Shown here piece after piece: positions 1 to 64,000 of a stretch of 64,000 bases of DNA (position 1 is the first letter of the stretch; each line of letters begins with the position of its first letter). The stretch comes from Nitrospirales bacterium (GTDB taxonomy: Bacteria > Nitrospirota > Nitrospiria > Nitrospirales > UBA8639), in NCBI GenBank assembly GCA_021603905.1, contig BQIU01000002.1, positions 1 to 64,000 of the forward strand, in the 5' to 3' direction. The position numbers and the translations under genes were made by a program. The notes under the pieces are model-generated. The model worked only from the letters and a program-made list of their open reading frames with translations. It did not search any database and was not told where the DNA came from.

Positions 1-126
1 GGAAATGCAACAAAGTGTGCGGTAACGGCTAATGTTGGACACGTTGAGAACCGACAAGAAGGGAAGCTATTGAACCTTTTTGTCACACAACAACGTGAAA
101 AACCCATCAGCATCACATGTTCTTAG
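1..126 (+). other. open frame at left edge, possibly a gene 3' end
   Basis: Frame 1 is open from the first base to a TAG at 124-126 and would overlap the start of pelB by 47 nt. Overlaps of about 40 nt occur twice more in this operon (pelD/pelE and pelF/pelG), so this could be the end of pelA, the usual first gene of pel operons. I do not recognise the 41 residues. Frame 2 also ends early, at base 25, and could equally be the preceding gene. Confidence 0.2.
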
Positions 127-3100
127 ACGCTCGGATCGTCAAACCAGGGAACGATTGTTCTCTCTCTGGTCGATCTCGTTATTTGCTGTTGGGATCGTTT
201 TAGTGTTGATGGTGTTGTTTCCGAAGCAACGGATCTTTAATCAAGTCGCTCAAGCCAGCCAAGCATCGACGGTCAGTACATTTTTTCTCCTCAATCTTCT
301 GAAAGCCAAACCCGAGGATACTGACCTTCGTTTTATGCTTGCTCAACATCAGTTTGCGATCGGCAACATGACACATGCCCAAGAAACTGTCACTCCATTA
401 CTCACGAGCGACAACCCACATGTGCGGATGAATGCGCAGCTATTCAATCTCCAGATGCTCAAAACTCAAACCTTTTCATTCCCAGAAACATCATCAGCCC
501 GTCGTCAGGGCATACGGCAAATTGGACAATATCTTACACGGCTAGCAGAAACATCCCAGGAATATGACAGTGAAACACTCTCCCAATTTGCAGAATTTGC
601 GCTGATGGTTGGCGATCAGCGTCTCGCACAATCCATGTATGAACAACTCGGACAGCAATCAACCCCTCAGACTGCACAGTGGTATGCGAAAGCTGCCGAA
701 TTGGCGTTAGGGCAGGGGGCGTATCAAAAAGCTGCAACCTTGTATTTTTCTGCTCAGAGTCAGGAAACTCGTCAAGTGCATAAGCGTGACTATTATCTCG
801 CAGCACTGAAAGCGTTACAGTTTGGAAATTTACTCACACAAGCCATCATACAAGCTGAACAACATCTGGGCGACTTACGACATGATGAAACAACCTTGTT
901 ATTTTTGGTGTCACTTGGCCGTGCCGCAGGAGATGGCGACTTTGCTCAAAAATATGTAAAGGATTTATTGCAGGTTGCTTCGATTAGCCTTATCTTTCGA
1001 AACCTTCAAGTCCGTGCAGATTTTGAAGATCACGAAGATGAGTACGCATTCGTCTTCGCTCCGGTACTTGCGAAGATCACAGATTTTGAATATGCCCCAA
1101 GTTGGTCTTCAACGAACAACTTCTCCCGCTACCGGACTCTTGCCACTCAAACCCAATCGTCCAAGAACACACTTCCGGAAAGGCAGAGAAAATTTCGGAA
1201 GTTTGATGATCAGATGTATCAGCTTGGATATGCGGTCTTCTTAGAAAATCAGAACTTACACGATGCCTATCAATTAGCCAAAGCCGCCGTCGAACAAGCT
1301 CCTCATCGATTAGCATGGAGAAAAAAACTCGCTCAAGTCGCTGAGTGGACAGGCCGTCAACAGGTTGCACTTACACAATGGCGAACGATTGCGGAGAAGA
1401 AACCGAGCCGAAAGTCTTTTGAACAAATACTGCGATTAGCCCCAGGTGCCTATGATGACGAGAATATTGTGTTCGCCCTCTTGGGGTTGGGGAAATTGCG
1501 AGCCTTATCGGAGTCGGAATGGCGTGCACTATCGGATGGATTCGAGCGGATAGGAAAACCGGAAGAGGCTGTCGCCTATTTGACTCACCTTTATCAACGT
1601 CGACCGAATCAGGCCTATCTTGAACATATTGCCAACCTCTACCAACGAATGGGCCAAGTCACAAAAGCCTATCGCTACTATCGAGAGCTCGAAGAACAAT
1701 ACGGGTCACAGCTCACCTGGGCAACCCAGCAAGCACGGCTCTTGTCGGCTCGTGGTGATTTACAGAATGCCTATGCCTTATTGCGGAGCGTGAAAAGTCA
1801 CGCGAAAGAAGACGATGACGAATATTGGAAATTTATTGGACATTTAGCGTGGATATTCGAAGATGATCAAGAAGCTGAACACGCTTATCAGCAATTACGC
1901 GCTCGGCAGCAACTTACAGGTGAAGCTCAGGAACGCCTCATTCTACTTTTACGTCACACACAACCATCAGAAGCTATTCAAGTCAGTCTTGCAGGATGGA
2001 AGACATTTCATAGCCCAAAGTTTTTGATGCACGCATTGGATCTCCAACTCCAAGAACAACAATTTGAACAGGTGCAATCGACCTTAGAAGGGCTCTTGCC
2101 ATGGGAAGAGGATCTCGTTGTTCATCAGGAACGGTATTGGATCATTCGTGCAGAAATCATGTGGAAAATCGGCCAACCATCTCAAGCCCTTCGCGCCTAT
2201 GAACAAGCCCTGACTATCAATCCGGAATCGAACGAAACGAAAGAAGCGGTGTTGTGGTTTTTGGTCGAACGCCAGAATCGAACGGCACTGAAATACTATC
2301 TTGATACATGGCAGGCTGCCATTGAGTTTGATTCGAGACTATGGGGTCCCGTCGCAGCTGCATATGTCGTCCTCGATCAGCATCGACAAGCCCTCCCATA
2401 CTTCGTTCGGCAACTGAAGACTCGACAACAGGATTATCTTTGGCTCTTGAACTACGCGTCAGCTCTTGAGGCATCCTCCCAAACCGTGTTGGCATGGCAA
2501 GTTCGCCAACATGCATGGACGGTCATTCGCCAGTCGCTCTTGTCTCACCCATCTGAAGCCCCTTCTTCTGAAACAATTGAGGCGCTCGCCATATTGACAC
2601 AGAGAAAAGACCCCGGGGATACACTCCTTTCCCTGTTGCGAAATGCACGAACTCAGTTGACAGCACCAGTCATGAAAGAACTCGTCGTCGCATGGTTTCT
2701 CTCTCAAGAAGCCTTTGACGCTGCCAAACGTTGGCTCTGGAATGCGTATGCCCAGCAATTTCATGAACCGGGTTGGGCCAAACTTGCCATTGCACTTGCA
2801 GAAAATGACTGGGTGGAGATCGAAGCTATCGCTCATAATTATACAGACACGTTATCGACATCCGATCATATTGAAGCCGCGAACAGACTTGACCGGAAGA
2901 CGATGGCGCAAGAGCTAGCCTTTGATTCATTGACACGCCACCCAGATCAGAATGCCGCACATGTTCAATTCCAAGAAGCCGTCATGAACGCCGCAGATGA
3001 AGTCACTTCACGCGTGATGTTTGAACAACGGCGACCTCTTTCGAGCTATGTCTCAAAAACCGCAATGCCGATTCAATTAGGACGCGTTGAAGTCAAACCA

Positions 3101-3913
3101 GAAGCTTCTATCGCCTGGCAGAAAAGTGTCGATTCAAGAGCGTTAACCGGAGTCCCACGAGTCGACCGTCAATTCGGACTATCGCTGGGCTATCAATGGC
3201 CGACAGGAACGGTACGTTTAACAGGGTTTCATCGAAACGCACTCTCAAATGTCTTTGGATTGAACATCGACTATGAACAAACCTGGAACGAACATTTCTC
3301 AACGACGGTCACCATGGGACGTAATCAAAAGGCTGACGATTCTATTGTACTGCAGATCGGAGGCGTGAAAGATTTTGTCAGAGGACAAGGTCTCTACTAT
3401 TTCTCAAAACGTCAGTTCATGTCTCTTCAATTAGATGCTCCTTGGTTTTTTAGCCAAACGCGTGACGATCTTGGCCGTGGAGTTGGCGTAGAAGGCGTCA
3501 TTGGTCATCATGTTCGACGAGAATATCCAGATGTGACGGTTCGTCTGGTCGGAACCGTACAACGCTACTGGCGTGTCAATACCTTACCGGGAAGTATGAG
3601 CCGCCTTATTCCGCATACGGAGGAAGTGCCGACTCCTCTTCAAGTGATTCCTCAAAATTTCATGCAAGGCGGGATCAATCTGAGTCTAGGGGATTCCATA
3701 CGCGACATCTACACTAAAGGCATCCGTCCCTTCGGCCTCCTTGGCTTGAATTACAACAGCGCGACGGGAATTGGGCATAGCCTTGAGGCAGGTCTGGCCG
3801 CACGATTATTCGGTCAGGATCGACTTTCACTGTCTGGCAGCAATATCCGAGGTGGATTTGGGCAGAATGCCACAACCACGCGAATCAATCTTCAATATCA
3901 ACGTTGGTTTTAA
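80..3913 (+). CDS. pelB: PelB-like outer-membrane Pel exopolysaccharide export protein
   Basis: The 1277-residue protein has an N-terminal hydrophobic anchor at about residues 28-48. A long alpha-helical TPR-rich region of roughly 850 residues follows, and the C-terminal 270 or so residues are rich in alternating aromatic/polar strands typical of a beta-barrel, ending in an aromatic residue (RWF). This is the architecture of PelB (about 1190 residues in Pseudomonas), in which the TPR scaffold binds periplasmic Pel enzymes and the barrel exports the polymer. The start is a TTG at 80, because an in-frame TGA lies at 71-73; a purine-rich GAAGGGAAG sits upstream. It is first in a same-strand run with pelCDEFG, and that context makes the assignment firm despite low expected sequence identity. 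Confidence 0.88.
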   Translation: MSHNNVKNPSASHVLRRSDRQTRERLFSLWSISLFAVGIVLVLMVLFPKQRIFNQVAQASQASTVSTFFLLNLLKAKPEDTDLRFMLAQHQFAIGNMTHAQETVTPLLTSDNPHVRMNAQLFNLQMLKTQTFSFPETSSARRQGIRQIGQYLTRLAETSQEYDSETLSQFAEFALMVGDQRLAQSMYEQLGQQSTPQTAQWYAKAAELALGQGAYQKAATLYFSAQSQETRQVHKRDYYLAALKALQFGNLLTQAIIQAEQHLGDLRHDETTLLFLVSLGRAAGDGDFAQKYVKDLLQVASISLIFRNLQVRADFEDHEDEYAFVFAPVLAKITDFEYAPSWSSTNNFSRYRTLATQTQSSKNTLPERQRKFRKFDDQMYQLGYAVFLENQNLHDAYQLAKAAVEQAPHRLAWRKKLAQVAEWTGRQQVALTQWRTIAEKKPSRKSFEQILRLAPGAYDDENIVFALLGLGKLRALSESEWRALSDGFERIGKPEEAVAYLTHLYQRRPNQAYLEHIANLYQRMGQVTKAYRYYRELEEQYGSQLTWATQQARLLSARGDLQNAYALLRSVKSHAKEDDDEYWKFIGHLAWIFEDDQEAEHAYQQLRARQQLTGEAQERLILLLRHTQPSEAIQVSLAGWKTFHSPKFLMHALDLQLQEQQFEQVQSTLEGLLPWEEDLVVHQERYWIIRAEIMWKIGQPSQALRAYEQALTINPESNETKEAVLWFLVERQNRTALKYYLDTWQAAIEFDSRLWGPVAAAYVVLDQHRQALPYFVRQLKTRQQDYLWLLNYASALEASSQTVLAWQVRQHAWTVIRQSLLSHPSEAPSSETIEALAILTQRKDPGDTLLSLLRNARTQLTAPVMKELVVAWFLSQEAFDAAKRWLWNAYAQQFHEPGWAKLAIALAENDWVEIEAIAHNYTDTLSTSDHIEAANRLDRKTMAQELAFDSLTRHPDQNAAHVQFQEAVMNAADEVTSRVMFEQRRPLSSYVSKTAMPIQLGRVEVKPEASIAWQKSVDSRALTGVPRVDRQFGLSLGYQWPTGTVRLTGFHRNALSNVFGLNIDYEQTWNEHFSTTVTMGRNQKADDSIVLQIGGVKDFVRGQGLYYFSKRQFMSLQLDAPWFFSQTRDDLGRGVGVEGVIGHHVRREYPDVTVRLVGTVQRYWRVNTLPGSMSRLIPHTEEVPTPLQVIPQNFMQGGINLSLGDSIRDIYTKGIRPFGLLGLNYNSATGIGHSLEAGLAARLFGQDRLSLSGSNIRGGFGQNATTTRINLQYQRWF

Positions 3914-3929
3914 TTCAATAGGTGACACA

Positions 3930-4454
3930 ATGAAAAAACTTTTCTTGGTGATGTTTGGAATAAGCCTGTTCATGACATATGGCTGCACGGTCATTGATCA
4001 TTCTCGCGATCCGCTCATCGAGCCGCATGCTTCATGGGCCTTACTGCCGATCGTAAATCATACCGAAACTCCACAAGCCGGTCGCCGCGCTGAGGCGATT
4101 ACCGAAGCTTTGCTCTACAGTCAAGGCATTACCCATTTACTCCGCTATCCGTCGACTCTCCAGGACGAGTCGTTGTTATTGGGTTCGGATCATAAATTGT
4201 ATGACTCGGCATTGAGCTGGGCCAAAGATCAGAAGATCCGCTATGCCATGACGGGGACCGTCGACGAATGGCGCTATAAAGTGGGGATCGACGGGGAGCC
4301 GGCCGTTGGCGTCAGTCTACAGCTTCTCGACCTCAATACGAATCAAGTCGTGTGGACTGCAGTTGGAGGTCAAACTGGCTGGAGCCGCGAAGCGGTGAGC
4401 GCCGTGGCACAAAAGCTGATTAAACGTTTACTTGAGGAAGTGAGGGTCTCCTAA
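3930..4454 (+). CDS. pelC: PelC-like outer-membrane lipoprotein
   Basis: The 174-residue protein begins with a lipoprotein signal peptide. It has Lys-Lys, a hydrophobic stretch, then a Cys at about residue 19 in the context TYGC, a somewhat relaxed lipobox. The length equals PelC of known pel operons (about 172). PelC forms a ring under the PelB barrel and guides the cationic polymer through the outer membrane. The start MKK at 3930 gives a clean signal peptide; an open frame extends further upstream but lies inside pelB. The gene is 16 nt downstream of pelB and its stop directly abuts the pelD start, so translation is probably coupled. Confidence 0.85.
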   Translation: MKKLFLVMFGISLFMTYGCTVIDHSRDPLIEPHASWALLPIVNHTETPQAGRRAEAITEALLYSQGITHLLRYPSTLQDESLLLGSDHKLYDSALSWAKDQKIRYAMTGTVDEWRYKVGIDGEPAVGVSLQLLDLNTNQVVWTAVGGQTGWSREAVSAVAQKLIKRLLEEVRVS

Positions 4455-5804
4455 ATGCGATTGCCCGTTCACTTACGCGCCGTACCCAAACCCTGGCAGT
4501 GGGTGGAAACCTGCCTGCTGACGTGTGCAATCTTGGGATTCAGTCATTGGATGGTGCCAGGCGATCCGTATTTAACGAACATGGCATTCCCCTGGTTGTG
4601 GATCGGCTCCCTCCTGTTGGGGTTGCGGTATGGAACCTGGGCAGGTCTTCTCTCGGTCGGAATCCTTCTCAGTAGTCTGTTTCTTGAAATCCAATTCGGT
4701 CTATTGAGCGACGAAACTGTACTCAAAGCCTATGTTATTGGAGGCGTATTGTTTATTGCCATCTGTGGTGAATTTGGAAGCCGATGGAATATGTATTTAC
4801 AACAGATGGAAGAACGCAACGATTACCTGGATCAACGATTACAGGAAATCGCACGCGCCTACCATTTACTCGGCATGTCTCATCATAGCTTGGAAGAACA
4901 TTTAATCAGTCAACCGCTCACACTTCGTGATGCGCTCAAGCGATTACGCGGGATGCTCATTGATGAAGACGATGAGATTCCGGCTGCTGCAGCCGAACGC
5001 TTTCTCGAACTCTTAACGCAATTCTTTCAATTAGAAGTCGCAGCATTCTATCGGGCTCTACCGCCACATCTCATAGAGTCGCCATTAGCCTCAGTCGGAT
5101 CGATGGAAAGCCTCCAGAACGATGATCCATTGGTCCACCATGCGCGAACCACAAAAGAATTTTCGCATGTCATGATGTCCCGATCGGTATCGGTGGCGAA
5201 TACCCAGTATTTAATTGTGGCTCCAGCCATGGCCAGCAACGGCGCCATTGCGGGATGGTTTGTCGTTGAGCGAATGCGCTTTCTCAACCTTCACGAAGAC
5301 AGCCTGCATATGTTGAAAATCTTTTTACATTATTTCGCCGATGGACATCAGGCCGCAGTTCTTGCACGCCCGATTCTGGAACAATTTCCGGAATGTCCGG
5401 TGGCCTTTGCTCGAGAATTACCACGCTTAGTTCGCTTGCAATATGAATTGGGACTCGATAGCCGTGTGGTGATTTTTGATGTCGGCACCCCATCGATGCG
5501 AGAAGAAATCGTCTTTCATATTCTTCACCACACTCGAGGATTGGATGTCACCTGGGATATCCGACAAGATGAATTACGCCGGCTCTGCATTTTGCTTCCA
5601 TTTACCGATGACGCGGCAATCGAAGGCTACCTTAGCCGTATTCAACAGCTACTTCGAGAACGATTCGGCAAAGGATTTCAGGAGACTGAGATTCAAGTGA
5701 GTATTCGTGGGCTGCATGAACATGATCCATCTACCATTGTTCAAGATCTTGTTGTAGGGACCTATGATCGCAAAAATATTCCTGTGCTTAGCGGCGTTGC
5801 TTGA
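4455..5804 (+). CDS. pelD: PelD c-di-GMP receptor, membrane GAF/degenerate GGDEF protein
   Basis: The 449-residue inner-membrane protein has four hydrophobic segments within the first 110 residues and a short coiled coil at about 115-135. A GAF-type region lies around 160-300, and the C-terminal GGDEF-fold domain lacks a GGDEF signature and so should not make c-di-GMP. An RxxD motif (RGLD, residues 361-364) sits where PelD proteins bind c-di-GMP at an inhibitory-site-like pocket. In the known system c-di-GMP binding to PelD switches on PelF-dependent polymer synthesis. Length matches the family (about 455). The start ATG is immediately after the pelC stop, and the end overlaps pelE by 41 nt. 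Confidence 0.9.
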   Translation: MRLPVHLRAVPKPWQWVETCLLTCAILGFSHWMVPGDPYLTNMAFPWLWIGSLLLGLRYGTWAGLLSVGILLSSLFLEIQFGLLSDETVLKAYVIGGVLFIAICGEFGSRWNMYLQQMEERNDYLDQRLQEIARAYHLLGMSHHSLEEHLISQPLTLRDALKRLRGMLIDEDDEIPAAAAERFLELLTQFFQLEVAAFYRALPPHLIESPLASVGSMESLQNDDPLVHHARTTKEFSHVMMSRSVSVANTQYLIVAPAMASNGAIAGWFVVERMRFLNLHEDSLHMLKIFLHYFADGHQAAVLARPILEQFPECPVAFARELPRLVRLQYELGLDSRVVIFDVGTPSMREEIVFHILHHTRGLDVTWDIRQDELRRLCILLPFTDDAAIEGYLSRIQQLLRERFGKGFQETEIQVSIRGLHEHDPSTIVQDLVVGTYDRKNIPVLSGVA

Positions 5805-6789
5805 GGGAGGTGCGCTTCCTTACCTCCTTTTCACGAATCGTTACCAGAACGATTCGATGGGTCTCCTGATTCTCCACATCATGGTGAGTCTAGCAGTCGG
5901 ATTACTGGGCAAAGACAGTCTTCCCCTCAAATATCGACAGAGTCCCAAAACCGTCGTGATGTTCCTGACTGTTCTGACATTGTTCATCCCAATGCTCGGT
6001 GCCATTGGCGTCATCGCACTCGTGGTGATGACCAACTATTTCATTCTCGGCAAGAAGAACAATGAAATCCAAGAAATTCAAGATTCGAAGTTTGCCGATG
6101 CCGGGTTGGTCGAAATGCTTCAGTACGGAAGCGGAGATCTCCAATCACGTTTTCAAGCTTCAGCACTTCGTACAGAAACTCGACTCGATGCGTTGGGAAA
6201 ATTGCAGAGCTTTGAATCACATCAGATTCATACGACTGTTCGCGAAGCCTTACAAGATCAAGCTGACGACATTCGACTCGTCGCGTTTGGGATTTTAGAT
6301 AAAAAAGAAAAATCCATTAATGAAAAGATCAATCAAGAACTTGAATGGTATCAACAAACCGATGAGACATCCGACAAACTGACTCACGCTCGTCAGTTAA
6401 CCTATGCCTATTGGGAACTGGTGTATAAGGAGGTCGTGGAAGGAGATATTTTGACATATGCGTTAGGGCAAGCGACGCAATACAACGACCAAGTGTTAGC
6501 TGCCTATCCAGACGATGCCGGCATGTGGGCTTTGAAAGGTCAACTTGCATTGCGTTCTCAAGAACACGACCTCGCTCAGCAAGCCTTCACAAAAGCTCTT
6601 GAGCATGGCATTCCTGAAGCCCGGGTCATTCCCTATCTTGCCGAGTTAGCCTTTTTCAAAAAGGACTTTTCAGAACTTTCACACCTCTTTACGCACAGTC
6701 AAACACTTTCCCAAATTTCAATTTTGAATCCAATTTTGAAATATTGGGATTTCGAAAAACGCCTCGTTCGCGAATATGCATCATCATAA
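5764..6789 (+). CDS. pelE: PelE-like inner-membrane TPR protein
   Basis: The 341-residue protein has three or four N-terminal hydrophobic helices (about residues 2-95), a charged helical middle, and TPR-like repeats near residues 245-310. In known systems PelE is part of the inner-membrane Pel synthase complex with PelD, PelF and PelG. Assignment rests on position between pelD and pelF, length (about 330 in Pseudomonas), and the TM-plus-TPR layout; primary sequence is weakly conserved in this family. The ATG lies 41 nt inside the end of pelD, so expression is probably coupled. Confidence 0.8.
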   Translation: MIAKIFLCLAALLEGGALPYLLFTNRYQNDSMGLLILHIMVSLAVGLLGKDSLPLKYRQSPKTVVMFLTVLTLFIPMLGAIGVIALVVMTNYFILGKKNNEIQEIQDSKFADAGLVEMLQYGSGDLQSRFQASALRTETRLDALGKLQSFESHQIHTTVREALQDQADDIRLVAFGILDKKEKSINEKINQELEWYQQTDETSDKLTHARQLTYAYWELVYKEVVEGDILTYALGQATQYNDQVLAAYPDDAGMWALKGQLALRSQEHDLAQQAFTKALEHGIPEARVIPYLAELAFFKKDFSELSHLFTHSQTLSQISILNPILKYWDFEKRLVREYASS

Positions 6790-6843
6790 ATTCGTCGAGA
6801 TGGAAGACATCATCATTCACGCATACGAAAAAGGCCTATCGTT

Positions 6844-8391
6844 GTGACCCTCCCGCGTGCCGAAGAGGTTGACATCGCACTGTTGTTAGAAGGGACCTAC
6901 CCCTACGTGAGTGGCGGCGTGTCCAGTTGGGTGCATCAAATTATTCAAGCGTTTGCTGATTATCGATTTGGACTCGTGTTTATCGGAGGCCAGCCGGAAG
7001 AATATGATGAAATGCGTTACGAGCTACCTCCGCAGGTCGTCCATCTTGAATGCCATTTCGTCCATGCCAATCATGGACAACCCTCAATCGAATCCATCGA
7101 AGGCGATCCAAAGCTGATTCAATTTATTGAAGAATTACACAATGGTCTGAGAGCTCCGGAAACCTGTCCAGAAGGAATGCAGTTGACTCAGCACATGATG
7201 ACCCTATTAACCAAAGATCCACACAGACTTCAAGAACAATTTTTATACAGTGAAACAGCATGGACATACCTGTGCGACGTGTATCGGAAGCATTGTACGG
7301 ACCCATCATTCGTCGACTATTTTTGGACCGTACGGAAAATGCATGAACCGCTTTGGATGTTGGGAAAAGTCGCCGCTAATCTTATTCCGGCGAAAATCTA
7401 TCATACGGTGTCAACTGGCTATGCGGGTTTTTTAGGAGCATTATTACAGCAACGCACTGGCCGGCCGCTCATTCTGTCGGAACATGGTATTTACACCAAA
7501 GAGCGTCGCATTGATTTATTTCAGATGTCGTCGTTTAAAGACAATCGCACGCAACTGGAAAAACGATCAGAACATTTAGGATATTTCCAACAACTTTGGA
7601 TACGATTTTTCGAAGTGTTGGGAAGACTTTGCTACGATGCTGCCGACCCCATTATTTCGTTATATGAAGTCAACCGACAACGTCAAATACATGACGGTGC
7701 AGAGGAGTCTCGTACCCTCACGATCCCAAACGGCATTCACATTGAGCGTTTTCAGGCACTGCGTTCACGTCGGCCAACTCACCCGCCACCCGTCTTGTGC
7801 CTGATAGGACGAGTCGTCCCCATCAAAGATGTTAAGACGTTTATTCGAGCGATGCGGACCGTCGTCAACCGCATGCCGTCGGCAGAAGGCTGGATTGCCG
7901 GACCGGAAGATGAAGACCAAGAATACGTCCAGGACTGCCGAAATTTAACCGAAAGTTTAGGCCTCTCTAATCATGTCAAATTTCTTGGATTTCAAAAAGT
8001 CGATGAAATCCTTCCTCGAATTGGACTCCTGATTTTAAGCTCGATTAGCGAAGCGCTGCCTCTTGTTGTCCTTGAAGGGTTTGCCGCAGGGATTCCGGCG
8101 GTCACAACTGACGTTGGCGCCTGCCGGCAACTGATTGAAGGGGAGGGGCTTGCAGACGACGTGGCAGGCTCAGCCGGTGCGGTTGTGAGTATGGCGAATC
8201 CCACAGCGTTAGCAGAAGCCGCCTTAATTCTCTTGTCGAATGAACAACGTTGGCAGGCCTCTCAGCGAGCCGGCATAGAGCGGGTTGAAACATTCTATAC
8301 GCAACAACAAATGATTGAGCAATATCAGTCGATTTACACGAAAGCGTTTGACTCATGGCAGGTATCGGCTTTGAACTCCGAAAAATCCTAA
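6844..8391 (+). CDS. pelF: PelF family 4 glycosyltransferase
   Basis: The 515-residue cytosolic GT-B enzyme polymerises Pel from UDP-activated aminosugars. The N-terminal GGVSSWVHQII loop (about residues 24-34) is characteristic of PelF. The C-terminal half carries the GT4 EX7E motif (E403 and E411, in ISEALPLVVLEG), which binds the nucleotide-sugar donor. Length matches PelF (about 507). The start is GTG at 6844. The 3' end overlaps pelG by 37 nt. This is the most readily recognised member of the operon. Confidence 0.95.
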   Translation: MTLPRAEEVDIALLLEGTYPYVSGGVSSWVHQIIQAFADYRFGLVFIGGQPEEYDEMRYELPPQVVHLECHFVHANHGQPSIESIEGDPKLIQFIEELHNGLRAPETCPEGMQLTQHMMTLLTKDPHRLQEQFLYSETAWTYLCDVYRKHCTDPSFVDYFWTVRKMHEPLWMLGKVAANLIPAKIYHTVSTGYAGFLGALLQQRTGRPLILSEHGIYTKERRIDLFQMSSFKDNRTQLEKRSEHLGYFQQLWIRFFEVLGRLCYDAADPIISLYEVNRQRQIHDGAEESRTLTIPNGIHIERFQALRSRRPTHPPPVLCLIGRVVPIKDVKTFIRAMRTVVNRMPSAEGWIAGPEDEDQEYVQDCRNLTESLGLSNHVKFLGFQKVDEILPRIGLLILSSISEALPLVVLEGFAAGIPAVTTDVGACRQLIEGEGLADDVAGSAGAVVSMANPTALAEAALILLSNEQRWQASQRAGIERVETFYTQQQMIEQYQSIYTKAFDSWQVSALNSEKS

Positions 8392-9725
8392 AAAAGGATA
8401 GTTACTGGTCATTACTGAAGGCCTACGCCTATGCAGGCGTGATTAGTTCTGGCCCTTGGATCTTATCCATTATTGGCATATTAGTCATTGGGGTCATGAG
8501 TCTCTCCGTCATCGCTCCGGAAACACTCATTATTCAATTTCAACTCTCAGTCACCTACCTCATTGCCTTCAGTTTAATTTTAACCGGATGTTTACAAACC
8601 TCGTTTACGCGATATGTGGCTGATCGTCTGTATGAACAAAAAGACGAATTAGTGCTGAGTAACTTTCACGGCGTGCTCTGCCTTGTCACGATAGCCTGCG
8701 GGATCTTTGCAACAGGCGTCATCGCCTGGTTATTTCCGGAACAAACGGTCCTGTACAAAGTGCTCATGATTGGAAGTTTTGTGGTCTTGGGAAACATCTG
8801 GATCGCCACGATCTTTTTGTCCAGTATGAAAGAATATAAAGCCGTGCTTTTGCTGTATGGGCTTGGCTATGGGCTTACGATTGGAGCAGCACTCGCCATG
8901 CGGTCTTTTGGGCTAGAAGGGCTGCTTTTTGGGTTCTTTATCGGACAGTTTTTTATCTTAGTTGGCATGTTAGGTCTGACTGTTCGGAATTATTCTTCCG
9001 ACACACTCCTCGCATGGGACTTTCTGAAAAAGGGAAGAATGTACGTCAGTTTGATCTGGTTGGGGTTGGTCTATAATCTCGCTATCTGGATCGACAAATT
9101 TTTATTTTGGTATTATCCGGAGACCAGTCAACTGATCATTGGGCCAATTCGAAATTCACCAATCTATGACTTGCCCATTTTCTTGGCTTATCTTTCGATT
9201 TTACCAGGCATGGCCAGTTTTCTCGTTCGTATGGAGACGGATTTCGTTGAGCGATATCAGGAATTTTACGATGCCATTCGGGGAGGGGCCTCGCTCGATC
9301 ATATTCAACATGCCAAAAATGAAATGGTACGGACCATTCGTCTCGGTCTGTTTGAGATCATGAAAATTCAGTTTGTCGTGTCCTTGCTCATTTGGGCCAT
9401 TGGTCCGCCAATCTTACGTTGGCTGGAAATATCAGAATTGTATGAATCGTTGCTGTATGTCGATATCGTCGCAGCCGGTCTTCAGGTCTTGTTCTTAGGA
9501 ATTCTCAACGTGATGTTCTATTTAGACAAACGTCTGATTGCCCTGGGGCTTTCAAGTCTGTTTTTAATTGCCAATGTGATTTTGACAACCTGGTCTCTCT
9601 ACATGGGGCTCCCGTACTATGGCTACGGGTTTGCCGTCTCATTGCTTGTTGTCGTCATTCTGGGAATGCATCTCTTAGACAAAAAACTCCAAAAGTTAGA
9701 ATATGAGACATTCATGCTTCAATAA
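8355..9725 (+). CDS. pelG: PelG polysaccharide transporter (Wzx/MATE-like)
   Basis: The 456-residue integral membrane protein has about 12 hydrophobic helices and the family N-terminus AGIGFELRKIL followed by a short loop. PelG moves nascent Pel across the inner membrane together with PelF. Length is the same as in Pseudomonas. The ATG is 37 nt inside the end of pelF. It is the last gene of the operon; the next gene is on the other strand and no strong intrinsic terminator is visible between them. Confidence 0.93.
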   Translation: MAGIGFELRKILKKDSYWSLLKAYAYAGVISSGPWILSIIGILVIGVMSLSVIAPETLIIQFQLSVTYLIAFSLILTGCLQTSFTRYVADRLYEQKDELVLSNFHGVLCLVTIACGIFATGVIAWLFPEQTVLYKVLMIGSFVVLGNIWIATIFLSSMKEYKAVLLLYGLGYGLTIGAALAMRSFGLEGLLFGFFIGQFFILVGMLGLTVRNYSSDTLLAWDFLKKGRMYVSLIWLGLVYNLAIWIDKFLFWYYPETSQLIIGPIRNSPIYDLPIFLAYLSILPGMASFLVRMETDFVERYQEFYDAIRGGASLDHIQHAKNEMVRTIRLGLFEIMKIQFVVSLLIWAIGPPILRWLEISELYESLLYVDIVAAGLQVLFLGILNVMFYLDKRLIALGLSSLFLIANVILTTWSLYMGLPYYGYGFAVSLLVVVILGMHLLDKKLQKLEYETFMLQ

Positions 9726-9759
9726 CCTTGCATGTCTGAATTTCGATAATCGATAAGAT

Positions 9760-10386
9760 TCATGACAAACGACTGAGATGACTGGCGGAAGGCAGGAGTG
9801 CGACATGCTCACGAATCTTTTCTGAAGCCTTTCGTATTCCCAGATCAGTCAGACGATAGTATCCCCCCTTACCTCGCCCCCGCTTCACAACCAATCGTTC
9901 TCGTATATAGGGCTTTAAGACTCGATCAAGTCTTGAAATTTTCAATGACGAACGGACCAAGGCCTGATTAAGCACCGTTGCCGGAACTTCATGCATTTGT
10001 CGAAGTTCTTGATACCCGAGGAGTAACATGAGAGTGACATCCGCCAGATTCTCGGCATTAGGAGGAGGCAGGCGATAGATGAGAGCAGAGGAACGATGAT
10101 CATTGTCAAAGATTTGCTGAAGAGAGGCACGAGTTGGAGATATTTGGGATAAATGGTTTCGTTCAGAAATAGGCTTATTCGATGCAATCGATTTGCTATG
10201 ACCCGACTCTCTTTTGTGCAGCTCGGCAATCAGATCAAGAAACTTCTGAAACTGTTGCGTCACTTCATGGCCATTTCCAGATGCTAAAAATTCATGGCCA
10301 TTCAATTTCACCCTTATTTTTAAAGGTAATCCTGATGAGCTTAAAGTTTCCCTGAGATTTGCCAACGAAGCACCTAAACAAGACAT
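9760..10386 (-). CDS. hypothetical protein with C-terminal winged-helix-like region
   Basis: The 208-residue cytosolic protein is not assigned to a named family. The C-terminal half (about residues 105-190) reads like a winged helix. It has a helical LLLGYQELRQ segment, a helix with SRLDRVLKPY, then a basic wing KRGRGKGGYYRLTDLGIRKA, a pattern seen in transcription regulators ending in a YxLTxxG motif. The N-terminal 100 residues are polar with a short beta-rich stretch. It lies convergent to pelG, 34 nt away, and could act on pel or elsewhere; that link is inference from position only. No convincing ribosome binding site precedes the ATG, so a later start is possible. Confidence 0.55.
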   Translation of the reverse strand: MSCLGASLANLRETLSSSGLPLKIRVKLNGHEFLASGNGHEVTQQFQKFLDLIAELHKRESGHSKSIASNKPISERNHLSQISPTRASLQQIFDNDHRSSALIYRLPPPNAENLADVTLMLLLGYQELRQMHEVPATVLNQALVRSSLKISRLDRVLKPYIRERLVVKRGRGKGGYYRLTDLGIRKASEKIREHVALLPSASHLSRLS

Positions 10387-10775
10387 TAAAATTAAATAAT
10401 GGCACGTTTAGGTAAGACAAGTAAAACTTCAAGGAAAATGAAAGTGCGGACATACAGAAAGTCCATAGAGTGGATATTGGTGAGTGAAAAAAAGAGCCGC
10501 GCCGTTAAAGTACCAAAAAAAACTCAGAGGCATGTGATGAGGAAAGTTATTGGAAGTTGTCATCACACAGCAAATGTGCTGTTTTCATTAACGATTTGCC
10601 AATACGAGAGATTCTTCTTCGTTCTCAGGAATACGCTTCATTTGCTTGATTGCTGAATCTTGCACGGGTGATCATTCCATGAGACCATTAAAGAGTGGAA
10701 ACATGGTTGATGAGTTGGGTAAAATAACCCGAGCAACGGCCTAACTGAGATCAAACTCGAAGGGGTGGCTGATCA

Positions 10776-11531
10776 GTGAATTATGAACGACATGCCGTCA
10801 TGGTTGCCATCAACCAATTGACGAAGGTTGCAAGTGCCGTTGCAGCCCTCACCGTCGGAATTATCCTTCTCTGGCAAACGCCTTCCTGGGAACAGCAGGC
10901 CACGTTAAAGGAAGAAGTTCCCACACGGCTCAAGACAAGTTTATCGACATTTGAAGAGCGGAAATTTTTACGGCATATCAAGACACGATTGCCGCAATAT
11001 CGGGAAGAGTTTTATCTTGCCGGAAAAAAGTATGGGGTTCCCTGGGTTCTGCTTGCGGCACAAGCCTATCAAGAGTCGCACTGGAATCGTAATGCCGTGA
11101 GTCCAACCGGGGTTCGTGGAATTATGATGTTGACACTCGACACCGCTTCTGATCTCGGCATCACCAATCGGTTGGATCCTCGAAAAAGTATTAGTGGAGG
11201 AGCCCGGTATCTTGCACGTCTCTACGCTAACCTACCAAGTAATGTTAAGGACCCAGATCGCATGTACTTTGCGCTAGCCGCTTATAATGTTGGAATGGGG
11301 CATATTAAAGACGCACAACTGTTAGCTACTCGATTAAAAAAGGACAAGACTCGCTGGGACCACTTAGAAACGGTTCTTCCATTATTAGCCAAAAAGAAGT
11401 ACTACAAAACCTTACCCAATCGATATGCACGCGGATGGGAACCGGTCCATTACGTCAAACGTATCCGCGCTTATCGTGAAATTCTCCAGTTTCTTGAGCA
11501 ACAACAAGCCTCGCTCCCCGAAAAACTCTAA
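10776..11531 (+). CDS. SLT-family lytic transglycosylase
   Basis: The 251-residue exported protein has an N-terminal signal/anchor at about residues 15-35 and a lysozyme-like SLT domain (about 70-235). The catalytic Glu is residue 100 in AYQESHW. The domain continues with SPTGVRGIMMLTLDTA and the GGARYLARL and AAYNVGMGH motifs typical of MltF/Slt-type murein transglycosylases. These cut peptidoglycan between MurNAc and GlcNAc, leaving 1,6-anhydroMurNAc. It resembles MltF without the N-terminal solute-binding domain. The GTG start at 10776 is preceded by AAGGGG 10 nt upstream; an ATG at 10800 is an alternative. Confidence 0.88.
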   Translation: MNYERHAVMVAINQLTKVASAVAALTVGIILLWQTPSWEQQATLKEEVPTRLKTSLSTFEERKFLRHIKTRLPQYREEFYLAGKKYGVPWVLLAAQAYQESHWNRNAVSPTGVRGIMMLTLDTASDLGITNRLDPRKSISGGARYLARLYANLPSNVKDPDRMYFALAAYNVGMGHIKDAQLLATRLKKDKTRWDHLETVLPLLAKKKYYKTLPNRYARGWEPVHYVKRIRAYREILQFLEQQQASLPEKL

Positions 11532-11555
11532 ACTCGTTTTTTATTTTTTTACATG

Positions 11556-11584
11556 ATGAGACGACTCCACAAAAGCCGTCTCAT
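11556..11584. other. perfect 8-bp inverted repeat between convergent genes
   Basis: ATGAGACG at 11556-11563 pairs with CGTCTCAT at 11577-11584 across a 13-nt loop, between the ends of two convergent genes. A T-rich run (11537-11550) lies on the left side, not where a rightward intrinsic terminator would need it. It may still stop or stabilise transcripts. Confidence 0.4.
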
Positions 11585-11602
11585 GCCAGACCCTTTGTTC
11601 TA

Positions 11603-12586
11603 TCATTTCTGTTCGGTGATACCGATTGGCTCATCCTGACCGGCTCGTTCGACTGAGACCGCACGATCATTGGGAAGAACAATCGCACGAATCTTATCAC
11701 CAAATTGAAATTTCTCACTCTTTTTGGTTTTCTCGGTGACCTCTATTCGGATTTCACCTCTTTCCCCTCTGATCACAATAAAATCTCCATCGATCATGAG
11801 AATTTCTGCCACAATCTTTCGTGTACCAGAGGGAGGAGGGGGAGGACCGACATTCTCTTGCAGAGCGGCCTCAGGCTTTGGCGTGGCGTTCGGAGCACCT
11901 TGTGCCGGTGAGGTTTGAGGGGCAATACGGGGCTTCTGCGCTTGAAACCCAAGAGGGTCGTCTGGTTTTGCGCGTTTCACATAGATCGCTTTATCGTTAG
12001 GGAGAATCTTGGCTTTAATGCGATCACCAAAAACAAACTTCTCAGTCGTCTTCGTGTCTGGAGTGACTTCAATTCGGACTTCACCATATTCGCTTCTCAC
12101 GATATAAAAGTCTCCATCGACCATGAGAATATCAGCCACAATAATTCTGTTTTGAGGTTCAATTGTAACAGGGACATCGTCAGATTGAGCTGAAGCCTGT
12201 TGATTCGTTGATTCCGGAGTAGATGAAGACGTTGCTGATTGTGCTGAGTCAGACGAGGAGGCAGCAGGTGCCTCAGCAGTGACCCCTATCGGCTCATCTT
12301 GTCCAGCACGGACAATGGAAATGGCTGAGTCATCCGGTCGAATAAGGGCCTTGATACGATCACCAAACTCAAAAGTTTCCGACATTTTCGTATCTGGCTT
12401 CACGACGATACGGATTTCTCCCAACGGTCCACGAACAATAAGAAACTCACCTTCAGTCAGCAATACCTCAGCGACGACGGTCCGAACAGCTGGAGGCGGA
12501 AACTCAGGCCCTTGCGCAAACAACAACAATGATGGGTTCGTCACGAACACGATGACAGCAAAGAGACACCCAAGGCATTTCTTCAT
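11603..12586 (-). CDS. exported protein with three OB-like repeats
   Basis: The 327-residue protein has a signal peptide (about residues 1-25) and three copies of a beta-rich repeat of about 60 residues, starting near residues 36, 148 and 258, joined by Pro/Ala/Ser/Gln-rich linkers. Each repeat follows the pattern VAEIL-x-DGDF-x-IVR-x4-GEIRIEV, then a Thr, then FxFGDRI and a final strand ending in VRAG or VKRA. This looks like a small OB-type barrel. Shorter proteins with the same pattern occur at 60456 and 60882. Function is unknown; periplasmic binding or scaffolding is a guess. GGAG lies upstream of the ATG. No AGGGTT box was seen upstream. Confidence 0.7.
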   Translation of the reverse strand: MKKCLGCLFAVIVFVTNPSLLLFAQGPEFPPPAVRTVVAEVLLTEGEFLIVRGPLGEIRIVVKPDTKMSETFEFGDRIKALIRPDDSAISIVRAGQDEPIGVTAEAPAASSSDSAQSATSSSTPESTNQQASAQSDDVPVTIEPQNRIIVADILMVDGDFYIVRSEYGEVRIEVTPDTKTTEKFVFGDRIKAKILPNDKAIYVKRAKPDDPLGFQAQKPRIAPQTSPAQGAPNATPKPEAALQENVGPPPPPSGTRKIVAEILMIDGDFIVIRGERGEIRIEVTEKTKKSEKFQFGDKIRAIVLPNDRAVSVERAGQDEPIGITEQK

Positions 12587-12749
12587 GAGAGTACTCCGTT
12601 ATGAATGAAATAAATGGAGAAATACGAGTATCATCCGATCACACAGTCACATCAACGTTCTATGTTACCTTGCCCGAAAATTGAGGTAAATATGTAGGCT
12701 AAAACCTACGGAACAGGCCTTGTCATCGAAAGGCTTCCCACAAGGTTCA

Positions 12750-13418
12750 TTATCTCAGAAGTTCGATACATTCTGGCCGATCATTCTGTGGATTATTCAC
12801 AAGCGTACTGACGGGAAAGGCTTCCATTTCATCCGAGGCCAACGGCGCAAGCAATACCAATAAGTCAGCAGGGTCGTGTATTGATGGATCAAGCCATGTC
12901 GCATAATCTTGTGGAGAGAGAATCACCGGCATGCGATGGTACACCGGTTTCATGAGGGCATTGGGAGTGGTTGTAATGACGGTACAGGATTGGATGGTGG
13001 GCCCTGCCTTCGTCCACCGTTCCCAGAGACCAGCAAAGACAAAGGGTCGGTGGTCTTTAAAGCGTATGTAATACGGTTGTTTGACCTTTCCTTCTTGCTT
13101 CCATTCATAGAATCCATCGGCGAGAATTAAGCACCGTTGGGATTTGAAGCTTTTCCTGAACGATGGTTTTTCTGCCACCGTTTCCCCTCGCGCATTGATT
13201 AACTTACTTCCAATGCTTGGATTCGCAGCCCAAGCAGGAATCAATCCCCACTTCATCATGACACATTCGCGGTGATCATTTTCCGGAGCATGTCTGACAC
13301 ACGCCGCCATTTGACTTGGCGAAATATTGTAGCGAGGTGTGAGCAGAGGCTTCCGGATCACCTGAAGCAGCTTCAGCAGATTATCGACTTTTTCTTTTTG
13401 TGTATATCGACCACACAC
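12750..13418 (-). CDS. SRAP/HMCES-type abasic-site DNA-protein crosslink protein (YedK family)
   Basis: The 223-residue SRAP-domain protein has the family N-terminus CGRYTQ, a central INARGE motif (NARGETV), the NGFYEWK-like segment ADGFYEWKQEGK, and the HRMPVIL motif with the active-site His. These proteins crosslink through Cys2 to abasic sites in single-stranded DNA, protecting them during replication. The start is set here at a GTG (13416-13418) immediately before the catalytic Cys. Removal of the initiator Met exposes the Cys, which must be N-terminal for the thiazolidine chemistry. A TTG three codons upstream would bury it and is unlikely to be used. Confidence 0.9.
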   Translation of the reverse strand: MCGRYTQKEKVDNLLKLLQVIRKPLLTPRYNISPSQMAACVRHAPENDHRECVMMKWGLIPAWAANPSIGSKLINARGETVAEKPSFRKSFKSQRCLILADGFYEWKQEGKVKQPYYIRFKDHRPFVFAGLWERWTKAGPTIQSCTVITTTPNALMKPVYHRMPVILSPQDYATWLDPSIHDPADLLVLLAPLASDEMEAFPVSTLVNNPQNDRPECIELLR

Positions 13419-13563
13419 ACGCAGCAATCCTTTCCCATTACAGGCGCACTAGTACGAACAGTAGATTATACGAATCCAATTAAGTTCCAGCTCGGCCTAT
13501 CAACTAACTCAGCGCAATTATGCACTTCAAACATGCGGAAGGTATTTGGAGCCGTTGTCAAAT

Positions 13564-14902
13564 AGTGTGTAAAAAGTTAGGCGGCCACCCTCTCATTGGG
13601 GCTGTCAACTCCTTCTGTCTTGCGGTGCCCTTTCGCAACTTGCGCGACTATGTGCGGAGCATTCAGTTTCCGAAAATTCTTCTCAGCGACCATGAGGGTT
13701 TTCCAGATTAAACAGGTCGCATTGCCTGCTGATTTAAAACGGCGGGAGGCGCCGGTGCGCAATCGCACTCGGGAGAATGGCGACTCCACGATGTTGGACG
13801 TCCGTAAGTGTTTCCAGTGTTCCCGGGGGAAGTGATAATACTGTGTCAGCCGACCCCAGTGCTCAACCACCGTCCGCACCGCTTTGGGATACGGTCGAAA
13901 GGTCGTTTCAAAGTGTTTGCGCTCGCGTACTGCCTGCTCCCGTGTCTCGGCATACATCATCGCCCGCAGCTGGGGTTTGGCCTTGACCTGCATCGGCTTG
14001 GGAAGGGCATCCAACACATTCAGGATCTTATGATTCCAGCACAACTGTTCGCCCGCCTCAGGGAACACCTCCGCCACGGCCGCCCATAAGCCTAAATGGC
14101 CGTCGCCCACCATGAGGCGAACTGTTGAGAGCCCACGGTGTTTGAGTTGGCGTAACACGGCGGCCCAAGAGTCTTTGCTCTCCCGATAGCCCACCTCCAC
14201 CGCTAACACACGTTTACTCCCGTCTTGCATCGCCCCGATGACCACCAGGAGGGCCGTTTTCTCTTTCCCCAAGCCAGCTTTCACGTAAATCCCGTCAGCC
14301 CACAGGTACGCCACCTGCTTTTCCTCAATCGGCGTCCCTTGCCACTGCTCATATTCCAGGGCCCACTTCTCTTTCAGGCGTTGAAGGGAGGACGCCGACA
14401 AGGGCGCCCCCGCTCCTAACAGGCCTCGCAAGGCCAACTCAAAATCCCCACTGGCCAGCCCGTGCAGATATAATTCTGGCAACAGCTCTCGCACCTCCCG
14501 GCTTTGGCGGCGAAAGAGGGGCAACACGCGGGAGACAAACCGCTCCTCCACGTTGCGAATCCGAGGCCGGCGCACTTCAATCGTCCCGAGGCTCAGGGTG
14601 ACCCGTCGGGGTTGCCCATAGCCATTGCGATAACCGGACGGGGCGTCTGCCACGACTTTTCTCTGACTCTTCTCGCGCCCTAAAAAGTCCGTCACTTCCT
14701 GTTCCAGCAGATCTTGGAGCCAGCCTTGGATCTCCTGGCGAGCGTAGGCTTCCAGGCAGCTGTACAGCCCGTCTTTTGACTCTCCTGCTCCATTGTGCTT
14801 TCCTTGCATTGGCGTATCCTTTCTCCGCCTGTTTGTGCAGGCAGGGTGTTGGTGATGCTTCACCCAAAAGGGTACGCCGCCCTCCATCGTTATTTCCACA
14901 CT
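13564..14902 (-). mobile_element. IS256-family insertion sequence
   Basis: An element of about 1.34 kb, the usual size for the family, encodes one transposase. Proposed ends share AGTGTG-N-AAA (left from 13564; right, read in reverse, from 14902). Both continue to a GGCGGC and ACCCT block, with an indel between the ends. Flanking 8-bp segments do not match, so no target duplication is visible. The element has clearly higher GC than its neighbours, which suggests acquisition from elsewhere. It sits between the SRAP gene and a lipoprotein gene and breaks no recognisable frame. Confidence 0.8.
13577..14809 (-). CDS. IS256-family (Mutator-type) transposase
   Basis: The 410-residue DDE transposase matches the family in order. 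It has an N-terminal VTDFLGRE-like segment, GYRNGY, the pattern GTIEVRRPRIR, LYLHGLASGDF, the first catalytic Asp in YLWADGIYVKAG, the second Asp in LMVGDGHLGLW, the Cys/Trp CWNHK motif, and the Glu near the C-terminus in NIVESPFSRVRLRT. It appears full length, so possibly active. The start chosen is the ATG at 14807-14809, with AGAAAGGA 7 nt upstream; the frame is open a further 30 codons without a good ribosome binding site. The stop is only about 14 bp from the left end of the element. Confidence 0.92.
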   Translation of the reverse strand: MQGKHNGAGESKDGLYSCLEAYARQEIQGWLQDLLEQEVTDFLGREKSQRKVVADAPSGYRNGYGQPRRVTLSLGTIEVRRPRIRNVEERFVSRVLPLFRRQSREVRELLPELYLHGLASGDFELALRGLLGAGAPLSASSLQRLKEKWALEYEQWQGTPIEEKQVAYLWADGIYVKAGLGKEKTALLVVIGAMQDGSKRVLAVEVGYRESKDSWAAVLRQLKHRGLSTVRLMVGDGHLGLWAAVAEVFPEAGEQLCWNHKILNVLDALPKPMQVKAKPQLRAMMYAETREQAVRERKHFETTFRPYPKAVRTVVEHWGRLTQYYHFPREHWKHLRTSNIVESPFSRVRLRTGASRRFKSAGNATCLIWKTLMVAEKNFRKLNAPHIVAQVAKGHRKTEGVDSPNERVAA

Positions 14903-15169
14903 TATTTATTGTAGCTCGTAACCACAACATACACGGTTTAGTAATGTTTAAGTAAAATTCATAATTTCTGAGAAATGATGGTCCCGTCTATTCAAGAGGG
15001 AGGAAGCCTGAGCATCCGCTGACCTTATCGTCCACTAAGAAAGAGAAGGGCGTGGATACATGCGTTCGCTGGTTGTGACTTCACAAGGCACCTTACTGTC
15101 CCGGCAGTGAAGTTTTGATATAACGGCAAACATAAAATGAACGAGACCGGTTAGTTTGGAGGTGACGCA
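14903..15169. other. intergenic stretch right of the IS
   Basis: Between the IS right end and the lipoprotein start I see no gene, RNA or clear box, only a GGAGGTGAC ribosome binding site just before 15170. Confidence 0.4.
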
Positions 15170-15628
15170 ATGAGAAAACCAAATCGCTTATTAAATGTTA
15201 TGATAATGAATCTCGCATTGTTCACGGCAAGTTGTGATAACTCAGATATGCGTACCCAGGAAGAATCAAAACATCTGAAAAAAGAGGTCAAGGAGAATGT
15301 TCAAGATACACTTGAGTCAACTAAACAGTTCACTGAGAACAAATTTGATGAGTATAGTCAAGCCATAGAAACGTCCATGAATGCGTTACAACAAAAGCAT
15401 AGGCAACTACAGAAACAAGCACTGCAAGATGGAAAAGAGGCGAATATTGAACTACAGGATGCTCTCGCTACGCTGGAGATGAAAAGAGAGCAACTGCAAA
15501 AACAAATAGAAGAACAGAATTCCAACCGCGATACTCCGTTAGAAGATCTGCAGTTGAGTATTGAACAAGCATTAGAAGAACTTGAAGAATTATATGAAGT
15601 GACCATTGCTCGTTTTTCGAGACAATAA
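15170..15628 (+). CDS. small coiled-coil lipoprotein, hypothetical
   Basis: The 152-residue protein has an N-terminal signal and a Cys at about residue 23 in FTASC, which fits a lipobox. The rest is almost entirely charged helix rich in Lys, Glu and Gln with heptad-like Leu/Ile spacing, suggesting a long periplasmic coiled coil. I recognise no family. A strong GGAGGTGACGCA precedes the ATG. It lies 160 nt upstream of tatA on the same strand and may be cotranscribed. Confidence 0.65.
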   Translation: MRKPNRLLNVMIMNLALFTASCDNSDMRTQEESKHLKKEVKENVQDTLESTKQFTENKFDEYSQAIETSMNALQQKHRQLQKQALQDGKEANIELQDALATLEMKREQLQKQIEEQNSNRDTPLEDLQLSIEQALEELEELYEVTIARFSRQ

Positions 15629-15696
15629 TTGATTGCATGGTCATCAAAAGTAATAATGAGTGGTTTATGAAGGTCGTAGAAGAAGCATTCTGAGAT

Positions 15697-15764
15697 AACA
15701 CCATCGGTGTTCTGTCAAAAGACTTCTATGGAAGATGGACTTCAAAAGCAAAAAGACAGAACAC
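15697..15764 (+). promoter_or_regulatory. two overlapping, mutually exclusive hairpins before tatA
   Basis: AACACC-ATC-GGTGTT (15697-15711) is a perfect 6-bp palindrome with a 3-nt loop. Its right arm overlaps GTGTTCTGTC (15707-15716), which is the exact reverse complement of GACAGAACAC at 15755-15764. The two hairpins share bases and cannot form together. The distal arm ends about 10 nt before the tatA ribosome binding site. This geometry resembles a leader switch; function is inferred. Confidence 0.4.
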
Positions 15765-15788
15765 ATCGCATAAGAAAGGGAGAAAAAT

Positions 15789-16097
15789 ATGTTTGGTTCA
15801 TTTGGATGGATGGAATTACTCTTGATCCTCTTTATTGTGTTGATTATCTTTGGGGCAGGAAAGATTCCTCAACTAGGAGAAGGACTCGGAAAGGCCATAA
15901 AAGGCTTTAAAAAATCACTCAATGAGCCTGAGATCAATGAACCCACAGAAATATCTGACCAGCGTGAACCGATGCAACATGAAGGTCAGCAAAGTGAGGG
16001 ATTGAAAGCGGAAGCGACGCACGAAAAGCTTCAGACCGATCAACCTAAGCATTCACGGGTTTGGGAAAAGGGTTCTGAACCATTACATCATGGATAA
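15789..16097 (+). CDS. tatA: Sec-independent translocase subunit TatA/TatE
   Basis: The 102-residue protein has the TatA signature. A very short N-terminus ([11 protein letters not shown]) leads into one transmembrane helix (about residues 7-22) with [22 protein letters not shown] forming the hinge and amphipathic helix. A long acidic/polar tail follows. TatA oligomerises to form the channel for folded twin-arginine substrates. No tatB or tatC lies nearby, so those must be elsewhere. The ribosome binding site AAGGGAG is about 8 nt upstream. The tail, rich in Glu and Gln, is longer than in minimal TatA proteins. Confidence 0.92.
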
Positions 16098-16238
16098 TAC
16101 GCGTCGGATGCAGGCCTTCATGACACGAATACACGGCACGGCACATTTTGACCATTAAATTTATGAATCTGAAAAATGAGAAATGTGATGAACCCGACGT
16201 TATCTAACTGAGTAAGATGGGAATTTGGGAGGGAAGTC

Positions 16239-16319
16239 ATGACAAGCAAAACCAAGACTGATTTCCTCAAGAATCTCATGAATCAGGATTCTACTGGACC
16301 TAAACGAATTTCTTTGTAG
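16239..16319 (+). other. 26-codon frame with strong ribosome binding site, likely truncated gene start
   Basis: An ATG at 16239 with GGGAGGGAAG just upstream opens a 26-codon frame that ends at TAG 16317-16319, only 6 bp from the broken end of the thiamine-diphosphate gene remnant. The peptide (MTSKTKTDFL and on) looks like the beginning of a normal soluble protein. It may be the surviving 5' end of a gene cut by the same rearrangement, or a short genuine peptide. Confidence 0.3.
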
Positions 16320-16324
16320 CCCCC

Positions 16325-16971
16325 TCACGCTCCCCGCCCCGCGAGAATCGCAATCTTTTCTCCAACATTAAGAATGTCAGCAGCAAGATCTAAATTCTTT
16401 TTATTTTGCAGACCGGCCTCCACCGAAAATATATTCGAAGTGTGCTGGGACACATTCCGTTGAGTTTCTGGTTCTGAGACTTCCAACTCTTGAAAATCGA
16501 CTGGAAATGTGATGTGCGCGACACCGCGGTAACCCAGTGCTGCTCGACAAGCTAAGTCCGAGACATTTTTGACATGAGCAGCCTCCATGACACGAGCATT
16601 GTACACGGTCACATCCGTAAATAATTTATCCAGCTCGACATCCTGTTGCGTCTTCGTCCCAATCAAATCATGATAGGGCAATCCTGTGATGGCTAACACA
16701 GGTTGACCATCAAGCTTCGCATCGTAAAGACCGTTCAACAAGTGAATACCTCCCGGCCCAGATGTCGCGAGACACACGCCAAGCTTTCCGGTGTACTTCG
16801 CATAGGCACAGCAGTTTCTTCATGACGAACCTGGACAAATTGAATTTCCTGCTGTCTAGTTCGTAGGGCGTCCATGATCCCATTAATCCCATCTCCAGGC
16901 ATGCCCAAAATCACATTCACGCCCCATTCATGAACGGTCTGGATCAACAACTCTGCTGCCGTGATGGTCAT
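16325..16971 (-). pseudogene. thiamine-diphosphate enzyme (pyruvate oxidase/acetolactate synthase-like) remnant
   Basis: Only the N-terminal Pyr domain and the start of the next domain remain (about 215 of an expected 550-600 residues). The 5' part reads AAELLIQ...GMPGDGINGIMDAL...VRHEETA and retains the conserved Glu that activates the cofactor. Near 16810 the frame breaks: the expected run between HEETA and YAKYTGKLGVCLATSGPG is shortened by a deletion of 3n+1 nt. The second frame continues with HLLNGLYDAKLDGQPVLAITG, through ILAGRGA, and stops at TGA 16325-16327 where a GALGA-like motif should follow. Both a frameshift and a 3' truncation make it non-functional. Confidence 0.88.
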
Positions 16972-17080
16972 TCCACTCCCCCGTTTTATACAAAAAAATG
17001 ATGACTAACGAGTCGTTTTTGAAAATAAGGTCAATGATCAACAATCCTTCAGGTCTACATTCCCTGGACTCAACAGCTTG

Positions 17081-17842
17081 TCATTTCCAGTACGTGGGTC
17101 GTCCAAAATAATCGTAGACACGCACTTCTAATTCACGATTGACCGGCATAGACGCATCATACTCTGGACAATTCTTGGTTTGTTCCTGTGTCATATCGAC
17201 TTCAACCGTTTGATCTGACCATTGAATGGTTTTGATCCAGTCTGGCGCAACAAGTACTTTCTTTCCTGGCAACCAATTGCGAGTATCAATCACAAAATAC
17301 CGAATGTTCCATGTATCATCATCTGCGATACAATCTTCTACATGACCGATTTCCCCATCGGTAGCCTTAATGACATACCCTATGAGTTCGTCAATGCTTC
17401 GCAAATGAGGGTTGGCTTGCTCTTCTGAAATGGTGTCCCACCTATCCCTCACGTCATGATCTTCTACTGCCGGGATCGCACCCATCCCCACGGGAGCAGG
17501 GAACAATGGATCAATCCCTCCCCAATACGCTGGCCACTGGTAATATTGAACGAGCTTTGATTCCTCCTGAAGTGAAACAGGCTTATCGATTTCTATCCCT
17601 GGACTCCGTTCAATTTGATCTTTTGTTAATTTGACTGGAAAGTGATGACTGCTCCAGTCAGGCTTGCCGATGGATTCTAACGACAGTAACACTAATCGGC
17701 CTGGCAACCACTTTCCAGTATCGGCAACGAGATATCGAATCATCCATTCGCGATCATCAAAGAAGAAGTCTTTCGATTCTCCGATCTCACCGTCTGTGGC
17801 CTCAAGGGTGAACCCTTGAATGGCGTTGAGACTTCGTAACAT
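17081..17842 (-). CDS. protein with two PRC-barrel domains
   Basis: The 253-residue soluble protein carries two PRC-barrel-like repeats at about residues 1-75 and 125-205. They share the pattern L-x-G-x-x-(L/I)-x-A-TDGEIG-x-x-(K/E)-D, then (W)-x-IRY-(L/F)-V-x-DT, then WLPG-(R/K)-(L/K)-V-L. Similar proteins are common in stress-related loci of soil and aquatic bacteria; a precise role is not known. The AGGAGGTGATAC ribosome binding site is very strong. A regulatory box (17963-17980) lies about 120 nt upstream. Confidence 0.85.
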   Translation of the reverse strand: MLRSLNAIQGFTLEATDGEIGESKDFFFDDREWMIRYLVADTGKWLPGRLVLLSLESIGKPDWSSHHFPVKLTKDQIERSPGIEIDKPVSLQEESKLVQYYQWPAYWGGIDPLFPAPVGMGAIPAVEDHDVRDRWDTISEEQANPHLRSIDELIGYVIKATDGEIGHVEDCIADDDTWNIRYFVIDTRNWLPGKKVLVAPDWIKTIQWSDQTVEVDMTQEQTKNCPEYDASMPVNRELEVRVYDYFGRPTYWK

Positions 17843-17962
17843 GTATCACCTCCTTGTATGGTGAAACACCGCTCTTCTTGACCAGTAAAAAAGGACTACG
17901 AATCAGAATTGACCACCAAGCTTAACTATCGAGTAGACTACCATTTTGAAGCAATTCACCTG

Positions 17963-17980
17963 AACTCATAAAAACCCTTG
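17963..17980 (-). promoter_or_regulatory. AGGGTT-N6-AGTW box, PRC-barrel gene
   Basis: Reverse-strand CAAGGGTT, six bases, AGTT: an exact match to the shared box. The -10-like TAGTCT lies at 17935-17940 (weak). The target start is about 120 nt downstream at 17842. Confidence 0.7.
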
Positions 17981-18067
17981 CCCTGTCTACCCATACACGT
18001 GTAAATACTCAGAATTGCTCAATATCCACATACCTGGAATAGTTTAGTGAATCATCCGTAGAAGTGC

Positions 18068-18328
18068 TCATGCCTGGGGGACCGGAGGTATGGGCTGCGG
18101 AGGTCGTCCCGGAGGTTGAGGGGGATTGGGATCTGGAAACGGCGGCGAAGGATCAGGCAGTGGAGAGGGGCCTGGATTGGGAGGGTCTGGATTTGGGTTT
18201 GGCGTAGTGAATTTTAAACCCATAGGCCTATCATATTCACCTTTAAGACATGATGGTGTTCGAGAGTTGGGGGTAACAATGAGAGCATACATCGACTTCC
18301 GTATAGAATTGACATAAGAATGATTCAT
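18068..18328 (-). CDS. small protein with proline-rich tail, hypothetical
   Basis: The 86-residue protein has an unremarkable N-terminal half, and from about residue 44 almost every second residue is Pro (NPNPDPPNPGPSP and similar). Such tails are extended and often bind surfaces or cell wall; none of this is proven here. The start used is the ATG at 18326-18328 with AAAAGGA 7 nt upstream, in preference to a TTG six codons earlier. It could be spurious, but the ribosome binding site and position favour a real gene. Confidence 0.4.
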   Translation of the reverse strand: MNHSYVNSIRKSMYALIVTPNSRTPSCLKGEYDRPMGLKFTTPNPNPDPPNPGPSPLPDPSPPFPDPNPPQPPGRPPQPIPPVPQA

Positions 18329-18422
18329 AAATGTATCCTTTTTCAATAGAATCTGACCGACTTACTTGAACTCTGAAAACTTGAATAAACCGTGGGCTTC
18401 ATCACAACCAGTTTTTATGAAT

Positions 18423-18938
18423 TTACGCTTCTCCTCTCGCTGGATATTTATTGTCCATCACCCAATCCAAGGTGGAGAGTAAGTCTGTAAAACTTGGTCG
18501 TCCAAACGGCATGCTATTAATGACGGCAGAGTACAACTCGCCATCCGGCCTAACCCAAAATACTCCCGGCTCACAAAATATTGACGGTTCTGATTCTTTA
18601 ATACTCTTCGAAATATACAGGCCCCATTGACGCATGGAATCCACACTCAGCCCATAACCAAGCGTCAATCGTTTAAGGCCCCATTCTTTTTGTGAAGTAC
18701 TGGCACGCTCTTCATCGTCACCACTTACGGCAATCACATCCATTCCTTTCTTGGTAAATTCATCCAGCTTCTTTTCTAAATCCTTCAAATAGGTTTGGCA
18801 AACCGGACAATGGAGGCCTCGATAAAAGACAATCATCGTAAAAGTACTCGGATGTTGAGCTGAAAGTGTCCAGGTTTTTCCATTCACCGTCTTGACCTGC
18901 AAATCCGGAGCTTGAGTTTGAGGGAGCGGTTTAGTCAT
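18423..18938 (-). CDS. peroxiredoxin-like (AhpC/TSA) protein
   Basis: The 171-residue thioredoxin-fold protein has an APDLQVKTVNG-type N-terminus and a strand-helix FTMIVFYRGLHCPVCQTYL carrying a CPVC pair. AVSGDDEERA and GVFWVRPDGEL follow, as in the peroxiredoxin-like family that reduces peroxides or disulfides. The start is set at the ATG at 18936-18938, where AAAGGG lies 8 nt upstream; the open frame extends 31 codons further. It is divergent from mgtC across a 442-bp region holding two regulatory boxes. Confidence 0.85.
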   Translation of the reverse strand: MTKPLPQTQAPDLQVKTVNGKTWTLSAQHPSTFTMIVFYRGLHCPVCQTYLKDLEKKLDEFTKKGMDVIAVSGDDEERASTSQKEWGLKRLTLGYGLSVDSMRQWGLYISKSIKESEPSIFCEPGVFWVRPDGELYSAVINSMPFGRPSFTDLLSTLDWVMDNKYPARGEA

Positions 18939-19042
18939 GTGCATCGCCCTTTCATGGTTTAGGAATTCTCTCTGGGCCATTAAACAAGATGATGGATCAG
19001 ATAAGTACTCAATCCAGTATAGAGGCAACATATCAAATCAAG

Positions 19043-19060
19043 TACTATGCACAACCCTAG
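19043..19060 (-). promoter_or_regulatory. AGGGTT-N6-AGTW box, peroxiredoxin-like gene
   Basis: Reverse-strand CTAGGGTT, six bases, AGTA: an exact match. An excellent -10-like TATACT lies at 19016-19021, 37 nt from the first A of AGGG. The gene start at 18938 is about 105 nt downstream. Confidence 0.78.
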
Positions 19061-19200
19061 TCTGCACGCTTATGCAAGACTAGGCACATATGCGTAGTCC
19101 AATCAGGATGGCGTTCTTTTGCCACGATAATCCAACGAAAACATCGAGATAAGAGATAAGACTCATACGATACTCTTCAATGAGTCCTGCCGCATCATAT

Positions 19201-19230
19201 GTTGTTCTGGGTTGTTCTGGGTCCTTCTGG
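19201..19230 (+). repeat. tandem 10-bp repeat
   Basis: GTTGTTCTGG occurs twice in tandem (19201-19220), followed by a third copy with two changes, GTCCTTCTGG. It ends 22 bp before the mgtC regulatory box. A helical-turn period could place protein sites on one DNA face. Confidence 0.6.
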
Positions 19231-19251
19231 TCATCAAATGGTATCACCAAA

Positions 19252-19269
19252 CCAGGGTTGCATAGAGTT
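19252..19269 (+). promoter_or_regulatory. AGGGTT-N6-AGTW box, mgtC
   Basis: CCAGGGTT, six bases, AGTT: an exact match. The -10-like TATTAC at 19291-19296 lies exactly 37 nt after the first A. The mgtC start is about 112 nt downstream. Confidence 0.75.
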
Positions 19270-19380
19270 GAAAAACGACGAGAATTTCTATATTACCGTC
19301 ATTTAGAAATCAGTAACGATTGCCAAGGGTGAGTCATGACAGTCTTAACATGATGACCCATTTTCTCAAGGATAGCCACC

Positions 19381-19863
19381 ATGAATGAATGGACGATCGA
19401 TTGGATACAAATACACATATTGGGACAACTCATGATCGCGATGGTCCTTGGAGGACTCATTGGACTCGATCGTGAGCTCGCAGATCGCCCGGCTGGGCTC
19501 CGCACACATATCTTAGTTGCTGGAGCATCCGCACTCTTCGTGTCAATGGGTGACATCTTGGTCGTTCATTTTGATTCATCCGTTTCTCACGATATCCTGC
19601 GGACGGATCCCATTCGGTTGATAGAAGCCGTCATTACTGGCATTAGTTTCTTGGGAGCGGGAACCATTATTCGCGGGAGTTCTGATGGGAAAATCCACGG
19701 GCTCACAACAGCAGCTTCAATATTGGTCGCGGCCGGCATTGGTGTCAGTGTGGCCATTGATCAATTCATCTTAGCCATAGGCATGACTATGTTGGTGTTG
19801 TTCATCCTTCGAGGTCTTCACCTCGTCGAAATTAAGATGGGATCAACCAATCGGGATGAGTGA
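19381..19863 (+). CDS. mgtC: MgtC/SapB-family inner-membrane protein
   Basis: The 160-residue protein has four or five hydrophobic helices. MgtC-family signatures are GGLIGLDRELADRPAGLRTHILVAGASALF near the N-terminus, then ITGISFLGAGTIIRG, and GLTTAASILVAAGIGV. MgtC proteins affect growth at low magnesium and membrane potential, partly by restraining the ATP synthase in some species. It lacks the soluble C-terminal extension of Salmonella MgtC. It lies 117 nt upstream of mgtE on the same strand, and the pairing suggests a magnesium-homeostasis unit. Confidence 0.92.
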   Translation: MNEWTIDWIQIHILGQLMIAMVLGGLIGLDRELADRPAGLRTHILVAGASALFVSMGDILVVHFDSSVSHDILRTDPIRLIEAVITGISFLGAGTIIRGSSDGKIHGLTTAASILVAAGIGVSVAIDQFILAIGMTMLVLFILRGLHLVEIKMGSTNRDE

Positions 19864-19980
19864 AGCACATCTTCGTACATGTGAAGGTCATGGCCTCCAA
19901 TCACTCAACATGAAGAGTTCGGATCATTTGGACACCAAGCAGCTTAGAAGATAATCAAACGGATTGTAGAGGAAACCATT

Positions 19981-21330
19981 ATGACCAACCCTGACCTAGA
20001 GAAACTTATTGCACAAAAAGACTGGCGGGCATTGAACACACACCTCTCGACTTTGCCTCCCCCAGAAACAGCTGAAGTTCTTTCGAATCTCGAACAATCA
20101 GATAGAGTTCTTCTCTTTCATATGCTTCCACGCTCACAATCCGTAGAAAGTTTTTCCTATCTCGAAACAAGTCTTCAAGAATCGTTGCTGACTGAATTGA
20201 CCGACGAAGACACCCAACAAATCTTAACAACACTTCGGCCTGATGATAGAACTGTCTTATTAGAAGGCCTTCCTCGAGAAACGCTGTCACGACTGCTTCG
20301 TCTTCTTAACCCACAGGATCTTCAAGAAGCCCGTCAATTGCTCGGATATCCCGAAGAGAGTGTTGGAAGATTGATGACCCCCGATTTTGTAGTCGTGCTT
20401 CCCAGATGGACAATTGAGCAGTCACTTCGTCACATTCGATCACGAGGACAAGGAAGTGAAACCATCAGTACAATTTATGTGACGGATGAAAACTGGAAAT
20501 TGTTAGATGCGCTTGAATTAGAGCAATTCGTATTGGCCCAGCCCTCTGAGACGGTCGCGCAAATCATGAATAATACGTTTATTGCGCTATCGGCTCAAGA
20601 CGATCGAGAAGAGGCCGTCCGTCAAATGCAGAAATATGATCTTTTTGCACTTCCCGTCATCAACGATCATGACGTATTACTTGGGATTGTCACGATAGAT
20701 GATGTCTTCGATGTCGCGGAGGAAGAAGCCACTGAGGACATCCAAAAAGGCGCTGCAGTGGAGCCATTGAAACATAGTTATCGCGAATCGAGTATCTGGG
20801 CTCTTTATCTCAAACGAATCCCTTGGCTCGGAGCACTCCTGTTGGTGAATCTGGCGGCATCGGGTGTCATTGTGATGTTTGAAGACACGTTAGCATCGGC
20901 CTTGGCTTTAGCGTTTTTTATTCCACTCTTGATGGGAAGTGGAGGCAATACCGGTGCGCAGGCAGCCACACTGATGGTGAGAGCGTTAGCCACTGAAGAT
21001 ATTAAGGTCTCTCAATGGCTCACGACTGTCACCAAGGAAATATTTGTTGGAAGTATCCTGGGCATCACATTAGGCATTGGGGTTGGATTGATCGGCTACT
21101 GGCGAGGCGAAGCCAGCATTGGGTTGGCGGTTGGGCTTTCAATGGCTGCAATTGTGCTCGCGTCGAACCTTATTGGTGTCTTATTTCCAGTTATGTTGAC
21201 GAAACTCCATGTGGACCCGGCTGTGGCTAGCAGCCCCATGGTGACCTCAACCGCAGACGTCACAAGCCTTATTCTCTATTTTTCTATTGCCACCACAATT
21301 TTGAGAAATTTAAAAGAAACCGGCCTGTAA
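19981..21330 (+). CDS. mgtE: MgtE-family magnesium transporter
   Basis: The 449-residue protein has the full MgtE layout: an N-terminal superhelical domain (about residues 5-125), two CBS motifs (about 130-250, LMTPDFVVVLP and IMNNTFIALSAQDD), a linker helix and five C-terminal transmembrane helices. The pore segment includes LMGSGGNTGAQAAT and the ending TSTADVTSLILYF. MgtE is a Mg-gated Mg2+ channel; the N and CBS domains sense cytosolic Mg2+. Length matches the family. It lies downstream of mgtC, probably cotranscribed from the mgtC box promoter. Confidence 0.95.
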   Translation: MTNPDLEKLIAQKDWRALNTHLSTLPPPETAEVLSNLEQSDRVLLFHMLPRSQSVESFSYLETSLQESLLTELTDEDTQQILTTLRPDDRTVLLEGLPRETLSRLLRLLNPQDLQEARQLLGYPEESVGRLMTPDFVVVLPRWTIEQSLRHIRSRGQGSETISTIYVTDENWKLLDALELEQFVLAQPSETVAQIMNNTFIALSAQDDREEAVRQMQKYDLFALPVINDHDVLLGIVTIDDVFDVAEEEATEDIQKGAAVEPLKHSYRESSIWALYLKRIPWLGALLLVNLAASGVIVMFEDTLASALALAFFIPLLMGSGGNTGAQAATLMVRALATEDIKVSQWLTTVTKEIFVGSILGITLGIGVGLIGYWRGEASIGLAVGLSMAAIVLASNLIGVLFPVMLTKLHVDPAVASSPMVTSTADVTSLILYFSIATTILRNLKETGL

Positions 21331-21493
21331 TCTATGAGAGCTATCATCTGGGTGTAGGAGAGCCACGCGTTGCCCTCCTCCCGTCCTTTCTCTATCCAGG
21401 ACAGACTTTTTCTATCAAGGACAGAATAGGTAAATGTTCCCCCCAAAAACGAAAAGCGGTGCTGAGAACCTCTTGCCTTCGTCATCAAGTGTG

Positions 21494-21511
21494 CAAGGGT
21501 TTCCCTCAGTT
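21494..21511 (+). promoter_or_regulatory. AGGGTT-N6-AGTW box, small exported protein
   Basis: CAAGGGTT, six bases, AGTT: an exact match. The -10-like TACACT at 21532-21537 lies 36 nt after the first A. The gene start at 21591 is about 80 nt downstream. Confidence 0.75.
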
Positions 21512-21590
21512 GTTTTTCTGTTGCATGAGCATACACTGAAAAAACAGTTTATCGTTATTCTTTATTATCTCATCATTTCAAGGAGGACTT

Positions 21591-21908
21591 ATGCAAACGA
21601 TTAAACATATCACGGCAGGAGGAAGTTTCCTTCTTTGCACGACCGCATGGGCAGCCCTCGCATTGGCGAATCCGGCTTTACTACCGGAACATCCTGGTCA
21701 TCCCATGAAGGCTTTAGAAAGTCCAGTGACAGGGAAATCTCTCGCGAATGATCCAGGAAGATCCCAAAATTATGAACAAGAGGCTTTACGAAATGCGAGT
21801 CAAGATGCCAATGAGAATTTAAAAACCCTTACCGCCGAAACAAAAGAGGAAAACAAGAGCAATCAATCGATGAATGACGTGACAGCAAGTTCATCAGAAC
21901 AACAATAA
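21591..21908 (+). CDS. small exported polar protein, hypothetical
   Basis: The 105-residue protein begins with a clear signal peptide (about residues 1-27, ending ALALAN). The mature part is short, charged and rich in Glu, Asn, Gln and Ser, probably helical or disordered. I recognise no family. AAGGAGG lies upstream of the ATG. The box-type promoter puts it with the stress genes of this region. Confidence 0.65.
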   Translation: MQTIKHITAGGSFLLCTTAWAALALANPALLPEHPGHPMKALESPVTGKSLANDPGRSQNYEQEALRNASQDANENLKTLTAETKEENKSNQSMNDVTASSSEQQ

Positions 21909-21950
21909 AAAGCCACGTTCGTTTCTACTGTATGGTTGGCTTGTCTAGAA

Positions 21951-21995
21951 GTGGCTGGGAGGATCGACACCGTTCGACTGCAATCCCAGCCACTC
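21951..21995. repeat. perfect 11-bp inverted repeat with 23-nt loop
   Basis: AGTGGCTGGGA (21951-21961) pairs with TCCCAGCCACT (21985-21995). It is GC-rich and lies between convergent genes (the small exported protein and the CBS gene). There is no T-run on either side, so it is not a textbook terminator. It could be a transcript end-stabiliser, a short repeat element or part of an RNA. Confidence 0.6.
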
Positions 21996-22192
21996 GCACT
22001 CGAAAAAGTCGTAACTCACAGGAATATACCTCAGGAACCGGAACAGAAGTTGTCGACTTCACATGCGAGTTCATCTTCTCCATAAGACAAGAATGGGCCT
22101 ATGGCGGAGAAATCACCAGAACCACATATCTGACAGATTGATAATATGATGTGTATAACTTACTCCACCCCTTTACATTTTAGTTTAATATA

Positions 22193-22630
22193 TTACATAC
22201 GACTTTGAGAAATACCTTGTAGAACTTCTCCAGTCATTTCTCCATTCATAGGACTGTTCGCGATGTCTCCGAGGGCAATGATGCCGACGACTTCTTTATC
22301 GTCATTCACCACAAGCAGTCTTCTGACTTGTTTATCCTTCATCAGTTGAGACGCCTCATCGAGCTTTTGATGTTCATGGCACAGCATAAAATTCCGTGTC
22401 ATAACATCTTGCACCATGGTGGTGTTGGGGTCACGTCCTTCAGCAACTGATCGTACGGTAATATCTCGATCAGAGATCATTCCCACTAACTCCCGATCGT
22501 TTACAACAGGTAAAATGCCTATGTCACATTGACGCATTTTATCAGCCGCTTCCATAATGCTTTGTTTCGCTTGAACCGTTTCAGTCCCAAATGTCATGAC
22601 ATCTTTCACTGTCAAGGATGCGTTAGCCAT
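22193..22630 (-). CDS. two-CBS-domain protein
   Basis: The 145-residue protein is a CBS pair (about residues 7-65 and 75-135) with typical VVNDRELVGMISDRDITVR and VVNDDKEVVGIIALGDIAN strands. Such stand-alone pairs bind adenine nucleotides or S-adenosylmethionine and regulate partners; the ligand cannot be read here. A strong GGAGGTGAG precedes the ATG. It is divergent from ftsH. A second CBS pair protein lies at 31575. Confidence 0.9.
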   Translation of the reverse strand: MANASLTVKDVMTFGTETVQAKQSIMEAADKMRQCDIGILPVVNDRELVGMISDRDITVRSVAEGRDPNTTMVQDVMTRNFMLCHEHQKLDEASQLMKDKQVRRLLVVNDDKEVVGIIALGDIANSPMNGEMTGEVLQGISQSRM

Positions 22631-22632
22631 AA

Positions 22633-22941
22633 CTCACCTCCATGGTGGAAAGTAGAAGAAATATCACGCATTTCTTAAATTGCATTGTTACTATGTACCG
22701 CGAGGAAGGATAGGGGAACTCTCACTTTCCCTAGTCACACGAATAGACGATTGCAGGACTAGTTAGGCTTTTGGTTCTGCAATAAAACGCTAGAAATAGG
22801 CACGCATACTAGGTGAAATAAAGGAAACCAGGGAAATTCCCAGGTACCGAATGTTAAAAGTCATGATATGTTCCTTCCAATCGTTAGATTAACAACCCCC
22901 TATCCCCTCGCTTCATCTTATCGAGCGAGAGGTGATGATCT
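22633..22941. other. divergent region, CBS gene and ftsH
   Basis: This gene-free stretch contains a variant box reading leftwards (22717-22734). It also has a poorer near-match reading rightwards at 22830-22844 (AGGGAA, six bases, AGG) that could serve ftsH. Confidence 0.4.
22717..22734 (-). promoter_or_regulatory. variant AGGG box (AGGGAA), CBS gene
   Basis: Reverse-strand CTAGGGAA, six bases, AGTT: it differs from the consensus in the two T positions. TACATA at 22692-22697 could be the -10 (35 nt). The CBS start is about 87 nt downstream. Confidence 0.5.
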
Positions 22942-24900
22942 ATGTTGAACAACAAATTTAAAAAATCCTTCCTGTCTCATTCTTCACATGAAAAGGGACA
23001 TGACGCAGAAAACGATCTTCCTCATCAAGCTGATCATAAAAACTCACCACGTCAATCATTCCGGTCACTGTGGTTCCCCTTCCTTACGGTTGTATTCATG
23101 TGGTTGCTCGCGTCAACGATTAGTGGACCGTTTGAGGATGTGTTCACACAAGAAGTATCGTATTCTGAATTCAAACAGCAGGTGAGAACCGGAAATGTCG
23201 AAAAAGTTGTGTTCAAAGGCGATCAAATTCAAGGAGAATTTGTGAATACGGTGAAGGTGATGAAGAACGAGGGGGAAGAGCGTACATCTCGGTCCTTTTC
23301 AACGACGCTTCCTTCTGTTGGTGATGACGCGTTAATGCCAAGCTTGGAAGAACAAGATGTGACAATCCATGCAGAAACACAAGAAAATTCATGGTGGAGT
23401 CTCTTGCTCATTTCCTGGTTACCATGGATATTGATTTTTGGATTGATCCTGTATGCCCAAAAAAAAGTACAGGATAGAATGGGAGGTCAAATCTTGGGGT
23501 TTGGGCAATCTCCAGGCAAAAGGTTCGAACAAAGTGAAAGTAAGGTGAAATTTCATGATGTGGCAGGATTAGAAAATCCTAAAAAAGATCTCCAAGAAAT
23601 CATTGATTACTTGAAAGATCCGTCCCGATTTCAGTCCATTGGGGCAGAGCTACCCAAAGGGGTGTTATTGCTCGGACCGCCAGGAACCGGAAAAACATTG
23701 CTAGCGAAAGCCTCCGCAGGAGAAGCCGATGTGCCATTTTTTAGTCTGAGTGGATCTGAGTTTATTGAAATGTTTGTCGGTGTGGGAGCATCCCGTGTGC
23801 GAAATTTATTCGCGAACGCGAAAAAAGAATCTCCCGCCATAATTTTCATCGATGAAATCGATTCAATCGGACGAGCTCGAGGAACAGGGTTGGGGGGCGG
23901 ACATGATGAACGGGAGCAAACCCTCAATCAAATACTGTCAGAAATGGATGGGTTTGATGCCCATGACGCCGTGGTGGTGATGGCAGCAACCAACCGACCT
24001 GATGTCCTGGATACGGCCTTAACTCGCCCAGGTCGATTTGATCGTCATGTGACGATTGATCTTCCAGATAAACGAGCTCGGACAGAAATTCTTCTCATTC
24101 ATACCAGAAATATTCCTCTACATGAGGATGTCAATCTCGAACATGTTGCGAGGCGTACCGTGGGGTTATCGGGGGCAGATTTAAAAAACCTCGCCAATGA
24201 AGCAGCACTGTTCAGCGCCCGAAAGCACAAAGAGAAAGTCGAAAATGAAGATTTCGACCAGGCCTTGGATAAGATCCTACTGGGAGCCGTGCGTGAGGAC
24301 ATCATCACCGATGATGAAAAACGTATAGTGGCCTATCATGAAAGTGGCCATGCCTTGGTGGCGAAGCTCATGCCTCATGCCGATCCTCTACGAAAAGTTT
24401 CGATCATTCCACGAGGACGAAGCCTCGGAGCGACAGAACAAATTCCTGCTGAAGACCGACACAATCTCGGATATAGGTATCTGCGCGATCGTTTAGCTAT
24501 TTTACTAGGTGGACGAGTCGCCGAAAAACTTATATTTAACGAATATACGACAGGAGCCGCGAACGATCTGAAAGAAGCGACAAAATTAGCAAAGCGTATG
24601 GTATGTCAATGGGGAATGAGCGAACGACTTGGCCCACTCACCTATCGGCTGGGAGAGGAACATGTATTTTTGGGAAAAGAAATAGCCCAGGACAAAGATT
24701 ACAGCGAACATACGGCGCAAATTATTGATGAAGAAACCCAATCCTTAGTGGTGAATATCGAAGCGAACGTTGAAGAATTGTTAGCACAGAATAAAACATC
24801 ATTAGATGCCCTGGCTGGAGCGCTTCTGGAACAGGAGACCCTTGAAAATCACGTCGTGGACAATCTTCTAAAGATCATAACAGCTCCTGCTGCGGTATAA
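22942..24900 (+). CDS. ftsH: ATP-dependent zinc metalloprotease FtsH
   Basis: The 652-residue membrane protease has two transmembrane helices (about residues 45-65 and 155-175) around a periplasmic loop. The AAA ATPase has Walker A GPPGTGKT near residue 245, Walker B IIFIDEID, and the SRH region [20 protein letters not shown]. The peptidase has zinc motif HESGH near residue 466. FtsH extracts and degrades misfolded membrane and some soluble regulatory proteins. The N-terminus (about 40 residues) is longer and more polar than usual. Given its stress-gene context it may be an additional FtsH copy rather than the housekeeping one. Confidence 0.96.
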
Positions 24901-25111
24901 GACATTGAGATGGCAAAATGGAATTTGTTGAATTCGCCATTCGCATACGGCACTCGCAAGGAGAATGACTTTTTGAGTGTCTTGAAAAGAATCTTGCCTT
25001 GAATTGCGCTGCAGGTTGCCGTAAGGAGTTTTCTGCACGAAAACTTTATAAAAGTGTGAAGCAGACACGGGTGTCATCCAATCATTCTGACAAACACAAC
25101 GTATTTTTTAG

Positions 25112-26593
25112 TTACTTCATCTCACCGAGTGTGATGGCAATACCTTGTCGATCGAATTCCCGTTTGAGAAGGAGAATAAAAGGAATGGTCAGCAATGTGG
25201 TCACCATGCTGATATACACAAAAATTTGTAGAATAAGGGTTCGTTCATCAGGCACTCCCGCTATATCCAGCCAACTGCCAGAAAAAGATGAGAGCAACCA
25301 AGCCATTGATGGATTGCCAAAAAGCGTATAGAGCCCTGCCCCAATGACTCCTTCGAACATATCCGTGACATTAGCCAACGACATGAGAAAAGCATAACCA
25401 ACACCAGCATACTGAAGTTTCACCGTCTCTCCGGCCAACGTCAGCGGAATGATAAATGCCGGAATAGTGGCAAAGCCAAAGAATGTCTGAAAAAGTAGCC
25501 GAAACCACTCATATCGATTCCATTCGGGTAATGGGTTCAGGTTCTCCGGCCAGGAGTTGAAAACATCGAATGCATTCCACCATGGATGTTGTGGATGTAA
25601 ATAGAGATAAAAGCTCAAGGGGAAAGAAATCACAGCCAGAGTCACGACGGCATAAAGATATTGATCCCATGAAATAGAGTGATATCGGTTCACGACCCAG
25701 CGATACGTGAGGACTGAGAGGAAAAACGTGATTCCTCCAACAGACAGAATGGTTCCAAAAGAAGTGGGACGAAAATGGCGCACGTCAATTAAATAGCTAC
25801 GCTCGATAAAGCCAATCGAGGGACTGAATTTCCAAAAAAACATGAAGAGAACCAGAAACCAAATGACTCGATTGTTTGCGCGAAACTGGGAAAATCGATG
25901 TGGTAACGACTGAAGAAAGAGTCTGATGCGTTGCCATGATGGAACAGATTGGGGAAGCTCAATCTGATGTGGAACAGGAGTTTCTTCGATGTATCGCCAT
26001 CCGACATAGGCCGTGGCCAGAGGTGGAATTCCCGTGAGGAGAAAGACGATCCAGTATTCGAATTTTTCTACTAAAATTTGTTGCTGAACCCATCCCCCAA
26101 GATAAATGGCCGCGGCAGTCGCCAATCCTAATACCGTCCATTGAAAGTTAATGAATGAACCAACCTGATTAAGATGCCGACCACGCTCGACCATGAGCGC
26201 ATCGCATACCACGTCGACAAATGCATAAGTAGTGAATGCAAAATTGAAAACGAATAAATAGAGTAGCGGAATACGAACACCAGCCAGGGAAAGCCCCGCA
26301 CTGAAAGACCAGAATCCCAAGGCCAGGCATGCCATGAGAATATACCAGGATTTGCGTCGGTACCCGTACAGGGGAATCCGATCGGAAATATACCCCCACA
26401 CGGGTTTAATAAGCCATCCAAGACTTCTGAGTGAATTGAATAATTGTCCACCTGTATCACCTAAGGCCAGGACATTTTTAATGAAATACAGAATGGGAAC
26501 TTCCGTAAAATAACTCGTGCCTTGGACAAAATACGGGATACCGATGACCCATTTAAATGGCTTGTGGGTATTTTTCTGAGTCTGGAGAGTCAT
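25112..26593 (-). CDS. MFS transporter, BT1/folate-biopterin-like
   Basis: The 493-residue protein has about 12 transmembrane helices. The N-terminal half has GIPYFVQGTSYFTEVPILYFIKNVL, then KPVWGYISDRIPLYGYRRKSW, which resembles the MFS loop 2-3 motif and the BT1 family (folate/biopterin carriers of protists, plants and cyanobacteria). The substrate is unknown. It lies alone, convergent with ftsH. No good box lies upstream. Confidence 0.8.
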   Translation of the reverse strand: MTLQTQKNTHKPFKWVIGIPYFVQGTSYFTEVPILYFIKNVLALGDTGGQLFNSLRSLGWLIKPVWGYISDRIPLYGYRRKSWYILMACLALGFWSFSAGLSLAGVRIPLLYLFVFNFAFTTYAFVDVVCDALMVERGRHLNQVGSFINFQWTVLGLATAAAIYLGGWVQQQILVEKFEYWIVFLLTGIPPLATAYVGWRYIEETPVPHQIELPQSVPSWQRIRLFLQSLPHRFSQFRANNRVIWFLVLFMFFWKFSPSIGFIERSYLIDVRHFRPTSFGTILSVGGITFFLSVLTYRWVVNRYHSISWDQYLYAVVTLAVISFPLSFYLYLHPQHPWWNAFDVFNSWPENLNPLPEWNRYEWFRLLFQTFFGFATIPAFIIPLTLAGETVKLQYAGVGYAFLMSLANVTDMFEGVIGAGLYTLFGNPSMAWLLSSFSGSWLDIAGVPDERTLILQIFVYISMVTTLLTIPFILLLKREFDRQGIAITLGEMK

Positions 26594-26676
26594 GAAACGT
26601 TCACGATGCCTGCTGTGAGTTGTACAGAGGTGAGTGATATTGGTTTCTTGAAAACAAGGTGTTCAATCAACCATAC

Positions 26677-26832
26677 TCAATTTTTCGACTCTCTCCCCAC
26701 GATCAGAAGCCTATACTCCTGAGTGCGATTCCATGAGCTGGTTTTCCGTGCCACTCGTGCATGGCTCTCCTCCCCCTCATCGAGCCAAGCCATAAGCCGT
26801 CTCGTGATCTGTCCGCATACCTGATTATCCAT
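26677..26832 (-). CDS. 51-residue hypothetical protein
   Basis: The start is set at the ATG 26830-26832 because GGAGGGGGTACTTC precedes it; the longer frame upstream has no such signal. The peptide (MDNQVCGQITRRLMAWLDEGEE and on) is polar and basic at the C-terminus, with no transmembrane segment. I do not recognise it. Confidence 0.4.
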   Translation of the reverse strand: MDNQVCGQITRRLMAWLDEGEESHARVARKTSSWNRTQEYRLLIVGRESKN

Positions 26833-26903
26833 GAAGTACCCCCTCCATGTGAAACATGTCGTTCCTATACTACGAGGATGAGGAGAACTGAACAATAGCA
26901 CCA

Positions 26904-26921
26904 CCAGGGTTATTGGTAGTA
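26904..26921 (+). promoter_or_regulatory. AGGGTT-N6-AGTW box, six-BON gene
   Basis: CCAGGGTT, six bases, AGTA: an exact match. The -10-like TACAAA at 26943-26948 lies exactly 37 nt after the first A. The start at 27097 is about 176 nt downstream. Confidence 0.75.
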
Positions 26922-27096
26922 CGAAAGTGGGAAAAAAGTTGATACAAAAGTTTAGAGCAAGAACGACAAAGTATCCCGAAAAAATGAACAGGAGGGCAAT
27001 CGTACATCATCCCACAATTTAGAATTTCGAATCATAGCTAATGAATGGGAGTGGTGGTTTTAATACAGATCATGAGAGGTTCAAAGAGGGAAGACA

Positions 27097-28569
27097 ATGC
27101 TACAGCCGTCGAACATTAATTCATATATTCTAAAAATTGTGCTCATTGGGTTTATCTCCATAGCGCTCATTCCGAATCTGAGCAGAGCTGAATCCGACTC
27201 CCTGAATATCACCGACAAGGACATCACCGTAGCCATAGAAAGCCGTTTTATTATTGAAGAAAACGTCCCAGCTAATTTCATCAATGTCACGACAGAGAAT
27301 GGCATTGTGACCCTTTCCGGAAACGTTGACAATTTACTCGCCAAGGACCGAGCAGAAAAAATTGTTGAAAGTGTGCGTGGAGTACGAGCCATGATCGATC
27401 TGATTGCGGTGGAACCACTCATCCAACCCGAAGATGAAATCATCAAGAAGAACGTCAACACGGCATTGACCGATGATCCGGCTGCAGACTCCTATGAACT
27501 CACCATTCAGGTGGACGATGGCACGGTGACTCTTCGTGGGATGGTGGAAAGCTGGCAAGAAAAACAATTAAGTGAAACGGTGACCAAATCGGTCAAGGGG
27601 GTAAAGAACATTCGAAATGAGATCACGGTCAATCCTGTCACGATTCGGTCAGATTCGGAAATCGAAGCCGAAATCATTCGTCGGCTTCAATCCGATGTCT
27701 GGGTCCACGAAGGGCTCATTGGTATCATCGTTGAGAAAAACCAAGTCACCTTAACAGGGTCTGTCGGTAGCCTCGCAGAAAAATATCGGGCCTTTACAGA
27801 TGCGTGGGTCAATGGTGTCACTTCCGTGAATGTAGAACAACTCGAGGTGGAATGGTGGGCACGTGACCGAATGCTGCAAAATCCAAAAGAACGGGTTTCA
27901 TCCAACACTCAAAAAGAAGAAGCTATACGTCATGCGTTTTCCTATAGTCCTCGACTTCATCATGTCAACATCTCGATTCAAGTCAAGCAGGGCACAGCGA
28001 TCTTGACAGGCATTGTGAATAATGTCGCCGCCAGACATGCGGCGGAAGAGGCAGCCAGGCAGACCGTCGGGATTTGGCGTGTGCGTAATTTGATAAAAGT
28101 CCGATCAACTGATCCAGCAAATGACGAAGCGTTGGAACGTCGAGTTCAGAAGGCGTTCAATCAACATCCTATGATTGACCGCTATGACCTGATCGTGATG
28201 GCACGAAATGGAACGATTTCCATCGAAGGGTATCTACAGTCTCCGACAGAAATCTTAGAAGCGGTTCGCACCGCAGCAACAGTGAAGGGTGTCACCAAAG
28301 TTTTAAATTATCTCGAGATTAAATCCTCTTCAATGCAGAAAAGTGATGAAGAAATTTGGGAAGATATCAGACGATCGATATGGTGGGATCCTCGTCTTTA
28401 TGATCAGGATATCACTATTGTCGTCGACGATGGGGTGATCACTCTCACAGGTAAAGTCCCGTCCATCCTCGAATGGCGACGCGCCACGAAGATTGCGAAA
28501 GAAGCCGGCGCGGAACGTATACGAAATCGTTTGAAAGTCATAGACGGACCGGATTTTCTGACGAGCTAA
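27097..28569 (+). CDS. exported protein with six BON domains (paralogue 1)
   Basis: The 490-residue protein has a signal peptide (about residues 1-30) and six consecutive BON domains, beginning near residues 38, 112, 186, 265, 340 and 418. Each shows D-x-x-I, a helical stretch, then (V)-x-V-x-x-G-x-V-T-L-x-G-x-V, and a second helix ending in VxGVxxVxNxIxV. BON domains bind phospholipids or glycans and occur in OsmY and related envelope proteins. OsmY has two, so six is unusual. The downstream gene at 28762 is a full-length paralogue. Confidence 0.9.
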   Translation: MLQPSNINSYILKIVLIGFISIALIPNLSRAESDSLNITDKDITVAIESRFIIEENVPANFINVTTENGIVTLSGNVDNLLAKDRAEKIVESVRGVRAMIDLIAVEPLIQPEDEIIKKNVNTALTDDPAADSYELTIQVDDGTVTLRGMVESWQEKQLSETVTKSVKGVKNIRNEITVNPVTIRSDSEIEAEIIRRLQSDVWVHEGLIGIIVEKNQVTLTGSVGSLAEKYRAFTDAWVNGVTSVNVEQLEVEWWARDRMLQNPKERVSSNTQKEEAIRHAFSYSPRLHHVNISIQVKQGTAILTGIVNNVAARHAAEEAARQTVGIWRVRNLIKVRSTDPANDEALERRVQKAFNQHPMIDRYDLIVMARNGTISIEGYLQSPTEILEAVRTAATVKGVTKVLNYLEIKSSSMQKSDEEIWEDIRRSIWWDPRLYDQDITIVVDDGVITLTGKVPSILEWRRATKIAKEAGAERIRNRLKVIDGPDFLTS

Positions 28570-28761
28570 CAACTTCCAATGACTCACTTGGAGTGGAGGC
28601 AAGATGCCTCCCTTCGGCGTCAGTCGTAGTCTTGTCGTTCATCATTCTGAGAAGGGGTGTTCTGTATGGCATGTCGTACTAAAACCGTTTTAACCGTATC
28701 AGCAAGACCCAACAACCAGGAATACAACTCCTGTGATCTTTGAAAAGCTTAAGAACACCAG

Positions 28762-30258
28762 ATGCACACAATCTCACATAACATGATGCGAAGGTGGTTA
28801 ACATGGAGTCTTACATTGACGTTAGGCTTCTTTTCACTGCAGGTTGCTCATTCTGAAAATGAACAACTGGCCATGACAACCGATGCGAATATCGGCTTGG
28901 CGATTGAATACCGATTAGCGCAAGACCATCGAGTACAAGAAAATCTTATCGAAGTAGTGGTCGAACGGGGGATCGTGACATTCACGGGCAGGGTCGACAA
29001 TCTACTTTCCAAAGAACGGGCATCAGCCCTTGCTGAAACCATCAAGGGTGTCCGCAGCGTTATCAATCGCATCATTGTCGCCCCTTCTACCCAATTGGAT
29101 GATGAAAACATTCAACATCACGTACAGTCAGCCTTGCTGGAAAATCCGGCAACAGAACTGTACGAGATTGATGTCACAGTGCAAGACGGAAGTGTCCACT
29201 TACAAGGCACGGTTCAATCATGGCAAGAAAAGCAGTTAGCGCTTCAAGTAGCCAAAGGAGTCAACGGGATAAAAACACTCACACACGATATTATGATCAA
29301 AACGATAGATGACCGTTCCGATCATGCGATAAGAGAGGAAATCATCCAACGGTTGACGTATGATGTGTGGGTCAACCCCGAATCATTAGACGTCGTGGTC
29401 CAAGATGGAACGGTGTCATTATCCGGAACCGTAAACAGCTTGGATCAGAAGTCCCGCGCAATCCACCTGTCTTGGGTCCATGGCATTACCGCCGTTCACG
29501 GCGATCAACTGAACGTGGAATGGTCACCGTCTCAACGTCTACGTCGTACTGGTCTCGTCACACCTTCCGATGAAACGATACAGCAGGCCATCAAGGACGC
29601 ACTCTCCTATGATCCGCGAGTCGTAAAATCCGATATCACCATTGAGGTGAACGAAGGATTGGTGATCCTCACGGGAACCGTGGACACTCTCTATGCCAAG
29701 CAAGCCATTGAAGAGGATGCTCAAAACACTGTCGGGATCTATCGTGTTGTGAATCATGTAAAAGTCCAATCGCAGACCACCATACCTGATGAAGAAATTG
29801 CCAGTCGGATGCAAGCCTCAATTTCTCGAGATCCGTTTCTCGACCAAGAAAACATTGACGTTACGGTTCATCATGGGACAGTGTTCCTTCAGGGTCATGT
29901 CACATCTCGATATCAACAAGCCCGAGCCACGACGCTTGCCTGGGGCGTTAAAGGGGTCGTCAATGTCAGCAACACCCTCCAACATCCTGTTAAATGGACG
30001 TGGGAATCGGATATTGAACTCCGTCAGAACATCAAAGAACAATTTTGGTGGAGTCCTTTCCTGTCAGTCGAATCTATCACCGTTCAAGTCGAAGATGGTG
30101 TGGCAACATTAGATGGAACCGTTGATTCTTGGCAACAACGACACATTGCCAAGGATAACGCCTTGGCGGCAGGAGCCAAATCAGTCCATAACCGAATACA
30201 GATTCAATCACTTGATGGCTCGTCATTCGTTCCGACACCTGAAAAACTCTATAGATAA
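28762..30258 (+). CDS. exported protein with six BON domains (paralogue 2)
   Basis: The 498-residue protein has a signal peptide (about residues 1-30) and six BON domains in the same arrangement as its upstream neighbour. They align over their whole length, for example in the second domain's GTVQSWQEKQL versus GMVESWQEKQL. The two arose by tandem duplication followed by clear divergence. No AGGGTT box was found in the 192-bp gap, so it may be read from the upstream promoter or from its own different one. A periplasmic chaperone or envelope-protective role is inferred from OsmY. Confidence 0.88.
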   Translation: MHTISHNMMRRWLTWSLTLTLGFFSLQVAHSENEQLAMTTDANIGLAIEYRLAQDHRVQENLIEVVVERGIVTFTGRVDNLLSKERASALAETIKGVRSVINRIIVAPSTQLDDENIQHHVQSALLENPATELYEIDVTVQDGSVHLQGTVQSWQEKQLALQVAKGVNGIKTLTHDIMIKTIDDRSDHAIREEIIQRLTYDVWVNPESLDVVVQDGTVSLSGTVNSLDQKSRAIHLSWVHGITAVHGDQLNVEWSPSQRLRRTGLVTPSDETIQQAIKDALSYDPRVVKSDITIEVNEGLVILTGTVDTLYAKQAIEEDAQNTVGIYRVVNHVKVQSQTTIPDEEIASRMQASISRDPFLDQENIDVTVHHGTVFLQGHVTSRYQQARATTLAWGVKGVVNVSNTLQHPVKWTWESDIELRQNIKEQFWWSPFLSVESITVQVEDGVATLDGTVDSWQQRHIAKDNALAAGAKSVHNRIQIQSLDGSSFVPTPEKLYR

Positions 30259-30424
30259 AACCGAGATAAAAAAGACCCCTCTCATGAACACGGGTACACA
30301 ACATTGACACACGGCTTGTTCAGATCTCCCAACCGACCGTCTCAATCGTTCTCTTCGAAAAGCGAACAGACTTGACCTTCGAGCAGGGAGAGAAAGTCAT
30401 TCTCCAATCCAATATGAGTTAGCC

Positions 30425-31243
30425 ATGCCTCAAAATCTCTTTAACGGACTTCTTGCGGGTCAGAAAGCGTTGGTGACGGGTGCCAACAGCGGCATTGGGA
30501 CAGCGATAGCCAAGTCATTAGCGAAGGCTGGAGCCTCCGTCGTCGTCAACTTCGTAACCGAGGAAGACAAGGCTGAGGAAGTCGTCAATGCAATTAACAC
30601 CAATGGCGGAGAGGCCATAGCCCTATATGCGGATGTAAGCAATGAAGAGCAGGTGCACATCATGTTTCGAAAAATGTTCGAGACGTACGGCACAATCGAT
30701 ATTCTCATCAATAATGCCGGCATCCAACAAGACGCTCCATTTCAGGACATGACGTTGGCGCAATGGAACCGTGTATTGTCCGTCAATCTTACTGGTCAGT
30801 TTCTGTGTGCCAGGGAAGCCGTGCGAGAGTTTCTTCGGCGTGGACAGAACACGCAAACCTCTTCTGCTCTAGGCAAAATCATTTGTATTTCATCAGTTCA
30901 CGACACAATTCCCTGGGCTGGCCACGTCAACTATGCCGTGTCCAAGGCAGGAATAAGCATGTTAATCAAGACGATGGCACAGGAACTCGGCCCACAGCAT
31001 ATACGGGTAAACAGTATTTCCCCCGGTGCGATTAAGACACCCATTAATACAGCAGCCTGGAATACTCCAGAGACGGAAGACGCATTGTTACAATTAATCC
31101 CATATGGACGCATTGGCCATGCCGAGGAAATCGGCAAGATGGCAGTGTGGCTGGCCTCCGATGAATCCGATTATGTGACAGGCGCCACGTTCTATGTGGA
31201 TGGAGGCATGATGCTGTATCCAGGATTCCGCACTGGGGGATAA
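30425..31243 (+). CDS. short-chain dehydrogenase, glucose 1-dehydrogenase-like
   Basis: The 272-residue Rossmann-fold SDR has the cofactor motif TGANSGIGTAIA near the N-terminus, NNAGIQ, catalytic Tyr170 and Lys174 in NYAVSKAG, and the C-terminal PGAIKTPIN segment. Overall it resembles bacterial glucose 1-dehydrogenases (NAD(P)-dependent oxidation of glucose to gluconolactone). SDR substrate specificity is hard to read from sequence. Within an island of sugar enzymes the assignment is plausible. Confidence 0.85.
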   Translation: MPQNLFNGLLAGQKALVTGANSGIGTAIAKSLAKAGASVVVNFVTEEDKAEEVVNAINTNGGEAIALYADVSNEEQVHIMFRKMFETYGTIDILINNAGIQQDAPFQDMTLAQWNRVLSVNLTGQFLCAREAVREFLRRGQNTQTSSALGKIICISSVHDTIPWAGHVNYAVSKAGISMLIKTMAQELGPQHIRVNSISPGAIKTPINTAAWNTPETEDALLQLIPYGRIGHAEEIGKMAVWLASDESDYVTGATFYVDGGMMLYPGFRTGG

Positions 31244-31574
31244 AAGATGATGTGCAGAGGATCTATAAGTGATACGCGAGCAACAGAAAAGCGTGCGTGC
31301 TGATGATGAAGCAGGCAAACACATTCTGATTACATCGAACACTTCGAATCCAGGGATTTTGCTAGTAGCACCGAATGATCTTTGTTGTTAGAAGGAAATG
31401 GCTCTCACTTTTTCAATTCTCATAACATCGGTAACGTATCAGAGCACAAGAGTAATCACAGAAAAAGCTTTTGTTGTGAAACGGTCGTTGCCGCACCGAC
31501 TTGGTCATCAGGAGGAGAGGAAAGAAACCACAACATAATGTTTTATATTTACTCAAAAAAGAAAGGATAGACTC
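31244..31574. other. intergenic region before CBS gene
   Basis: Its 331 bp hold one variant box (31350-31367) and no visible coding frame. Confidence 0.4.
31350..31367 (+). promoter_or_regulatory. variant AGGG box (AGGGAT), second CBS gene
   Basis: CCAGGGAT, six bases, AGTA: one change from the consensus. TTAGAA at 31388-31393 lies 36 nt after the first A. The gene start is about 208 nt downstream. Confidence 0.55.
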
Positions 31575-32048
31575 ATGAAAGTACGAGAACTTATGACAAA
31601 AAGTGTAAGCACATGTGAACCCAATACCAATCTTGCCGCAGCAGCGATCATGATGTTGGATAGTGATTGCGGCATACTTCCAGTCGTAGGCTCTGAAAAT
31701 AAGTTGCTGGGAGTGTTAACCGATCGAGATATTACCATCGCTCTCGCAACGAAAGGAAAAATGGCATCGGAAGTTTTTGTGCATGAAGTCGTACAAGATC
31801 ACACTGATTCATGTGCACAAGAAGATGACATGAAAAGAGCATTAGAAATTATGGCCGATGGGAAAGTACGACGATTGCCGGTGGTGAATGAGGAAGGGGT
31901 ACTTCAAGGAATCATCTCAATTAATGATGCAATTGGACATGTGCAACCAGGAACGAAGAAAGGACTTTCTGAAACTGATGTGCTGATGGCACTGAAGAGC
32001 ATTTGTGGGTATCAATCGACAATTCCAGATCAAACAATGGTTCATTAA
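31575..32048 (+). CDS. two-CBS-domain protein
   Basis: The 157-residue CBS pair (about residues 1-60 and 70-130) has LMTKSVSTCEPNTNL, GCGILPVVGSENKLLGVLTDRDI and RRLPVVNEEGVLQGIISINDAI. It is a paralogue of the protein at 22193. Probably a cytosolic nucleotide-sensing regulator; the partner is unknown. Both CBS genes have variant rather than exact boxes upstream. Confidence 0.9.
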   Translation: MKVRELMTKSVSTCEPNTNLAAAAIMMLDSDCGILPVVGSENKLLGVLTDRDITIALATKGKMASEVFVHEVVQDHTDSCAQEDDMKRALEIMADGKVRRLPVVNEEGVLQGIISINDAIGHVQPGTKKGLSETDVLMALKSICGYQSTIPDQTMVH

Positions 32049-32062
32049 TAAAGAGTTTATCT

Positions 32063-32080
32063 CAAGGGTTTTGAGGAGTT
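32063..32080 (+). promoter_or_regulatory. AGGGTT-N6-AGTW box, two-BON gene
   Basis: CAAGGGTT, six bases, AGTT: an exact match, 15 nt after the CBS stop. The -10-like TACCAT at 32102-32107 lies exactly 37 nt after the first A. The start at 32157 is about 77 nt downstream. Confidence 0.75.
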
Positions 32081-32156
32081 GTTCAACAAGTCATTGAACA
32101 TTACCATTTAAGAAATATCCTCTTTATCAATCTTTAGCCTAGAAAGGACCACAATC

Positions 32157-32840
32157 ATGAAGTTGTTACCTGTATTCACCTCAACAGTTGCTGCTCTGAC
32201 TCTATCGATTGGGTTAACAGGTCTTCCTGGAGTTGCTCATAGTCAAGTGGGTTACGCTGACTATGATTATGCGCCCTACTACAATCCATACAATGACCCC
32301 TTTTACAATCCCCCAGGTCCGTATTACGACTCGCACTACTATCCCCGCTATGGGACGTACTATAACCCCTGCTATGACGATATTGGCCAATTAACCGATA
32401 CCAAACTTCGTTATTGTATCAAGCGAGACCTTATGGCGAGTCCGTTTGTTGATAGAGAAGATATCCACGTAAGAGTCGATAACGGCACAGCCACCCTTTC
32501 GGGTAGTGTCGAAGATCGGAGTGCCATGATCGACGCCGTCGAAATTGCGTATGACGCTGGCGCCTCAAAGGTTCGTAATAAATTACGTCCACGTGCCAGA
32601 GAGAGTCGACCATGGGCCGACATGCGAGATTCAGAACTGAAGGCAGAGATTGAAGATGAATTGGATTTCAGTCCATTTGTCAATGCCGATCAAATTCGCG
32701 TGAAGGTGCGAGATGGCGTCGCGACGTTGTACGGAGGAGTTGAGAATGAAGGGGAGATTGCGGATGCTGTCGAAAATGCATACGAAGCCGGAGCAAAACG
32801 TGTCAGAAGCAAATTGTGGGTCGACCATGAACTTTCATAG
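32157..32840 (+). CDS. exported two-BON-domain protein (paralogue A)
   Basis: The 227-residue protein has a signal peptide (about residues 1-30, ending AHSQ). A Tyr/Pro/Asn-rich low-complexity stretch (about 32-78) is followed by two BON domains (about 80-145 and 155-225) joined by a short basic linker. The BON cores read VDNGTATLSGSVEDRSAMIDAVEIAYDAGA and VRDGVATLYGGVENEGEIADAVENAYEAGA. OsmY-like envelope stress function is inferred. It has a close paralogue 0.8 kb downstream. The Tyr-rich segment is unusual for the family. Confidence 0.87.
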   Translation: MKLLPVFTSTVAALTLSIGLTGLPGVAHSQVGYADYDYAPYYNPYNDPFYNPPGPYYDSHYYPRYGTYYNPCYDDIGQLTDTKLRYCIKRDLMASPFVDREDIHVRVDNGTATLSGSVEDRSAMIDAVEIAYDAGASKVRNKLRPRARESRPWADMRDSELKAEIEDELDFSPFVNADQIRVKVRDGVATLYGGVENEGEIADAVENAYEAGAKRVRSKLWVDHELS

Positions 32841-32882
32841 ATCCTAAGGTCATCTTGATTTCGCTGTCACGAAGTCAAGGTC

Positions 32883-32958
32883 ATCACGGAAGGAAACCTC
32901 ATCACCATGATGAATGAAATTGTGCGGAGATCAAGGTGAGAGGTTTCCATTCCGTGAT
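32883..32958. repeat. 18-bp stem with one bulge, long hairpin
   Basis: ATCACGGAAGGAAACCTC (32883-32900) pairs fully with 32940-32958 except for one bulged A at 32949. Five further pairs (TCACC 32902-32906 with GGTGA 32935-32939) extend the stem inwards, leaving a 28-nt loop. The hairpin begins 42 nt after the BON stop codon. There is no T-run. It could be a structured RNA or a miniature inverted-repeat element. Confidence 0.65.
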
Positions 32959-33135
32959 CCCTTTAAGTTCCAAAGACCAGTGAAGTCTATGCACAACATC
33001 TTATGAAGGCGTCAAGGTGTGGGAAGATATGGCTGTCGGCAAACAAGGAACAATTCAAGACTCCGAAACCTTCGAATGTGTGAAAAACTGTCAACTCGCA
33101 AATCCGTGTCCGAGATAATACTGATGCAAAATACA

Positions 33136-33181
33136 TGTAAAAATGCATTGATACGTGGAGATGCCTAGGTGCATTTCTACA
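33136..33181. repeat. second inverted repeat, 12 bp with one mismatch
   Basis: TGTAAAAATGCA (33136-33147) and TGCATTTCTACA (33170-33181) are reverse complements at 11 of 12 positions, with a 22-nt loop. One more A-T pair flanks the stem. Confidence 0.5.
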
Positions 33182-33420
33182 TTCGTCATTTGGTCGACAG
33201 AGTGTTGCCCGTTGACTCTTGAGAAATTGTAACCTGGTATCTGGTCTTATCCTTCCATTCCACGCCACCTCAGATTAATCCATTGATTTCGTTTCAGATG
33301 ATCCATATTTGGCGACGCTGAATCATCAGAATCGGATACACACGTTTATCAGCTCTGCTTCGTCCAACCTTCCGGACATAAAGCGAAATCCACACACCGC
33401 CAAAACGATGACTGAAGCTT

Positions 33421-33438
33421 CAAGGGTTTTAGAGGGTT
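33421..33438 (+). promoter_or_regulatory. near-match AGGG box (GGTT half), BON paralogue B
   Basis: CAAGGGTT, six bases, GGTT: one change from the consensus. The -10 at the expected place is poor (TTAGCG near 33459), with TAATTA slightly further at 33465-33470. The start at 33612 is about 174 nt downstream. Confidence 0.55.
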
Positions 33439-33611
33439 GTGGCAGCGGGAATCTCACGTTAGCGTAATTATCATATGTATACGTTCTGAGAATTACCATG
33501 ATTCATAAGAAGTTATCGAAAGGTACCTCTAACAACCATGACAGTGGATTCACGGCGATGAATCAGTCGTCTTAACTTTTATCACCCTCTCGCAATGAAA
33601 GGCACGCAACC

Positions 33612-34232
33612 ATGAAGTCGCTTCAAACCTGTCTATCCACAATTAGCGTAACCACCCTGGCCATCTGTCTCTTTGGATTACCGGGACTGGCACACAGCCA
33701 AGTAGGGTACTTCGAATATGAATCCAATCCGTATTACGGCTCTTATTACGATCCTTATGATCCCTATTATTTTGACGATAATATCCTCACCGATCGGGAG
33801 ATTCGCAGACGCACAATGCGAATACTATCGATAAGTCCATTTGTCGATGAAGAACATATACGCGTCGAGGTTGATAAAGGTATTACAACCCTTTCCGGAA
33901 CGGTGGAAGATCGAAGTGCGATGCTCGACGCCGTGGAAATTGCCTATGATTCAGGAGCATGGAAAGTTCGCAATAAACTGCGCAAACGTGATTGGAACAA
34001 TCAGCCGTGGGCCGAGATGCGAGACTCGGAACTGAAAGAAGAGATTGAAGACGAGCTGGCCATGAGTCCGTTTGTGAACGCCGATCAAATCGCCGTGGGA
34101 GTTCGAAGTGGTGTCGCGACGCTCTATGGCGGAGTCGAAAACAAAGGTGAAATTGCAGATGCCGTCGAAAATGCCTATGAAGCGGGAGCCAAGCGAGTCA
34201 AAAGCAATTTATGGATTGATCCTGGACTCTAA
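33612..34232 (+). CDS. exported two-BON-domain protein (paralogue B)
   Basis: The 206-residue protein has a signal peptide ending AHSQ, a Tyr/Asp/Pro-rich stretch (about residues 32-57) and two BON domains. It is nearly parallel to the protein at 32157, including the shared VGY after the signal peptide and shared GTVEDRSAMLDAVEIAYDSGA and LYGGVEN segments. The Tyr-rich region is shorter. Tandem duplication is evident, and the duplicated genes kept similar boxes but not the same spacer. Confidence 0.87.
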   Translation: MKSLQTCLSTISVTTLAICLFGLPGLAHSQVGYFEYESNPYYGSYYDPYDPYYFDDNILTDREIRRRTMRILSISPFVDEEHIRVEVDKGITTLSGTVEDRSAMLDAVEIAYDSGAWKVRNKLRKRDWNNQPWAEMRDSELKEEIEDELAMSPFVNADQIAVGVRSGVATLYGGVENKGEIADAVENAYEAGAKRVKSNLWIDPGL

Positions 34233-34414
34233 TCATTTCTTATATGTTGCTTAACATGGTTGCTTCATCAAATGACGCGAGAACGTGGAGGGATAAGTCT
34301 CGTTTATCATTGTTCAGGAATACTGAAGGAAGTAAGATGCGAGGCCTCCATATGATGAACACCCATCAACCCTGCGAAGGAGCCATTTCATAAGACGGAG
34401 TTTGTGACCATCAG

Positions 34415-35080
34415 ATGGTAAAATTTGCTCCCTCTATTTTAGCAGCGAACTTCCTGTACCTGGGCGCACAACTCAAGGAATTGGAAGCGGCAGGTGCAAA
34501 CCGAATTCACATTGATGTCATGGATGGGCATTTCGTTCCAAATCTGAGTCTCGGGATACCAATCGTGGAAGCTGTCCGGCAGGGAACCACGCTTCCAGTG
34601 GAAGTCCATCTGATGATTGAGCATCCTGAGCGGTATCTCGAAGACTTCACTCGTGCGGGCTCGGATCAGATCATCGTTCATCAAGAAGTTTCACCACATT
34701 TGCATCGAACGATCCAACGGGTCAAAGATCTGGGTAAAAAAATCAGCGTCGCGCTCAACCCTGCGACGCCTGTACTCGTACTAGATGATATTTTCACTGA
34801 ATTGGATACAGTCCTCATCATGACGGTTAATCCAGGATTTGGAGGCCAGCGATTTATCGAGAGCACGCTCTCTAAAATCCGTCATGTTCGTCAACTATTC
34901 AGAAATCGGCATCTGGAAGGCGAGGTCGAGGTGGATGGAGGGGTCGACCTTCACACCGCCCCACGAGCGATTGAAGCCGGAGCCGACGTCCTTGTGGCCG
35001 GCTCGTCAATTTTCAACGATCCACAAGGTCCTGGCTCTGGCTTGCGACAGCTCCAAGGATGCTGCGGACAGATCATGTGA
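34415..35080 (+). CDS. rpe: ribulose-phosphate 3-epimerase
   Basis: The 221-residue TIM-barrel enzyme interconverts ribulose 5-phosphate and xylulose 5-phosphate. Family motifs are PSILAANF, the metal and catalytic segment HIDVMDGHFVPN, PVEVHLMIEHP, the MTVNPGFGGQRFI loop, and the second catalytic Asp in EVEVDGGV, followed by GADVLVAGSSIF. Length and order are complete. It is likely a second or accessory copy, given its place among stress genes; it feeds the pentose-phosphate pathway with transaldolase at 40312. Confidence 0.95.
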   Translation: MVKFAPSILAANFLYLGAQLKELEAAGANRIHIDVMDGHFVPNLSLGIPIVEAVRQGTTLPVEVHLMIEHPERYLEDFTRAGSDQIIVHQEVSPHLHRTIQRVKDLGKKISVALNPATPVLVLDDIFTELDTVLIMTVNPGFGGQRFIESTLSKIRHVRQLFRNRHLEGEVEVDGGVDLHTAPRAIEAGADVLVAGSSIFNDPQGPGSGLRQLQGCCGQIM

Positions 35081-35186
35081 GATTGTGAATGCATCTCATA
35101 TCAGAAAACGACGTCATAGCTTCTCCAGATAGGTCTTTCTTTTGAATGTCGTCCGAACCCCCTCACAATAAAATGGAGAATATCCC

Positions 35187-36200
35187 ATGGCAACCATGAA
35201 AGCCGTTCAACTAACTCGTGCGAAAGGTCAATTCGAATTGATCGAGCGTCCAATTCCTGAACCAAAAGCGGGCGAGGTCCGAATTAAAGTCGAAGCCTGT
35301 GGAATTTGTCACAGCGATGTCTTTGTCAAGGATGGACTGTGGCCCGGCATCACCTACCCTCGAATTCCCGGCCATGAAGTCTCCGGTCATATCGATACCG
35401 TGGGAGAACAGGTGACGCAATGGAAGAATGGAGACCGGGTAGGTGTGGGATGGCATGGAGGACATTGTTTTCAATGTACCTGCTGCCGTATCGGAGATTT
35501 TATCAACTGCGAACAAGCCAAAATCGCAGGAATCAGTTATGACGGAGGTTATGCCGAATATATGGTCGCTCCGCAGGAGGCTGTTGCCCATATGCCTGAG
35601 GGTCTCGATTTGGTGATGAGTGCTCCATTGATGTGCGCCGGGATCACCACGTTTAATGCTCTACGAAATAGTGGAGCACGAGGAGGAGATCTGGTCGCGA
35701 TACAAGGGGTGGGCGGCCTCGGCCATCTCGCCGTTCAATATGCACACACCATGGGTTTTCAAACTGTAGCGATTTCAGGAGGCAATGATAAAGAACAACT
35801 TGCAAAAGAATTGGGAGCCCATCATTTCATTAATTATCATGATGGCTCTCCGGCTGAAGAATTACAGAAACTTGGTGGAGCCGAGGTCATTCTTGCAACG
35901 GCTCCCAGTAGCAAAGCGATTGCGTCTTTAGTTGACGGGCTCACACCTCGAGGGAAGTTAGTGATTGTGGCTGCAGCCTCAGATCCGCTAGAAGTGATCC
36001 CGATTGCCATGATCAGTGGTCGCATGATTGCCGGATGGCCGAGTGGTCATGCCAAAGATTCCGAAGATGCACTGAATTTCAGTGCTCTCGCGAATATTCG
36101 CCCGATGGTTGAAACCTATCCACTCGACCAGGTCTCAGATGCGTACACACAGATGATTACGAATAAGGCACGGTTTAGAGTCGTCTTACAGATTGACTAA
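35187..36200 (+). CDS. zinc-dependent alcohol dehydrogenase (AdhP-like)
   Basis: The 337-residue medium-chain dehydrogenase carries the catalytic-zinc ligands in CGICHSD and GHEVSGH. The structural-zinc Cys quartet (CxxCxxCx7C) lies in HCFQCTCCRIGDFINCE, and the NAD-binding GVGGLGHLAVQYA lies near residue 175. Such enzymes oxidise primary alcohols or reduce aldehydes, and the close match to AdhA/AdhP-type suggests short-chain alcohols or aldehydes. The gene directly follows rpe on the same strand, and a formaldehyde dehydrogenase-like gene faces it. Confidence 0.9.
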   Translation: MATMKAVQLTRAKGQFELIERPIPEPKAGEVRIKVEACGICHSDVFVKDGLWPGITYPRIPGHEVSGHIDTVGEQVTQWKNGDRVGVGWHGGHCFQCTCCRIGDFINCEQAKIAGISYDGGYAEYMVAPQEAVAHMPEGLDLVMSAPLMCAGITTFNALRNSGARGGDLVAIQGVGGLGHLAVQYAHTMGFQTVAISGGNDKEQLAKELGAHHFINYHDGSPAEELQKLGGAEVILATAPSSKAIASLVDGLTPRGKLVIVAAASDPLEVIPIAMISGRMIAGWPSGHAKDSEDALNFSALANIRPMVETYPLDQVSDAYTQMITNKARFRVVLQID

Positions 36201-36501
36201 GCGTCGCGATATTCTTGACGCGCACATGCGAAGACAGGGTCTCCCACATAACGAAAAGGGCAGGCATAAATACTGGAAAGAAAGGTTTGAACTTTAGAGA
36301 ACATCACTGATTTTCCGTTAACAAGCATGGAAAAAAATCTTGTGGCTCGACATGTTTTTTATGGCGATTGCATACCAACAGATTCCTTGCAGAAAAGAAC
36401 GTTTTTCGTCGATATAAAAACGAGGGCTTTAATAAAAACAGGTTTGCGTGTGACGCTACGCTTAACTTTTCTTCACTGTTTAATTTCAACACATTCAATT
36501 C
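36201..36501. other. gap between convergent dehydrogenase genes
   Basis: About 300 bp of AT-rich DNA. A short GCGTC/GACGC inverted repeat lies right after the alcohol dehydrogenase stop. No clear gene or box was found. Confidence 0.35.
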
Positions 36502-37641
36502 TTATCCCGCAGGCTTCAGAAGAACCTTGACCCAGCCATTCTCACGCGCATCGAAATGTCGATACGCCTCTGGGGCATCTTTCAATGACAATTGGTGAGA
36601 CACAAGAAATGATGGGTTTGCTTTGCCAGAAGCAATAAGCTTGCTTAACCGGCGATTATAGGCTTTCACATTGGCTTGACCAGTCCCAACATGTTGCCCC
36701 TTTGTCCAAAAGAGGCCCCAATCAAATGCCAGCTTTCCCTGCTGTGCTAACGTATCAGATGATTTCGGATCTTCCGGCAAGAACACGCCGACAGCACCAA
36801 TGCCCCCAGTAGGGCGAACCGACTGAACTAAATTATTCATCGTCATGTTGGCCTGTTCCTGCCCCTGGGGAGTATGGGCATGGTAGCCCACACATTCGCA
36901 TCCTGTATCTGCTCCTTCTCCCTTGGTTAATTCCATGATCTGCTCAACCGGTGAAATTTTCGAGTCATCAATGGGGATGGCACCAATTTTCTTCGCCAGT
37001 TGAAGACGGTCAGGATGACGGTCAACGATCATGACCAGACTGGCACTCTTGAGTATAGCCGAGTACGCTGCCATCAGACCGACCGGGCCCGCACCATACA
37101 CCACGACAGAATCACCTGGTTGCACACCTGCTAGCTCAGTCGCATGGTACCCGGTTGGAAAGATATCGGAGAGCATGACGTAGTCGTTTTCCTTTTCCAC
37201 TGCATCTTCCGGCAAACGCAGGCAGTTAAAATCACCATAGGGCACACGGAGATATTCGGCTTGTCCACCACGATACGGCCCCATGCCGGCATACCCGTAA
37301 GCACCTCCAGCCATTCCAGGATTGACGGTTAAGCAGAAAGCCGTCAATCCTCTTTCGCAATTTTTACAAAACCCACAACTAATATTGAATGGGAGGCAGA
37401 CATGATCGCCAACTTGCACTTGGGAGACAGCATCACCAACTTCAATCACCTCTCCAAGGTTTTCATGTCCGAACACCGTACCGGGTTCGACATTCGTTCG
37501 TCCTTCATACATATGTAGATCCGAACCACAGATGTTGGTGGTTGTCACTTTGACAAGCACATCTGTTGCGCGTTCGATTGTAGCATCAGGAACCTCAGCA
37601 ATGCTGACGTCCCGAGATCCATTATACACAAGTGCTTTCAT
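36502..37641 (-). CDS. fdhA: glutathione-independent formaldehyde dehydrogenase-like enzyme
   Basis: The 379-residue zinc medium-chain dehydrogenase resembles Pseudomonas putida FdhA, which oxidises formaldehyde to formate without glutathione. Catalytic-zinc ligands are in CGSDLHMYEGR and GHENLGEV, structural Cys residues are in CGFCKNCERGLTAFC, and the NAD site is GAGPVGLMAAYSA. The family-specific long insert with MAGGAYGYAGMGPYRGGQAEYLRVPYGDFN is present. The ATG at 37639-37641 is used because GGAGG lies 9 nt upstream; ten further upstream codons are open but lack this signal. Confidence 0.9.
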   Translation of the reverse strand: MKALVYNGSRDVSIAEVPDATIERATDVLVKVTTTNICGSDLHMYEGRTNVEPGTVFGHENLGEVIEVGDAVSQVQVGDHVCLPFNISCGFCKNCERGLTAFCLTVNPGMAGGAYGYAGMGPYRGGQAEYLRVPYGDFNCLRLPEDAVEKENDYVMLSDIFPTGYHATELAGVQPGDSVVVYGAGPVGLMAAYSAILKSASLVMIVDRHPDRLQLAKKIGAIPIDDSKISPVEQIMELTKGEGADTGCECVGYHAHTPQGQEQANMTMNNLVQSVRPTGGIGAVGVFLPEDPKSSDTLAQQGKLAFDWGLFWTKGQHVGTGQANVKAYNRRLSKLIASGKANPSFLVSHQLSLKDAPEAYRHFDARENGWVKVLLKPAG

Positions 37642-38015
37642 CTTGGAATTCCTCCGTCTGTTAGGGAGCAAACGTCACTTCATGATGAAGAAAAATGTAG
37701 ACAGATTAGACACGAAGAAGCTCTCGCCAGGAACTGGTGAAAACCCTGGACCGAAAAGTCTATCGACGAGGATTGATCCGAGTGGATCCAAATCTACATG
37801 AATGGTTGAATGCCTAGATACATTGTTTTAATCTTAGGAATTAGACACAATGATAAATCATACACATGGTCATTGCTAAAATGAATTGAAAACATCTGTT
37901 GAGCAGTGCCATGATGAACTCATGTGAAGACACGTTTGAGAGTCGGTATAGTCAATCAAGTATTTTTTGATTGATGGAATCCCCCCTCACTCTTCCAAAA
38001 TAAAGAAACAGAACA
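37642..38015. other. divergent region, fdhA and GH15 gene
   Basis: Its 374 bp contain one exact box facing fdhA (37732-37749). No box faces the GH15 gene, and no small gene was recognised. Confidence 0.4.
37732..37749 (-). promoter_or_regulatory. AGGGTT-N6-AGTW box, fdhA
   Basis: Reverse-strand CCAGGGTT, six bases, AGTT: an exact match. The -10-like TCTAAT at 37705-37710 lies exactly 37 nt after the first A. The fdhA start is about 90 nt downstream. Confidence 0.75.
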
Positions 38016-39812
38016 ATGTCGTATCAAGCCATCGAAGATTACAGCATCATTGGGGATTTACATACCGTCGCTTTGGTTGGCATGAACGGATCTATTGATT
38101 TCATGTGCTTTCCACGCTTTGATTCCCCAACAATATTTGCGGCACTACTTGATGATGAAAAGGGCGGGTATTTTCGCATTGATCCTCAATTAGAACATGG
38201 CCAGCCCAAACAATTATATCTGACCGACACCAATATCCTGTTGACCCGCAAGTATTCCAAGCATGGCGTCTCGGAAATTTTAGATTTCATGACCATTGAA
38301 CACGAGGAAAAAGTTCATGATCTCATCCGTCGGGTGAAAACAGTACGCGGCCAGGTTGATTATCGAATGGTGTGTGCGCCGAGATTTGACTATGCTCGCG
38401 TCCGTCATCGAATCGAACGCGTCCATGATCGGGAGGTCCTCATTACATCCGAAGGTCCTGATAGCTTACGGCTGCGACTCCATGCCACGGTCCCACTCCA
38501 GGTGCAAGACCATGATATCGTGGCTGAATTTACATTATCCGCAGATGAATATGCAGCCTTTGTCATGGAAGCCGTGCATGATGAGCATGAACCAGCCCCA
38601 CTGAATGACGAATTTCTCTCTTCTGCCTTGAATGAAACGATGAATTATTGGAGAGAGTGGATGTCGATTTCTCAATATCAAGGACGTTGGCGCGAAACCG
38701 TCCACCGGTCGGCACTCACCTTAAAGCTCCTGACATTTGAGCCGACTGGAGCAATCATTGCGGCACCCACGTTCGGGTTACCTGAAGAAATTGGGGGCTC
38801 ACGAAATTGGGATTATCGGTATACCTGGATCCGAGATGCCGCGTTTACCATCTATGCGTTTATTCGGCTGGGGTATACCAAAGAAGCCCAAGCTTTTATG
38901 AAGTGGATTGAAGCACGATGCGATGATTTGAACCCTGATGGATCATTGCAAGTCATGTATGGACTTGATGGACGAAAAGACCTCACGGAAAGCCAGTTGT
39001 CGCATTTTGAAGGCTATCAACACTCCTCACCAGTCAGAATTGGGAATGGAGCATTTAACCAGATTCAACTCGATATCTACGGAGCGCTCTTAGATTCGGT
39101 CTATCTTTACAATAAATATGCCGAACCCATTTCCATTGATCTGTGGCATAATCTTGAGCGGCTCATCAATTGGGTCTGTGCGAATTGGCAGTCTCCCGAC
39201 CATGGCATCTGGGAGTTCCGAGGTCAAACACACCAGTTTTTGTTTTCTCGACTCATGTGTTGGGTTGCCGTTGATCGAGGAATCCGTCTGGCCCAGAAAC
39301 GCTCGTTTCCTGCCCCTCTTGATCGTTGGCTCGCAACACGGAATGACATATTCAATGAAATCATTTCAGAGTTTTGGGATGATTCGCGACAGACGTTTGT
39401 ACAATACAAAGGCAGTCACACATTGGATGCCTCAATTTTGCTGATGCCGCTTGTGAAATTTGTCGGGCCTACCGACCCACGTTGGCTCTCAACCCTTCGA
39501 GCGTTAGAAAAGGATTTAGTAGAAGATTCGTTGGTGTATCGGTACAAAGAACAAGAAGAAATCGATGGGATTGCAGGGAGTGAGGGCAGTTTTTCCATGT
39601 GCTCATTTTGGTACGTTGAATGTTTATCCAGATCCGGAGATCTCGAAAAAGCCCAGTTTTTCTTTGAGAAAATTATCAGTTACAGCAATCATACTGGGTT
39701 GTATGCGGAAGAACTTGGGCCAAGCACAGCACATCTTGGAAATTTCCCACAAGCCCTTACTCATCTTGCATTGATTAGTGCGGCATACGATTTAGATCGA
39801 CGGTTAGGGTAA
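38016..39812 (+). CDS. glycoside hydrolase family 15 protein (glucoamylase/trehalase-like)
   Basis: The 598-residue cytosolic protein has an N-terminal beta-sandwich (about 1-220) and an (alpha/alpha)6 barrel. Markers include YSIIGDLHTVALVGMNGSIDFMCFPRFDSPTIF at the start, GGSRNWDYRYTWIRDAAF with substrate-binding Trp/Arg/Asp, and IRIGNGAFNQ-like RIGNGAFNQIQLD. The C-terminal EEIDGIAGSEGSF segment carries Glu residues as in family catalytic sites. Members hydrolyse alpha-linked glucose, and many bacterial ones act on trehalose. The specific substrate is not readable. Confidence 0.92.
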   Translation: MSYQAIEDYSIIGDLHTVALVGMNGSIDFMCFPRFDSPTIFAALLDDEKGGYFRIDPQLEHGQPKQLYLTDTNILLTRKYSKHGVSEILDFMTIEHEEKVHDLIRRVKTVRGQVDYRMVCAPRFDYARVRHRIERVHDREVLITSEGPDSLRLRLHATVPLQVQDHDIVAEFTLSADEYAAFVMEAVHDEHEPAPLNDEFLSSALNETMNYWREWMSISQYQGRWRETVHRSALTLKLLTFEPTGAIIAAPTFGLPEEIGGSRNWDYRYTWIRDAAFTIYAFIRLGYTKEAQAFMKWIEARCDDLNPDGSLQVMYGLDGRKDLTESQLSHFEGYQHSSPVRIGNGAFNQIQLDIYGALLDSVYLYNKYAEPISIDLWHNLERLINWVCANWQSPDHGIWEFRGQTHQFLFSRLMCWVAVDRGIRLAQKRSFPAPLDRWLATRNDIFNEIISEFWDDSRQTFVQYKGSHTLDASILLMPLVKFVGPTDPRWLSTLRALEKDLVEDSLVYRYKEQEEIDGIAGSEGSFSMCSFWYVECLSRSGDLEKAQFFFEKIISYSNHTGLYAEELGPSTAHLGNFPQALTHLALISAAYDLDRRLG

Positions 39813-40311
39813 CCTCTCCTCAGTCAGTCAGATTCATGATCGCGCCTCCGATTGAAAAGAGAATCTTTCCCTTGCGCAAAGCATTCTAAAACAAGAATTC
39901 TGTCAAAAGACTTATGACACAACATCATGGTTCCCGCGCTGTGTATTCAGCCACAAATCGCGAGCCTGAAAAGCCAAGTCTTGTCTTGGAATGTACAAAG
40001 TCTTGCGTTGCGACCTGTCTGTGGCCCCAACAGACACACATCATACGAGGTTCATAGACAAAAATCGGTGAACTAGGGTTTCGAGGAGTACACCATCAAA
40101 TTGATTTAGCGTACAAATAAACCAATACGAGACATATCGTAGAAGAGTGTAAGCTCCTGGTCGCAAGAGATTTTGCTGAGAAGGGTTCTGAGACTGATGG
40201 CCATGCCCTCGCAGATTCAACTGGTTGAGAGAAAATACAATTCATCCTTGATTCACTCGCTCTGTAACGATCTACACATACACATCGGATATATTTTAAA
40301 GGAGAGTCATC
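39813..40311. other. 499-bp gap before transaldolase gene
   Basis: It holds an exact box at 40073-40090 and a perfect 7-bp stem at 40016-40036 (TGTCTGT and ACAGACA, 7-nt loop) 37 bp before it. No gene is seen. The ribosome binding site AAAGGAG lies just before 40312. Confidence 0.45.
40073..40090 (+). promoter_or_regulatory. AGGGTT-N6-AGTW box, transaldolase gene
   Basis: CTAGGGTT, six bases, AGTA: an exact match. The -10-like TACAAA at 40112-40117 lies exactly 37 nt after the first A. The start at 40312 is about 222 nt downstream, implying a long leader. Confidence 0.78.
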
Positions 40312-41616
40312 ATGGCTATTCAAACAGCACCGAATAGTTTTCCGGATGCCCTGATCGCCGTTGGGCAAAGTCAAAAAGACATACTCAAGCCAACGCTCAT
40401 GAGCGCACCACTTTTTGCCGCGCTCAAAACGGTGGGCACGTCTCATGTTTATGCTGACACGGCCGATAGTGAAGAACTTCGCAAACTGCTTGAAGAAGAA
40501 CACCACACCATTATCGAAGAGATCGATGGCAATACCGTCAATCAACCGCTCGTCAAAAAAGTCCTCACACGCTATCTCCAACAAGACTTTTCGGATTCCT
40601 GGCCGCACAAGCTCATTGAAGCACAGCGAGCATCTTCTGTCCGGGATCTTGTACCCATGGCATACGCCATCGTGTGCGGGCGAATTGGTAATGATCTCAT
40701 TCATGCATTTGCCAGTGGCCGATCATGGGAGGTGAGCTTACAGCTTCATATGAGTGTCATGACCGAACCGGAAACCGCAAAATCCATGGGTCGGTCTTTA
40801 CGAAAGATGGTTCCCAGTGCATTGGTGAAGGTCCCCTTTACCCCTCATGCTCCGGCATGTTTCCTCATTGCTCGAGATCTCGAAAACGAGGGAATTCCCG
40901 TCAACTTCACATCGACCTTTTCTGCTCGTCAGGTTGTCGCGGCAGCCCTGTTAGGCAATGTCACACGAACCAACATCTTTATGGGACGGCTTGATCAAGG
41001 ATTTCAAGCAGAGCTTCTCGGCGCACATGTCACGCTTGAAGCGCAACGGATATTACACAAACTACGAACCAATGCCAGAGTAAAAACACAATTGATTGTA
41101 GCCAGTATCCGGCAATGGGAAAGCCTGGTTCAAACAGCCGGCTGCGACGTCTACACAGCACCGTGTAAGGTGCTCCGAGCCTTCCTTCAACAGAATGACG
41201 TGCCTCCGGAATCCATAGAAAATCAACTGACTACGTCCTATGCGAATCAGCTCGGCATTCCTGACTCTGTCAGGCATCACATCGATACCGAACGTCTTGC
41301 ACGTCTCTATGAGGTCGAGTCAGAATTTTTAGAATTTCTTCTCACCTATCGTCAGACGGATGAATATCAACAACTTAATGACCCAGACACGTTGGTCACA
41401 CGCTTCGAGGAAGCCGGATTCAAAGACTTTTTTACATCACCGTTTCCTTCGCAATGGAAAGAACTGCAACGGGGCAAAGTTCCCAATCTCATCGCCCCAA
41501 TTACACAACAGTTCGATATCGACACCTTATATAGTTTGCTCGCCGATGCGGATTTTGAACAACATCAAAACGAGATGGATCAAGAAATTGAAGAACATCT
41601 CGTTGAGGAAAGGTAA
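40312..41616 (+). CDS. transaldolase-family protein
   Basis: The 434-residue protein has a transaldolase TIM barrel (about residues 35-300). Signatures are YADTADSEELRKLLEE, the N-terminal strand with DGNTVNQPL, the putative Schiff-base Lys173 in SALVKVPFTP, and VNFTSTFSARQVVAAALLG, then TNIFMGRLDQGF. Transaldolase moves a dihydroxyacetone unit between sugar phosphates. The protein is about 100 residues longer than TalB, with an acidic C-terminal extension ending in EEER. Hence transaldolase-like is safer than a firm activity call. Confidence 0.85.
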   Translation: MAIQTAPNSFPDALIAVGQSQKDILKPTLMSAPLFAALKTVGTSHVYADTADSEELRKLLEEEHHTIIEEIDGNTVNQPLVKKVLTRYLQQDFSDSWPHKLIEAQRASSVRDLVPMAYAIVCGRIGNDLIHAFASGRSWEVSLQLHMSVMTEPETAKSMGRSLRKMVPSALVKVPFTPHAPACFLIARDLENEGIPVNFTSTFSARQVVAAALLGNVTRTNIFMGRLDQGFQAELLGAHVTLEAQRILHKLRTNARVKTQLIVASIRQWESLVQTAGCDVYTAPCKVLRAFLQQNDVPPESIENQLTTSYANQLGIPDSVRHHIDTERLARLYEVESEFLEFLLTYRQTDEYQQLNDPDTLVTRFEEAGFKDFFTSPFPSQWKELQRGKVPNLIAPITQQFDIDTLYSLLADADFEQHQNEMDQEIEEHLVEER

Positions 41617-41635
41617 AGAACCACAAAGGGGTTCT
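41617..41635 (+). terminator. short hairpin right after transaldolase stop
   Basis: AGAACC (41617-41622) and GGTTCT (41630-41635) form a 6-bp stem with a 7-nt loop, starting one base after the stop codon. No T-run follows, so termination efficiency is doubtful. The remaining gap to 41924 contains a CATCTGA/TCAGATG inverted repeat (41780-41812) but no gene. Confidence 0.35.
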
Positions 41636-41924
41636 CGACAAGAAAAGTCTGATACATAAACCATAACATGTGACCAAACACCAAAGGAGTGAAAGACATT
41701 GAGAAGCATTGTCTGGAGACACTGACATGCTCTGCTGAAAGGCTGTTCAATGGATAAAGAACCATGAAAAAGTCATGATCATCTGAGGTTGGAAAACACA
41801 AAACATCAGATGCGAGACATGGCATTATTCTTCATCGAACTGATACAATCGACTGCTTAAACATTCAAACAGACTTTCGTTCTTTGTTTGACAGATTTCT
41901 ATTCATCCCTTTTTATGTGGCTTC

Positions 41925-44900
41925 ATGGCCAAAAAACGCACACAGTCGCCAAAGAAATCTTCTGCCAACCCCTCTCAGGATAAGAAGCGACAATCTTCCA
42001 CTTCTGCGACCACATCAGCCTCTTCTGAACGGCCACAACATCACCAAAAGAAAAGCCAGACGGAAACGGTGCGTGCCATAATTGCCATCGGTGCATCAGC
42101 CGGCGGCTTAGAGGCACTAAAAATATTTTTTCAGGCGATGACGGAAAATATGAATCTGGCATTTGTTGTGATTACCCATCAGATGCCGGACCGCATGAGC
42201 TTTTTGCCCGATCTGTTAAGCCGAGTCACCTCCTTGACCGTTCTTCAAGCAGAAGATGCCATGAACGTCAAGCCAAATACCGTCTATGTCTCACCTCCGG
42301 GTCATTTTCTTGCTATTTACCAGGGGTCCTTATATCTGACGGAACTCCCTAAAACCGGCCTCCGTCTCCCTATTGATCATTTTTTCCGTTCGCTGGCCGA
42401 AGATCAGGCAGAGAAAGCGATTGGCATCGTGCTGTCTGGGACAGGGTCTGACGGCACACTCGGAGTAAAAATGATCAAAAGCGAAGGCGGCATGACTATG
42501 GCGCAAGAACCCGGCTCGGCCAAACAGAGCGGAATGCCGCAAAGCGCCCTTTCGACAGGATTAGTAGATTGTGTCCTTCCAGTCCAGCACATTCCCGATA
42601 AGGTGTTTCAATATTTAAAACACCGACCATCTTCATCATCTTCATCATCTTCATCATCTTCATCAACGACGAAGTTAGAAAGTCTTATAAGAAAAACCCT
42701 CGTTCTTTTGCGCGAACAAACTAAATATGATTTTTCCGGATATAAATTCAATACCATGCGTCGCCGCATCGAACGTCGCATGGGAATGCACCATCTGACA
42801 GACATCAATGCGTATAACCGTCTATTGCAAGAGCAACCTCAAGAAAGCAAGATTTTGGCCAAAGAAATGCTCATTGGCGTGACCACGTTCTTTCGAGACG
42901 CTCTTGCATGGAACGCGTTAGCGCAAACCATACGTGAGTACCTCTCCGCCAAGTCTCATCAGAATTCCATTCGCGCATGGGTTGTCGGGTGCTCAACGGG
43001 GGAGGAAGCGTATTCACTGGCAATCGTGATTCATGAATGCTTATCAACACTACAGAAAAATCTGGATGTCAAAATTTTCTCAACAGATCTCGATGAGAAC
43101 AGCATATCGACGGCGCGCACCGGGATATACGCAGAAAGCATCGTCTCGGATATTAGTCCAGAGCGTTTGAAACAATTCTTTATCAAAGAGAACCATCACT
43201 ACCGAATACAGAAGGAGATTCGGGATATGGTGACCTTTGCGCCTCAAAACGCCATAGCGGATCCACCGTTTAGTCAATTAGACTTCTTATGCTGTCGGAA
43301 CTTCCTCATTTATCTAGAATCAAAACCTCAAGAACGTCTGCTTCATACCTTTCGGTATGCGCTCAAACAGGGAGGGCTTCTATTTCTCGGCCCATCTGAA
43401 ACGCTTGGAAAAGTGACCGAACAGTTTGTGCCGATCGAAAAAAGATGGAGAATCTATCGAAACCTGGGTAATGTCCTCTATACTCAGTCGGCTCCTTCAC
43501 CAGGGGAAATCGTGGTTGACACTCGTGAAGATCGAAATAAAGATGAATCGATTCCAAGTGATCCCAATGATATCCCCCAAGCGATTCATCAACTTCTCGC
43601 AAGTACCTTTGCTCCTCCAGCCGCGGTTATTCATGAGCATGGGAATGTGGTGTTCATACATGGAAGAACAGGGTTATTTTTGGAACCGTCCTCGGGTCCA
43701 GGCCATATCCCGCAAAACCTCTTTCGAATGGCACGCGAAGGGCTTCGTCAGGTGTTAAGTGAGAATGTGCAGAAAGCAGCCAAAACTAACACACCGATTC
43801 ATGAACACGTATGGATAAAGACGAATGGAGAACGGCAACGCATTCACGTCTCAGTGAGGCCACTGTCTCATCCAGCCATTCTCCGTGGACTCTTTCTCGT
43901 CATTTTTGAACGAGGCGATCAGCAAGAGAAAGAGTCTCAACATACCGTCGAATCGACTCGTGCTCATCGCTCCGTCCAAAAATCCAAACGTGATCCGTCC
44001 GGGATAGATCAGGAGTTAGAAAACACACAACGCCATTTGCAACAGACGATCGAGGAACTCGAAACGTCCAATGAGGAACTGAAATCTGCCAATGAAGAGG
44101 GACAGTCGATTAACGAAGAATTGCAAAGCACGAATGAAGAATTAGAGACGTCCAAAGAAGAAATGCAGTCGCTAAACGAAGAACTTCATACTGTAAACCT
44201 TGAATATCAAGGGAAAATCGAAGAATTGTCACAAGCCAATGACGATCTGAAAAATATCATGAATAATACAGAAATTGCGACGGTATTTTTGGACAAACAA
44301 TTACGCATTAAACTCTATACCACCCCCATCACCAACATTATTAAAATCATTCCCAGCGATATAGGACGACCCATTGAAGACCTCGTGTCCAAACTAACCT
44401 CGAATGGGCTGACCCAAGATGCAGCCGAGGTTCTCCACACGCTGACGAACAAAGAAAAAGAAGTTTCTACCACCGAGAACGGTCTCTATACCATGCGGAT
44501 ATTTCCGTATCGCACGACCGACGATAAGATTGAAGGTGTGGTCATCATTTTTATCGATATAAAGGATTTGAAACAGCAACAAGAAATGAACAATCAATTG
44601 CTGGCGATCATTGAATCCTCAGAGGATGGATTCATTGGCTATACAATCGAGGGGACCATTATTGGCTGGAATACCGCAGCCTATAAAATATATGGCTACT
44701 CCCACCGAGAAGTGTATAACCATAATATCGATATCATTATTCCAGATGAACACAAAGAAGAAATGGACCGCATTCGCAAGCAAGTGCGACAAGGTGAATC
44801 CATCCGACCATTTGAAAGTATACGAAAAAGAAAAGATGGCAAACGGATCTCCGTCTTGATCACGATCTCGTCTATTCGGGATCGTCACGGGACGGTCACA

Positions 44901-44951
44901 GGGTTTTCGACGATCCATCGTCCAATCGATATGAAATATTCCAGTACGTGA
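41925..44951 (+). CDS. CheB-CheR fusion with C-terminal PAS domains
   Basis: The 1008-residue protein carries CheB methylesterase at about residues 48-235, with catalytic Ser58 in IGASAGG, a His in THQMP and an Asp in GTGSDGT. A run of about 12 serines (236-248) is followed by CheR methyltransferase at about 255-520, with TTFFRD and the SAM site VGCSTGEEAYS, then a CRNFLIYLE segment. A coiled coil with repeated SNEEL and TNEELETS heptads lies at about 690-790, and two PAS-like regions follow (about 795-890 and 895-1005). Such fusions usually act in non-chemotactic signalling. It is separated by 10 nt from a PAS-kinase-receiver gene. Confidence 0.93.
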   Translation: MAKKRTQSPKKSSANPSQDKKRQSSTSATTSASSERPQHHQKKSQTETVRAIIAIGASAGGLEALKIFFQAMTENMNLAFVVITHQMPDRMSFLPDLLSRVTSLTVLQAEDAMNVKPNTVYVSPPGHFLAIYQGSLYLTELPKTGLRLPIDHFFRSLAEDQAEKAIGIVLSGTGSDGTLGVKMIKSEGGMTMAQEPGSAKQSGMPQSALSTGLVDCVLPVQHIPDKVFQYLKHRPSSSSSSSSSSSSTTKLESLIRKTLVLLREQTKYDFSGYKFNTMRRRIERRMGMHHLTDINAYNRLLQEQPQESKILAKEMLIGVTTFFRDALAWNALAQTIREYLSAKSHQNSIRAWVVGCSTGEEAYSLAIVIHECLSTLQKNLDVKIFSTDLDENSISTARTGIYAESIVSDISPERLKQFFIKENHHYRIQKEIRDMVTFAPQNAIADPPFSQLDFLCCRNFLIYLESKPQERLLHTFRYALKQGGLLFLGPSETLGKVTEQFVPIEKRWRIYRNLGNVLYTQSAPSPGEIVVDTREDRNKDESIPSDPNDIPQAIHQLLASTFAPPAAVIHEHGNVVFIHGRTGLFLEPSSGPGHIPQNLFRMAREGLRQVLSENVQKAAKTNTPIHEHVWIKTNGERQRIHVSVRPLSHPAILRGLFLVIFERGDQQEKESQHTVESTRAHRSVQKSKRDPSGIDQELENTQRHLQQTIEELETSNEELKSANEEGQSINEELQSTNEELETSKEEMQSLNEELHTVNLEYQGKIEELSQANDDLKNIMNNTEIATVFLDKQLRIKLYTTPITNIIKIIPSDIGRPIEDLVSKLTSNGLTQDAAEVLHTLTNKEKEVSTTENGLYTMRIFPYRTTDDKIEGVVIIFIDIKDLKQQQEMNNQLLAIIESSEDGFIGYTIEGTIIGWNTAAYKIYGYSHREVYNHNIDIIIPDEHKEEMDRIRKQVRQGESIRPFESIRKRKDGKRISVLITISSIRDRHGTVTGFSTIHRPIDMKYSST
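42629..42664 (+). repeat. in-frame 9-bp tandem repeat encoding poly-Ser
   Basis: A 9-bp unit (TCATCATCT register) repeats about four times inside the CheB-CheR gene and encodes the serine linker. Changes by whole units keep the reading frame, so linker length could vary between isolates. Confidence 0.75.
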
Positions 44952-44961
44952 GTCACGGATC

Positions 44962-46704
44962 ATGGCCAAAAAGTCTAAACAGACCAATCAGGAATCAAAT
45001 ACCTCCCTGCGACACCGGGCAGAACAAATGTGGCACTCGATGCCACAGAAATCTAAACATGTTTCGAAGGATGATCTTCATTCGTTGGTGGAAGATCTGC
45101 AAATTCATCAGATCGAGCTCGAAATGCAAAATGAAGAACTGCAACGGACTCAGTCAGAGCTCCAAAATTCTCAAACCAAATATATGGATCTCTACGAGTT
45201 TGCGCCGGTGGGATATCTCTCTGTGGATTCGGAACATATCGTACGAGAAGCCAATCTGACTGCCGGCATCCTCTTCAACTGTCTTCGCCAAAAAATCCTT
45301 GATCACAATATGCTCGTATTTGTCAAGCCGAACTCTCGGTCGATGTATCTACAACATATCCAAAAGACCTTCGTCTCAAATCAGACGGAATCGTGCGAAC
45401 TGCAACTGCTACGATCTCCGGGGCAGGCAGTGTGGTGCCGGCTTGACAGCAAGGTCATTGAATGCAAGCCGCACGTTTCTCAGGCTCGTATCATTGTGAC
45501 GGACATTTCGAAAGCTAAAGAGGCGGAAGTTAAGCTCACAACGCTGACAGAGGAATTGGAACATCGTGTCTTGAACCGAACAAAGACACTGCTTCGTTAT
45601 CAAGAACAACTCCGCTCCTTGGCCTCCCAGGTGACACTCTCAGAAAAACGCGAACGGCGCCAACTTTGTGTGGAGTTGCACGATTATTTGGCCCAAATGC
45701 TGGTGGCCAGCCGAATTAAACTTACGAAAGCGAAGGACTTTTCGTCGGACCTCACGCTGCCATTACTCAACGAAATTGATGAAATTCTTCATCAGTCACT
45801 CGAATATACTCGAAATTTGATTGCCCAGTTGAGTCCGACCATGCTGTACGAATTCGGGTTGTGCAAGGCGCTCCAATGGTTGGCCGACCAAATGAGGCAA
45901 TATGATTTACACGTGGATGTTCTGATTTTAGACCATGATTTTCAATTGGATGAAAATGAATCCGTATTGATGTATCACGCGGTGCGAGAACTGTTATTGA
46001 ATGTTGTCAAACACGCCAATACCGATCAGGCAAGTGTTGAAGTTCACGTGACGACAGACCAGGAACTGATCGTGACGGTGTGCGATCAAGGCTCTGGCTT
46101 TGACCTTGCCATCCTTGATCCTTCCCATACATCGGCACCCGAACATTTCGGGTTGTTTAGCATTCAAGAACGGTTGGAAGGTATGTGGGGTCGACTCGAA
46201 CTGAAGTCAGCTTCCGGACTCGGGTGCACGGCAACCCTGGTTCTTCCGCTCGCAACGAAACAGAGGCCGGATCGTAAATCTGACGACATGGAGATAGAGC
46301 CTCATCCTCCTCAGTCAACGAGGCGGAAAGAAAGCCTCATTCGCGTGCTGTTAGTCGATGATCATGCTATGGTGCGGGAAGGCCTGCGGACGTTAATTGA
46401 AAGCCATCATCTGTTGGAAGTCGTCGCAGTGGCAGGAAACGGACAAGAAGCCATCGAACAAGCCAGACAGTTTCAACCAAAGGTCGTGGTGATGGATGTC
46501 AATATGCCCGTGATGAACGGAATCGAAGCCACTCGCCGTATTAAGCAAGCATGGCCATCCATCAGTGTGATCGGACTGTCAATGCAGGATGAATCACAGG
46601 TCCGTGAATCGATGAAAGCGGCGGGCGCGAGTGACTTGTTAACCAAAAGCGGTCCTGTGGACATTTTGCTTAACACCATTCTTCAAACCGTTGATTCCGC
46701 CTAG
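44962..46704 (+). CDS. PAS-histidine kinase with C-terminal receiver domain
   Basis: The 580-residue cytosolic protein starts with a coiled coil (about 35-70, DLHSLVEDLQIHQIELEMQNEEL). A PAS domain (about 70-185), a HisKA_3 dimerisation domain with phospho-acceptor His240 in CVELHDYLAQML, and a HATPase (about 335-430) with HANTDQ and DQGSGFD follow. A receiver (about 455-575) carries phospho-acceptor Asp512 in VVMDVNMPVMNG. The kinase class is that of NarX/DesK, whose partners are usually LuxR-type regulators. Here the receiver lacks a DNA-binding domain. It follows CheB-CheR by 10 nt, so the pair should work together. Confidence 0.92.
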   Translation: MAKKSKQTNQESNTSLRHRAEQMWHSMPQKSKHVSKDDLHSLVEDLQIHQIELEMQNEELQRTQSELQNSQTKYMDLYEFAPVGYLSVDSEHIVREANLTAGILFNCLRQKILDHNMLVFVKPNSRSMYLQHIQKTFVSNQTESCELQLLRSPGQAVWCRLDSKVIECKPHVSQARIIVTDISKAKEAEVKLTTLTEELEHRVLNRTKTLLRYQEQLRSLASQVTLSEKRERRQLCVELHDYLAQMLVASRIKLTKAKDFSSDLTLPLLNEIDEILHQSLEYTRNLIAQLSPTMLYEFGLCKALQWLADQMRQYDLHVDVLILDHDFQLDENESVLMYHAVRELLLNVVKHANTDQASVEVHVTTDQELIVTVCDQGSGFDLAILDPSHTSAPEHFGLFSIQERLEGMWGRLELKSASGLGCTATLVLPLATKQRPDRKSDDMEIEPHPPQSTRRKESLIRVLLVDDHAMVREGLRTLIESHHLLEVVAVAGNGQEAIEQARQFQPKVVVMDVNMPVMNGIEATRRIKQAWPSISVIGLSMQDESQVRESMKAAGASDLLTKSGPVDILLNTILQTVDSA

Positions 46705-46929
46705 GCGTATCCTGAGCCTCTCCCCGCCCTGGTTGGAACGTATTTGGATTCACGATCGTCTCATTAAATCATCTGAACATTTTTTTCATGCTAGGGTTTT
46801 ATTCAGTTGTTGAATAGGTTATTTGGTTGATAATGTACAAAAACGCTGGTGTAAAAAACACGAGTATTTCAGTCGAAGATTGAGTAGTAACCTAAACTTG
46901 GCGAATATCACTGAACAAAGAAAATATTT
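46705..46929. other. gap after kinase gene
   Basis: Its 225 bp include the exact box at 46791-46808. No gene is seen. Confidence 0.4.
46791..46808 (+). promoter_or_regulatory. AGGGTT-N6-AGTW box, small membrane protein
   Basis: CTAGGGTT, six bases, AGTT: an exact match. The -10-like TAATGT at 46831-46836 lies 38 nt after the first A. The next start is the small membrane-protein frame at 46930 (122 nt); the Spy-like gene at 47271 is 463 nt away. Confidence 0.72.
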
Positions 46930-47049
46930 ATGCTGTGGGAATGGTCGAGGACAGGTTTAATTTTTTTATTAGGGATGCTAGTCGGGTGGTTTTTGTGCGC
47001 CGATTTTCCTGTTGGACCATCTCCGGATATTTTGATCTCTATGAATTAA
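46930..47049 (+). CDS. 39-residue single-pass membrane protein
   Basis: An ATG frame encodes MLWEWSRTGLIFLLGMLVGW and then a short tail ending PSPDILISMN. The hydrophobic core at about residues 8-23 is one transmembrane helix, followed by a short polar tail. It is too short for usual ORF calling. A GTG frame overlapping it (46935-47201) gives an unlikely mixed sequence and was discarded. The ribosome binding site is weak (AAAGAAA). Support comes from the box promoter at the usual distance and the protein-like composition. Small membrane proteins of this type are common in stress regulons. Confidence 0.45.
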   Translation: MLWEWSRTGLIFLLGMLVGWFLCADFPVGPSPDILISMN

Positions 47050-47270
47050 ATGGAAAATTGTTAAACACCCAAAATCGTGACATCAAAATCAGCTCCTGTT
47101 TTGACCATAAGCGTGCTAAGCTGAGCCATTACCTGTTGGGAATGAGACACGCGAGCATTCAAGAAGTATCCTCAAAATCAACAGACAGACCAGAAAAATG
47201 AAGCACGAGATTGATCAAGATCAAAAAGGTACCGATAACGTTTGAGAGTTATTAATGGAGGAGAAACACC

Positions 47271-47816
47271 ATGTCACTGAAGTCTCGTCAACAATTAACC
47301 TGGCTCAATGGTCGCTGCGTGCATTCTTGTATTCTGGCAATATGTCTGTTGGTTTCGGCCTGTTCGCATGGCTCGGATTCTTCGTCCCACTATAAGAATA
47401 CCTCTTCAACCGGACACGGAGACATGTCGAGTTATCCAAACGACTCAAAGCATCATGAAAGTTTTCATCATGGAAAATTTTCTCCTGCTCTTGAAGAAGA
47501 ACTGGGTCTCGATGATGACCAGAAAGAAACCCTGCACCAAATGGAAACCGACTATCGCAAAATGGTTATTTCACATAATGCCGATATTCGAGCTCTTGAA
47601 GTCGATCTCGCTCGAATATTAGAAAACGAAGACCCAGATCGGTCCGCGTTGGAAGACAAATCCCAAGCGATTGGTCAGATTAAATCTGATTTGACGATGG
47701 CGCGCATAGATTCGCTTTTGCAGCTAAAAAAAGTATTAACAAAGGATCAATATGAGCAGTTTCGATCAATTCTCCGAGAACGTATGGAAGACATGGAAAA
47801 ATCACCTCATCATTAA
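47271..47816 (+). CDS. Spy/CpxP-like lipoprotein (periplasmic metal-sensor-like)
   Basis: The 181-residue protein has a long signal sequence ending in a lipobox with Cys at about residue 31 (LLVSACSHG). A Ser/His/Asn-rich linker (about 32-75) is followed by a helical domain of about 100 residues beginning EEELGLDDDQKETLHQMETDYR. It has a second LTKDQYEQFRSIL repeat near the end, matching the LTxxQ pattern of Spy/CpxP/CnrX periplasmic proteins. These act as chaperones or metal-sensing anti-sigma partners. The His-rich linker could bind metal. GGAGG precedes the ATG. Confidence 0.8.
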   Translation: MSLKSRQQLTWLNGRCVHSCILAICLLVSACSHGSDSSSHYKNTSSTGHGDMSSYPNDSKHHESFHHGKFSPALEEELGLDDDQKETLHQMETDYRKMVISHNADIRALEVDLARILENEDPDRSALEDKSQAIGQIKSDLTMARIDSLLQLKKVLTKDQYEQFRSILRERMEDMEKSPHH

Positions 47817-48097
47817 GCGTAAGAGCGCAAGGATATCTGTCATTGTTCCGCATCAATCGACCTAACCTCTCAAGGATCGAATAGTTGCAGGAATATGCGT
47901 GACGCTCTGGTACCGCATTGGAATTCAGGTGTCATGAACAGATCGCGTTATCATGCAAGAGTGGGATTCACGTAAGATAATACCTGTGCGCGTGTCCGCA
48001 AAGCTTCAATCTAGGCTTTGATGCACAAATGACCTTTCACTAGCCGCCCATGGAGCAATGTCGTGACAACGCTCTCATCATCGTGAGGCCATGCTGT

Positions 48098-49129
48098 TCA
48101 GGTAAGAAAGAGCAGTGTCATCCCACCAACATACGCAAGCAAAATCAACATACTTTCAAATCCAATGTTCGCAATGCCGTGTTCTTCTCGCCGCAGAAGA
48201 CCGAGTAGAAGGATGCTGTTCATCAGGATGGCTAAGGCCATCAAGTAGATTTGTTTGTCTGTTATAGCATGATAAATGGACCCCTCTTGATAGGCAACAT
48301 CAGAAATTGCCACGAGAAGGACATCGAAGGTATTGCCTCCGATGATTCCACCCACCGCTAAAGTGAGTGCGCCACTTCGCACGGCCGCTATGGCCGTCAC
48401 CAACTCAGGCAACGACGTGCTGACCGTCGTGAAGAGGCCCCCTGCGATGGTTTCCGAAAGGCCGGTATGATTCACAAGAGAAATGGCGGCTCGTGCCAAA
48501 ATCCAGCCAGCGCACCCCACGATGAGAGCGCAAGATGTAAACAGAAAGGATAACCTTAGTAAACTTTCCTGCAGGCTGTCTGCTTCCGGTATGTCAACTT
48601 TCGTCTCAAATGTGAGCTTAGGCTTCCAGAGGGGATCTGTGTGTGAATGCTGAACGAGCCGTAGACCAAACAGATAGACCGCGACGATGAGTGCGGTGGC
48701 AGGATGCGTACCCCATACGCTAAATTCTGGTCCAACGATCGTAAGCAGAATCAATGAGAGCATGGTGATCAGAAGCACGCCGTTCATCAAATTGACAGGT
48801 GACGCTGCTGCATGCTCAAGGTTCGCACGGCGGTACGTCATGTCAGCCACGGCAAGAAAGGCGGTTTGTATTGCAATACCACCCAACGCATGACTGACGG
48901 CAAATTCTGCATGTCCTCCAAAGGCAGTTGTAACAGAGGTGACAATTCCCGGTAATGACGTACTGACACCGAGAAAGATCGCACCTGATACCGCTTCGCC
49001 AAGGCCAGTTCGAGCCGCCAACCGATCGACGAGTCTCGTGAGCTGCCATCCGACCACCCCGATGATGGATGTCGAAATCAGAAAAAGCAGGAGACTGAGA
49101 GAAAATGACCAGTTTTGCGGTTGTATCAT
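48098..49129 (-). CDS. sodium/calcium exchanger-family membrane protein with asymmetric alpha-repeats
   Basis: The 343-residue protein has about 10 hydrophobic helices and the inverted alpha-repeat layout of the CaCA superfamily. The second repeat keeps STSLPELVTAIAAV and GGNTFDVLLV. The first is altered: STSLPGIVTSV has Gly in place of the conserved Glu, and GGIAIQTAFL replaces the G-N-x-(F)-N motif. The Glu of repeat 1 is needed for cation binding in studied exchangers. It may therefore transport something else or have lost the exchange mechanism. It is divergent from nothing obvious and has no good box upstream. Confidence 0.83.
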   Translation of the reverse strand: MIQPQNWSFSLSLLLFLISTSIIGVVGWQLTRLVDRLAARTGLGEAVSGAIFLGVSTSLPGIVTSVTTAFGGHAEFAVSHALGGIAIQTAFLAVADMTYRRANLEHAAASPVNLMNGVLLITMLSLILLTIVGPEFSVWGTHPATALIVAVYLFGLRLVQHSHTDPLWKPKLTFETKVDIPEADSLQESLLRLSFLFTSCALIVGCAGWILARAAISLVNHTGLSETIAGGLFTTVSTSLPELVTAIAAVRSGALTLAVGGIIGGNTFDVLLVAISDVAYQEGSIYHAITDKQIYLMALAILMNSILLLGLLRREEHGIANIGFESMLILLAYVGGMTLLFLT

Positions 49130-49409
49130 CTATTTATTGTTCCCTGCTGTGCGAAACAACTGGATCAGGAGTATTTTGAGGTGACAGGAGCAATAGATGT
49201 TTTGTCTTACGTCTTGATTCTCACCATGGGTCTATTCCTCCAAGCCTTGAGTCTCATGTAGATTTGTTTGATGCCTGGATAGGAAAGGCCGTCATGGAGT
49301 CGGACACGGAGAGATCGGACGTTATCAGTTTCGTACCGTTAAAAATAGGGCGATGGAAGGATCGCCGCATGAGTCTTCACAAGATCAATCCTCCCATTCC
49401 ACATGGTCC

Positions 49410-50372
49410 TTAAGACGCTTCGCGTTTCGCATGCTCAACAAGTAAAGCGGCTAACGCGCAAGAGGCTATACGGGCAGGCGATTCATCTGCCCGGCTCGTC
49501 AGAATGAGAGGCACACGAGCGCCTAACACAATGCCGGCGGCACAGCTTCCACCCAGATATTCGAGTTGCTTGGCGAGGATATTCCCGGCTTCTAAATCAG
49601 GCGCGACCAAGATATCGGCATTCCCTGCGACAGAGGAAGTAATCCCTTTCACCTGAGCGGCCTCTTCCGAAACTGCGTTGTCAATGGCCAATGGTCCGTC
49701 AAGTATACCGCCGGTAATCTGACCACGCTCGGCCATTTTACATAGGGCTGCTGCCTCAACCGTCGAACGGATCTTAGATGACACCGTCTCGATAGCAGAC
49801 AGAATTGCCACCTTGGGGGTCTCAATGTCCAGTGCTCGGGCCATGTCAATGGCATTCTGGACGATATCACGTTTATCATCCAGGTCCGGATATATGTTAA
49901 TCGCGGCATCAGTCACGAATAGCGGCTTCGGATACGACGGGACATTCATCACAAAAACATGACTCATTCGTCTTTCGTCGACCAATTCTTTGTCTGCGTC
50001 GATCAAGGCGCGGAGAAGCGTTTCTGTCTGAAGGGCTCCCTTCATGAGCGATGCGACTTTTCCCGTACGAGCCAACTCCACCGCCGCATTCGCAGCAATC
50101 GTGCTGGTCGACGCGTCATATAATTCGTATTCCCTCAGATCAATGCCATGCTCTGCCGCCACGTTCCGAATGGCCTGTTCGTCGCCGATTAAGATGGGAT
50201 CAATAAGTTTCTCGTGTGCGGCTTCGACCGCCCCACGTAAGGAAAGAACATCCACAGGCCAAACGACGGCCGTGCGAATGGGTGATACATGTTTAGCCAG
50301 ATCAATCAACCTGTGACATTGCCCCCATGGCTTAGCCGTATTGTCGGTTTTCGTCTTCGTCGAGACGTTCAT
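49410..50372 (-). CDS. phosphate acetyl/butyryltransferase-family enzyme
   Basis: The 320-residue protein belongs to the Pta/Ptb family, which moves acyl groups between CoA and phosphate. Markers are RTAVVWPVDVLSLRGAVEAAHE near the start, DPILIGDE, VASLMKGALQTETLLRALI, the AINIYPDLDDKRDIVQNAIDMAR segment, GGILDGPLAIDNAVS, and ADILVAPDLEAGNILAKQLEYLGG. Length fits a stand-alone Pta without a regulatory domain. The start is taken at ATG 50370-50372, since the open frame upstream reads through a remnant of another gene in a different frame. It lies just downstream of that remnant. Confidence 0.88.
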   Translation of the reverse strand: MNVSTKTKTDNTAKPWGQCHRLIDLAKHVSPIRTAVVWPVDVLSLRGAVEAAHEKLIDPILIGDEQAIRNVAAEHGIDLREYELYDASTSTIAANAAVELARTGKVASLMKGALQTETLLRALIDADKELVDERRMSHVFVMNVPSYPKPLFVTDAAINIYPDLDDKRDIVQNAIDMARALDIETPKVAILSAIETVSSKIRSTVEAAALCKMAERGQITGGILDGPLAIDNAVSEEAAQVKGITSSVAGNADILVAPDLEAGNILAKQLEYLGGSCAAGIVLGARVPLILTSRADESPARIASCALAALLVEHAKREAS

Positions 50373-50398
50373 GAGTGCCTTCTTCCTTCCTGTCTCAC

Positions 50399-50763
50399 TT
50401 AAATGGCCAATGTAAATGCTTCGGGGTCTGTAATGGTGGTGATGACGTGTGTACGAATCGCGCCGCGTCGGCGCCGTCATTGACTCGGTGGTCAAAGGCA
50501 AAAGAATTCGGAAGAATGAAACGTGGGTCCATCTGTGGGTGTTCCATCGTGCCACACACCACCGGTTGCAAGCGGGCACGCCCCAGCCCAAGAATCGCCA
50601 CTTCCGGATAATTGATAATCGGCGTAAAGGTGGTTCCACCGCCAGGGTCACCGCTGATAATCACGATGTCGTATGGTTTCTTTGTCATAGATTGCCGTCG
50701 AAAACAGGGCACCTCACGGAATCCAAAACCATCTCGCTCGTTCGCTTTGAACATCGCGTGCAA
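50399..50763 (-). pseudogene. C-terminal remnant of a 2-oxoacid dehydrogenase E2 acyltransferase
   Basis: About 100 residues of the E2 catalytic domain remain: GGGTTFTPIINYPEVAILG, then GRARLQPVV and FILPNSFAFDHRVNDGADAARF, with the catalytic His/Asp motif DHRVxDGADAARF. After ARF the frame shifts by one. The natural end (THVITTITDPEAFTLAI, then TAA at 50399-50401) lies in another frame. Upstream of the GGGTTF segment the E2 sequence is lost. With a missing 5' half and a frameshift it cannot make an E2. It precedes the Pta-like gene by 26 nt. Confidence 0.85.
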
Positions 50764-50836
50764 ACCTCACGAGCCTGCACGATACGCCATGTACACGCAA
50801 TCACCATTGAACGTAACAATAATCAGTGGTTCTGAA

Positions 50837-50854
50837 ACCTGAAGAGAACCCTAG
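50837..50854 (-). promoter_or_regulatory. near-match AGGG box (AGGT half), E2 remnant
   Basis: Reverse-strand CTAGGGTT, six bases, AGGT: one change from the consensus, otherwise complete. It faces the decayed E2 gene and the Pta-like gene beyond it. It suggests the lost gene belonged to the same regulon. Confidence 0.5.
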
Positions 50855-50968
50855 AGTGAAAGAAAAGTCAATCGAACTTGAAGATTGAGGATTGTACCTG
50901 CGGAACACTCAGTGTTTGCTGATTGTGCTGAAAACTATCACGGCCATCGTCTGGACGTTTTCTCTGTG

Positions 50969-50986
50969 CTAGGGTTGTTCATAGTA
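50969..50986 (+). promoter_or_regulatory. AGGGTT-N6-AGTW box, SRPBCC gene
   Basis: CTAGGGTT, six bases, AGTA: an exact match. The -10-like TAAGAT at 51009-51014 lies 38 nt after the first A. The gene start is about 150 nt downstream, with a strong hairpin between. Confidence 0.72.
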
Positions 50987-51027
50987 TTCAACGAGTCATG
51001 GAATCGATTAAGATCAGCGGTGTATAA

Positions 51028-51065
51028 TTTTTTACGTAAGCTTTCTCTTACAGATGCGTAAAAAA
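51028..51065 (+). promoter_or_regulatory. hairpin in the leader of the SRPBCC gene
   Basis: TTTTTTACG (51028-51036) pairs with CGTAAAAAA (51057-51065). An inner GTAAG/CTTAC pair (51036-51040 with 51047-51051) partly competes or extends. With the predicted promoter just upstream, it would form in the 5' untranslated RNA about 70 nt before the start codon. Confidence 0.45.
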
Positions 51066-51135
51066 TCACTTTTACATCTTTATCGAGAAGTGGCCAGACA
51101 CACAATATTTGATTATGTGAAAGGAGAGAATGACA

Positions 51136-51915
51136 ATGACAATATGGAGTGGAAGAAAACCCTATCACCCCTACACTCAAGATTTAGATTGGACGGAAGA
51201 ACAGGCCAGTACTGAGTACCAGGAAAGGGAAGAAATACGAAGTGTGGCTTCCTGTCTGCTCGGCGGTGGCATGTTTATATCCAGTTATCTTCCAGCCATG
51301 CGACGATCGGGTATGGGGAATATATTTTCGGGCGTGGGAGCGGTGTTGTTCTTCGAAGGAGTGAAGAGGTATTGCTCTGTTGACTGTTCCTCTGACATGA
51401 ATCATGGACAGCAATCAAACACGAATCTATTGGGCCGTCGAAAAGTGAATACAGAGCAAGCCATTAAAATTCAAGAATCAATTCTTGTTCAACGTCCAGC
51501 AGTTGATCTGTATCAATTTTGGCGTAATATTGAAAACCTCCCGTCGATTCTGACGCATATACATTCAGTAAACGTAATCAATGAGCACCTCTCCCATTGG
51601 ATGATCGAAACGGTATCTGGTGGTCCCACAATCGAATGGGACGCCAAAATTATTAATGAAGTGCCCAATAAACGAATTGGCTGGAGTACGCTGCAAGACT
51701 CGGATATCGATCATGCCGGATCAGTCGTGTTTGAGACGATGCCGGATGGAAATCAGACTCAAGTAACCGTCACGCTTCAATACGTCCCTCCTGCAGGGCG
51801 GCTCGGATCAACCATTCTCAAGGTATTGGGGCAAGATCCAAAAGCCAAGATTGTCGAAGATTTGCAGCACTTTAAAGAACGCATGGAAGCGCCAGTATTG
51901 AACGAGCAACCCTAA
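51136..51915 (+). CDS. SRPBCC (polyketide cyclase/START-like) protein with N-terminal membrane segment
   Basis: The 259-residue protein has a hydrophobic, Gly-rich region (about residues 38-75) resembling a small membrane domain, then a SRPBCC fold (about 110-250). The latter is recognised by the VDLYQFWRNIENLPSILTHIHSVNV start, the strand ending EWDAKIINEVPNKRIGWSTL, and the terminal helix GQDPKAKIVEDLQHFKERME. Such domains bind lipophilic ligands; this subtype is common in stress-linked membrane proteins. The start is the ATG at 51136 (AAGGAG 9 nt upstream), though an ATG at 51130 is also open. It lies downstream of an exact box. Confidence 0.85.
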   Translation: MTIWSGRKPYHPYTQDLDWTEEQASTEYQEREEIRSVASCLLGGGMFISSYLPAMRRSGMGNIFSGVGAVLFFEGVKRYCSVDCSSDMNHGQQSNTNLLGRRKVNTEQAIKIQESILVQRPAVDLYQFWRNIENLPSILTHIHSVNVINEHLSHWMIETVSGGPTIEWDAKIINEVPNKRIGWSTLQDSDIDHAGSVVFETMPDGNQTQVTVTLQYVPPAGRLGSTILKVLGQDPKAKIVEDLQHFKERMEAPVLNEQP

Positions 51916-52036
51916 GGCGATGTCCATTCATCGTGTCGTGATGACTCTGAAATGATCCTTATTGCTGGAGTGATGTGAAACGGGAGCATGTAAGAGGTGC
52001 ACGTCAGAATCTAAACAATCTATCAGAGAGTGATAC

Positions 52037-53767
52037 ATGGGACGGGTACTGATGATCAAGCGATATTCGGGCAGACTGACTGTTCTCTTCTTCGCCGTTG
52101 TGATGACGACATTAGTCGCATGCACTTCGACACCACAAACGGAGCAGAGGGAAGCGCTCCAACAGAACGCATCGCCACAGGAGCAATTAGGTACGGTTAA
52201 CTTTCCAACCTCAGCCCGTTCACGTGAGGCTCAATGGCATTTTTTACGGGGCGTCGCCGCCCTGCATTCCTTTTGGTACCCCGTAGCGCTCGATGAATTT
52301 CGTGCTGCAACACGTCTGGAACCTGATTTCATGATGGGCTATTGGGGAGAGGCGATGACGCATAACCACCCGGTGTGGAACGATCCGCAAGAGACCGAAG
52401 CAGCACGCAATGTGATTGCGAAGATCGAGAACCTGCCACACGTCACACCGCGTGAACGTGCCTGGCTGCACGCCACAGAGATCTTGTATGGAAAAGGCGA
52501 CAAGCCTACGCGTGACCGTGCCTATGCTGACGTCATGGAGAACATTTCTCGAGATTATCCATCTGATTCAGAAGCGGCGCTGTTTTACGCACTCGCTCTT
52601 CTTGGCACCGTCAAAACCGGACATTCAGATGCTGAAAACACTCGGCTACACGCCGCGGACATCGCATCACGTGTGTATCAAGACCACCCGAATCATCCAG
52701 GTGCGGCACACTATATCATTCACGCGTATGACGATCCTCAACACGCCCATTTGGCATTAGATGCGGCGGAACGTTATGCCAAGATTGCTCCAGACGCGCC
52801 CCACGCTCTGCACATGCCATCGCATATTTTCTTGCAGCTTGGTATGTGGCCGCAAGCTGCCGCCTCGAACGAGGCAGCATGGGCTGCTTCAAATCAGTGG
52901 GTACAACAACGAAATCTTTCACTCAGCAAGAGGGATTACCATACTCTGCATTGGCTGATGTATGTGTATCTGCAGCAAGGCCGTTATCAACAAGCTGAAG
53001 AATTGGTCATGGTGATGCATCAAAGCCTTGCGCATTTTTCAAAGGATAATCCGAGAGATTTTAGCTTTGGATTATTGACGCATGCCAGGATGATTTCCGA
53101 TTTTGCGTTGCAAACGAAAAACTGGGGAGCCGTTGAGTCATACTTACAAGAGGGTCAGACGGAAATTGAGGTGGCGACGATTGACATGCCTGCCTCATTC
53201 AATGCGTATGCGGCGGCTGCTCAAATTCCGATCCTGTACACTCGTGGCATGGCTGCCGCGATGACAGATTCCGTCGGGGCGAACGAGAGTCTCGCGAAGT
53301 TAGACCACATTCGTGAGCAACTCGCTGATAGCCCCGAGCCCTTCATCGTTCAAGAGGCAAAGTACATCCAGATTCGAGTATTAGAAATTGAGGCGGTCCT
53401 CGACATTCAGGCTTATGAGTTTAACAAGGCCATCACACTCATGCAGAAAGCGACCAGGCTGTCGGAAACAATGCCACCACCATCAGGACCACCTTCAGTC
53501 AGCAAACCAACATTTGAATTGTTCGGTGAAATATTGTTGCATGCAGACCAACCCAGGAAGGCGGCGGAACAATTTTCGATTTCCTTGAAAAGACATCCAA
53601 ACCGTGCGAGTACGTTATTAGGATTAGCACGCGCCGCCGTGAAGAACAGAAAGAGCGATGAGGCGACTCACTTCTACACCGAATTGCTTCGTCAGTGGAG
53701 TCACGCTGATGCGTTACTAGCAGACTTGCAAGAAGCAAAGCAGTATGAAATAAATACTCTCCATTAA
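52037..53767 (+). CDS. TPR-repeat lipoprotein
   Basis: The 576-residue protein starts with a lipoprotein signal (Cys at about residue 29 in TTLVACTS). TPR-like helical hairpins through most of the protein begin with SREAQWHFLRGVAALHSFWYPVALDEFRAATRLEPDFMMGYW and include HYIIHAYDDPQHAHLALDAAERYAKIAPDAPHALHMPSHIFLQLG. That His/Tyr-rich central motif marks a family of bacterial TPR proteins of unknown function. Role unknown; probably an outer-membrane or periplasmic scaffold. Confidence 0.85.
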   Translation: MGRVLMIKRYSGRLTVLFFAVVMTTLVACTSTPQTEQREALQQNASPQEQLGTVNFPTSARSREAQWHFLRGVAALHSFWYPVALDEFRAATRLEPDFMMGYWGEAMTHNHPVWNDPQETEAARNVIAKIENLPHVTPRERAWLHATEILYGKGDKPTRDRAYADVMENISRDYPSDSEAALFYALALLGTVKTGHSDAENTRLHAADIASRVYQDHPNHPGAAHYIIHAYDDPQHAHLALDAAERYAKIAPDAPHALHMPSHIFLQLGMWPQAAASNEAAWAASNQWVQQRNLSLSKRDYHTLHWLMYVYLQQGRYQQAEELVMVMHQSLAHFSKDNPRDFSFGLLTHARMISDFALQTKNWGAVESYLQEGQTEIEVATIDMPASFNAYAAAAQIPILYTRGMAAAMTDSVGANESLAKLDHIREQLADSPEPFIVQEAKYIQIRVLEIEAVLDIQAYEFNKAITLMQKATRLSETMPPPSGPPSVSKPTFELFGEILLHADQPRKAAEQFSISLKRHPNRASTLLGLARAAVKNRKSDEATHFYTELLRQWSHADALLADLQEAKQYEINTLH

Positions 53768-53835
53768 GGAGTCATACGATCTATATTTCGGCCAATCTGT
53801 CAGCACAACATCGTGATACAGGGGGATACTGAGTC

Positions 53836-54249
53836 ATGGCTATCACACTAAATCACACTATTGTACCTGCACATGATAAGAACGCATCAGCCCGTTTTTT
53901 TGCACAAGTTTTTGGATTACCGTATGACGGTCCAACCGGACACTTTGCTCCGGTGTACGTGAATGAGACGCTGACGCTAGATTTTGATGACGACGAGTCC
54001 TTTGATTCTCACCACTATGCATTCCACGTCAGCGACGAAAAGTTTGACGAAATTTTCAAGCGAATTAAAGAGTTACAAATCCCCTATGGAAGTGACCCTT
54101 GGAATACGGACAATCATCAATTGAATCACTGGAACGAGGGACGAGGCGTATATTTTCGTGATTTGGGTGGCCATTTACTCGAATTACTGACTCGAGTGCC
54201 AAAGTCCGAAAACCAAAGACGAAACACAATCCAAACGTTGTCAGAATGA
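53836..54249 (+). CDS. VOC-family (glyoxalase/dioxygenase fold) protein
   Basis: The 137-residue protein has two beta-alpha-beta-beta-beta units. The first has LNHTIVPAHDKNASARFFAQVFGL, and the second carries HHYAFHVSDEKFDEIFKRIKE and the terminal GRGVYFRDLGGHLLELLTR. Possible metal ligands are the N-terminal His, the central His-containing AFHV strand and the Glu in LLELLT. Family activities include glyoxalase, dioxygenase and resistance functions; which applies is unknown. Confidence 0.88.
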   Translation: MAITLNHTIVPAHDKNASARFFAQVFGLPYDGPTGHFAPVYVNETLTLDFDDDESFDSHHYAFHVSDEKFDEIFKRIKELQIPYGSDPWNTDNHQLNHWNEGRGVYFRDLGGHLLELLTRVPKSENQRRNTIQTLSE

Positions 54250-54268
54250 CCATGTTTGTTGTTCGGCC

Positions 54269-55009
54269 TTACCGAAGAACCTTTAAGCTGTTTCTTAGCT
54301 TTTGTGCATCGTGAGGCGCACAGGATTTCTGATCATTATCAAAGTAGCAGTAGATCGTCTTTCCTTCATCGGCCCATCGTTTGATTTTTTTCGCATAGCC
54401 TGACAGAGTGCGGCCGTCATAGGTGCCGGTATACGGCGTCGGGTGTGGTCCATGGAGCCGGAGATACACAAAATCGGTCGTCACAGTATCCGGAGAACGA
54501 TAGCCTTTATAATCATACACACACAATGCACAATTATGCTGAGCCAACAGGTCATACACTGCCTGGCACAGCCAACGTGGATCGCGGAATTCAAATGTGT
54601 AGCGATACTCAGGAGGCAGGGTATGCAAGAACATCTTAAGCCGCTGTTTATCGAAGCGCCAGTTGCCCGGCAACTGAAATAAAATAGGACCAAGTTTGTT
54701 TCCGAAAAAGTTTATTGAGTCAAATAAATGTCTCAATCCTTCTTTCGGGTCTTTGAGTTTTTTCATGTGGGTAATAAAACGACTAGCCTTACAGGAGAAG
54801 ATAAAGTTTTTTGGCGTTAGCGCACACCAGCGTTTGACCGTGTTCTTGTCTGGAAGATGGTAAAAACTATTATTGACTTCCACGGTATCAAATAGGTTCG
54901 CATAAAAAGGTAACACCTGGTCTTTCTTTAGATCATCTGGATAAAAATTTCCTATCCAATCGTCATAGGACCAGCCTGACGTTCCAATGTAGATTTTGCC
55001 TCGGCTCAT
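54269..55009 (-). CDS. DUF72 (YecE-like) protein
   Basis: The 246-residue TIM-barrel-like protein has DUF72 hallmarks: YIGTSGWSYDDWIGNFYPDDL, then LPFYANLFDTVEVNNSFYHLP, the SRFITHMKKLKDP segment, LGPILFQLPGNWRF, FEFRDPRWL and YLRLHGP followed by YTGTYDGRTL. Function in the family is unclear; some members are proposed phosphodiesterase-like or DNA-related enzymes. It is complete in length and lies 70 nt downstream of the HPF-cold-shock gene on the same strand, possibly one transcript. Confidence 0.93.
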   Translation of the reverse strand: MSRGKIYIGTSGWSYDDWIGNFYPDDLKKDQVLPFYANLFDTVEVNNSFYHLPDKNTVKRWCALTPKNFIFSCKASRFITHMKKLKDPKEGLRHLFDSINFFGNKLGPILFQLPGNWRFDKQRLKMFLHTLPPEYRYTFEFRDPRWLCQAVYDLLAQHNCALCVYDYKGYRSPDTVTTDFVYLRLHGPHPTPYTGTYDGRTLSGYAKKIKRWADEGKTIYCYFDNDQKSCAPHDAQKLRNSLKVLR

Positions 55010-55079
55010 GCTGTGTAATGTGCACAGATTATGAGAATGTTTTTCTTGGGACAGGCATATCGTGTCACATTGAAATGTT

Positions 55080-55655
55080 TCATGATTTCCCTACACGCAC
55101 TCCAGGTTTGTCAACCAACTGAATCGTGCTGGCCTGGAGGCCTTTATGACCTATTTCTTCGACAAATCGTACCCCAGTTCCAATTTCCAATCGATCGAAA
55201 TCCTCTTGCAGCACACTGTTTTTATGAAAATATATTTCGCTGCCTTCCGTATTCGTCAAAAACCCATAGCCTTCTTCTGGAAAGAGCTTGCTCACGAACC
55301 CCACCAGATCTTGTTCTGGGTGTGATTTGACATGTTGCCGTTGACGATCAACAAGTTTTTTTAACTGCCGTTTGGCTGCCTCAAATGCACTTCGGATAAT
55401 GGGTGGTAATTCCGAATACCGCCCCTCCCCAGGATTTCGAGTCACAACCAACTCATGGCCTGGCGGAACAGTCATGTCGATACGAACACGATAGGGATTC
55501 CCGGCATGTTCATGTTGCGCTTTTTCCAGGGCAATTCTACAACTGCTAAGATGCTGACAGACTTTTTCAAGAGACACAACCTTGTTTCGAAGCAATGTCT
55601 CTAATGCCTCCGTTTTCTCCACATTCCGATACGTGATCTCTAGCGGAATTTCCAT
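55080..55655 (-). CDS. HPF/RaiA-like domain fused to a cold-shock domain
   Basis: The 191-residue protein has an N-terminal ribosome-hibernation-factor-like domain (about 1-105, IPLEITYRNVEKTEALETLLRNKV, then YRVRIDMTVPPGHELVV). A cold-shock/S1-like beta-barrel follows (about 118-185, GFVSKLFPEEGYGFLTNTEGSEIYFHKNSV) with the RNP-like GYGFL and IYFHKNS motifs used for nucleic-acid binding. Hibernation factors silence ribosomes in stress, and the extra domain may bind RNA. It is shorter than long-form HPF, whose C-terminal domain dimerises ribosomes and is absent here. Confidence 0.88.
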   Translation of the reverse strand: MEIPLEITYRNVEKTEALETLLRNKVVSLEKVCQHLSSCRIALEKAQHEHAGNPYRVRIDMTVPPGHELVVTRNPGEGRYSELPPIIRSAFEAAKRQLKKLVDRQRQHVKSHPEQDLVGFVSKLFPEEGYGFLTNTEGSEIYFHKNSVLQEDFDRLEIGTGVRFVEEIGHKGLQASTIQLVDKPGVRVGKS

Positions 55656-55796
55656 TACCCCCTCCTTGACGATACATCGTTGTTTTTTGATTCTTATCCG
55701 GAAAGCGCAGGTTCAACGTTCACAGAACACTACGCAGTGAATGGGAGTCAATCATGGATTGCTCATCAAACTGCATCATGCAACTACAGCATTGAC

Positions 55797-56150
55797 CTAC
55801 TGAGGTGCCATTTCATGCGACACGGATCTTTCGAGAGGGAGGCCAGCAGCACCCCAGTCATCTTTCCCAGCTTCATAATCATAGACGTGCTGATAACCAA
55901 GCTGATTCATTTTCTCGGCCGCCTCTGGTGAGGCCGTGCATTCGGAGTTTTGACAATACACAACAACTTCCTCACCTTTATTCGAAACCATTTGTTGAAT
56001 GTGATCTTCAAAGCTTTCATTCATTGGAACATTCACAGCACCAGGAAGATGAAATTCTTTGTATGATTCAGGACTAAGTACCTCAACCACGGTCATCGAA
56101 TCATTTTGCAGCATTTTGTTATAGAGTTGTGCTCGTGAAATGGCTTGCAT
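55797..56150 (-). CDS. single-domain rhodanese-like protein
   Basis: The 117-residue rhodanese-fold protein has an active-site loop CQNSECTA (first Cys the likely persulfide carrier) in VVYCQNSECTASPEAAEKM. It also has the N-terminal VVEVLSPESYKEFHLPGAVNVP segment and terminal GKDDWGAAGLPLE. It may move sulfur or act as a thiol relay. A weak variant of the regulatory box lies about 63 nt upstream (56213-56230). Confidence 0.9.
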   Translation of the reverse strand: MQAISRAQLYNKMLQNDSMTVVEVLSPESYKEFHLPGAVNVPMNESFEDHIQQMVSNKGEEVVVYCQNSECTASPEAAEKMNQLGYQHVYDYEAGKDDWGAAGLPLERSVSHEMAPQ

Positions 56151-56212
56151 CTTTAATCCCTCCTTTTGGTATAAACATGCGAAAAAATCTTTGCCTCTAT
56201 ACGCGTGTTGTT

Positions 56213-56230
56213 TTCTATGCGTAACCTTAG
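56213..56230 (-). promoter_or_regulatory. weak AGGG-box variant, rhodanese gene
   Basis: Reverse-strand CTAAGGTT, six bases, AGAA: two changes from the consensus. It lies at the right distance and orientation but is too degenerate to claim alone. Confidence 0.25.
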
Positions 56231-56374
56231 AGTGATGATGTGTAAATCATACATGCCCACAGTTATCAGTTATACACAATCCAACGCCTGCTGAGGTCGT
56301 CCTTTTTCTGCCCGCGGTTCAAGTCGATCCATTTTTCGCGAACTGGCTAAATCGAATACGACGATTCAGTGTAT

Positions 56375-57553
56375 TCAATATCGGAAAATGGCCGCGGCGG
56401 TGCAGTCTTCGGGCATGTCCTCTTGACTCAACGCATAGATGCTGCCGCCCTTAGTTAAAGTATGAATCGCTGAAAAATCCAGCAATTCTTGACTTTCAGC
56501 TTCTTTGTTCTGAGAAATCTCTACCGTATTATGAACGAGGTCCACAACACCCCACTCTTCCGCGGATGCTATAACAAATAGGACATCGAGCCGTCCATGC
56601 ACAGCCGCAAGCGCAATATCCGATATCTGATTGGAGGTTTGTCCCGTGCCAACCAGATCCTGATATCGAGCTTTGGCAGCAATAATGGCTTGCTCAAACA
56701 GAGGGTGAACGAGAGGCCAGGCTTGTTCCTGAATCTCATCCGGAGAAAGTTCTTCAGCATTTTTTGTTATGCCTTCTTTCATGAGATGGGGATAACGGTT
56801 GATCTCGTGAAAAAGATAGTGGTAATGGTCGACAGCCGCAAGGAGCAACGGAGCATGTTGATCTTTCAGGACTTCAAAAACGCCGGCTTCCACCTGCTGA
56901 AAATATTGAACAATTCGTTCTGTTGTGTCATTATCGCCAGCTCCCTGTCCATGAAACATGGCCGCACGTCGATTGTCTGCGTTCGGAGCACCTGTATGAA
57001 ATTGTAATTGTTCTTCATGGTCTTCATTTGGCAAAGTCTGCTTCAGATTATGAGGGATTCCTTCAAGAACTAACTCCCGCACGCTATAACGACTACATTC
57101 GTAGAGATGTCGCGTCTGTTGGCTCAAGGCTAATACATAAAACAAGCCATCGCCGCTCAAGAGGGGGAGAAGCGGTTTACAATAAAATCGTTCTCCGACA
57201 GACACTCTCTCTTCAAACGATAATGGAAGACAATAGAATTGGAATGCTGTATCCGATAAGAATAACGCCAAGCCAGCGTGTTGATGTTCCCAAAATTCCT
57301 GGTCCTGTACCAGCTTACGCCCGGGTTCAAGTAGCGCCGCTGCTTCTGGTTTTCGAAGACCACGACTCCTTAATTGACTTTCAGCATCACGAAGAAGATT
57401 TTGTAAACGAATAGGATTTTGTTCAGTGTCTGGTCCGACTTGATGAGTGGGGAGATAAATCGTGATACAGAAACCTTCCTGGGCTTCCAGGATCGCCTGA
57501 ATCGTGGTTCGAGAAATAATCAACTCGGTTTTTTGAACTGTTTTCTGATCCAT
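56375..57553 (-). CDS. baeRF-family (archaeo-eukaryotic release-factor-like) protein
   Basis: The 392-residue protein begins QAILEAQEGFCITIYLPTHQVGPD and contains RLQNLLRDAESQL, then LALFLSDTAFQFYCLPLSFEERVSVGERFYCKPLLPLLSGDGLFYVLALSQQTRHLYECSRYSV. Later HYHYLFHEINRYPHLMKEGI and FEQAIIAAKARYQDL occur. These match bacterial proteins related to eRF1/aRF1 domains (baeRF, probably type 7). Their role is unproven; proposals include ribosome-linked stress functions. It is single-copy here, with no box upstream. Confidence 0.8.
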   Translation of the reverse strand: MDQKTVQKTELIISRTTIQAILEAQEGFCITIYLPTHQVGPDTEQNPIRLQNLLRDAESQLRSRGLRKPEAAALLEPGRKLVQDQEFWEHQHAGLALFLSDTAFQFYCLPLSFEERVSVGERFYCKPLLPLLSGDGLFYVLALSQQTRHLYECSRYSVRELVLEGIPHNLKQTLPNEDHEEQLQFHTGAPNADNRRAAMFHGQGAGDNDTTERIVQYFQQVEAGVFEVLKDQHAPLLLAAVDHYHYLFHEINRYPHLMKEGITKNAEELSPDEIQEQAWPLVHPLFEQAIIAAKARYQDLVGTGQTSNQISDIALAAVHGRLDVLFVIASAEEWGVVDLVHNTVEISQNKEAESQELLDFSAIHTLTKGGSIYALSQEDMPEDCTAAAIFRY

Positions 57554-57686
57554 GAATTATCCTTTCTTCTCAATCGTCGCTTATGGAAACATGCAGCGAA
57601 CAGTGTCCGAGAGGACTTGTCGAATGATCATGAGCAATTAGCCGCATGTTGGCCGGTCGTACCAACTTAAGAATTGAACTGTTGGT

Positions 57687-58268
57687 TCAATGTGCTTCAC
57701 CTTGTCTGTTTGTGAACTCGGCAAGCGCCGTTGGTATTTCGTTAACTCGAACGATTTGTTCGACATGGTCAAAAAAGACGGCATGTCTTGGCATTGAGGG
57801 TTTTGGAGCTTCATCTGGATCTTGGGCCAAGGTGATGCCATGATGTTCGTTGATTGCATTTAACCCGGCTGTGCCATCTTTTCCTCCTCCAGTCATAACC
57901 AGTCCAATGACTCGATGACGATAGTGCCTGGCTGCACTTATAAATAGTGCGTCTATTGAGGGCCTTGTAAAATGCTGCTTCGGTCCGTGGTCAAGTCTCA
58001 AAATATGCTGTGTGTCTAATAAGAGATGATGATCACGTGGAGCAAGATGAATTCGATCGTTTTGGAAGGACATGTTATCTGTGGCCTCAATTATTTCTAA
58101 GGAAGTATGGCGACCGAGCACCGTGGCCAAGTTCACGCTCGCGAATGGATGACGATGAAGAACAACCGCAATCGCTGCTTCCAATGGAGCGTGGAGTTGA
58201 CTAAATAAATAAGTAAGGGTCTCAACGCCACCCGCAGATGCGCCAATCACAATAATATCCCGTTTCAT
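57687..58268 (-). CDS. stand-alone CheB methylesterase domain
   Basis: The 193-residue CheB catalytic domain has no receiver. The putative catalytic triad is Ser10 in IGASAGG, a His in HRHP, and the Asp in TGGGKDGT (one residue variation from the usual GxGxDGT). MPRHAVFFDHVEQIV is typical of the family C-terminus. No methyl-accepting protein is encoded nearby, so it may act on a non-chemotaxis target. It is separate from the CheB domain of the fusion at 41925. A possible two-mismatch box lies near 58349-58366. Confidence 0.9.
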   Translation of the reverse strand: MKRDIIVIGASAGGVETLTYLFSQLHAPLEAAIAVVLHRHPFASVNLATVLGRHTSLEIIEATDNMSFQNDRIHLAPRDHHLLLDTQHILRLDHGPKQHFTRPSIDALFISAARHYRHRVIGLVMTGGGKDGTAGLNAINEHHGITLAQDPDEAPKPSMPRHAVFFDHVEQIVRVNEIPTALAEFTNRQGEAH

Positions 58269-58367
58269 CGCTCACCTTCCAGACGGCATGTGTTGGGGGC
58301 CTCCCTACACAAGAATGATGATGTGTCGGGAATTTACCTCAGTGTTGTACACATCATTTACCTTGAG

Positions 58368-58547
58368 TCATGTCAGTTTTTTTACCGCTATGACACCAAT
58401 CAGTAATAAGACGGCGCAAATCGCTAGAAAGATATAAAACAAGACTTCCGCAATATCTGCTGCGCCCGCGGCAACGCCCGAGAAGCCAAACACCGCAGCA
58501 ATGACTGCGATCACAAAGAAAATAGCAGCCCATTTTAGGAATAACAT
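58368..58547 (-). CDS. DUF1328-type small membrane protein
   Basis: The 59-residue protein has two transmembrane helices: MLFLKWAAIFFVIAVIAAVFGF followed by Gly/Ala-rich SGVAAGAADIAEVLFYIFLAICAVLLLIG. That is the DUF1328 (YtjA-like) family, often induced by stress. The ATG at 58545-58547 is chosen (AAGGAG 5 nt upstream); the frame is open 20 codons further without a binding site. Confidence 0.9.
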   Translation of the reverse strand: MLFLKWAAIFFVIAVIAAVFGFSGVAAGAADIAEVLFYIFLAICAVLLLIGVIAVKKLT

Positions 58548-58584
58548 GTGCACTCCTTTAATTTGTGGAAAACAGAAAAAGTAA

Positions 58585-58971
58585 TCAAAATATATACCGA
58601 AGTGCAATAATCGTGATCAGACCGATCACCATGATCCAGAAAAATGTTTCGACGACCACAATCGCACCGATTTCTTGATCGTCGGTCATCGAAGTATTTG
58701 GTCGAGTTCGCAACGCAGGCGGAGGAGGAGCGGCTGCGATTAATAGAATGGCAAAAATGAGTCCGACGATAAAAAATGGCATCCAATATGCTCCTCCAAT
58801 CGTTGGCCCAATTGGCATAACCCATGCGCCACCCGCCCACGTTAAAAGAAATAACACTAAAAAAAACAACGGAAAACTTGCCCACGGCCCACGCCTACCC
58901 AAGACTAATGAGAAAAACACGGTTAATATCAACGTGATGCTCAAGGCGATAAGAATATCTACCGCAATCAT
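58585..58971 (-). CDS. small multi-pass membrane protein, hypothetical
   Basis: The 128-residue protein has about four hydrophobic helices (residues 3-24, 31-50, 60-80 and 105-125) with a Pro/Arg-rich cytosolic loop APPPPALRTRP before the last helix. I do not recognise a named family. AAGGGAGGTGTC precedes the ATG. It is next to the DUF1328 gene on the same strand (37 nt), probably one operon. Confidence 0.8.
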   Translation of the reverse strand: MIAVDILIALSITLILTVFFSLVLGRRGPWASFPLFFLVLFLLTWAGGAWVMPIGPTIGGAYWMPFFIVGLIFAILLIAAAPPPPALRTRPNTSMTDDQEIGAIVVVETFFWIMVIGLITIIALRYIF

Positions 58972-59061
58972 GATGACACCTCCCTTCTGGTAGCAACAAT
59001 TTCCGTTGTGACATTGTCAATTACGCATTGACTCCGGTCTTTGGTCTACGCTTGTTTCGTG

Positions 59062-60093
59062 TCATTTCAGATCATCCGCCGTTGAAAGTGATGGTTCAGC
59101 AAGAGTGAGTAGACGACGTGCCTCTCTCACCATTTGACAGGCATACCCCCATTCATTGTCATACCAACTCATGATTTTTACGAGATCACCATCGATAACC
59201 TTTGTGAGTTCCAAATCAATGATAGTCGCATAGGGTTCTCGAATAATGTCAGAAGACACAATGGGATCTTTTGTCACACTCAGAATTCCTTGATAACGAT
59301 CACTGCACGCTTCATCTTTAAAAATGTTATTGACTTCCTCAACAGTTGTGGATCGCTCTGTTACGCTGACGATATCAGCGAGCGATCCTGCGGGGATGGG
59401 TGTTCGTATGGCCAAACCATCAAATTTATCCTGATATTGAGGTAATACGTGGGTTGTAGCTTTTGCTGCCCCTGTCGACGAAGGGACGCAGTTTTCTGCA
59501 CCCGCACGACCTCGTCGGAGCTTTTTGTTCGGAGCATCAACCAACGATTGTGTAGCAGTATAGGCGTGGATTGTCGTCAGTGCGGCTTTTTTCAGTCCAA
59601 GATGTCGTCCCAGAATTTCGATTATTGGCGTGATGCAATTGGTCGTGCAACTCGCACAGGAGATGATCGCGTCTTTTTCATCGGGCCGATTGACGCCATG
59701 AACGACCATTGGAATGCTTTCCTCTTGGATTGGTGCCGATATGATCACCCTCTTAGCTCCAGCATGTAGGTGTGATTCGAGCTGTTCCTTCTGGTTAAAG
59801 ATCCCCGTACATTCAAATACAAGATCCACTCCGAGCTTCCTCCAGGGTAGCTTGTTGGGTTCTTTCTCGCTCAAGCAAGCGTAGGATAATCCATCGATAA
59901 TTAAACGATTCTTTTCAGCGATAATCGGTTTTTCATATCGACCGTACACGGTGTCATATTGCAGAAGGTAGCCAAGCTCTTCTGGTGCAGCCAGATCATT
60001 GATGGCCACAAGTTCCAATGTTGGATCATCAAGTATTAACTTACACGTCGCTCGTCCGATTCGTCCTAATCCATTAATCGCGACTTTCGCCAT
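59062..60093 (-). CDS. gap: glyceraldehyde-3-phosphate dehydrogenase
   Basis: The 343-residue enzyme has the NAD site AINGLGRIGRATCKLI, the catalytic Cys in SCASCTTNCITPI, the substrate-binding TTIHAYTATQSLVDAP, RRGRAGAENCVPSSTGAAKA and the C-terminal SWYDNEWGYACQM. It interconverts glyceraldehyde 3-phosphate and 1,3-bisphosphoglycerate. Positioning under a regulatory box rather than next to pgk suggests an accessory, stress-linked copy. It may prefer gluconeogenic or NADPH-linked flow, but cofactor preference cannot be read safely. Confidence 0.95.
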   Translation of the reverse strand: MAKVAINGLGRIGRATCKLILDDPTLELVAINDLAAPEELGYLLQYDTVYGRYEKPIIAEKNRLIIDGLSYACLSEKEPNKLPWRKLGVDLVFECTGIFNQKEQLESHLHAGAKRVIISAPIQEESIPMVVHGVNRPDEKDAIISCASCTTNCITPIIEILGRHLGLKKAALTTIHAYTATQSLVDAPNKKLRRGRAGAENCVPSSTGAAKATTHVLPQYQDKFDGLAIRTPIPAGSLADIVSVTERSTTVEEVNNIFKDEACSDRYQGILSVTKDPIVSSDIIREPYATIIDLELTKVIDGDLVKIMSWYDNEWGYACQMVREARRLLTLAEPSLSTADDLK

Positions 60094-60159
60094 AGTCCCA
60101 GCTCCTAGAAAGACATGAATACTGACCGCTCATTTGTAGCGTAAACAATGACGTGTTCA

Positions 60160-60177
60160 TACTGGAAATAACCCTTG
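60160..60177 (-). promoter_or_regulatory. AGGGTT-N6-AGTW box, gap
   Basis: Reverse-strand CAAGGGTT, six bases, AGTA: an exact match. The -10-like TACAAA at 60133-60138 lies exactly 37 nt after the first A. The gap start is about 67 nt downstream. Confidence 0.78.
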
Positions 60178-60298
60178 AATCATGATGAGGCGCAACAGGA
60201 GCTATGGGAAAAAGGGGTCGTATTCAATGCGGGGCATGTCACGTCGGCAATTCTTGGATGGCACAGAAAAAATACGTGAGAATTTCCAAATGTTATCT

Positions 60299-60316
60299 CA
60301 AGGGTTTCTAGCAGTT
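60299..60316 (+). promoter_or_regulatory. AGGGTT-N6-AGTW box, OB-like pair
   Basis: CAAGGGTT, six bases, AGTT: an exact match. The -10-like TATATT (60337) or TATTAA (60339) lies 36-38 nt after the first A. The gene start at 60456 is about 140 nt downstream. Confidence 0.75.
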
Positions 60317-60455
60317 GGCATCCTGAGGCTCACATGTATATTAAACACATCACAATTGCCGTCGTCCTGACGTATGCATTCTTTTTAGGAAATCAGAACG
60401 CATATGATTCGGGAAGCCAATTAATTATGTGTGAAAATTTAAAGGAGGTACTCAT

Positions 60456-60797
60456 ATGAAAAACGTCAGTGAACAATATGGTGGAGTGATTGTACGAGCA
60501 CTTATTGTAAGCCTGCTTCTAGCCCCGGTCTCGTTCAGCAGCATCATAGCGAGTGCGGAGACAGAGAGTGATATCAGCTCACTAGCCGCAGGTACGATTA
60601 CAGGAGAAATTCTTGAAATCGAAGAGAATACCTTAGTCATCAAAAAGCCAAACGGTGAAGAAGTTCGAGTGCGGATGCCGGGACGTACAGAGGAAGCTGC
60701 AAAGGATTTTGAGGTAGGGGAGAATGTTGAAGTCTACGTCACACCAGAAGGAACGACCACATCGGTGCATGAATTAACCGATGGCTTTATTCGTTGA
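60456..60797 (+). CDS. small exported OB-like-domain protein
   Basis: The 113-residue protein has a signal peptide (about residues 1-33) and one copy of the beta-rich domain of about 60 residues also found three times in the protein at 11603. The pattern is GTITGEILEIEENTLVI, then GEEVRVRM, T, FEVGENVEVYVTP. AAAGGAGG lies before the ATG. It appears to be the first gene of a pair with 60882. Function unknown. Confidence 0.7.
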   Translation: MKNVSEQYGGVIVRALIVSLLLAPVSFSSIIASAETESDISSLAAGTITGEILEIEENTLVIKKPNGEEVRVRMPGRTEEAAKDFEVGENVEVYVTPEGTTTSVHELTDGFIR

Positions 60798-60881
60798 AAT
60801 TGCACGTTTTTAGAACGCGTATCTTGGTCATGGTCACGCTCTTTCGTTAACCCAATACGTGAAAACAGGAGGAAGGTTTTT

Positions 60882-61418
60882 ATGAAAAACTACATAATTT
60901 TTGTCACGACCGTCTCAATGGGACTCATGATGGGATCTCCAGCCATAGCTGGTTCTTCGGACCGAAGTGATTATAGCCGAGGAGCGGAATGGGATCCGGA
61001 CCGGGCCATTTCTCAAAATCTCCCATCACCTCGGTACCGGAGTTTTGATGATCATAATCGTTACTGGGAGTCTCGGCAGAGGGAAGAGTACACTGGTCCT
61101 TATTATGATGAACGTGATGATCAGAACGGTTATGAACGCAACCAACAGCAATATGACCGGTATTATAGTGATCGGAACCGGACAAGACAGAATCATATGG
61201 CACACACGGTAATGGGCACACTTCTACGACGGCAAGAAAATGAGTATTTGTTAAATACTGTCGATGGTAATCGTATACGTTTACGTGTGGATGATAGGAC
61301 CTTACTTGATGCAGGCATTGAAAGGGGAGATCGGGTGATTGCGAAAATGAAAGCCAATGGCCATGCCATCGCCCTCCGAAAAGACCGGGGTCGAAAGGGA
61401 GGACCGTATACGCGCTAA
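60882..61418 (+). CDS. exported protein with Tyr/Arg-rich segment and OB-like domain
   Basis: The 178-residue protein has a signal peptide (about 1-24, ending PAIAGS), then a disordered region rich in Tyr, Arg, Asp and Asn (about 25-107). The same OB-like pattern follows in its C-terminal 60 residues (MGTLLRRQENEYLLNTVDG, then RIRLRVD, T, IERGDRVIAKM). The middle segment recalls the Tyr/Asp-rich linkers of the BON proteins at 32157 and 33612, a shared style that may reflect envelope localisation. An AACAGGAGG site lies upstream. Confidence 0.68.
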   Translation: MKNYIIFVTTVSMGLMMGSPAIAGSSDRSDYSRGAEWDPDRAISQNLPSPRYRSFDDHNRYWESRQREEYTGPYYDERDDQNGYERNQQQYDRYYSDRNRTRQNHMAHTVMGTLLRRQENEYLLNTVDGNRIRLRVDDRTLLDAGIERGDRVIAKMKANGHAIALRKDRGRKGGPYTR

Positions 61419-61497
61419 TGCTATACGTGCTTGAGGTCGATACGGCTCGATGTAAGTCCTAGAGGCGGCTCACCGCATGCTTGTCAATGCTGGCCAC

Positions 61498-62599
61498 TTA
61501 TCCGGAACCCGATGGGCTATCGGCATGAATGAGTCGAGGCTCTTTGACGGATGGTCGCCGAATTTCTTGGGATAATGCGGGGCGCCGCTTGCGCTCTAAA
61601 GGCTGAAGGCAGACGGGCCGTCCTTGAGCAATTGATTGATAGAGCGCCTGGATGATCCGAACATCAATGAGTCCTTCGTCGCCGGCAGGTTCGGGCGGGA
61701 TGTTTCGGTGAATACAATCTGAAAAATGGATGAATTGTGGGGCAAAATGATCGCGTTTCGGAAATGTTCGAGTACGAGACTTATTATTGACCGTTAGATA
61801 CTGCGTGATAGGTTGCACGTACTCATAGGCTGATGTCAGTCGCAAATTTCCTTTCGTGCCAGTCACACGGTATTCCGAAATGTCCGACGCGCCAAAACTA
61901 CAGGTGAAGGTCGCCAATCGGTCTTCTGGAAAACGCAAAATCGCAGTGGTCATTTCTTCGACTTCCTGAAACCGCTCTTGGTCGGTTGTGGCCGTGAATG
62001 CCATGACTTCCAAAGTTTCTGCTTGATACAGATAACGGGCTGCATTGATGCAATAAATGCCAATATCCCACAGAGCACCGCCCTCAGTTTGTTTCCGTAC
62101 ACGAATGTTGTCTTTCACAACCTGCTGTGAAAAGATCGAATCGAAGAAACGAGGATTTCCGAGCTTTCCGGATTGCACAATTTTTATGGCTTCTAGATTT
62201 GCTTATTCAAAATGCAGACGGTACGCAATCATGAGCTTGACGCGGTGGTGATCAGCGGATCGAATCATACGCTCACATTCTTATTCCGTCATCGCCATGG
62301 GTTTTTCGCAAAGGATGTGTATGCCAGCTCGTGCTGCGCGTTCGGTGAATTCACAATGCAGATGATTGGGAAGGGCGATGTAGACCGCGTTGATTTCCCC
62401 GCTTTCAAGGCATTCATCATATTCGTCATAGGAATACGTTTGCGACACACCATATTGTTTCCCTAATTTGGCAAGCTTCGTTGGATCATCGGAGATTAAG
62501 GCGGTCAAACGCGAATTGCTCTTCGCATGCGTGAAAACTGGTAAGACGGCAACCTGCGCAATATATCCTAATCCCACGACGGCATAGCGGATGTGTCAT
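61498..62599 (-). pseudogene. Gfo/Idh/MocA oxidoreductase, inactivated by two stops and a start-site frameshift
   Basis: The complete coding sequence (about 360 codons) is readable from GLGYIAQVAVLPVF through CEKPMAM and the DIGIYCINAARYLY segment. Two in-frame TAA codons interrupt it. The first (62281-62283) sits in MTE-x-ECERMI and the second (62203-62205) in HFE-x-ANLEAI. At the start, an ATG at 62597-62599 is out of frame with the Rossmann strand RYAVVGLGY, whose frame has a TGA at 62596-62598. So at least three lesions exist, although the rest is well preserved. The family uses NAD(P) to oxidise or reduce sugars or related compounds. Confidence 0.88.
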
Positions 62600-62845
62600 T
62601 TGAATTCCGTGGACGAGAGGATGATTGGTTCATTCAATCTCCTTTCTTGTACTCTGTGATGTGGTCAACGCCTTCGAGTCATAAAAGTATCAAAAGCATT
62701 TTTACCTGAAAAAGCAGTATAGTCACACTAGGCATAATCCTTGAAGACACCGAAAAAGTCGATCCATGTTTGTGATATGCTTGGAGCTTGAAACCGCCCA
62801 CTTAAACAATGTTTTAATATTCAATATAGTCGGATACACTACCCT

Positions 62846-63451
62846 ATGATCGACTGGGTCAAATCAATGGTGAATGGATTAGGCTATACCGGCTTAACCA
62901 TGTTGATGTTTCTGGAGAATGTGTTTCCGCCCATCCCATCTGAAGTCATTATGCCGTTGGGAGGCTTTTTAACGACAACCCAAGAACTCACCTTCATCGG
63001 GGTGGTGCTGGCAGGGACACTGGGCTCAGTGTTAGGGGCGTTGCCACTTTATTATCTGGGCCATCATTTTGATGAAACGTACTTGAAACAACTGACCGAC
63101 CGGTATGGTCGATGGCTGTTGATGACATCTGCCGATATTGATTACGCCAGTGCATGGTTCCAACGTCATGGACGTAAGGCCGTCTTTTTTGGTCGTCTGG
63201 TGCCAGGAGTCCGATCTCTGATATCGGTCCCGGCGGGGTCATGTCATATGCCAATGGGAACGTTCCTTCTCTTGACAGCTGGCGGGGCGGGAATATGGAC
63301 AACATTCCTTGCCTATACAGGTCGCTGGTTGGGAAAACATTATGAGCAGGTCAGTCAATATATGCAACCGCTTTCGTATTTTGTTGCAGCGTTATTTCTA
63401 GTGGGATTCGCGTGGTGGACATATAAAAAATATTTTCCCAATATGGACTGA
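62846..63451 (+). CDS. DedA-family inner-membrane protein
   Basis: The 201-residue protein has four to five hydrophobic helices and the DedA signature: MFLENVFPPIPSEVIMPLGGFL, then LGSVLGALPLYYLGHHF, the amphipathic FQRHGRKAVFFGRLVPGVRSLISVPAGSCHMP, and a C-terminal helical YFVAALFLVGFAWW. DedA/VTT proteins scramble or transport lipid carriers such as undecaprenyl phosphate and are needed for envelope integrity. It is full length, intact between two broken genes. Confidence 0.93.
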   Translation: MIDWVKSMVNGLGYTGLTMLMFLENVFPPIPSEVIMPLGGFLTTTQELTFIGVVLAGTLGSVLGALPLYYLGHHFDETYLKQLTDRYGRWLLMTSADIDYASAWFQRHGRKAVFFGRLVPGVRSLISVPAGSCHMPMGTFLLLTAGGAGIWTTFLAYTGRWLGKHYEQVSQYMQPLSYFVAALFLVGFAWWTYKKYFPNMD

Positions 63452-63568
63452 AAATCGACTAAAAGTCCTAGAATGAACGTAACAGAGGCTAAAACGGTTT
63501 GAGCCTACGTTATGCAAAGCATTATCCATTGATGATTCATGAATATCTTGCCTTTCGGCCTTTCCACA

Positions 63569-64000
63569 TCATTCGCCAGCGGCAATATCCATATGAGCTG
63601 GTGCCCGTTCTCTGATGATTCGTAAGCCTTGCAGATCGTCTGACGACACTGGTTCCTCGAACCAGCAGACTTGAGATTCTTCAAAAAATTTCTCGGCAAA
63701 GGCCAGGGCCTGTTTCCGAGAATACGCGCCGTTCGCATCGACAAATAGCTCGGTCTCATGACCGATAGCCTCTCGGGCCGCCCGTACCCGGTCTCGATCA
63801 TCGTCGGGAGATCGTCCGACTTTCATTTTGACACTGGACACCTGTTGGTCGGCCCATTCTGCAAGTTGTCGTTGCACTTGCGAGACAGTATAGGAAGTAA
63901 AGCCTCCACTCCCGTATACCGGAATACCTTCCCGTGCAGCACCGAGCAATGTTACGACGGGAAGATCGAGCACTCGCGCTTTTAAATCCCATAAGGCCGA
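63569..64000 (-). pseudogene. enolase-superfamily (mandelate racemase/muconate lactonising) enzyme, 3'-truncated, runs off window
   Basis: The frame is open to the right edge (SALWDLKARVLDLPVVTLLG and on). It shows the superfamily KxK catalytic Lys pair in SSVKMKVG and metal ligands in FVDANGAYS, WFEEPV and DIAAGE. It stops at TGA 63569-63571 right after AAGE, where family members go on (AGEYGYD-like) for about 120 more residues including the second catalytic half. The sequence beyond does not resume. It is therefore a truncated remnant; the 5' part lies outside the window. Confidence 0.8.

Follow-up and report, generated by a model that had tools for sequence, protein, structure and literature searches.

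A strong stem behind BON1 and a candidate promoter before BON2 at the junction of two tandem BON genes in a Nitrospirales bacterium

The 771-bp gap between two tandem BON genes is best read as the junction of two separately transcribed genes, where a stem in the 3' untranslated region (UTR) of the upstream gene, BON1, is followed by a promoter belonging to the downstream gene, BON2. A probability of roughly 0.6 is assigned to this reading. Stems of this sort in 3' UTRs, to which the stem, termed hairpin 1, is assigned, are already known in principle. The initial annotation, for which nothing known explained the gap, is not upheld on that point. Most likely, the remainder of the gap beyond hairpin 1 consists of spacer and the BON2 promoter, and nothing in it points to an RNA gene of its own.

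The gap and its flanking genes

The window analysed is a stretch of 64 kb that forms part of contig C2 of a metagenome-assembled genome (G000; 4.7 Mb in 203 contigs, 91% complete, 7.5% estimated contamination). The gap itself spans positions 32841-33611 (Table 1). Each of the flanking genes encodes a secreted protein with two BON domains, and the BON1 product exhibits a signal peptide-like start and a linker rich in Y, D and P. The two genes are paralogues, with 69% identity where they match best, and the BON2 orthologue in the congener G004 is 85% identical.

The region had been annotated as gene-free. This was borne out, as both neighbours match PF04972 and coding evidence is absent from the gap. 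A six-frame Pfam search of the gap gave no match above the cut-off, and the sole open reading frame (ORF) longer than 90 amino acids (32987-33268, minus strand, 93 amino acids) has no relative in the 48 other family genomes; a hidden or decayed gene was rejected on these grounds. A known RNA family was likewise rejected, since the Rfam 15 search of the gap returned nothing over the gathering score (best 19.3 bits versus 60). Elsewhere in the window, a Pel-type exopolysaccharide cluster (80-9725) encodes a PelB barrel, a PelD GGDEF protein, a DUF3492 glycosyltransferase and PelG, and a Mutator-family transposase gene (PF00872; 13580-14899, minus strand) contains a stable stem at 14781-14880.

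Table 1 Features of the gap, its surroundings and contig C2. Positions are those of the window unless a contig is named.
Feature	Position	Strand	Remarks
BON1 promoter composite (candidate)	32065-32107	+	Box AGGGTTTTGAGGAGTT 32065-32080, 21 nt, TACCAT 32102-32107
BON1	32157-32840	+	PF04972, E 4.3e-20, two stretches
Hairpin 1, putative BON1 3' UTR	32883-32958	+	-40.6 kcal/mol, z -7.8
Hairpin 2	33136-33181		Weak, unsupported as a feature
C>G stretch, candidate Rho-loading region for BON1 transcript	33200-33420	+	Skew about -0.1 to -0.33
BON2 promoter composite (candidate)	33423-33465	+	Box AGGGTTTTAGAGGGTT 33423-33438, 21 nt, TAGCGT 33460-33465
BON2	33612-34232	+	PF04972, E 8.3e-18
Stretch missing in congener G004:C77	22735-33421		blastn of window
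Further composite	17935-17978	-	Exact pattern match
Further composite	46793-46836	+	Exact pattern match
Further composite	G000:C2:91737	+	Exact pattern match
Further composite	G000:C2:92929	-	Exact pattern match
NarL-type regulator pair, first gene	G000:C2:108165-108812	+	Receiver + LuxR/GerE domain
NarL-type regulator pair, second gene	G000:C2:108916-109551	-	Receiver + LuxR/GerE domain

A candidate promoter for BON2

Comparison of the regions upstream of BON genes yielded a conserved element, AGGGTTTTnnRGRGTT, which also precedes the genome's third BON gene (C77) and the BON2 orthologue of G004, the latter at a nearly equal distance from the ATG. With two mismatches at most, the window contains 12 matches to this box against an expectation of 1.5, and none of 100 shuffled sequences reached that number. 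When 16 sites were aligned, a second block, TAnnnT, emerged 21 nt downstream, although it had not been part of the first search pattern. The composite AGGGTTTTnnnnRGTT-N20-22-TAnnnT was searched in 49 family genomes, with the pattern read backwards as a control. It occurs 90 times, as compared with 11 occurrences of the reversed control, and 88 of the 90 fall in 12 genomes. The sites before BON1 and BON2 both match this family-wide pattern exactly. The box of BON1 stands 93 nt before the gene; that of BON2 lies 190 nt before the gene, inside the gap, and the ATG follows 147 nt after the composite.

The box alone, with one mismatch allowed, gave 32 matches in the whole genome versus 35 for the control; it is the composite with its -10 block that separates signal from noise. 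Seven of these 32 matches lie on contig C2, which makes up 2.8% of the genome (P 2.7e-5), as do six of the ten exact composites in the assembly. The C2 composites form a clustered island of stress type. An ORF was found within 400 nt downstream at 33 of the 34 distinct sites examined, but the search was lenient and the figure is thus no proof of association. Genes behind the composites, named from sequence and, within the window, from Pfam, include those for BON, CBS-like, PRC-barrel, SDR, MFS-like and four-helix Cys-rich proteins.

Judging from these patterns, the BON2 promoter most likely occupies the final 190 bp of the gap. Transcription would restart there, at a sigma-70-like TAnnnT block preceded by an activator box that would take the place of a good -35 element. 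As an alternative to this promoter half only, the box could be a promoter element of an alternative (ECF-like) sigma factor instead of an activator site. The two blocks at fixed spacing and the stress-type genes behind the sites favour such a factor; however, the second block is TAnnnT as in sigma-70, at the position expected of a -10 with 17-nt spacing, and the box recurs before a gene coding for a NarL-type regulator. The alternative sigma factor is accordingly rated as credible but rather unlikely.

Hairpin 1 and the end of the BON1 transcript

Hairpin 1 had been annotated as an 18-bp stem with one bulge and five inner pairs. Folding agrees with this description, giving 18 outer pairs with one bulge, five more pairs and, in addition, a short inner stem. 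The hairpin begins 43 nt past the BON1 stop codon and exceeds in length every other short-range inverted repeat of the window, where its stretch ranks fourth in stability among the plus-strand stretches of 100 nt. Folded in a context of 126 nt, it reaches -54.2 kcal/mol (z -7.0, equalled by none of 200 shuffles). Such a GC-rich stem near a gene end is a hallmark of intrinsic terminators, but the sequence that follows is CCCTTTAAG and contains no U-tract, in line with the annotated lack of a T-run behind either hairpin; hairpin 1 was not among the results of the terminator scan. A stable stem is also located past the stop codon of a six-BON gene (27097-28569), at 28581-28680 (z -4.0).

Lacking a U-tract, hairpin 1 probably does not terminate transcription alone. 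This absence, together with the presence of a Rho gene in the genome (TIGR00767 over the cut-off, 689.6 bits, G000:C25), leads to the preferred reading of hairpin 1 as a protective 3'-UTR stem of the BON1 mRNA rather than an intrinsic terminator. Most likely, the polymerase would pass hairpin 1 into the C-rich, G-poor stretch downstream, Rho would free the RNA, and 3'-to-5' exonucleases would shorten it back to hairpin 1, which, left at the end, would protect the message. The stretch as a Rho-loading region is suggestive only, the excess of C over G being modest (15 more C than G in the best 100 nt, at the 97th percentile of the window).

The inferred order of events has a parallel in E. coli. 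There, as summarised in PMC13289151, GC-rich hairpins that stand at 3' ends and lack a U-tract are interpreted as the outcome of Rho termination and subsequent trimming to a stabilising hairpin; Rho-sensitive transcripts end at such hairpins because exonucleases trim them back. BON1 shares with the E. coli ends the GC-rich stem after the stop codon, the missing U-tract and the encoded Rho, and it has, to a modest degree, C-rich, G-poor sequence downstream. It differs in that the E. coli ends are mapped whereas the BON1 end is predicted from sequence, and in that the C>G stretch starts only about 240 nt past the stem.

Alternatively, hairpin 1 could act as a terminator by itself, of a lineage-specific kind that needs no U-tract. 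It is a very stable single stem in the right place, directly behind a gene, and its surroundings show no enrichment of T-tract terminators (9 found in 26000-40000 versus 12.9 expected). In G021 and G023, strong stems (z -3.2 to -5.0) also stand at the 3' ends of genes that converge (L044:2748-3122 and 3300-3716; L046:12072-12446). Against this, canonical intrinsic termination requires a U-tract, and the stem of hairpin 1 is longer than is usual for an intrinsic terminator. In a scan of 81 gene ends, only some 15% had a strong stem, which is therefore not the general terminator of the lineage. With rho also present in the genome, self-sufficient termination is considered improbable.

Equivalent stems behind BON genes in relatives

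The DNA 3' of the family's BON genes was compared, ten of these genes being of the window's locus type. Nine of the ten (BON1 of the window, G004, both G035 copies, G029, G023, G021, G033 and G063) carry a strong stem no farther than about 120 nt past the stop codon (z -4.3 to -10.4); hairpin 1 lies within this distance. The exception is BON2 of the window (z -0.5), though its G004 orthologue has such a stem. Among BON genes elsewhere, a strong 3' stem was seen in 1 of 14, counting soundly framed genes. A stem behind all BON genes was thus rejected, and the feature is confined to those of the window's locus type, where a T run follows the stem only in G063. The two tandem BON genes of G035 each have their own stem, so that the BON gene and its 3' stem behave as a unit. 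The BON tree is poorly resolved, and the stem therefore cannot be assigned to one clade.

Eight of the stems align on a common core, GRCRAGGC...GCCTYGYC, with 91.3% of the cells paired and two-sided changes at six of 13 pairs (14 cells). Slid registers of this alignment were only 36-50% paired, the register used having been chosen after a control in which an earlier register was slid gave 91% at +1. The covariation score was 0.374 versus 0.186 after shuffling and was reached by none of 500 shuffles, a measure that would come out alike for an RNA stem and for a cruciform or palindrome in DNA. Such covariation among equivalent stems argues that the structure at that place is selected, and that the stem behind the locus-type BON genes of the relatives is maintained by selection. 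In those genomes it is essentially confined to the BON locus.

Covariation across homologous loci, proposed at the outset as a check, therefore holds for the eight stems of the relatives, with hairpin 1 outside the set. A model of the covarying stem (R1) found no match in the window up to an E value of 1; direct sequence homology was not found, and the conservation of hairpin 1 is thus one of position and strength only. A covariation test of hairpin 1 itself would call for a second copy of BON1, and none was found. By position and strength, hairpin 1 would be the equivalent of the relatives' stems.

The initial annotation had also raised a structured regulatory RNA. That proposal stands as regards a real stem whose equivalents covary; it does not as regards the setting, which is read as the BON1 3' UTR and for which Rfam is empty. 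A regulatory RNA proper, either a small RNA derived from the 3' UTR or a site for an RNA-binding protein, would account for relatives keeping the core while the flanks diverge, which is more than stability alone demands. The core is, however, absent from the stem in the window, the loop is not conserved and Rfam offers no match, and this reading is held to be distinctly improbable.

Hairpin 2 had been picked from the sequence as matching at 11 of 12 pairs. The pairs are present, but the hairpin is weak and strand-dependent. On the plus strand its 81-nt region has a z of -1.4, with 17 of 200 shuffles equally good, and a competing fold wins; cut out (46 nt), it scores z -2.6 on the plus and z -4.3 on the minus strand. 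The relatives give no comparative support, and hairpin 2 as a feature is unproven.

Gene content and the origin of the gap

In G004, the sequences corresponding to window 22187-22734 and 33546-35151 (80-93% identical) are about 325 bp apart by blastn, and thus about 10.7 kb were either lost there or gained here. The stretch missing in G004 holds genes for an FtsH-like protein, two six-BON proteins, an SDR and a CBS protein, as well as BON1 and hairpin 1. G004 retains BON2, and the box lies within the 325 bp.

The remaining suggestion, that the gap is the relic of a small mobile element (a MITE or REP-like palindrome) brought in by the BON duplication, was rejected as scarcely credible: a long inverted repeat in non-coding DNA, as in REP and MITE palindromes, and its absence from G004 are in its favour, but the gap is single-copy, matching only itself above chance in its own genome and forming no family there, four congeners yield no better-than-chance match, the relatives too have one locus-specific stem per locus, including one behind each gene of the G035 tandem pair, and the six-frame Pfam search of the gap revealed no transposase.

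A candidate NarL-type regulator and a wider regulon

One composite site precedes a gene for a NarL-type response regulator (L128), and this protein was used as a query. Of the 12 genomes rich in the box, 11 have a pair of such regulator genes, which in the window's genome lies on the same contig; none of the 37 other family genomes has it (E 1e-40 and identity class). In eight of the 11 genomes the composite precedes the second regulator gene by 171-317 nt, exactly in seven and with one mismatch in G011; it is not found there in G000, G004 and G015. Response regulators of the NarL kind commonly autoregulate. A box before the regulator gene is therefore a good lead, not a demonstration, and the pair and the box may merely share an island. 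As in class II sites of NarL/FixJ-type activators, the box abuts the -35 position with the -10 at a fixed distance, and it recurs before a NarL-type regulator gene. It differs from these sites in that, to our knowledge, AGGGTTTTnnnnRGTT belongs to no described NarL/FixJ-type member. On balance, the box would be part of a stress-type regulon, with the NarL-type response regulator as its probable driver.

The hairpin by itself is a modest result, namely conserved gene-end stems without U-tracts in Nitrospirales that are missed by terminator predictors. Of greater interest is the wider regulon, which looks undescribed; a limited literature search found no description of a stress regulon in Nitrospirales. 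A combined picture, held at a little under even odds, is that of an undescribed general-stress regulon with the gap as one of its nodes, in which a NarL-type two-component system would act through box-N21-TAnnnT on BON, CBS, PRC-barrel, SDR and similar genes, and in which the BON mRNAs would be stabilised by a compensatorily maintained 3' stem. The main nitrite oxidisers and the complete ammonia oxidisers belong to Nitrospirales. For this group, the question of the regulon becomes testable through a searchable box, the target genes listed and a candidate regulator.
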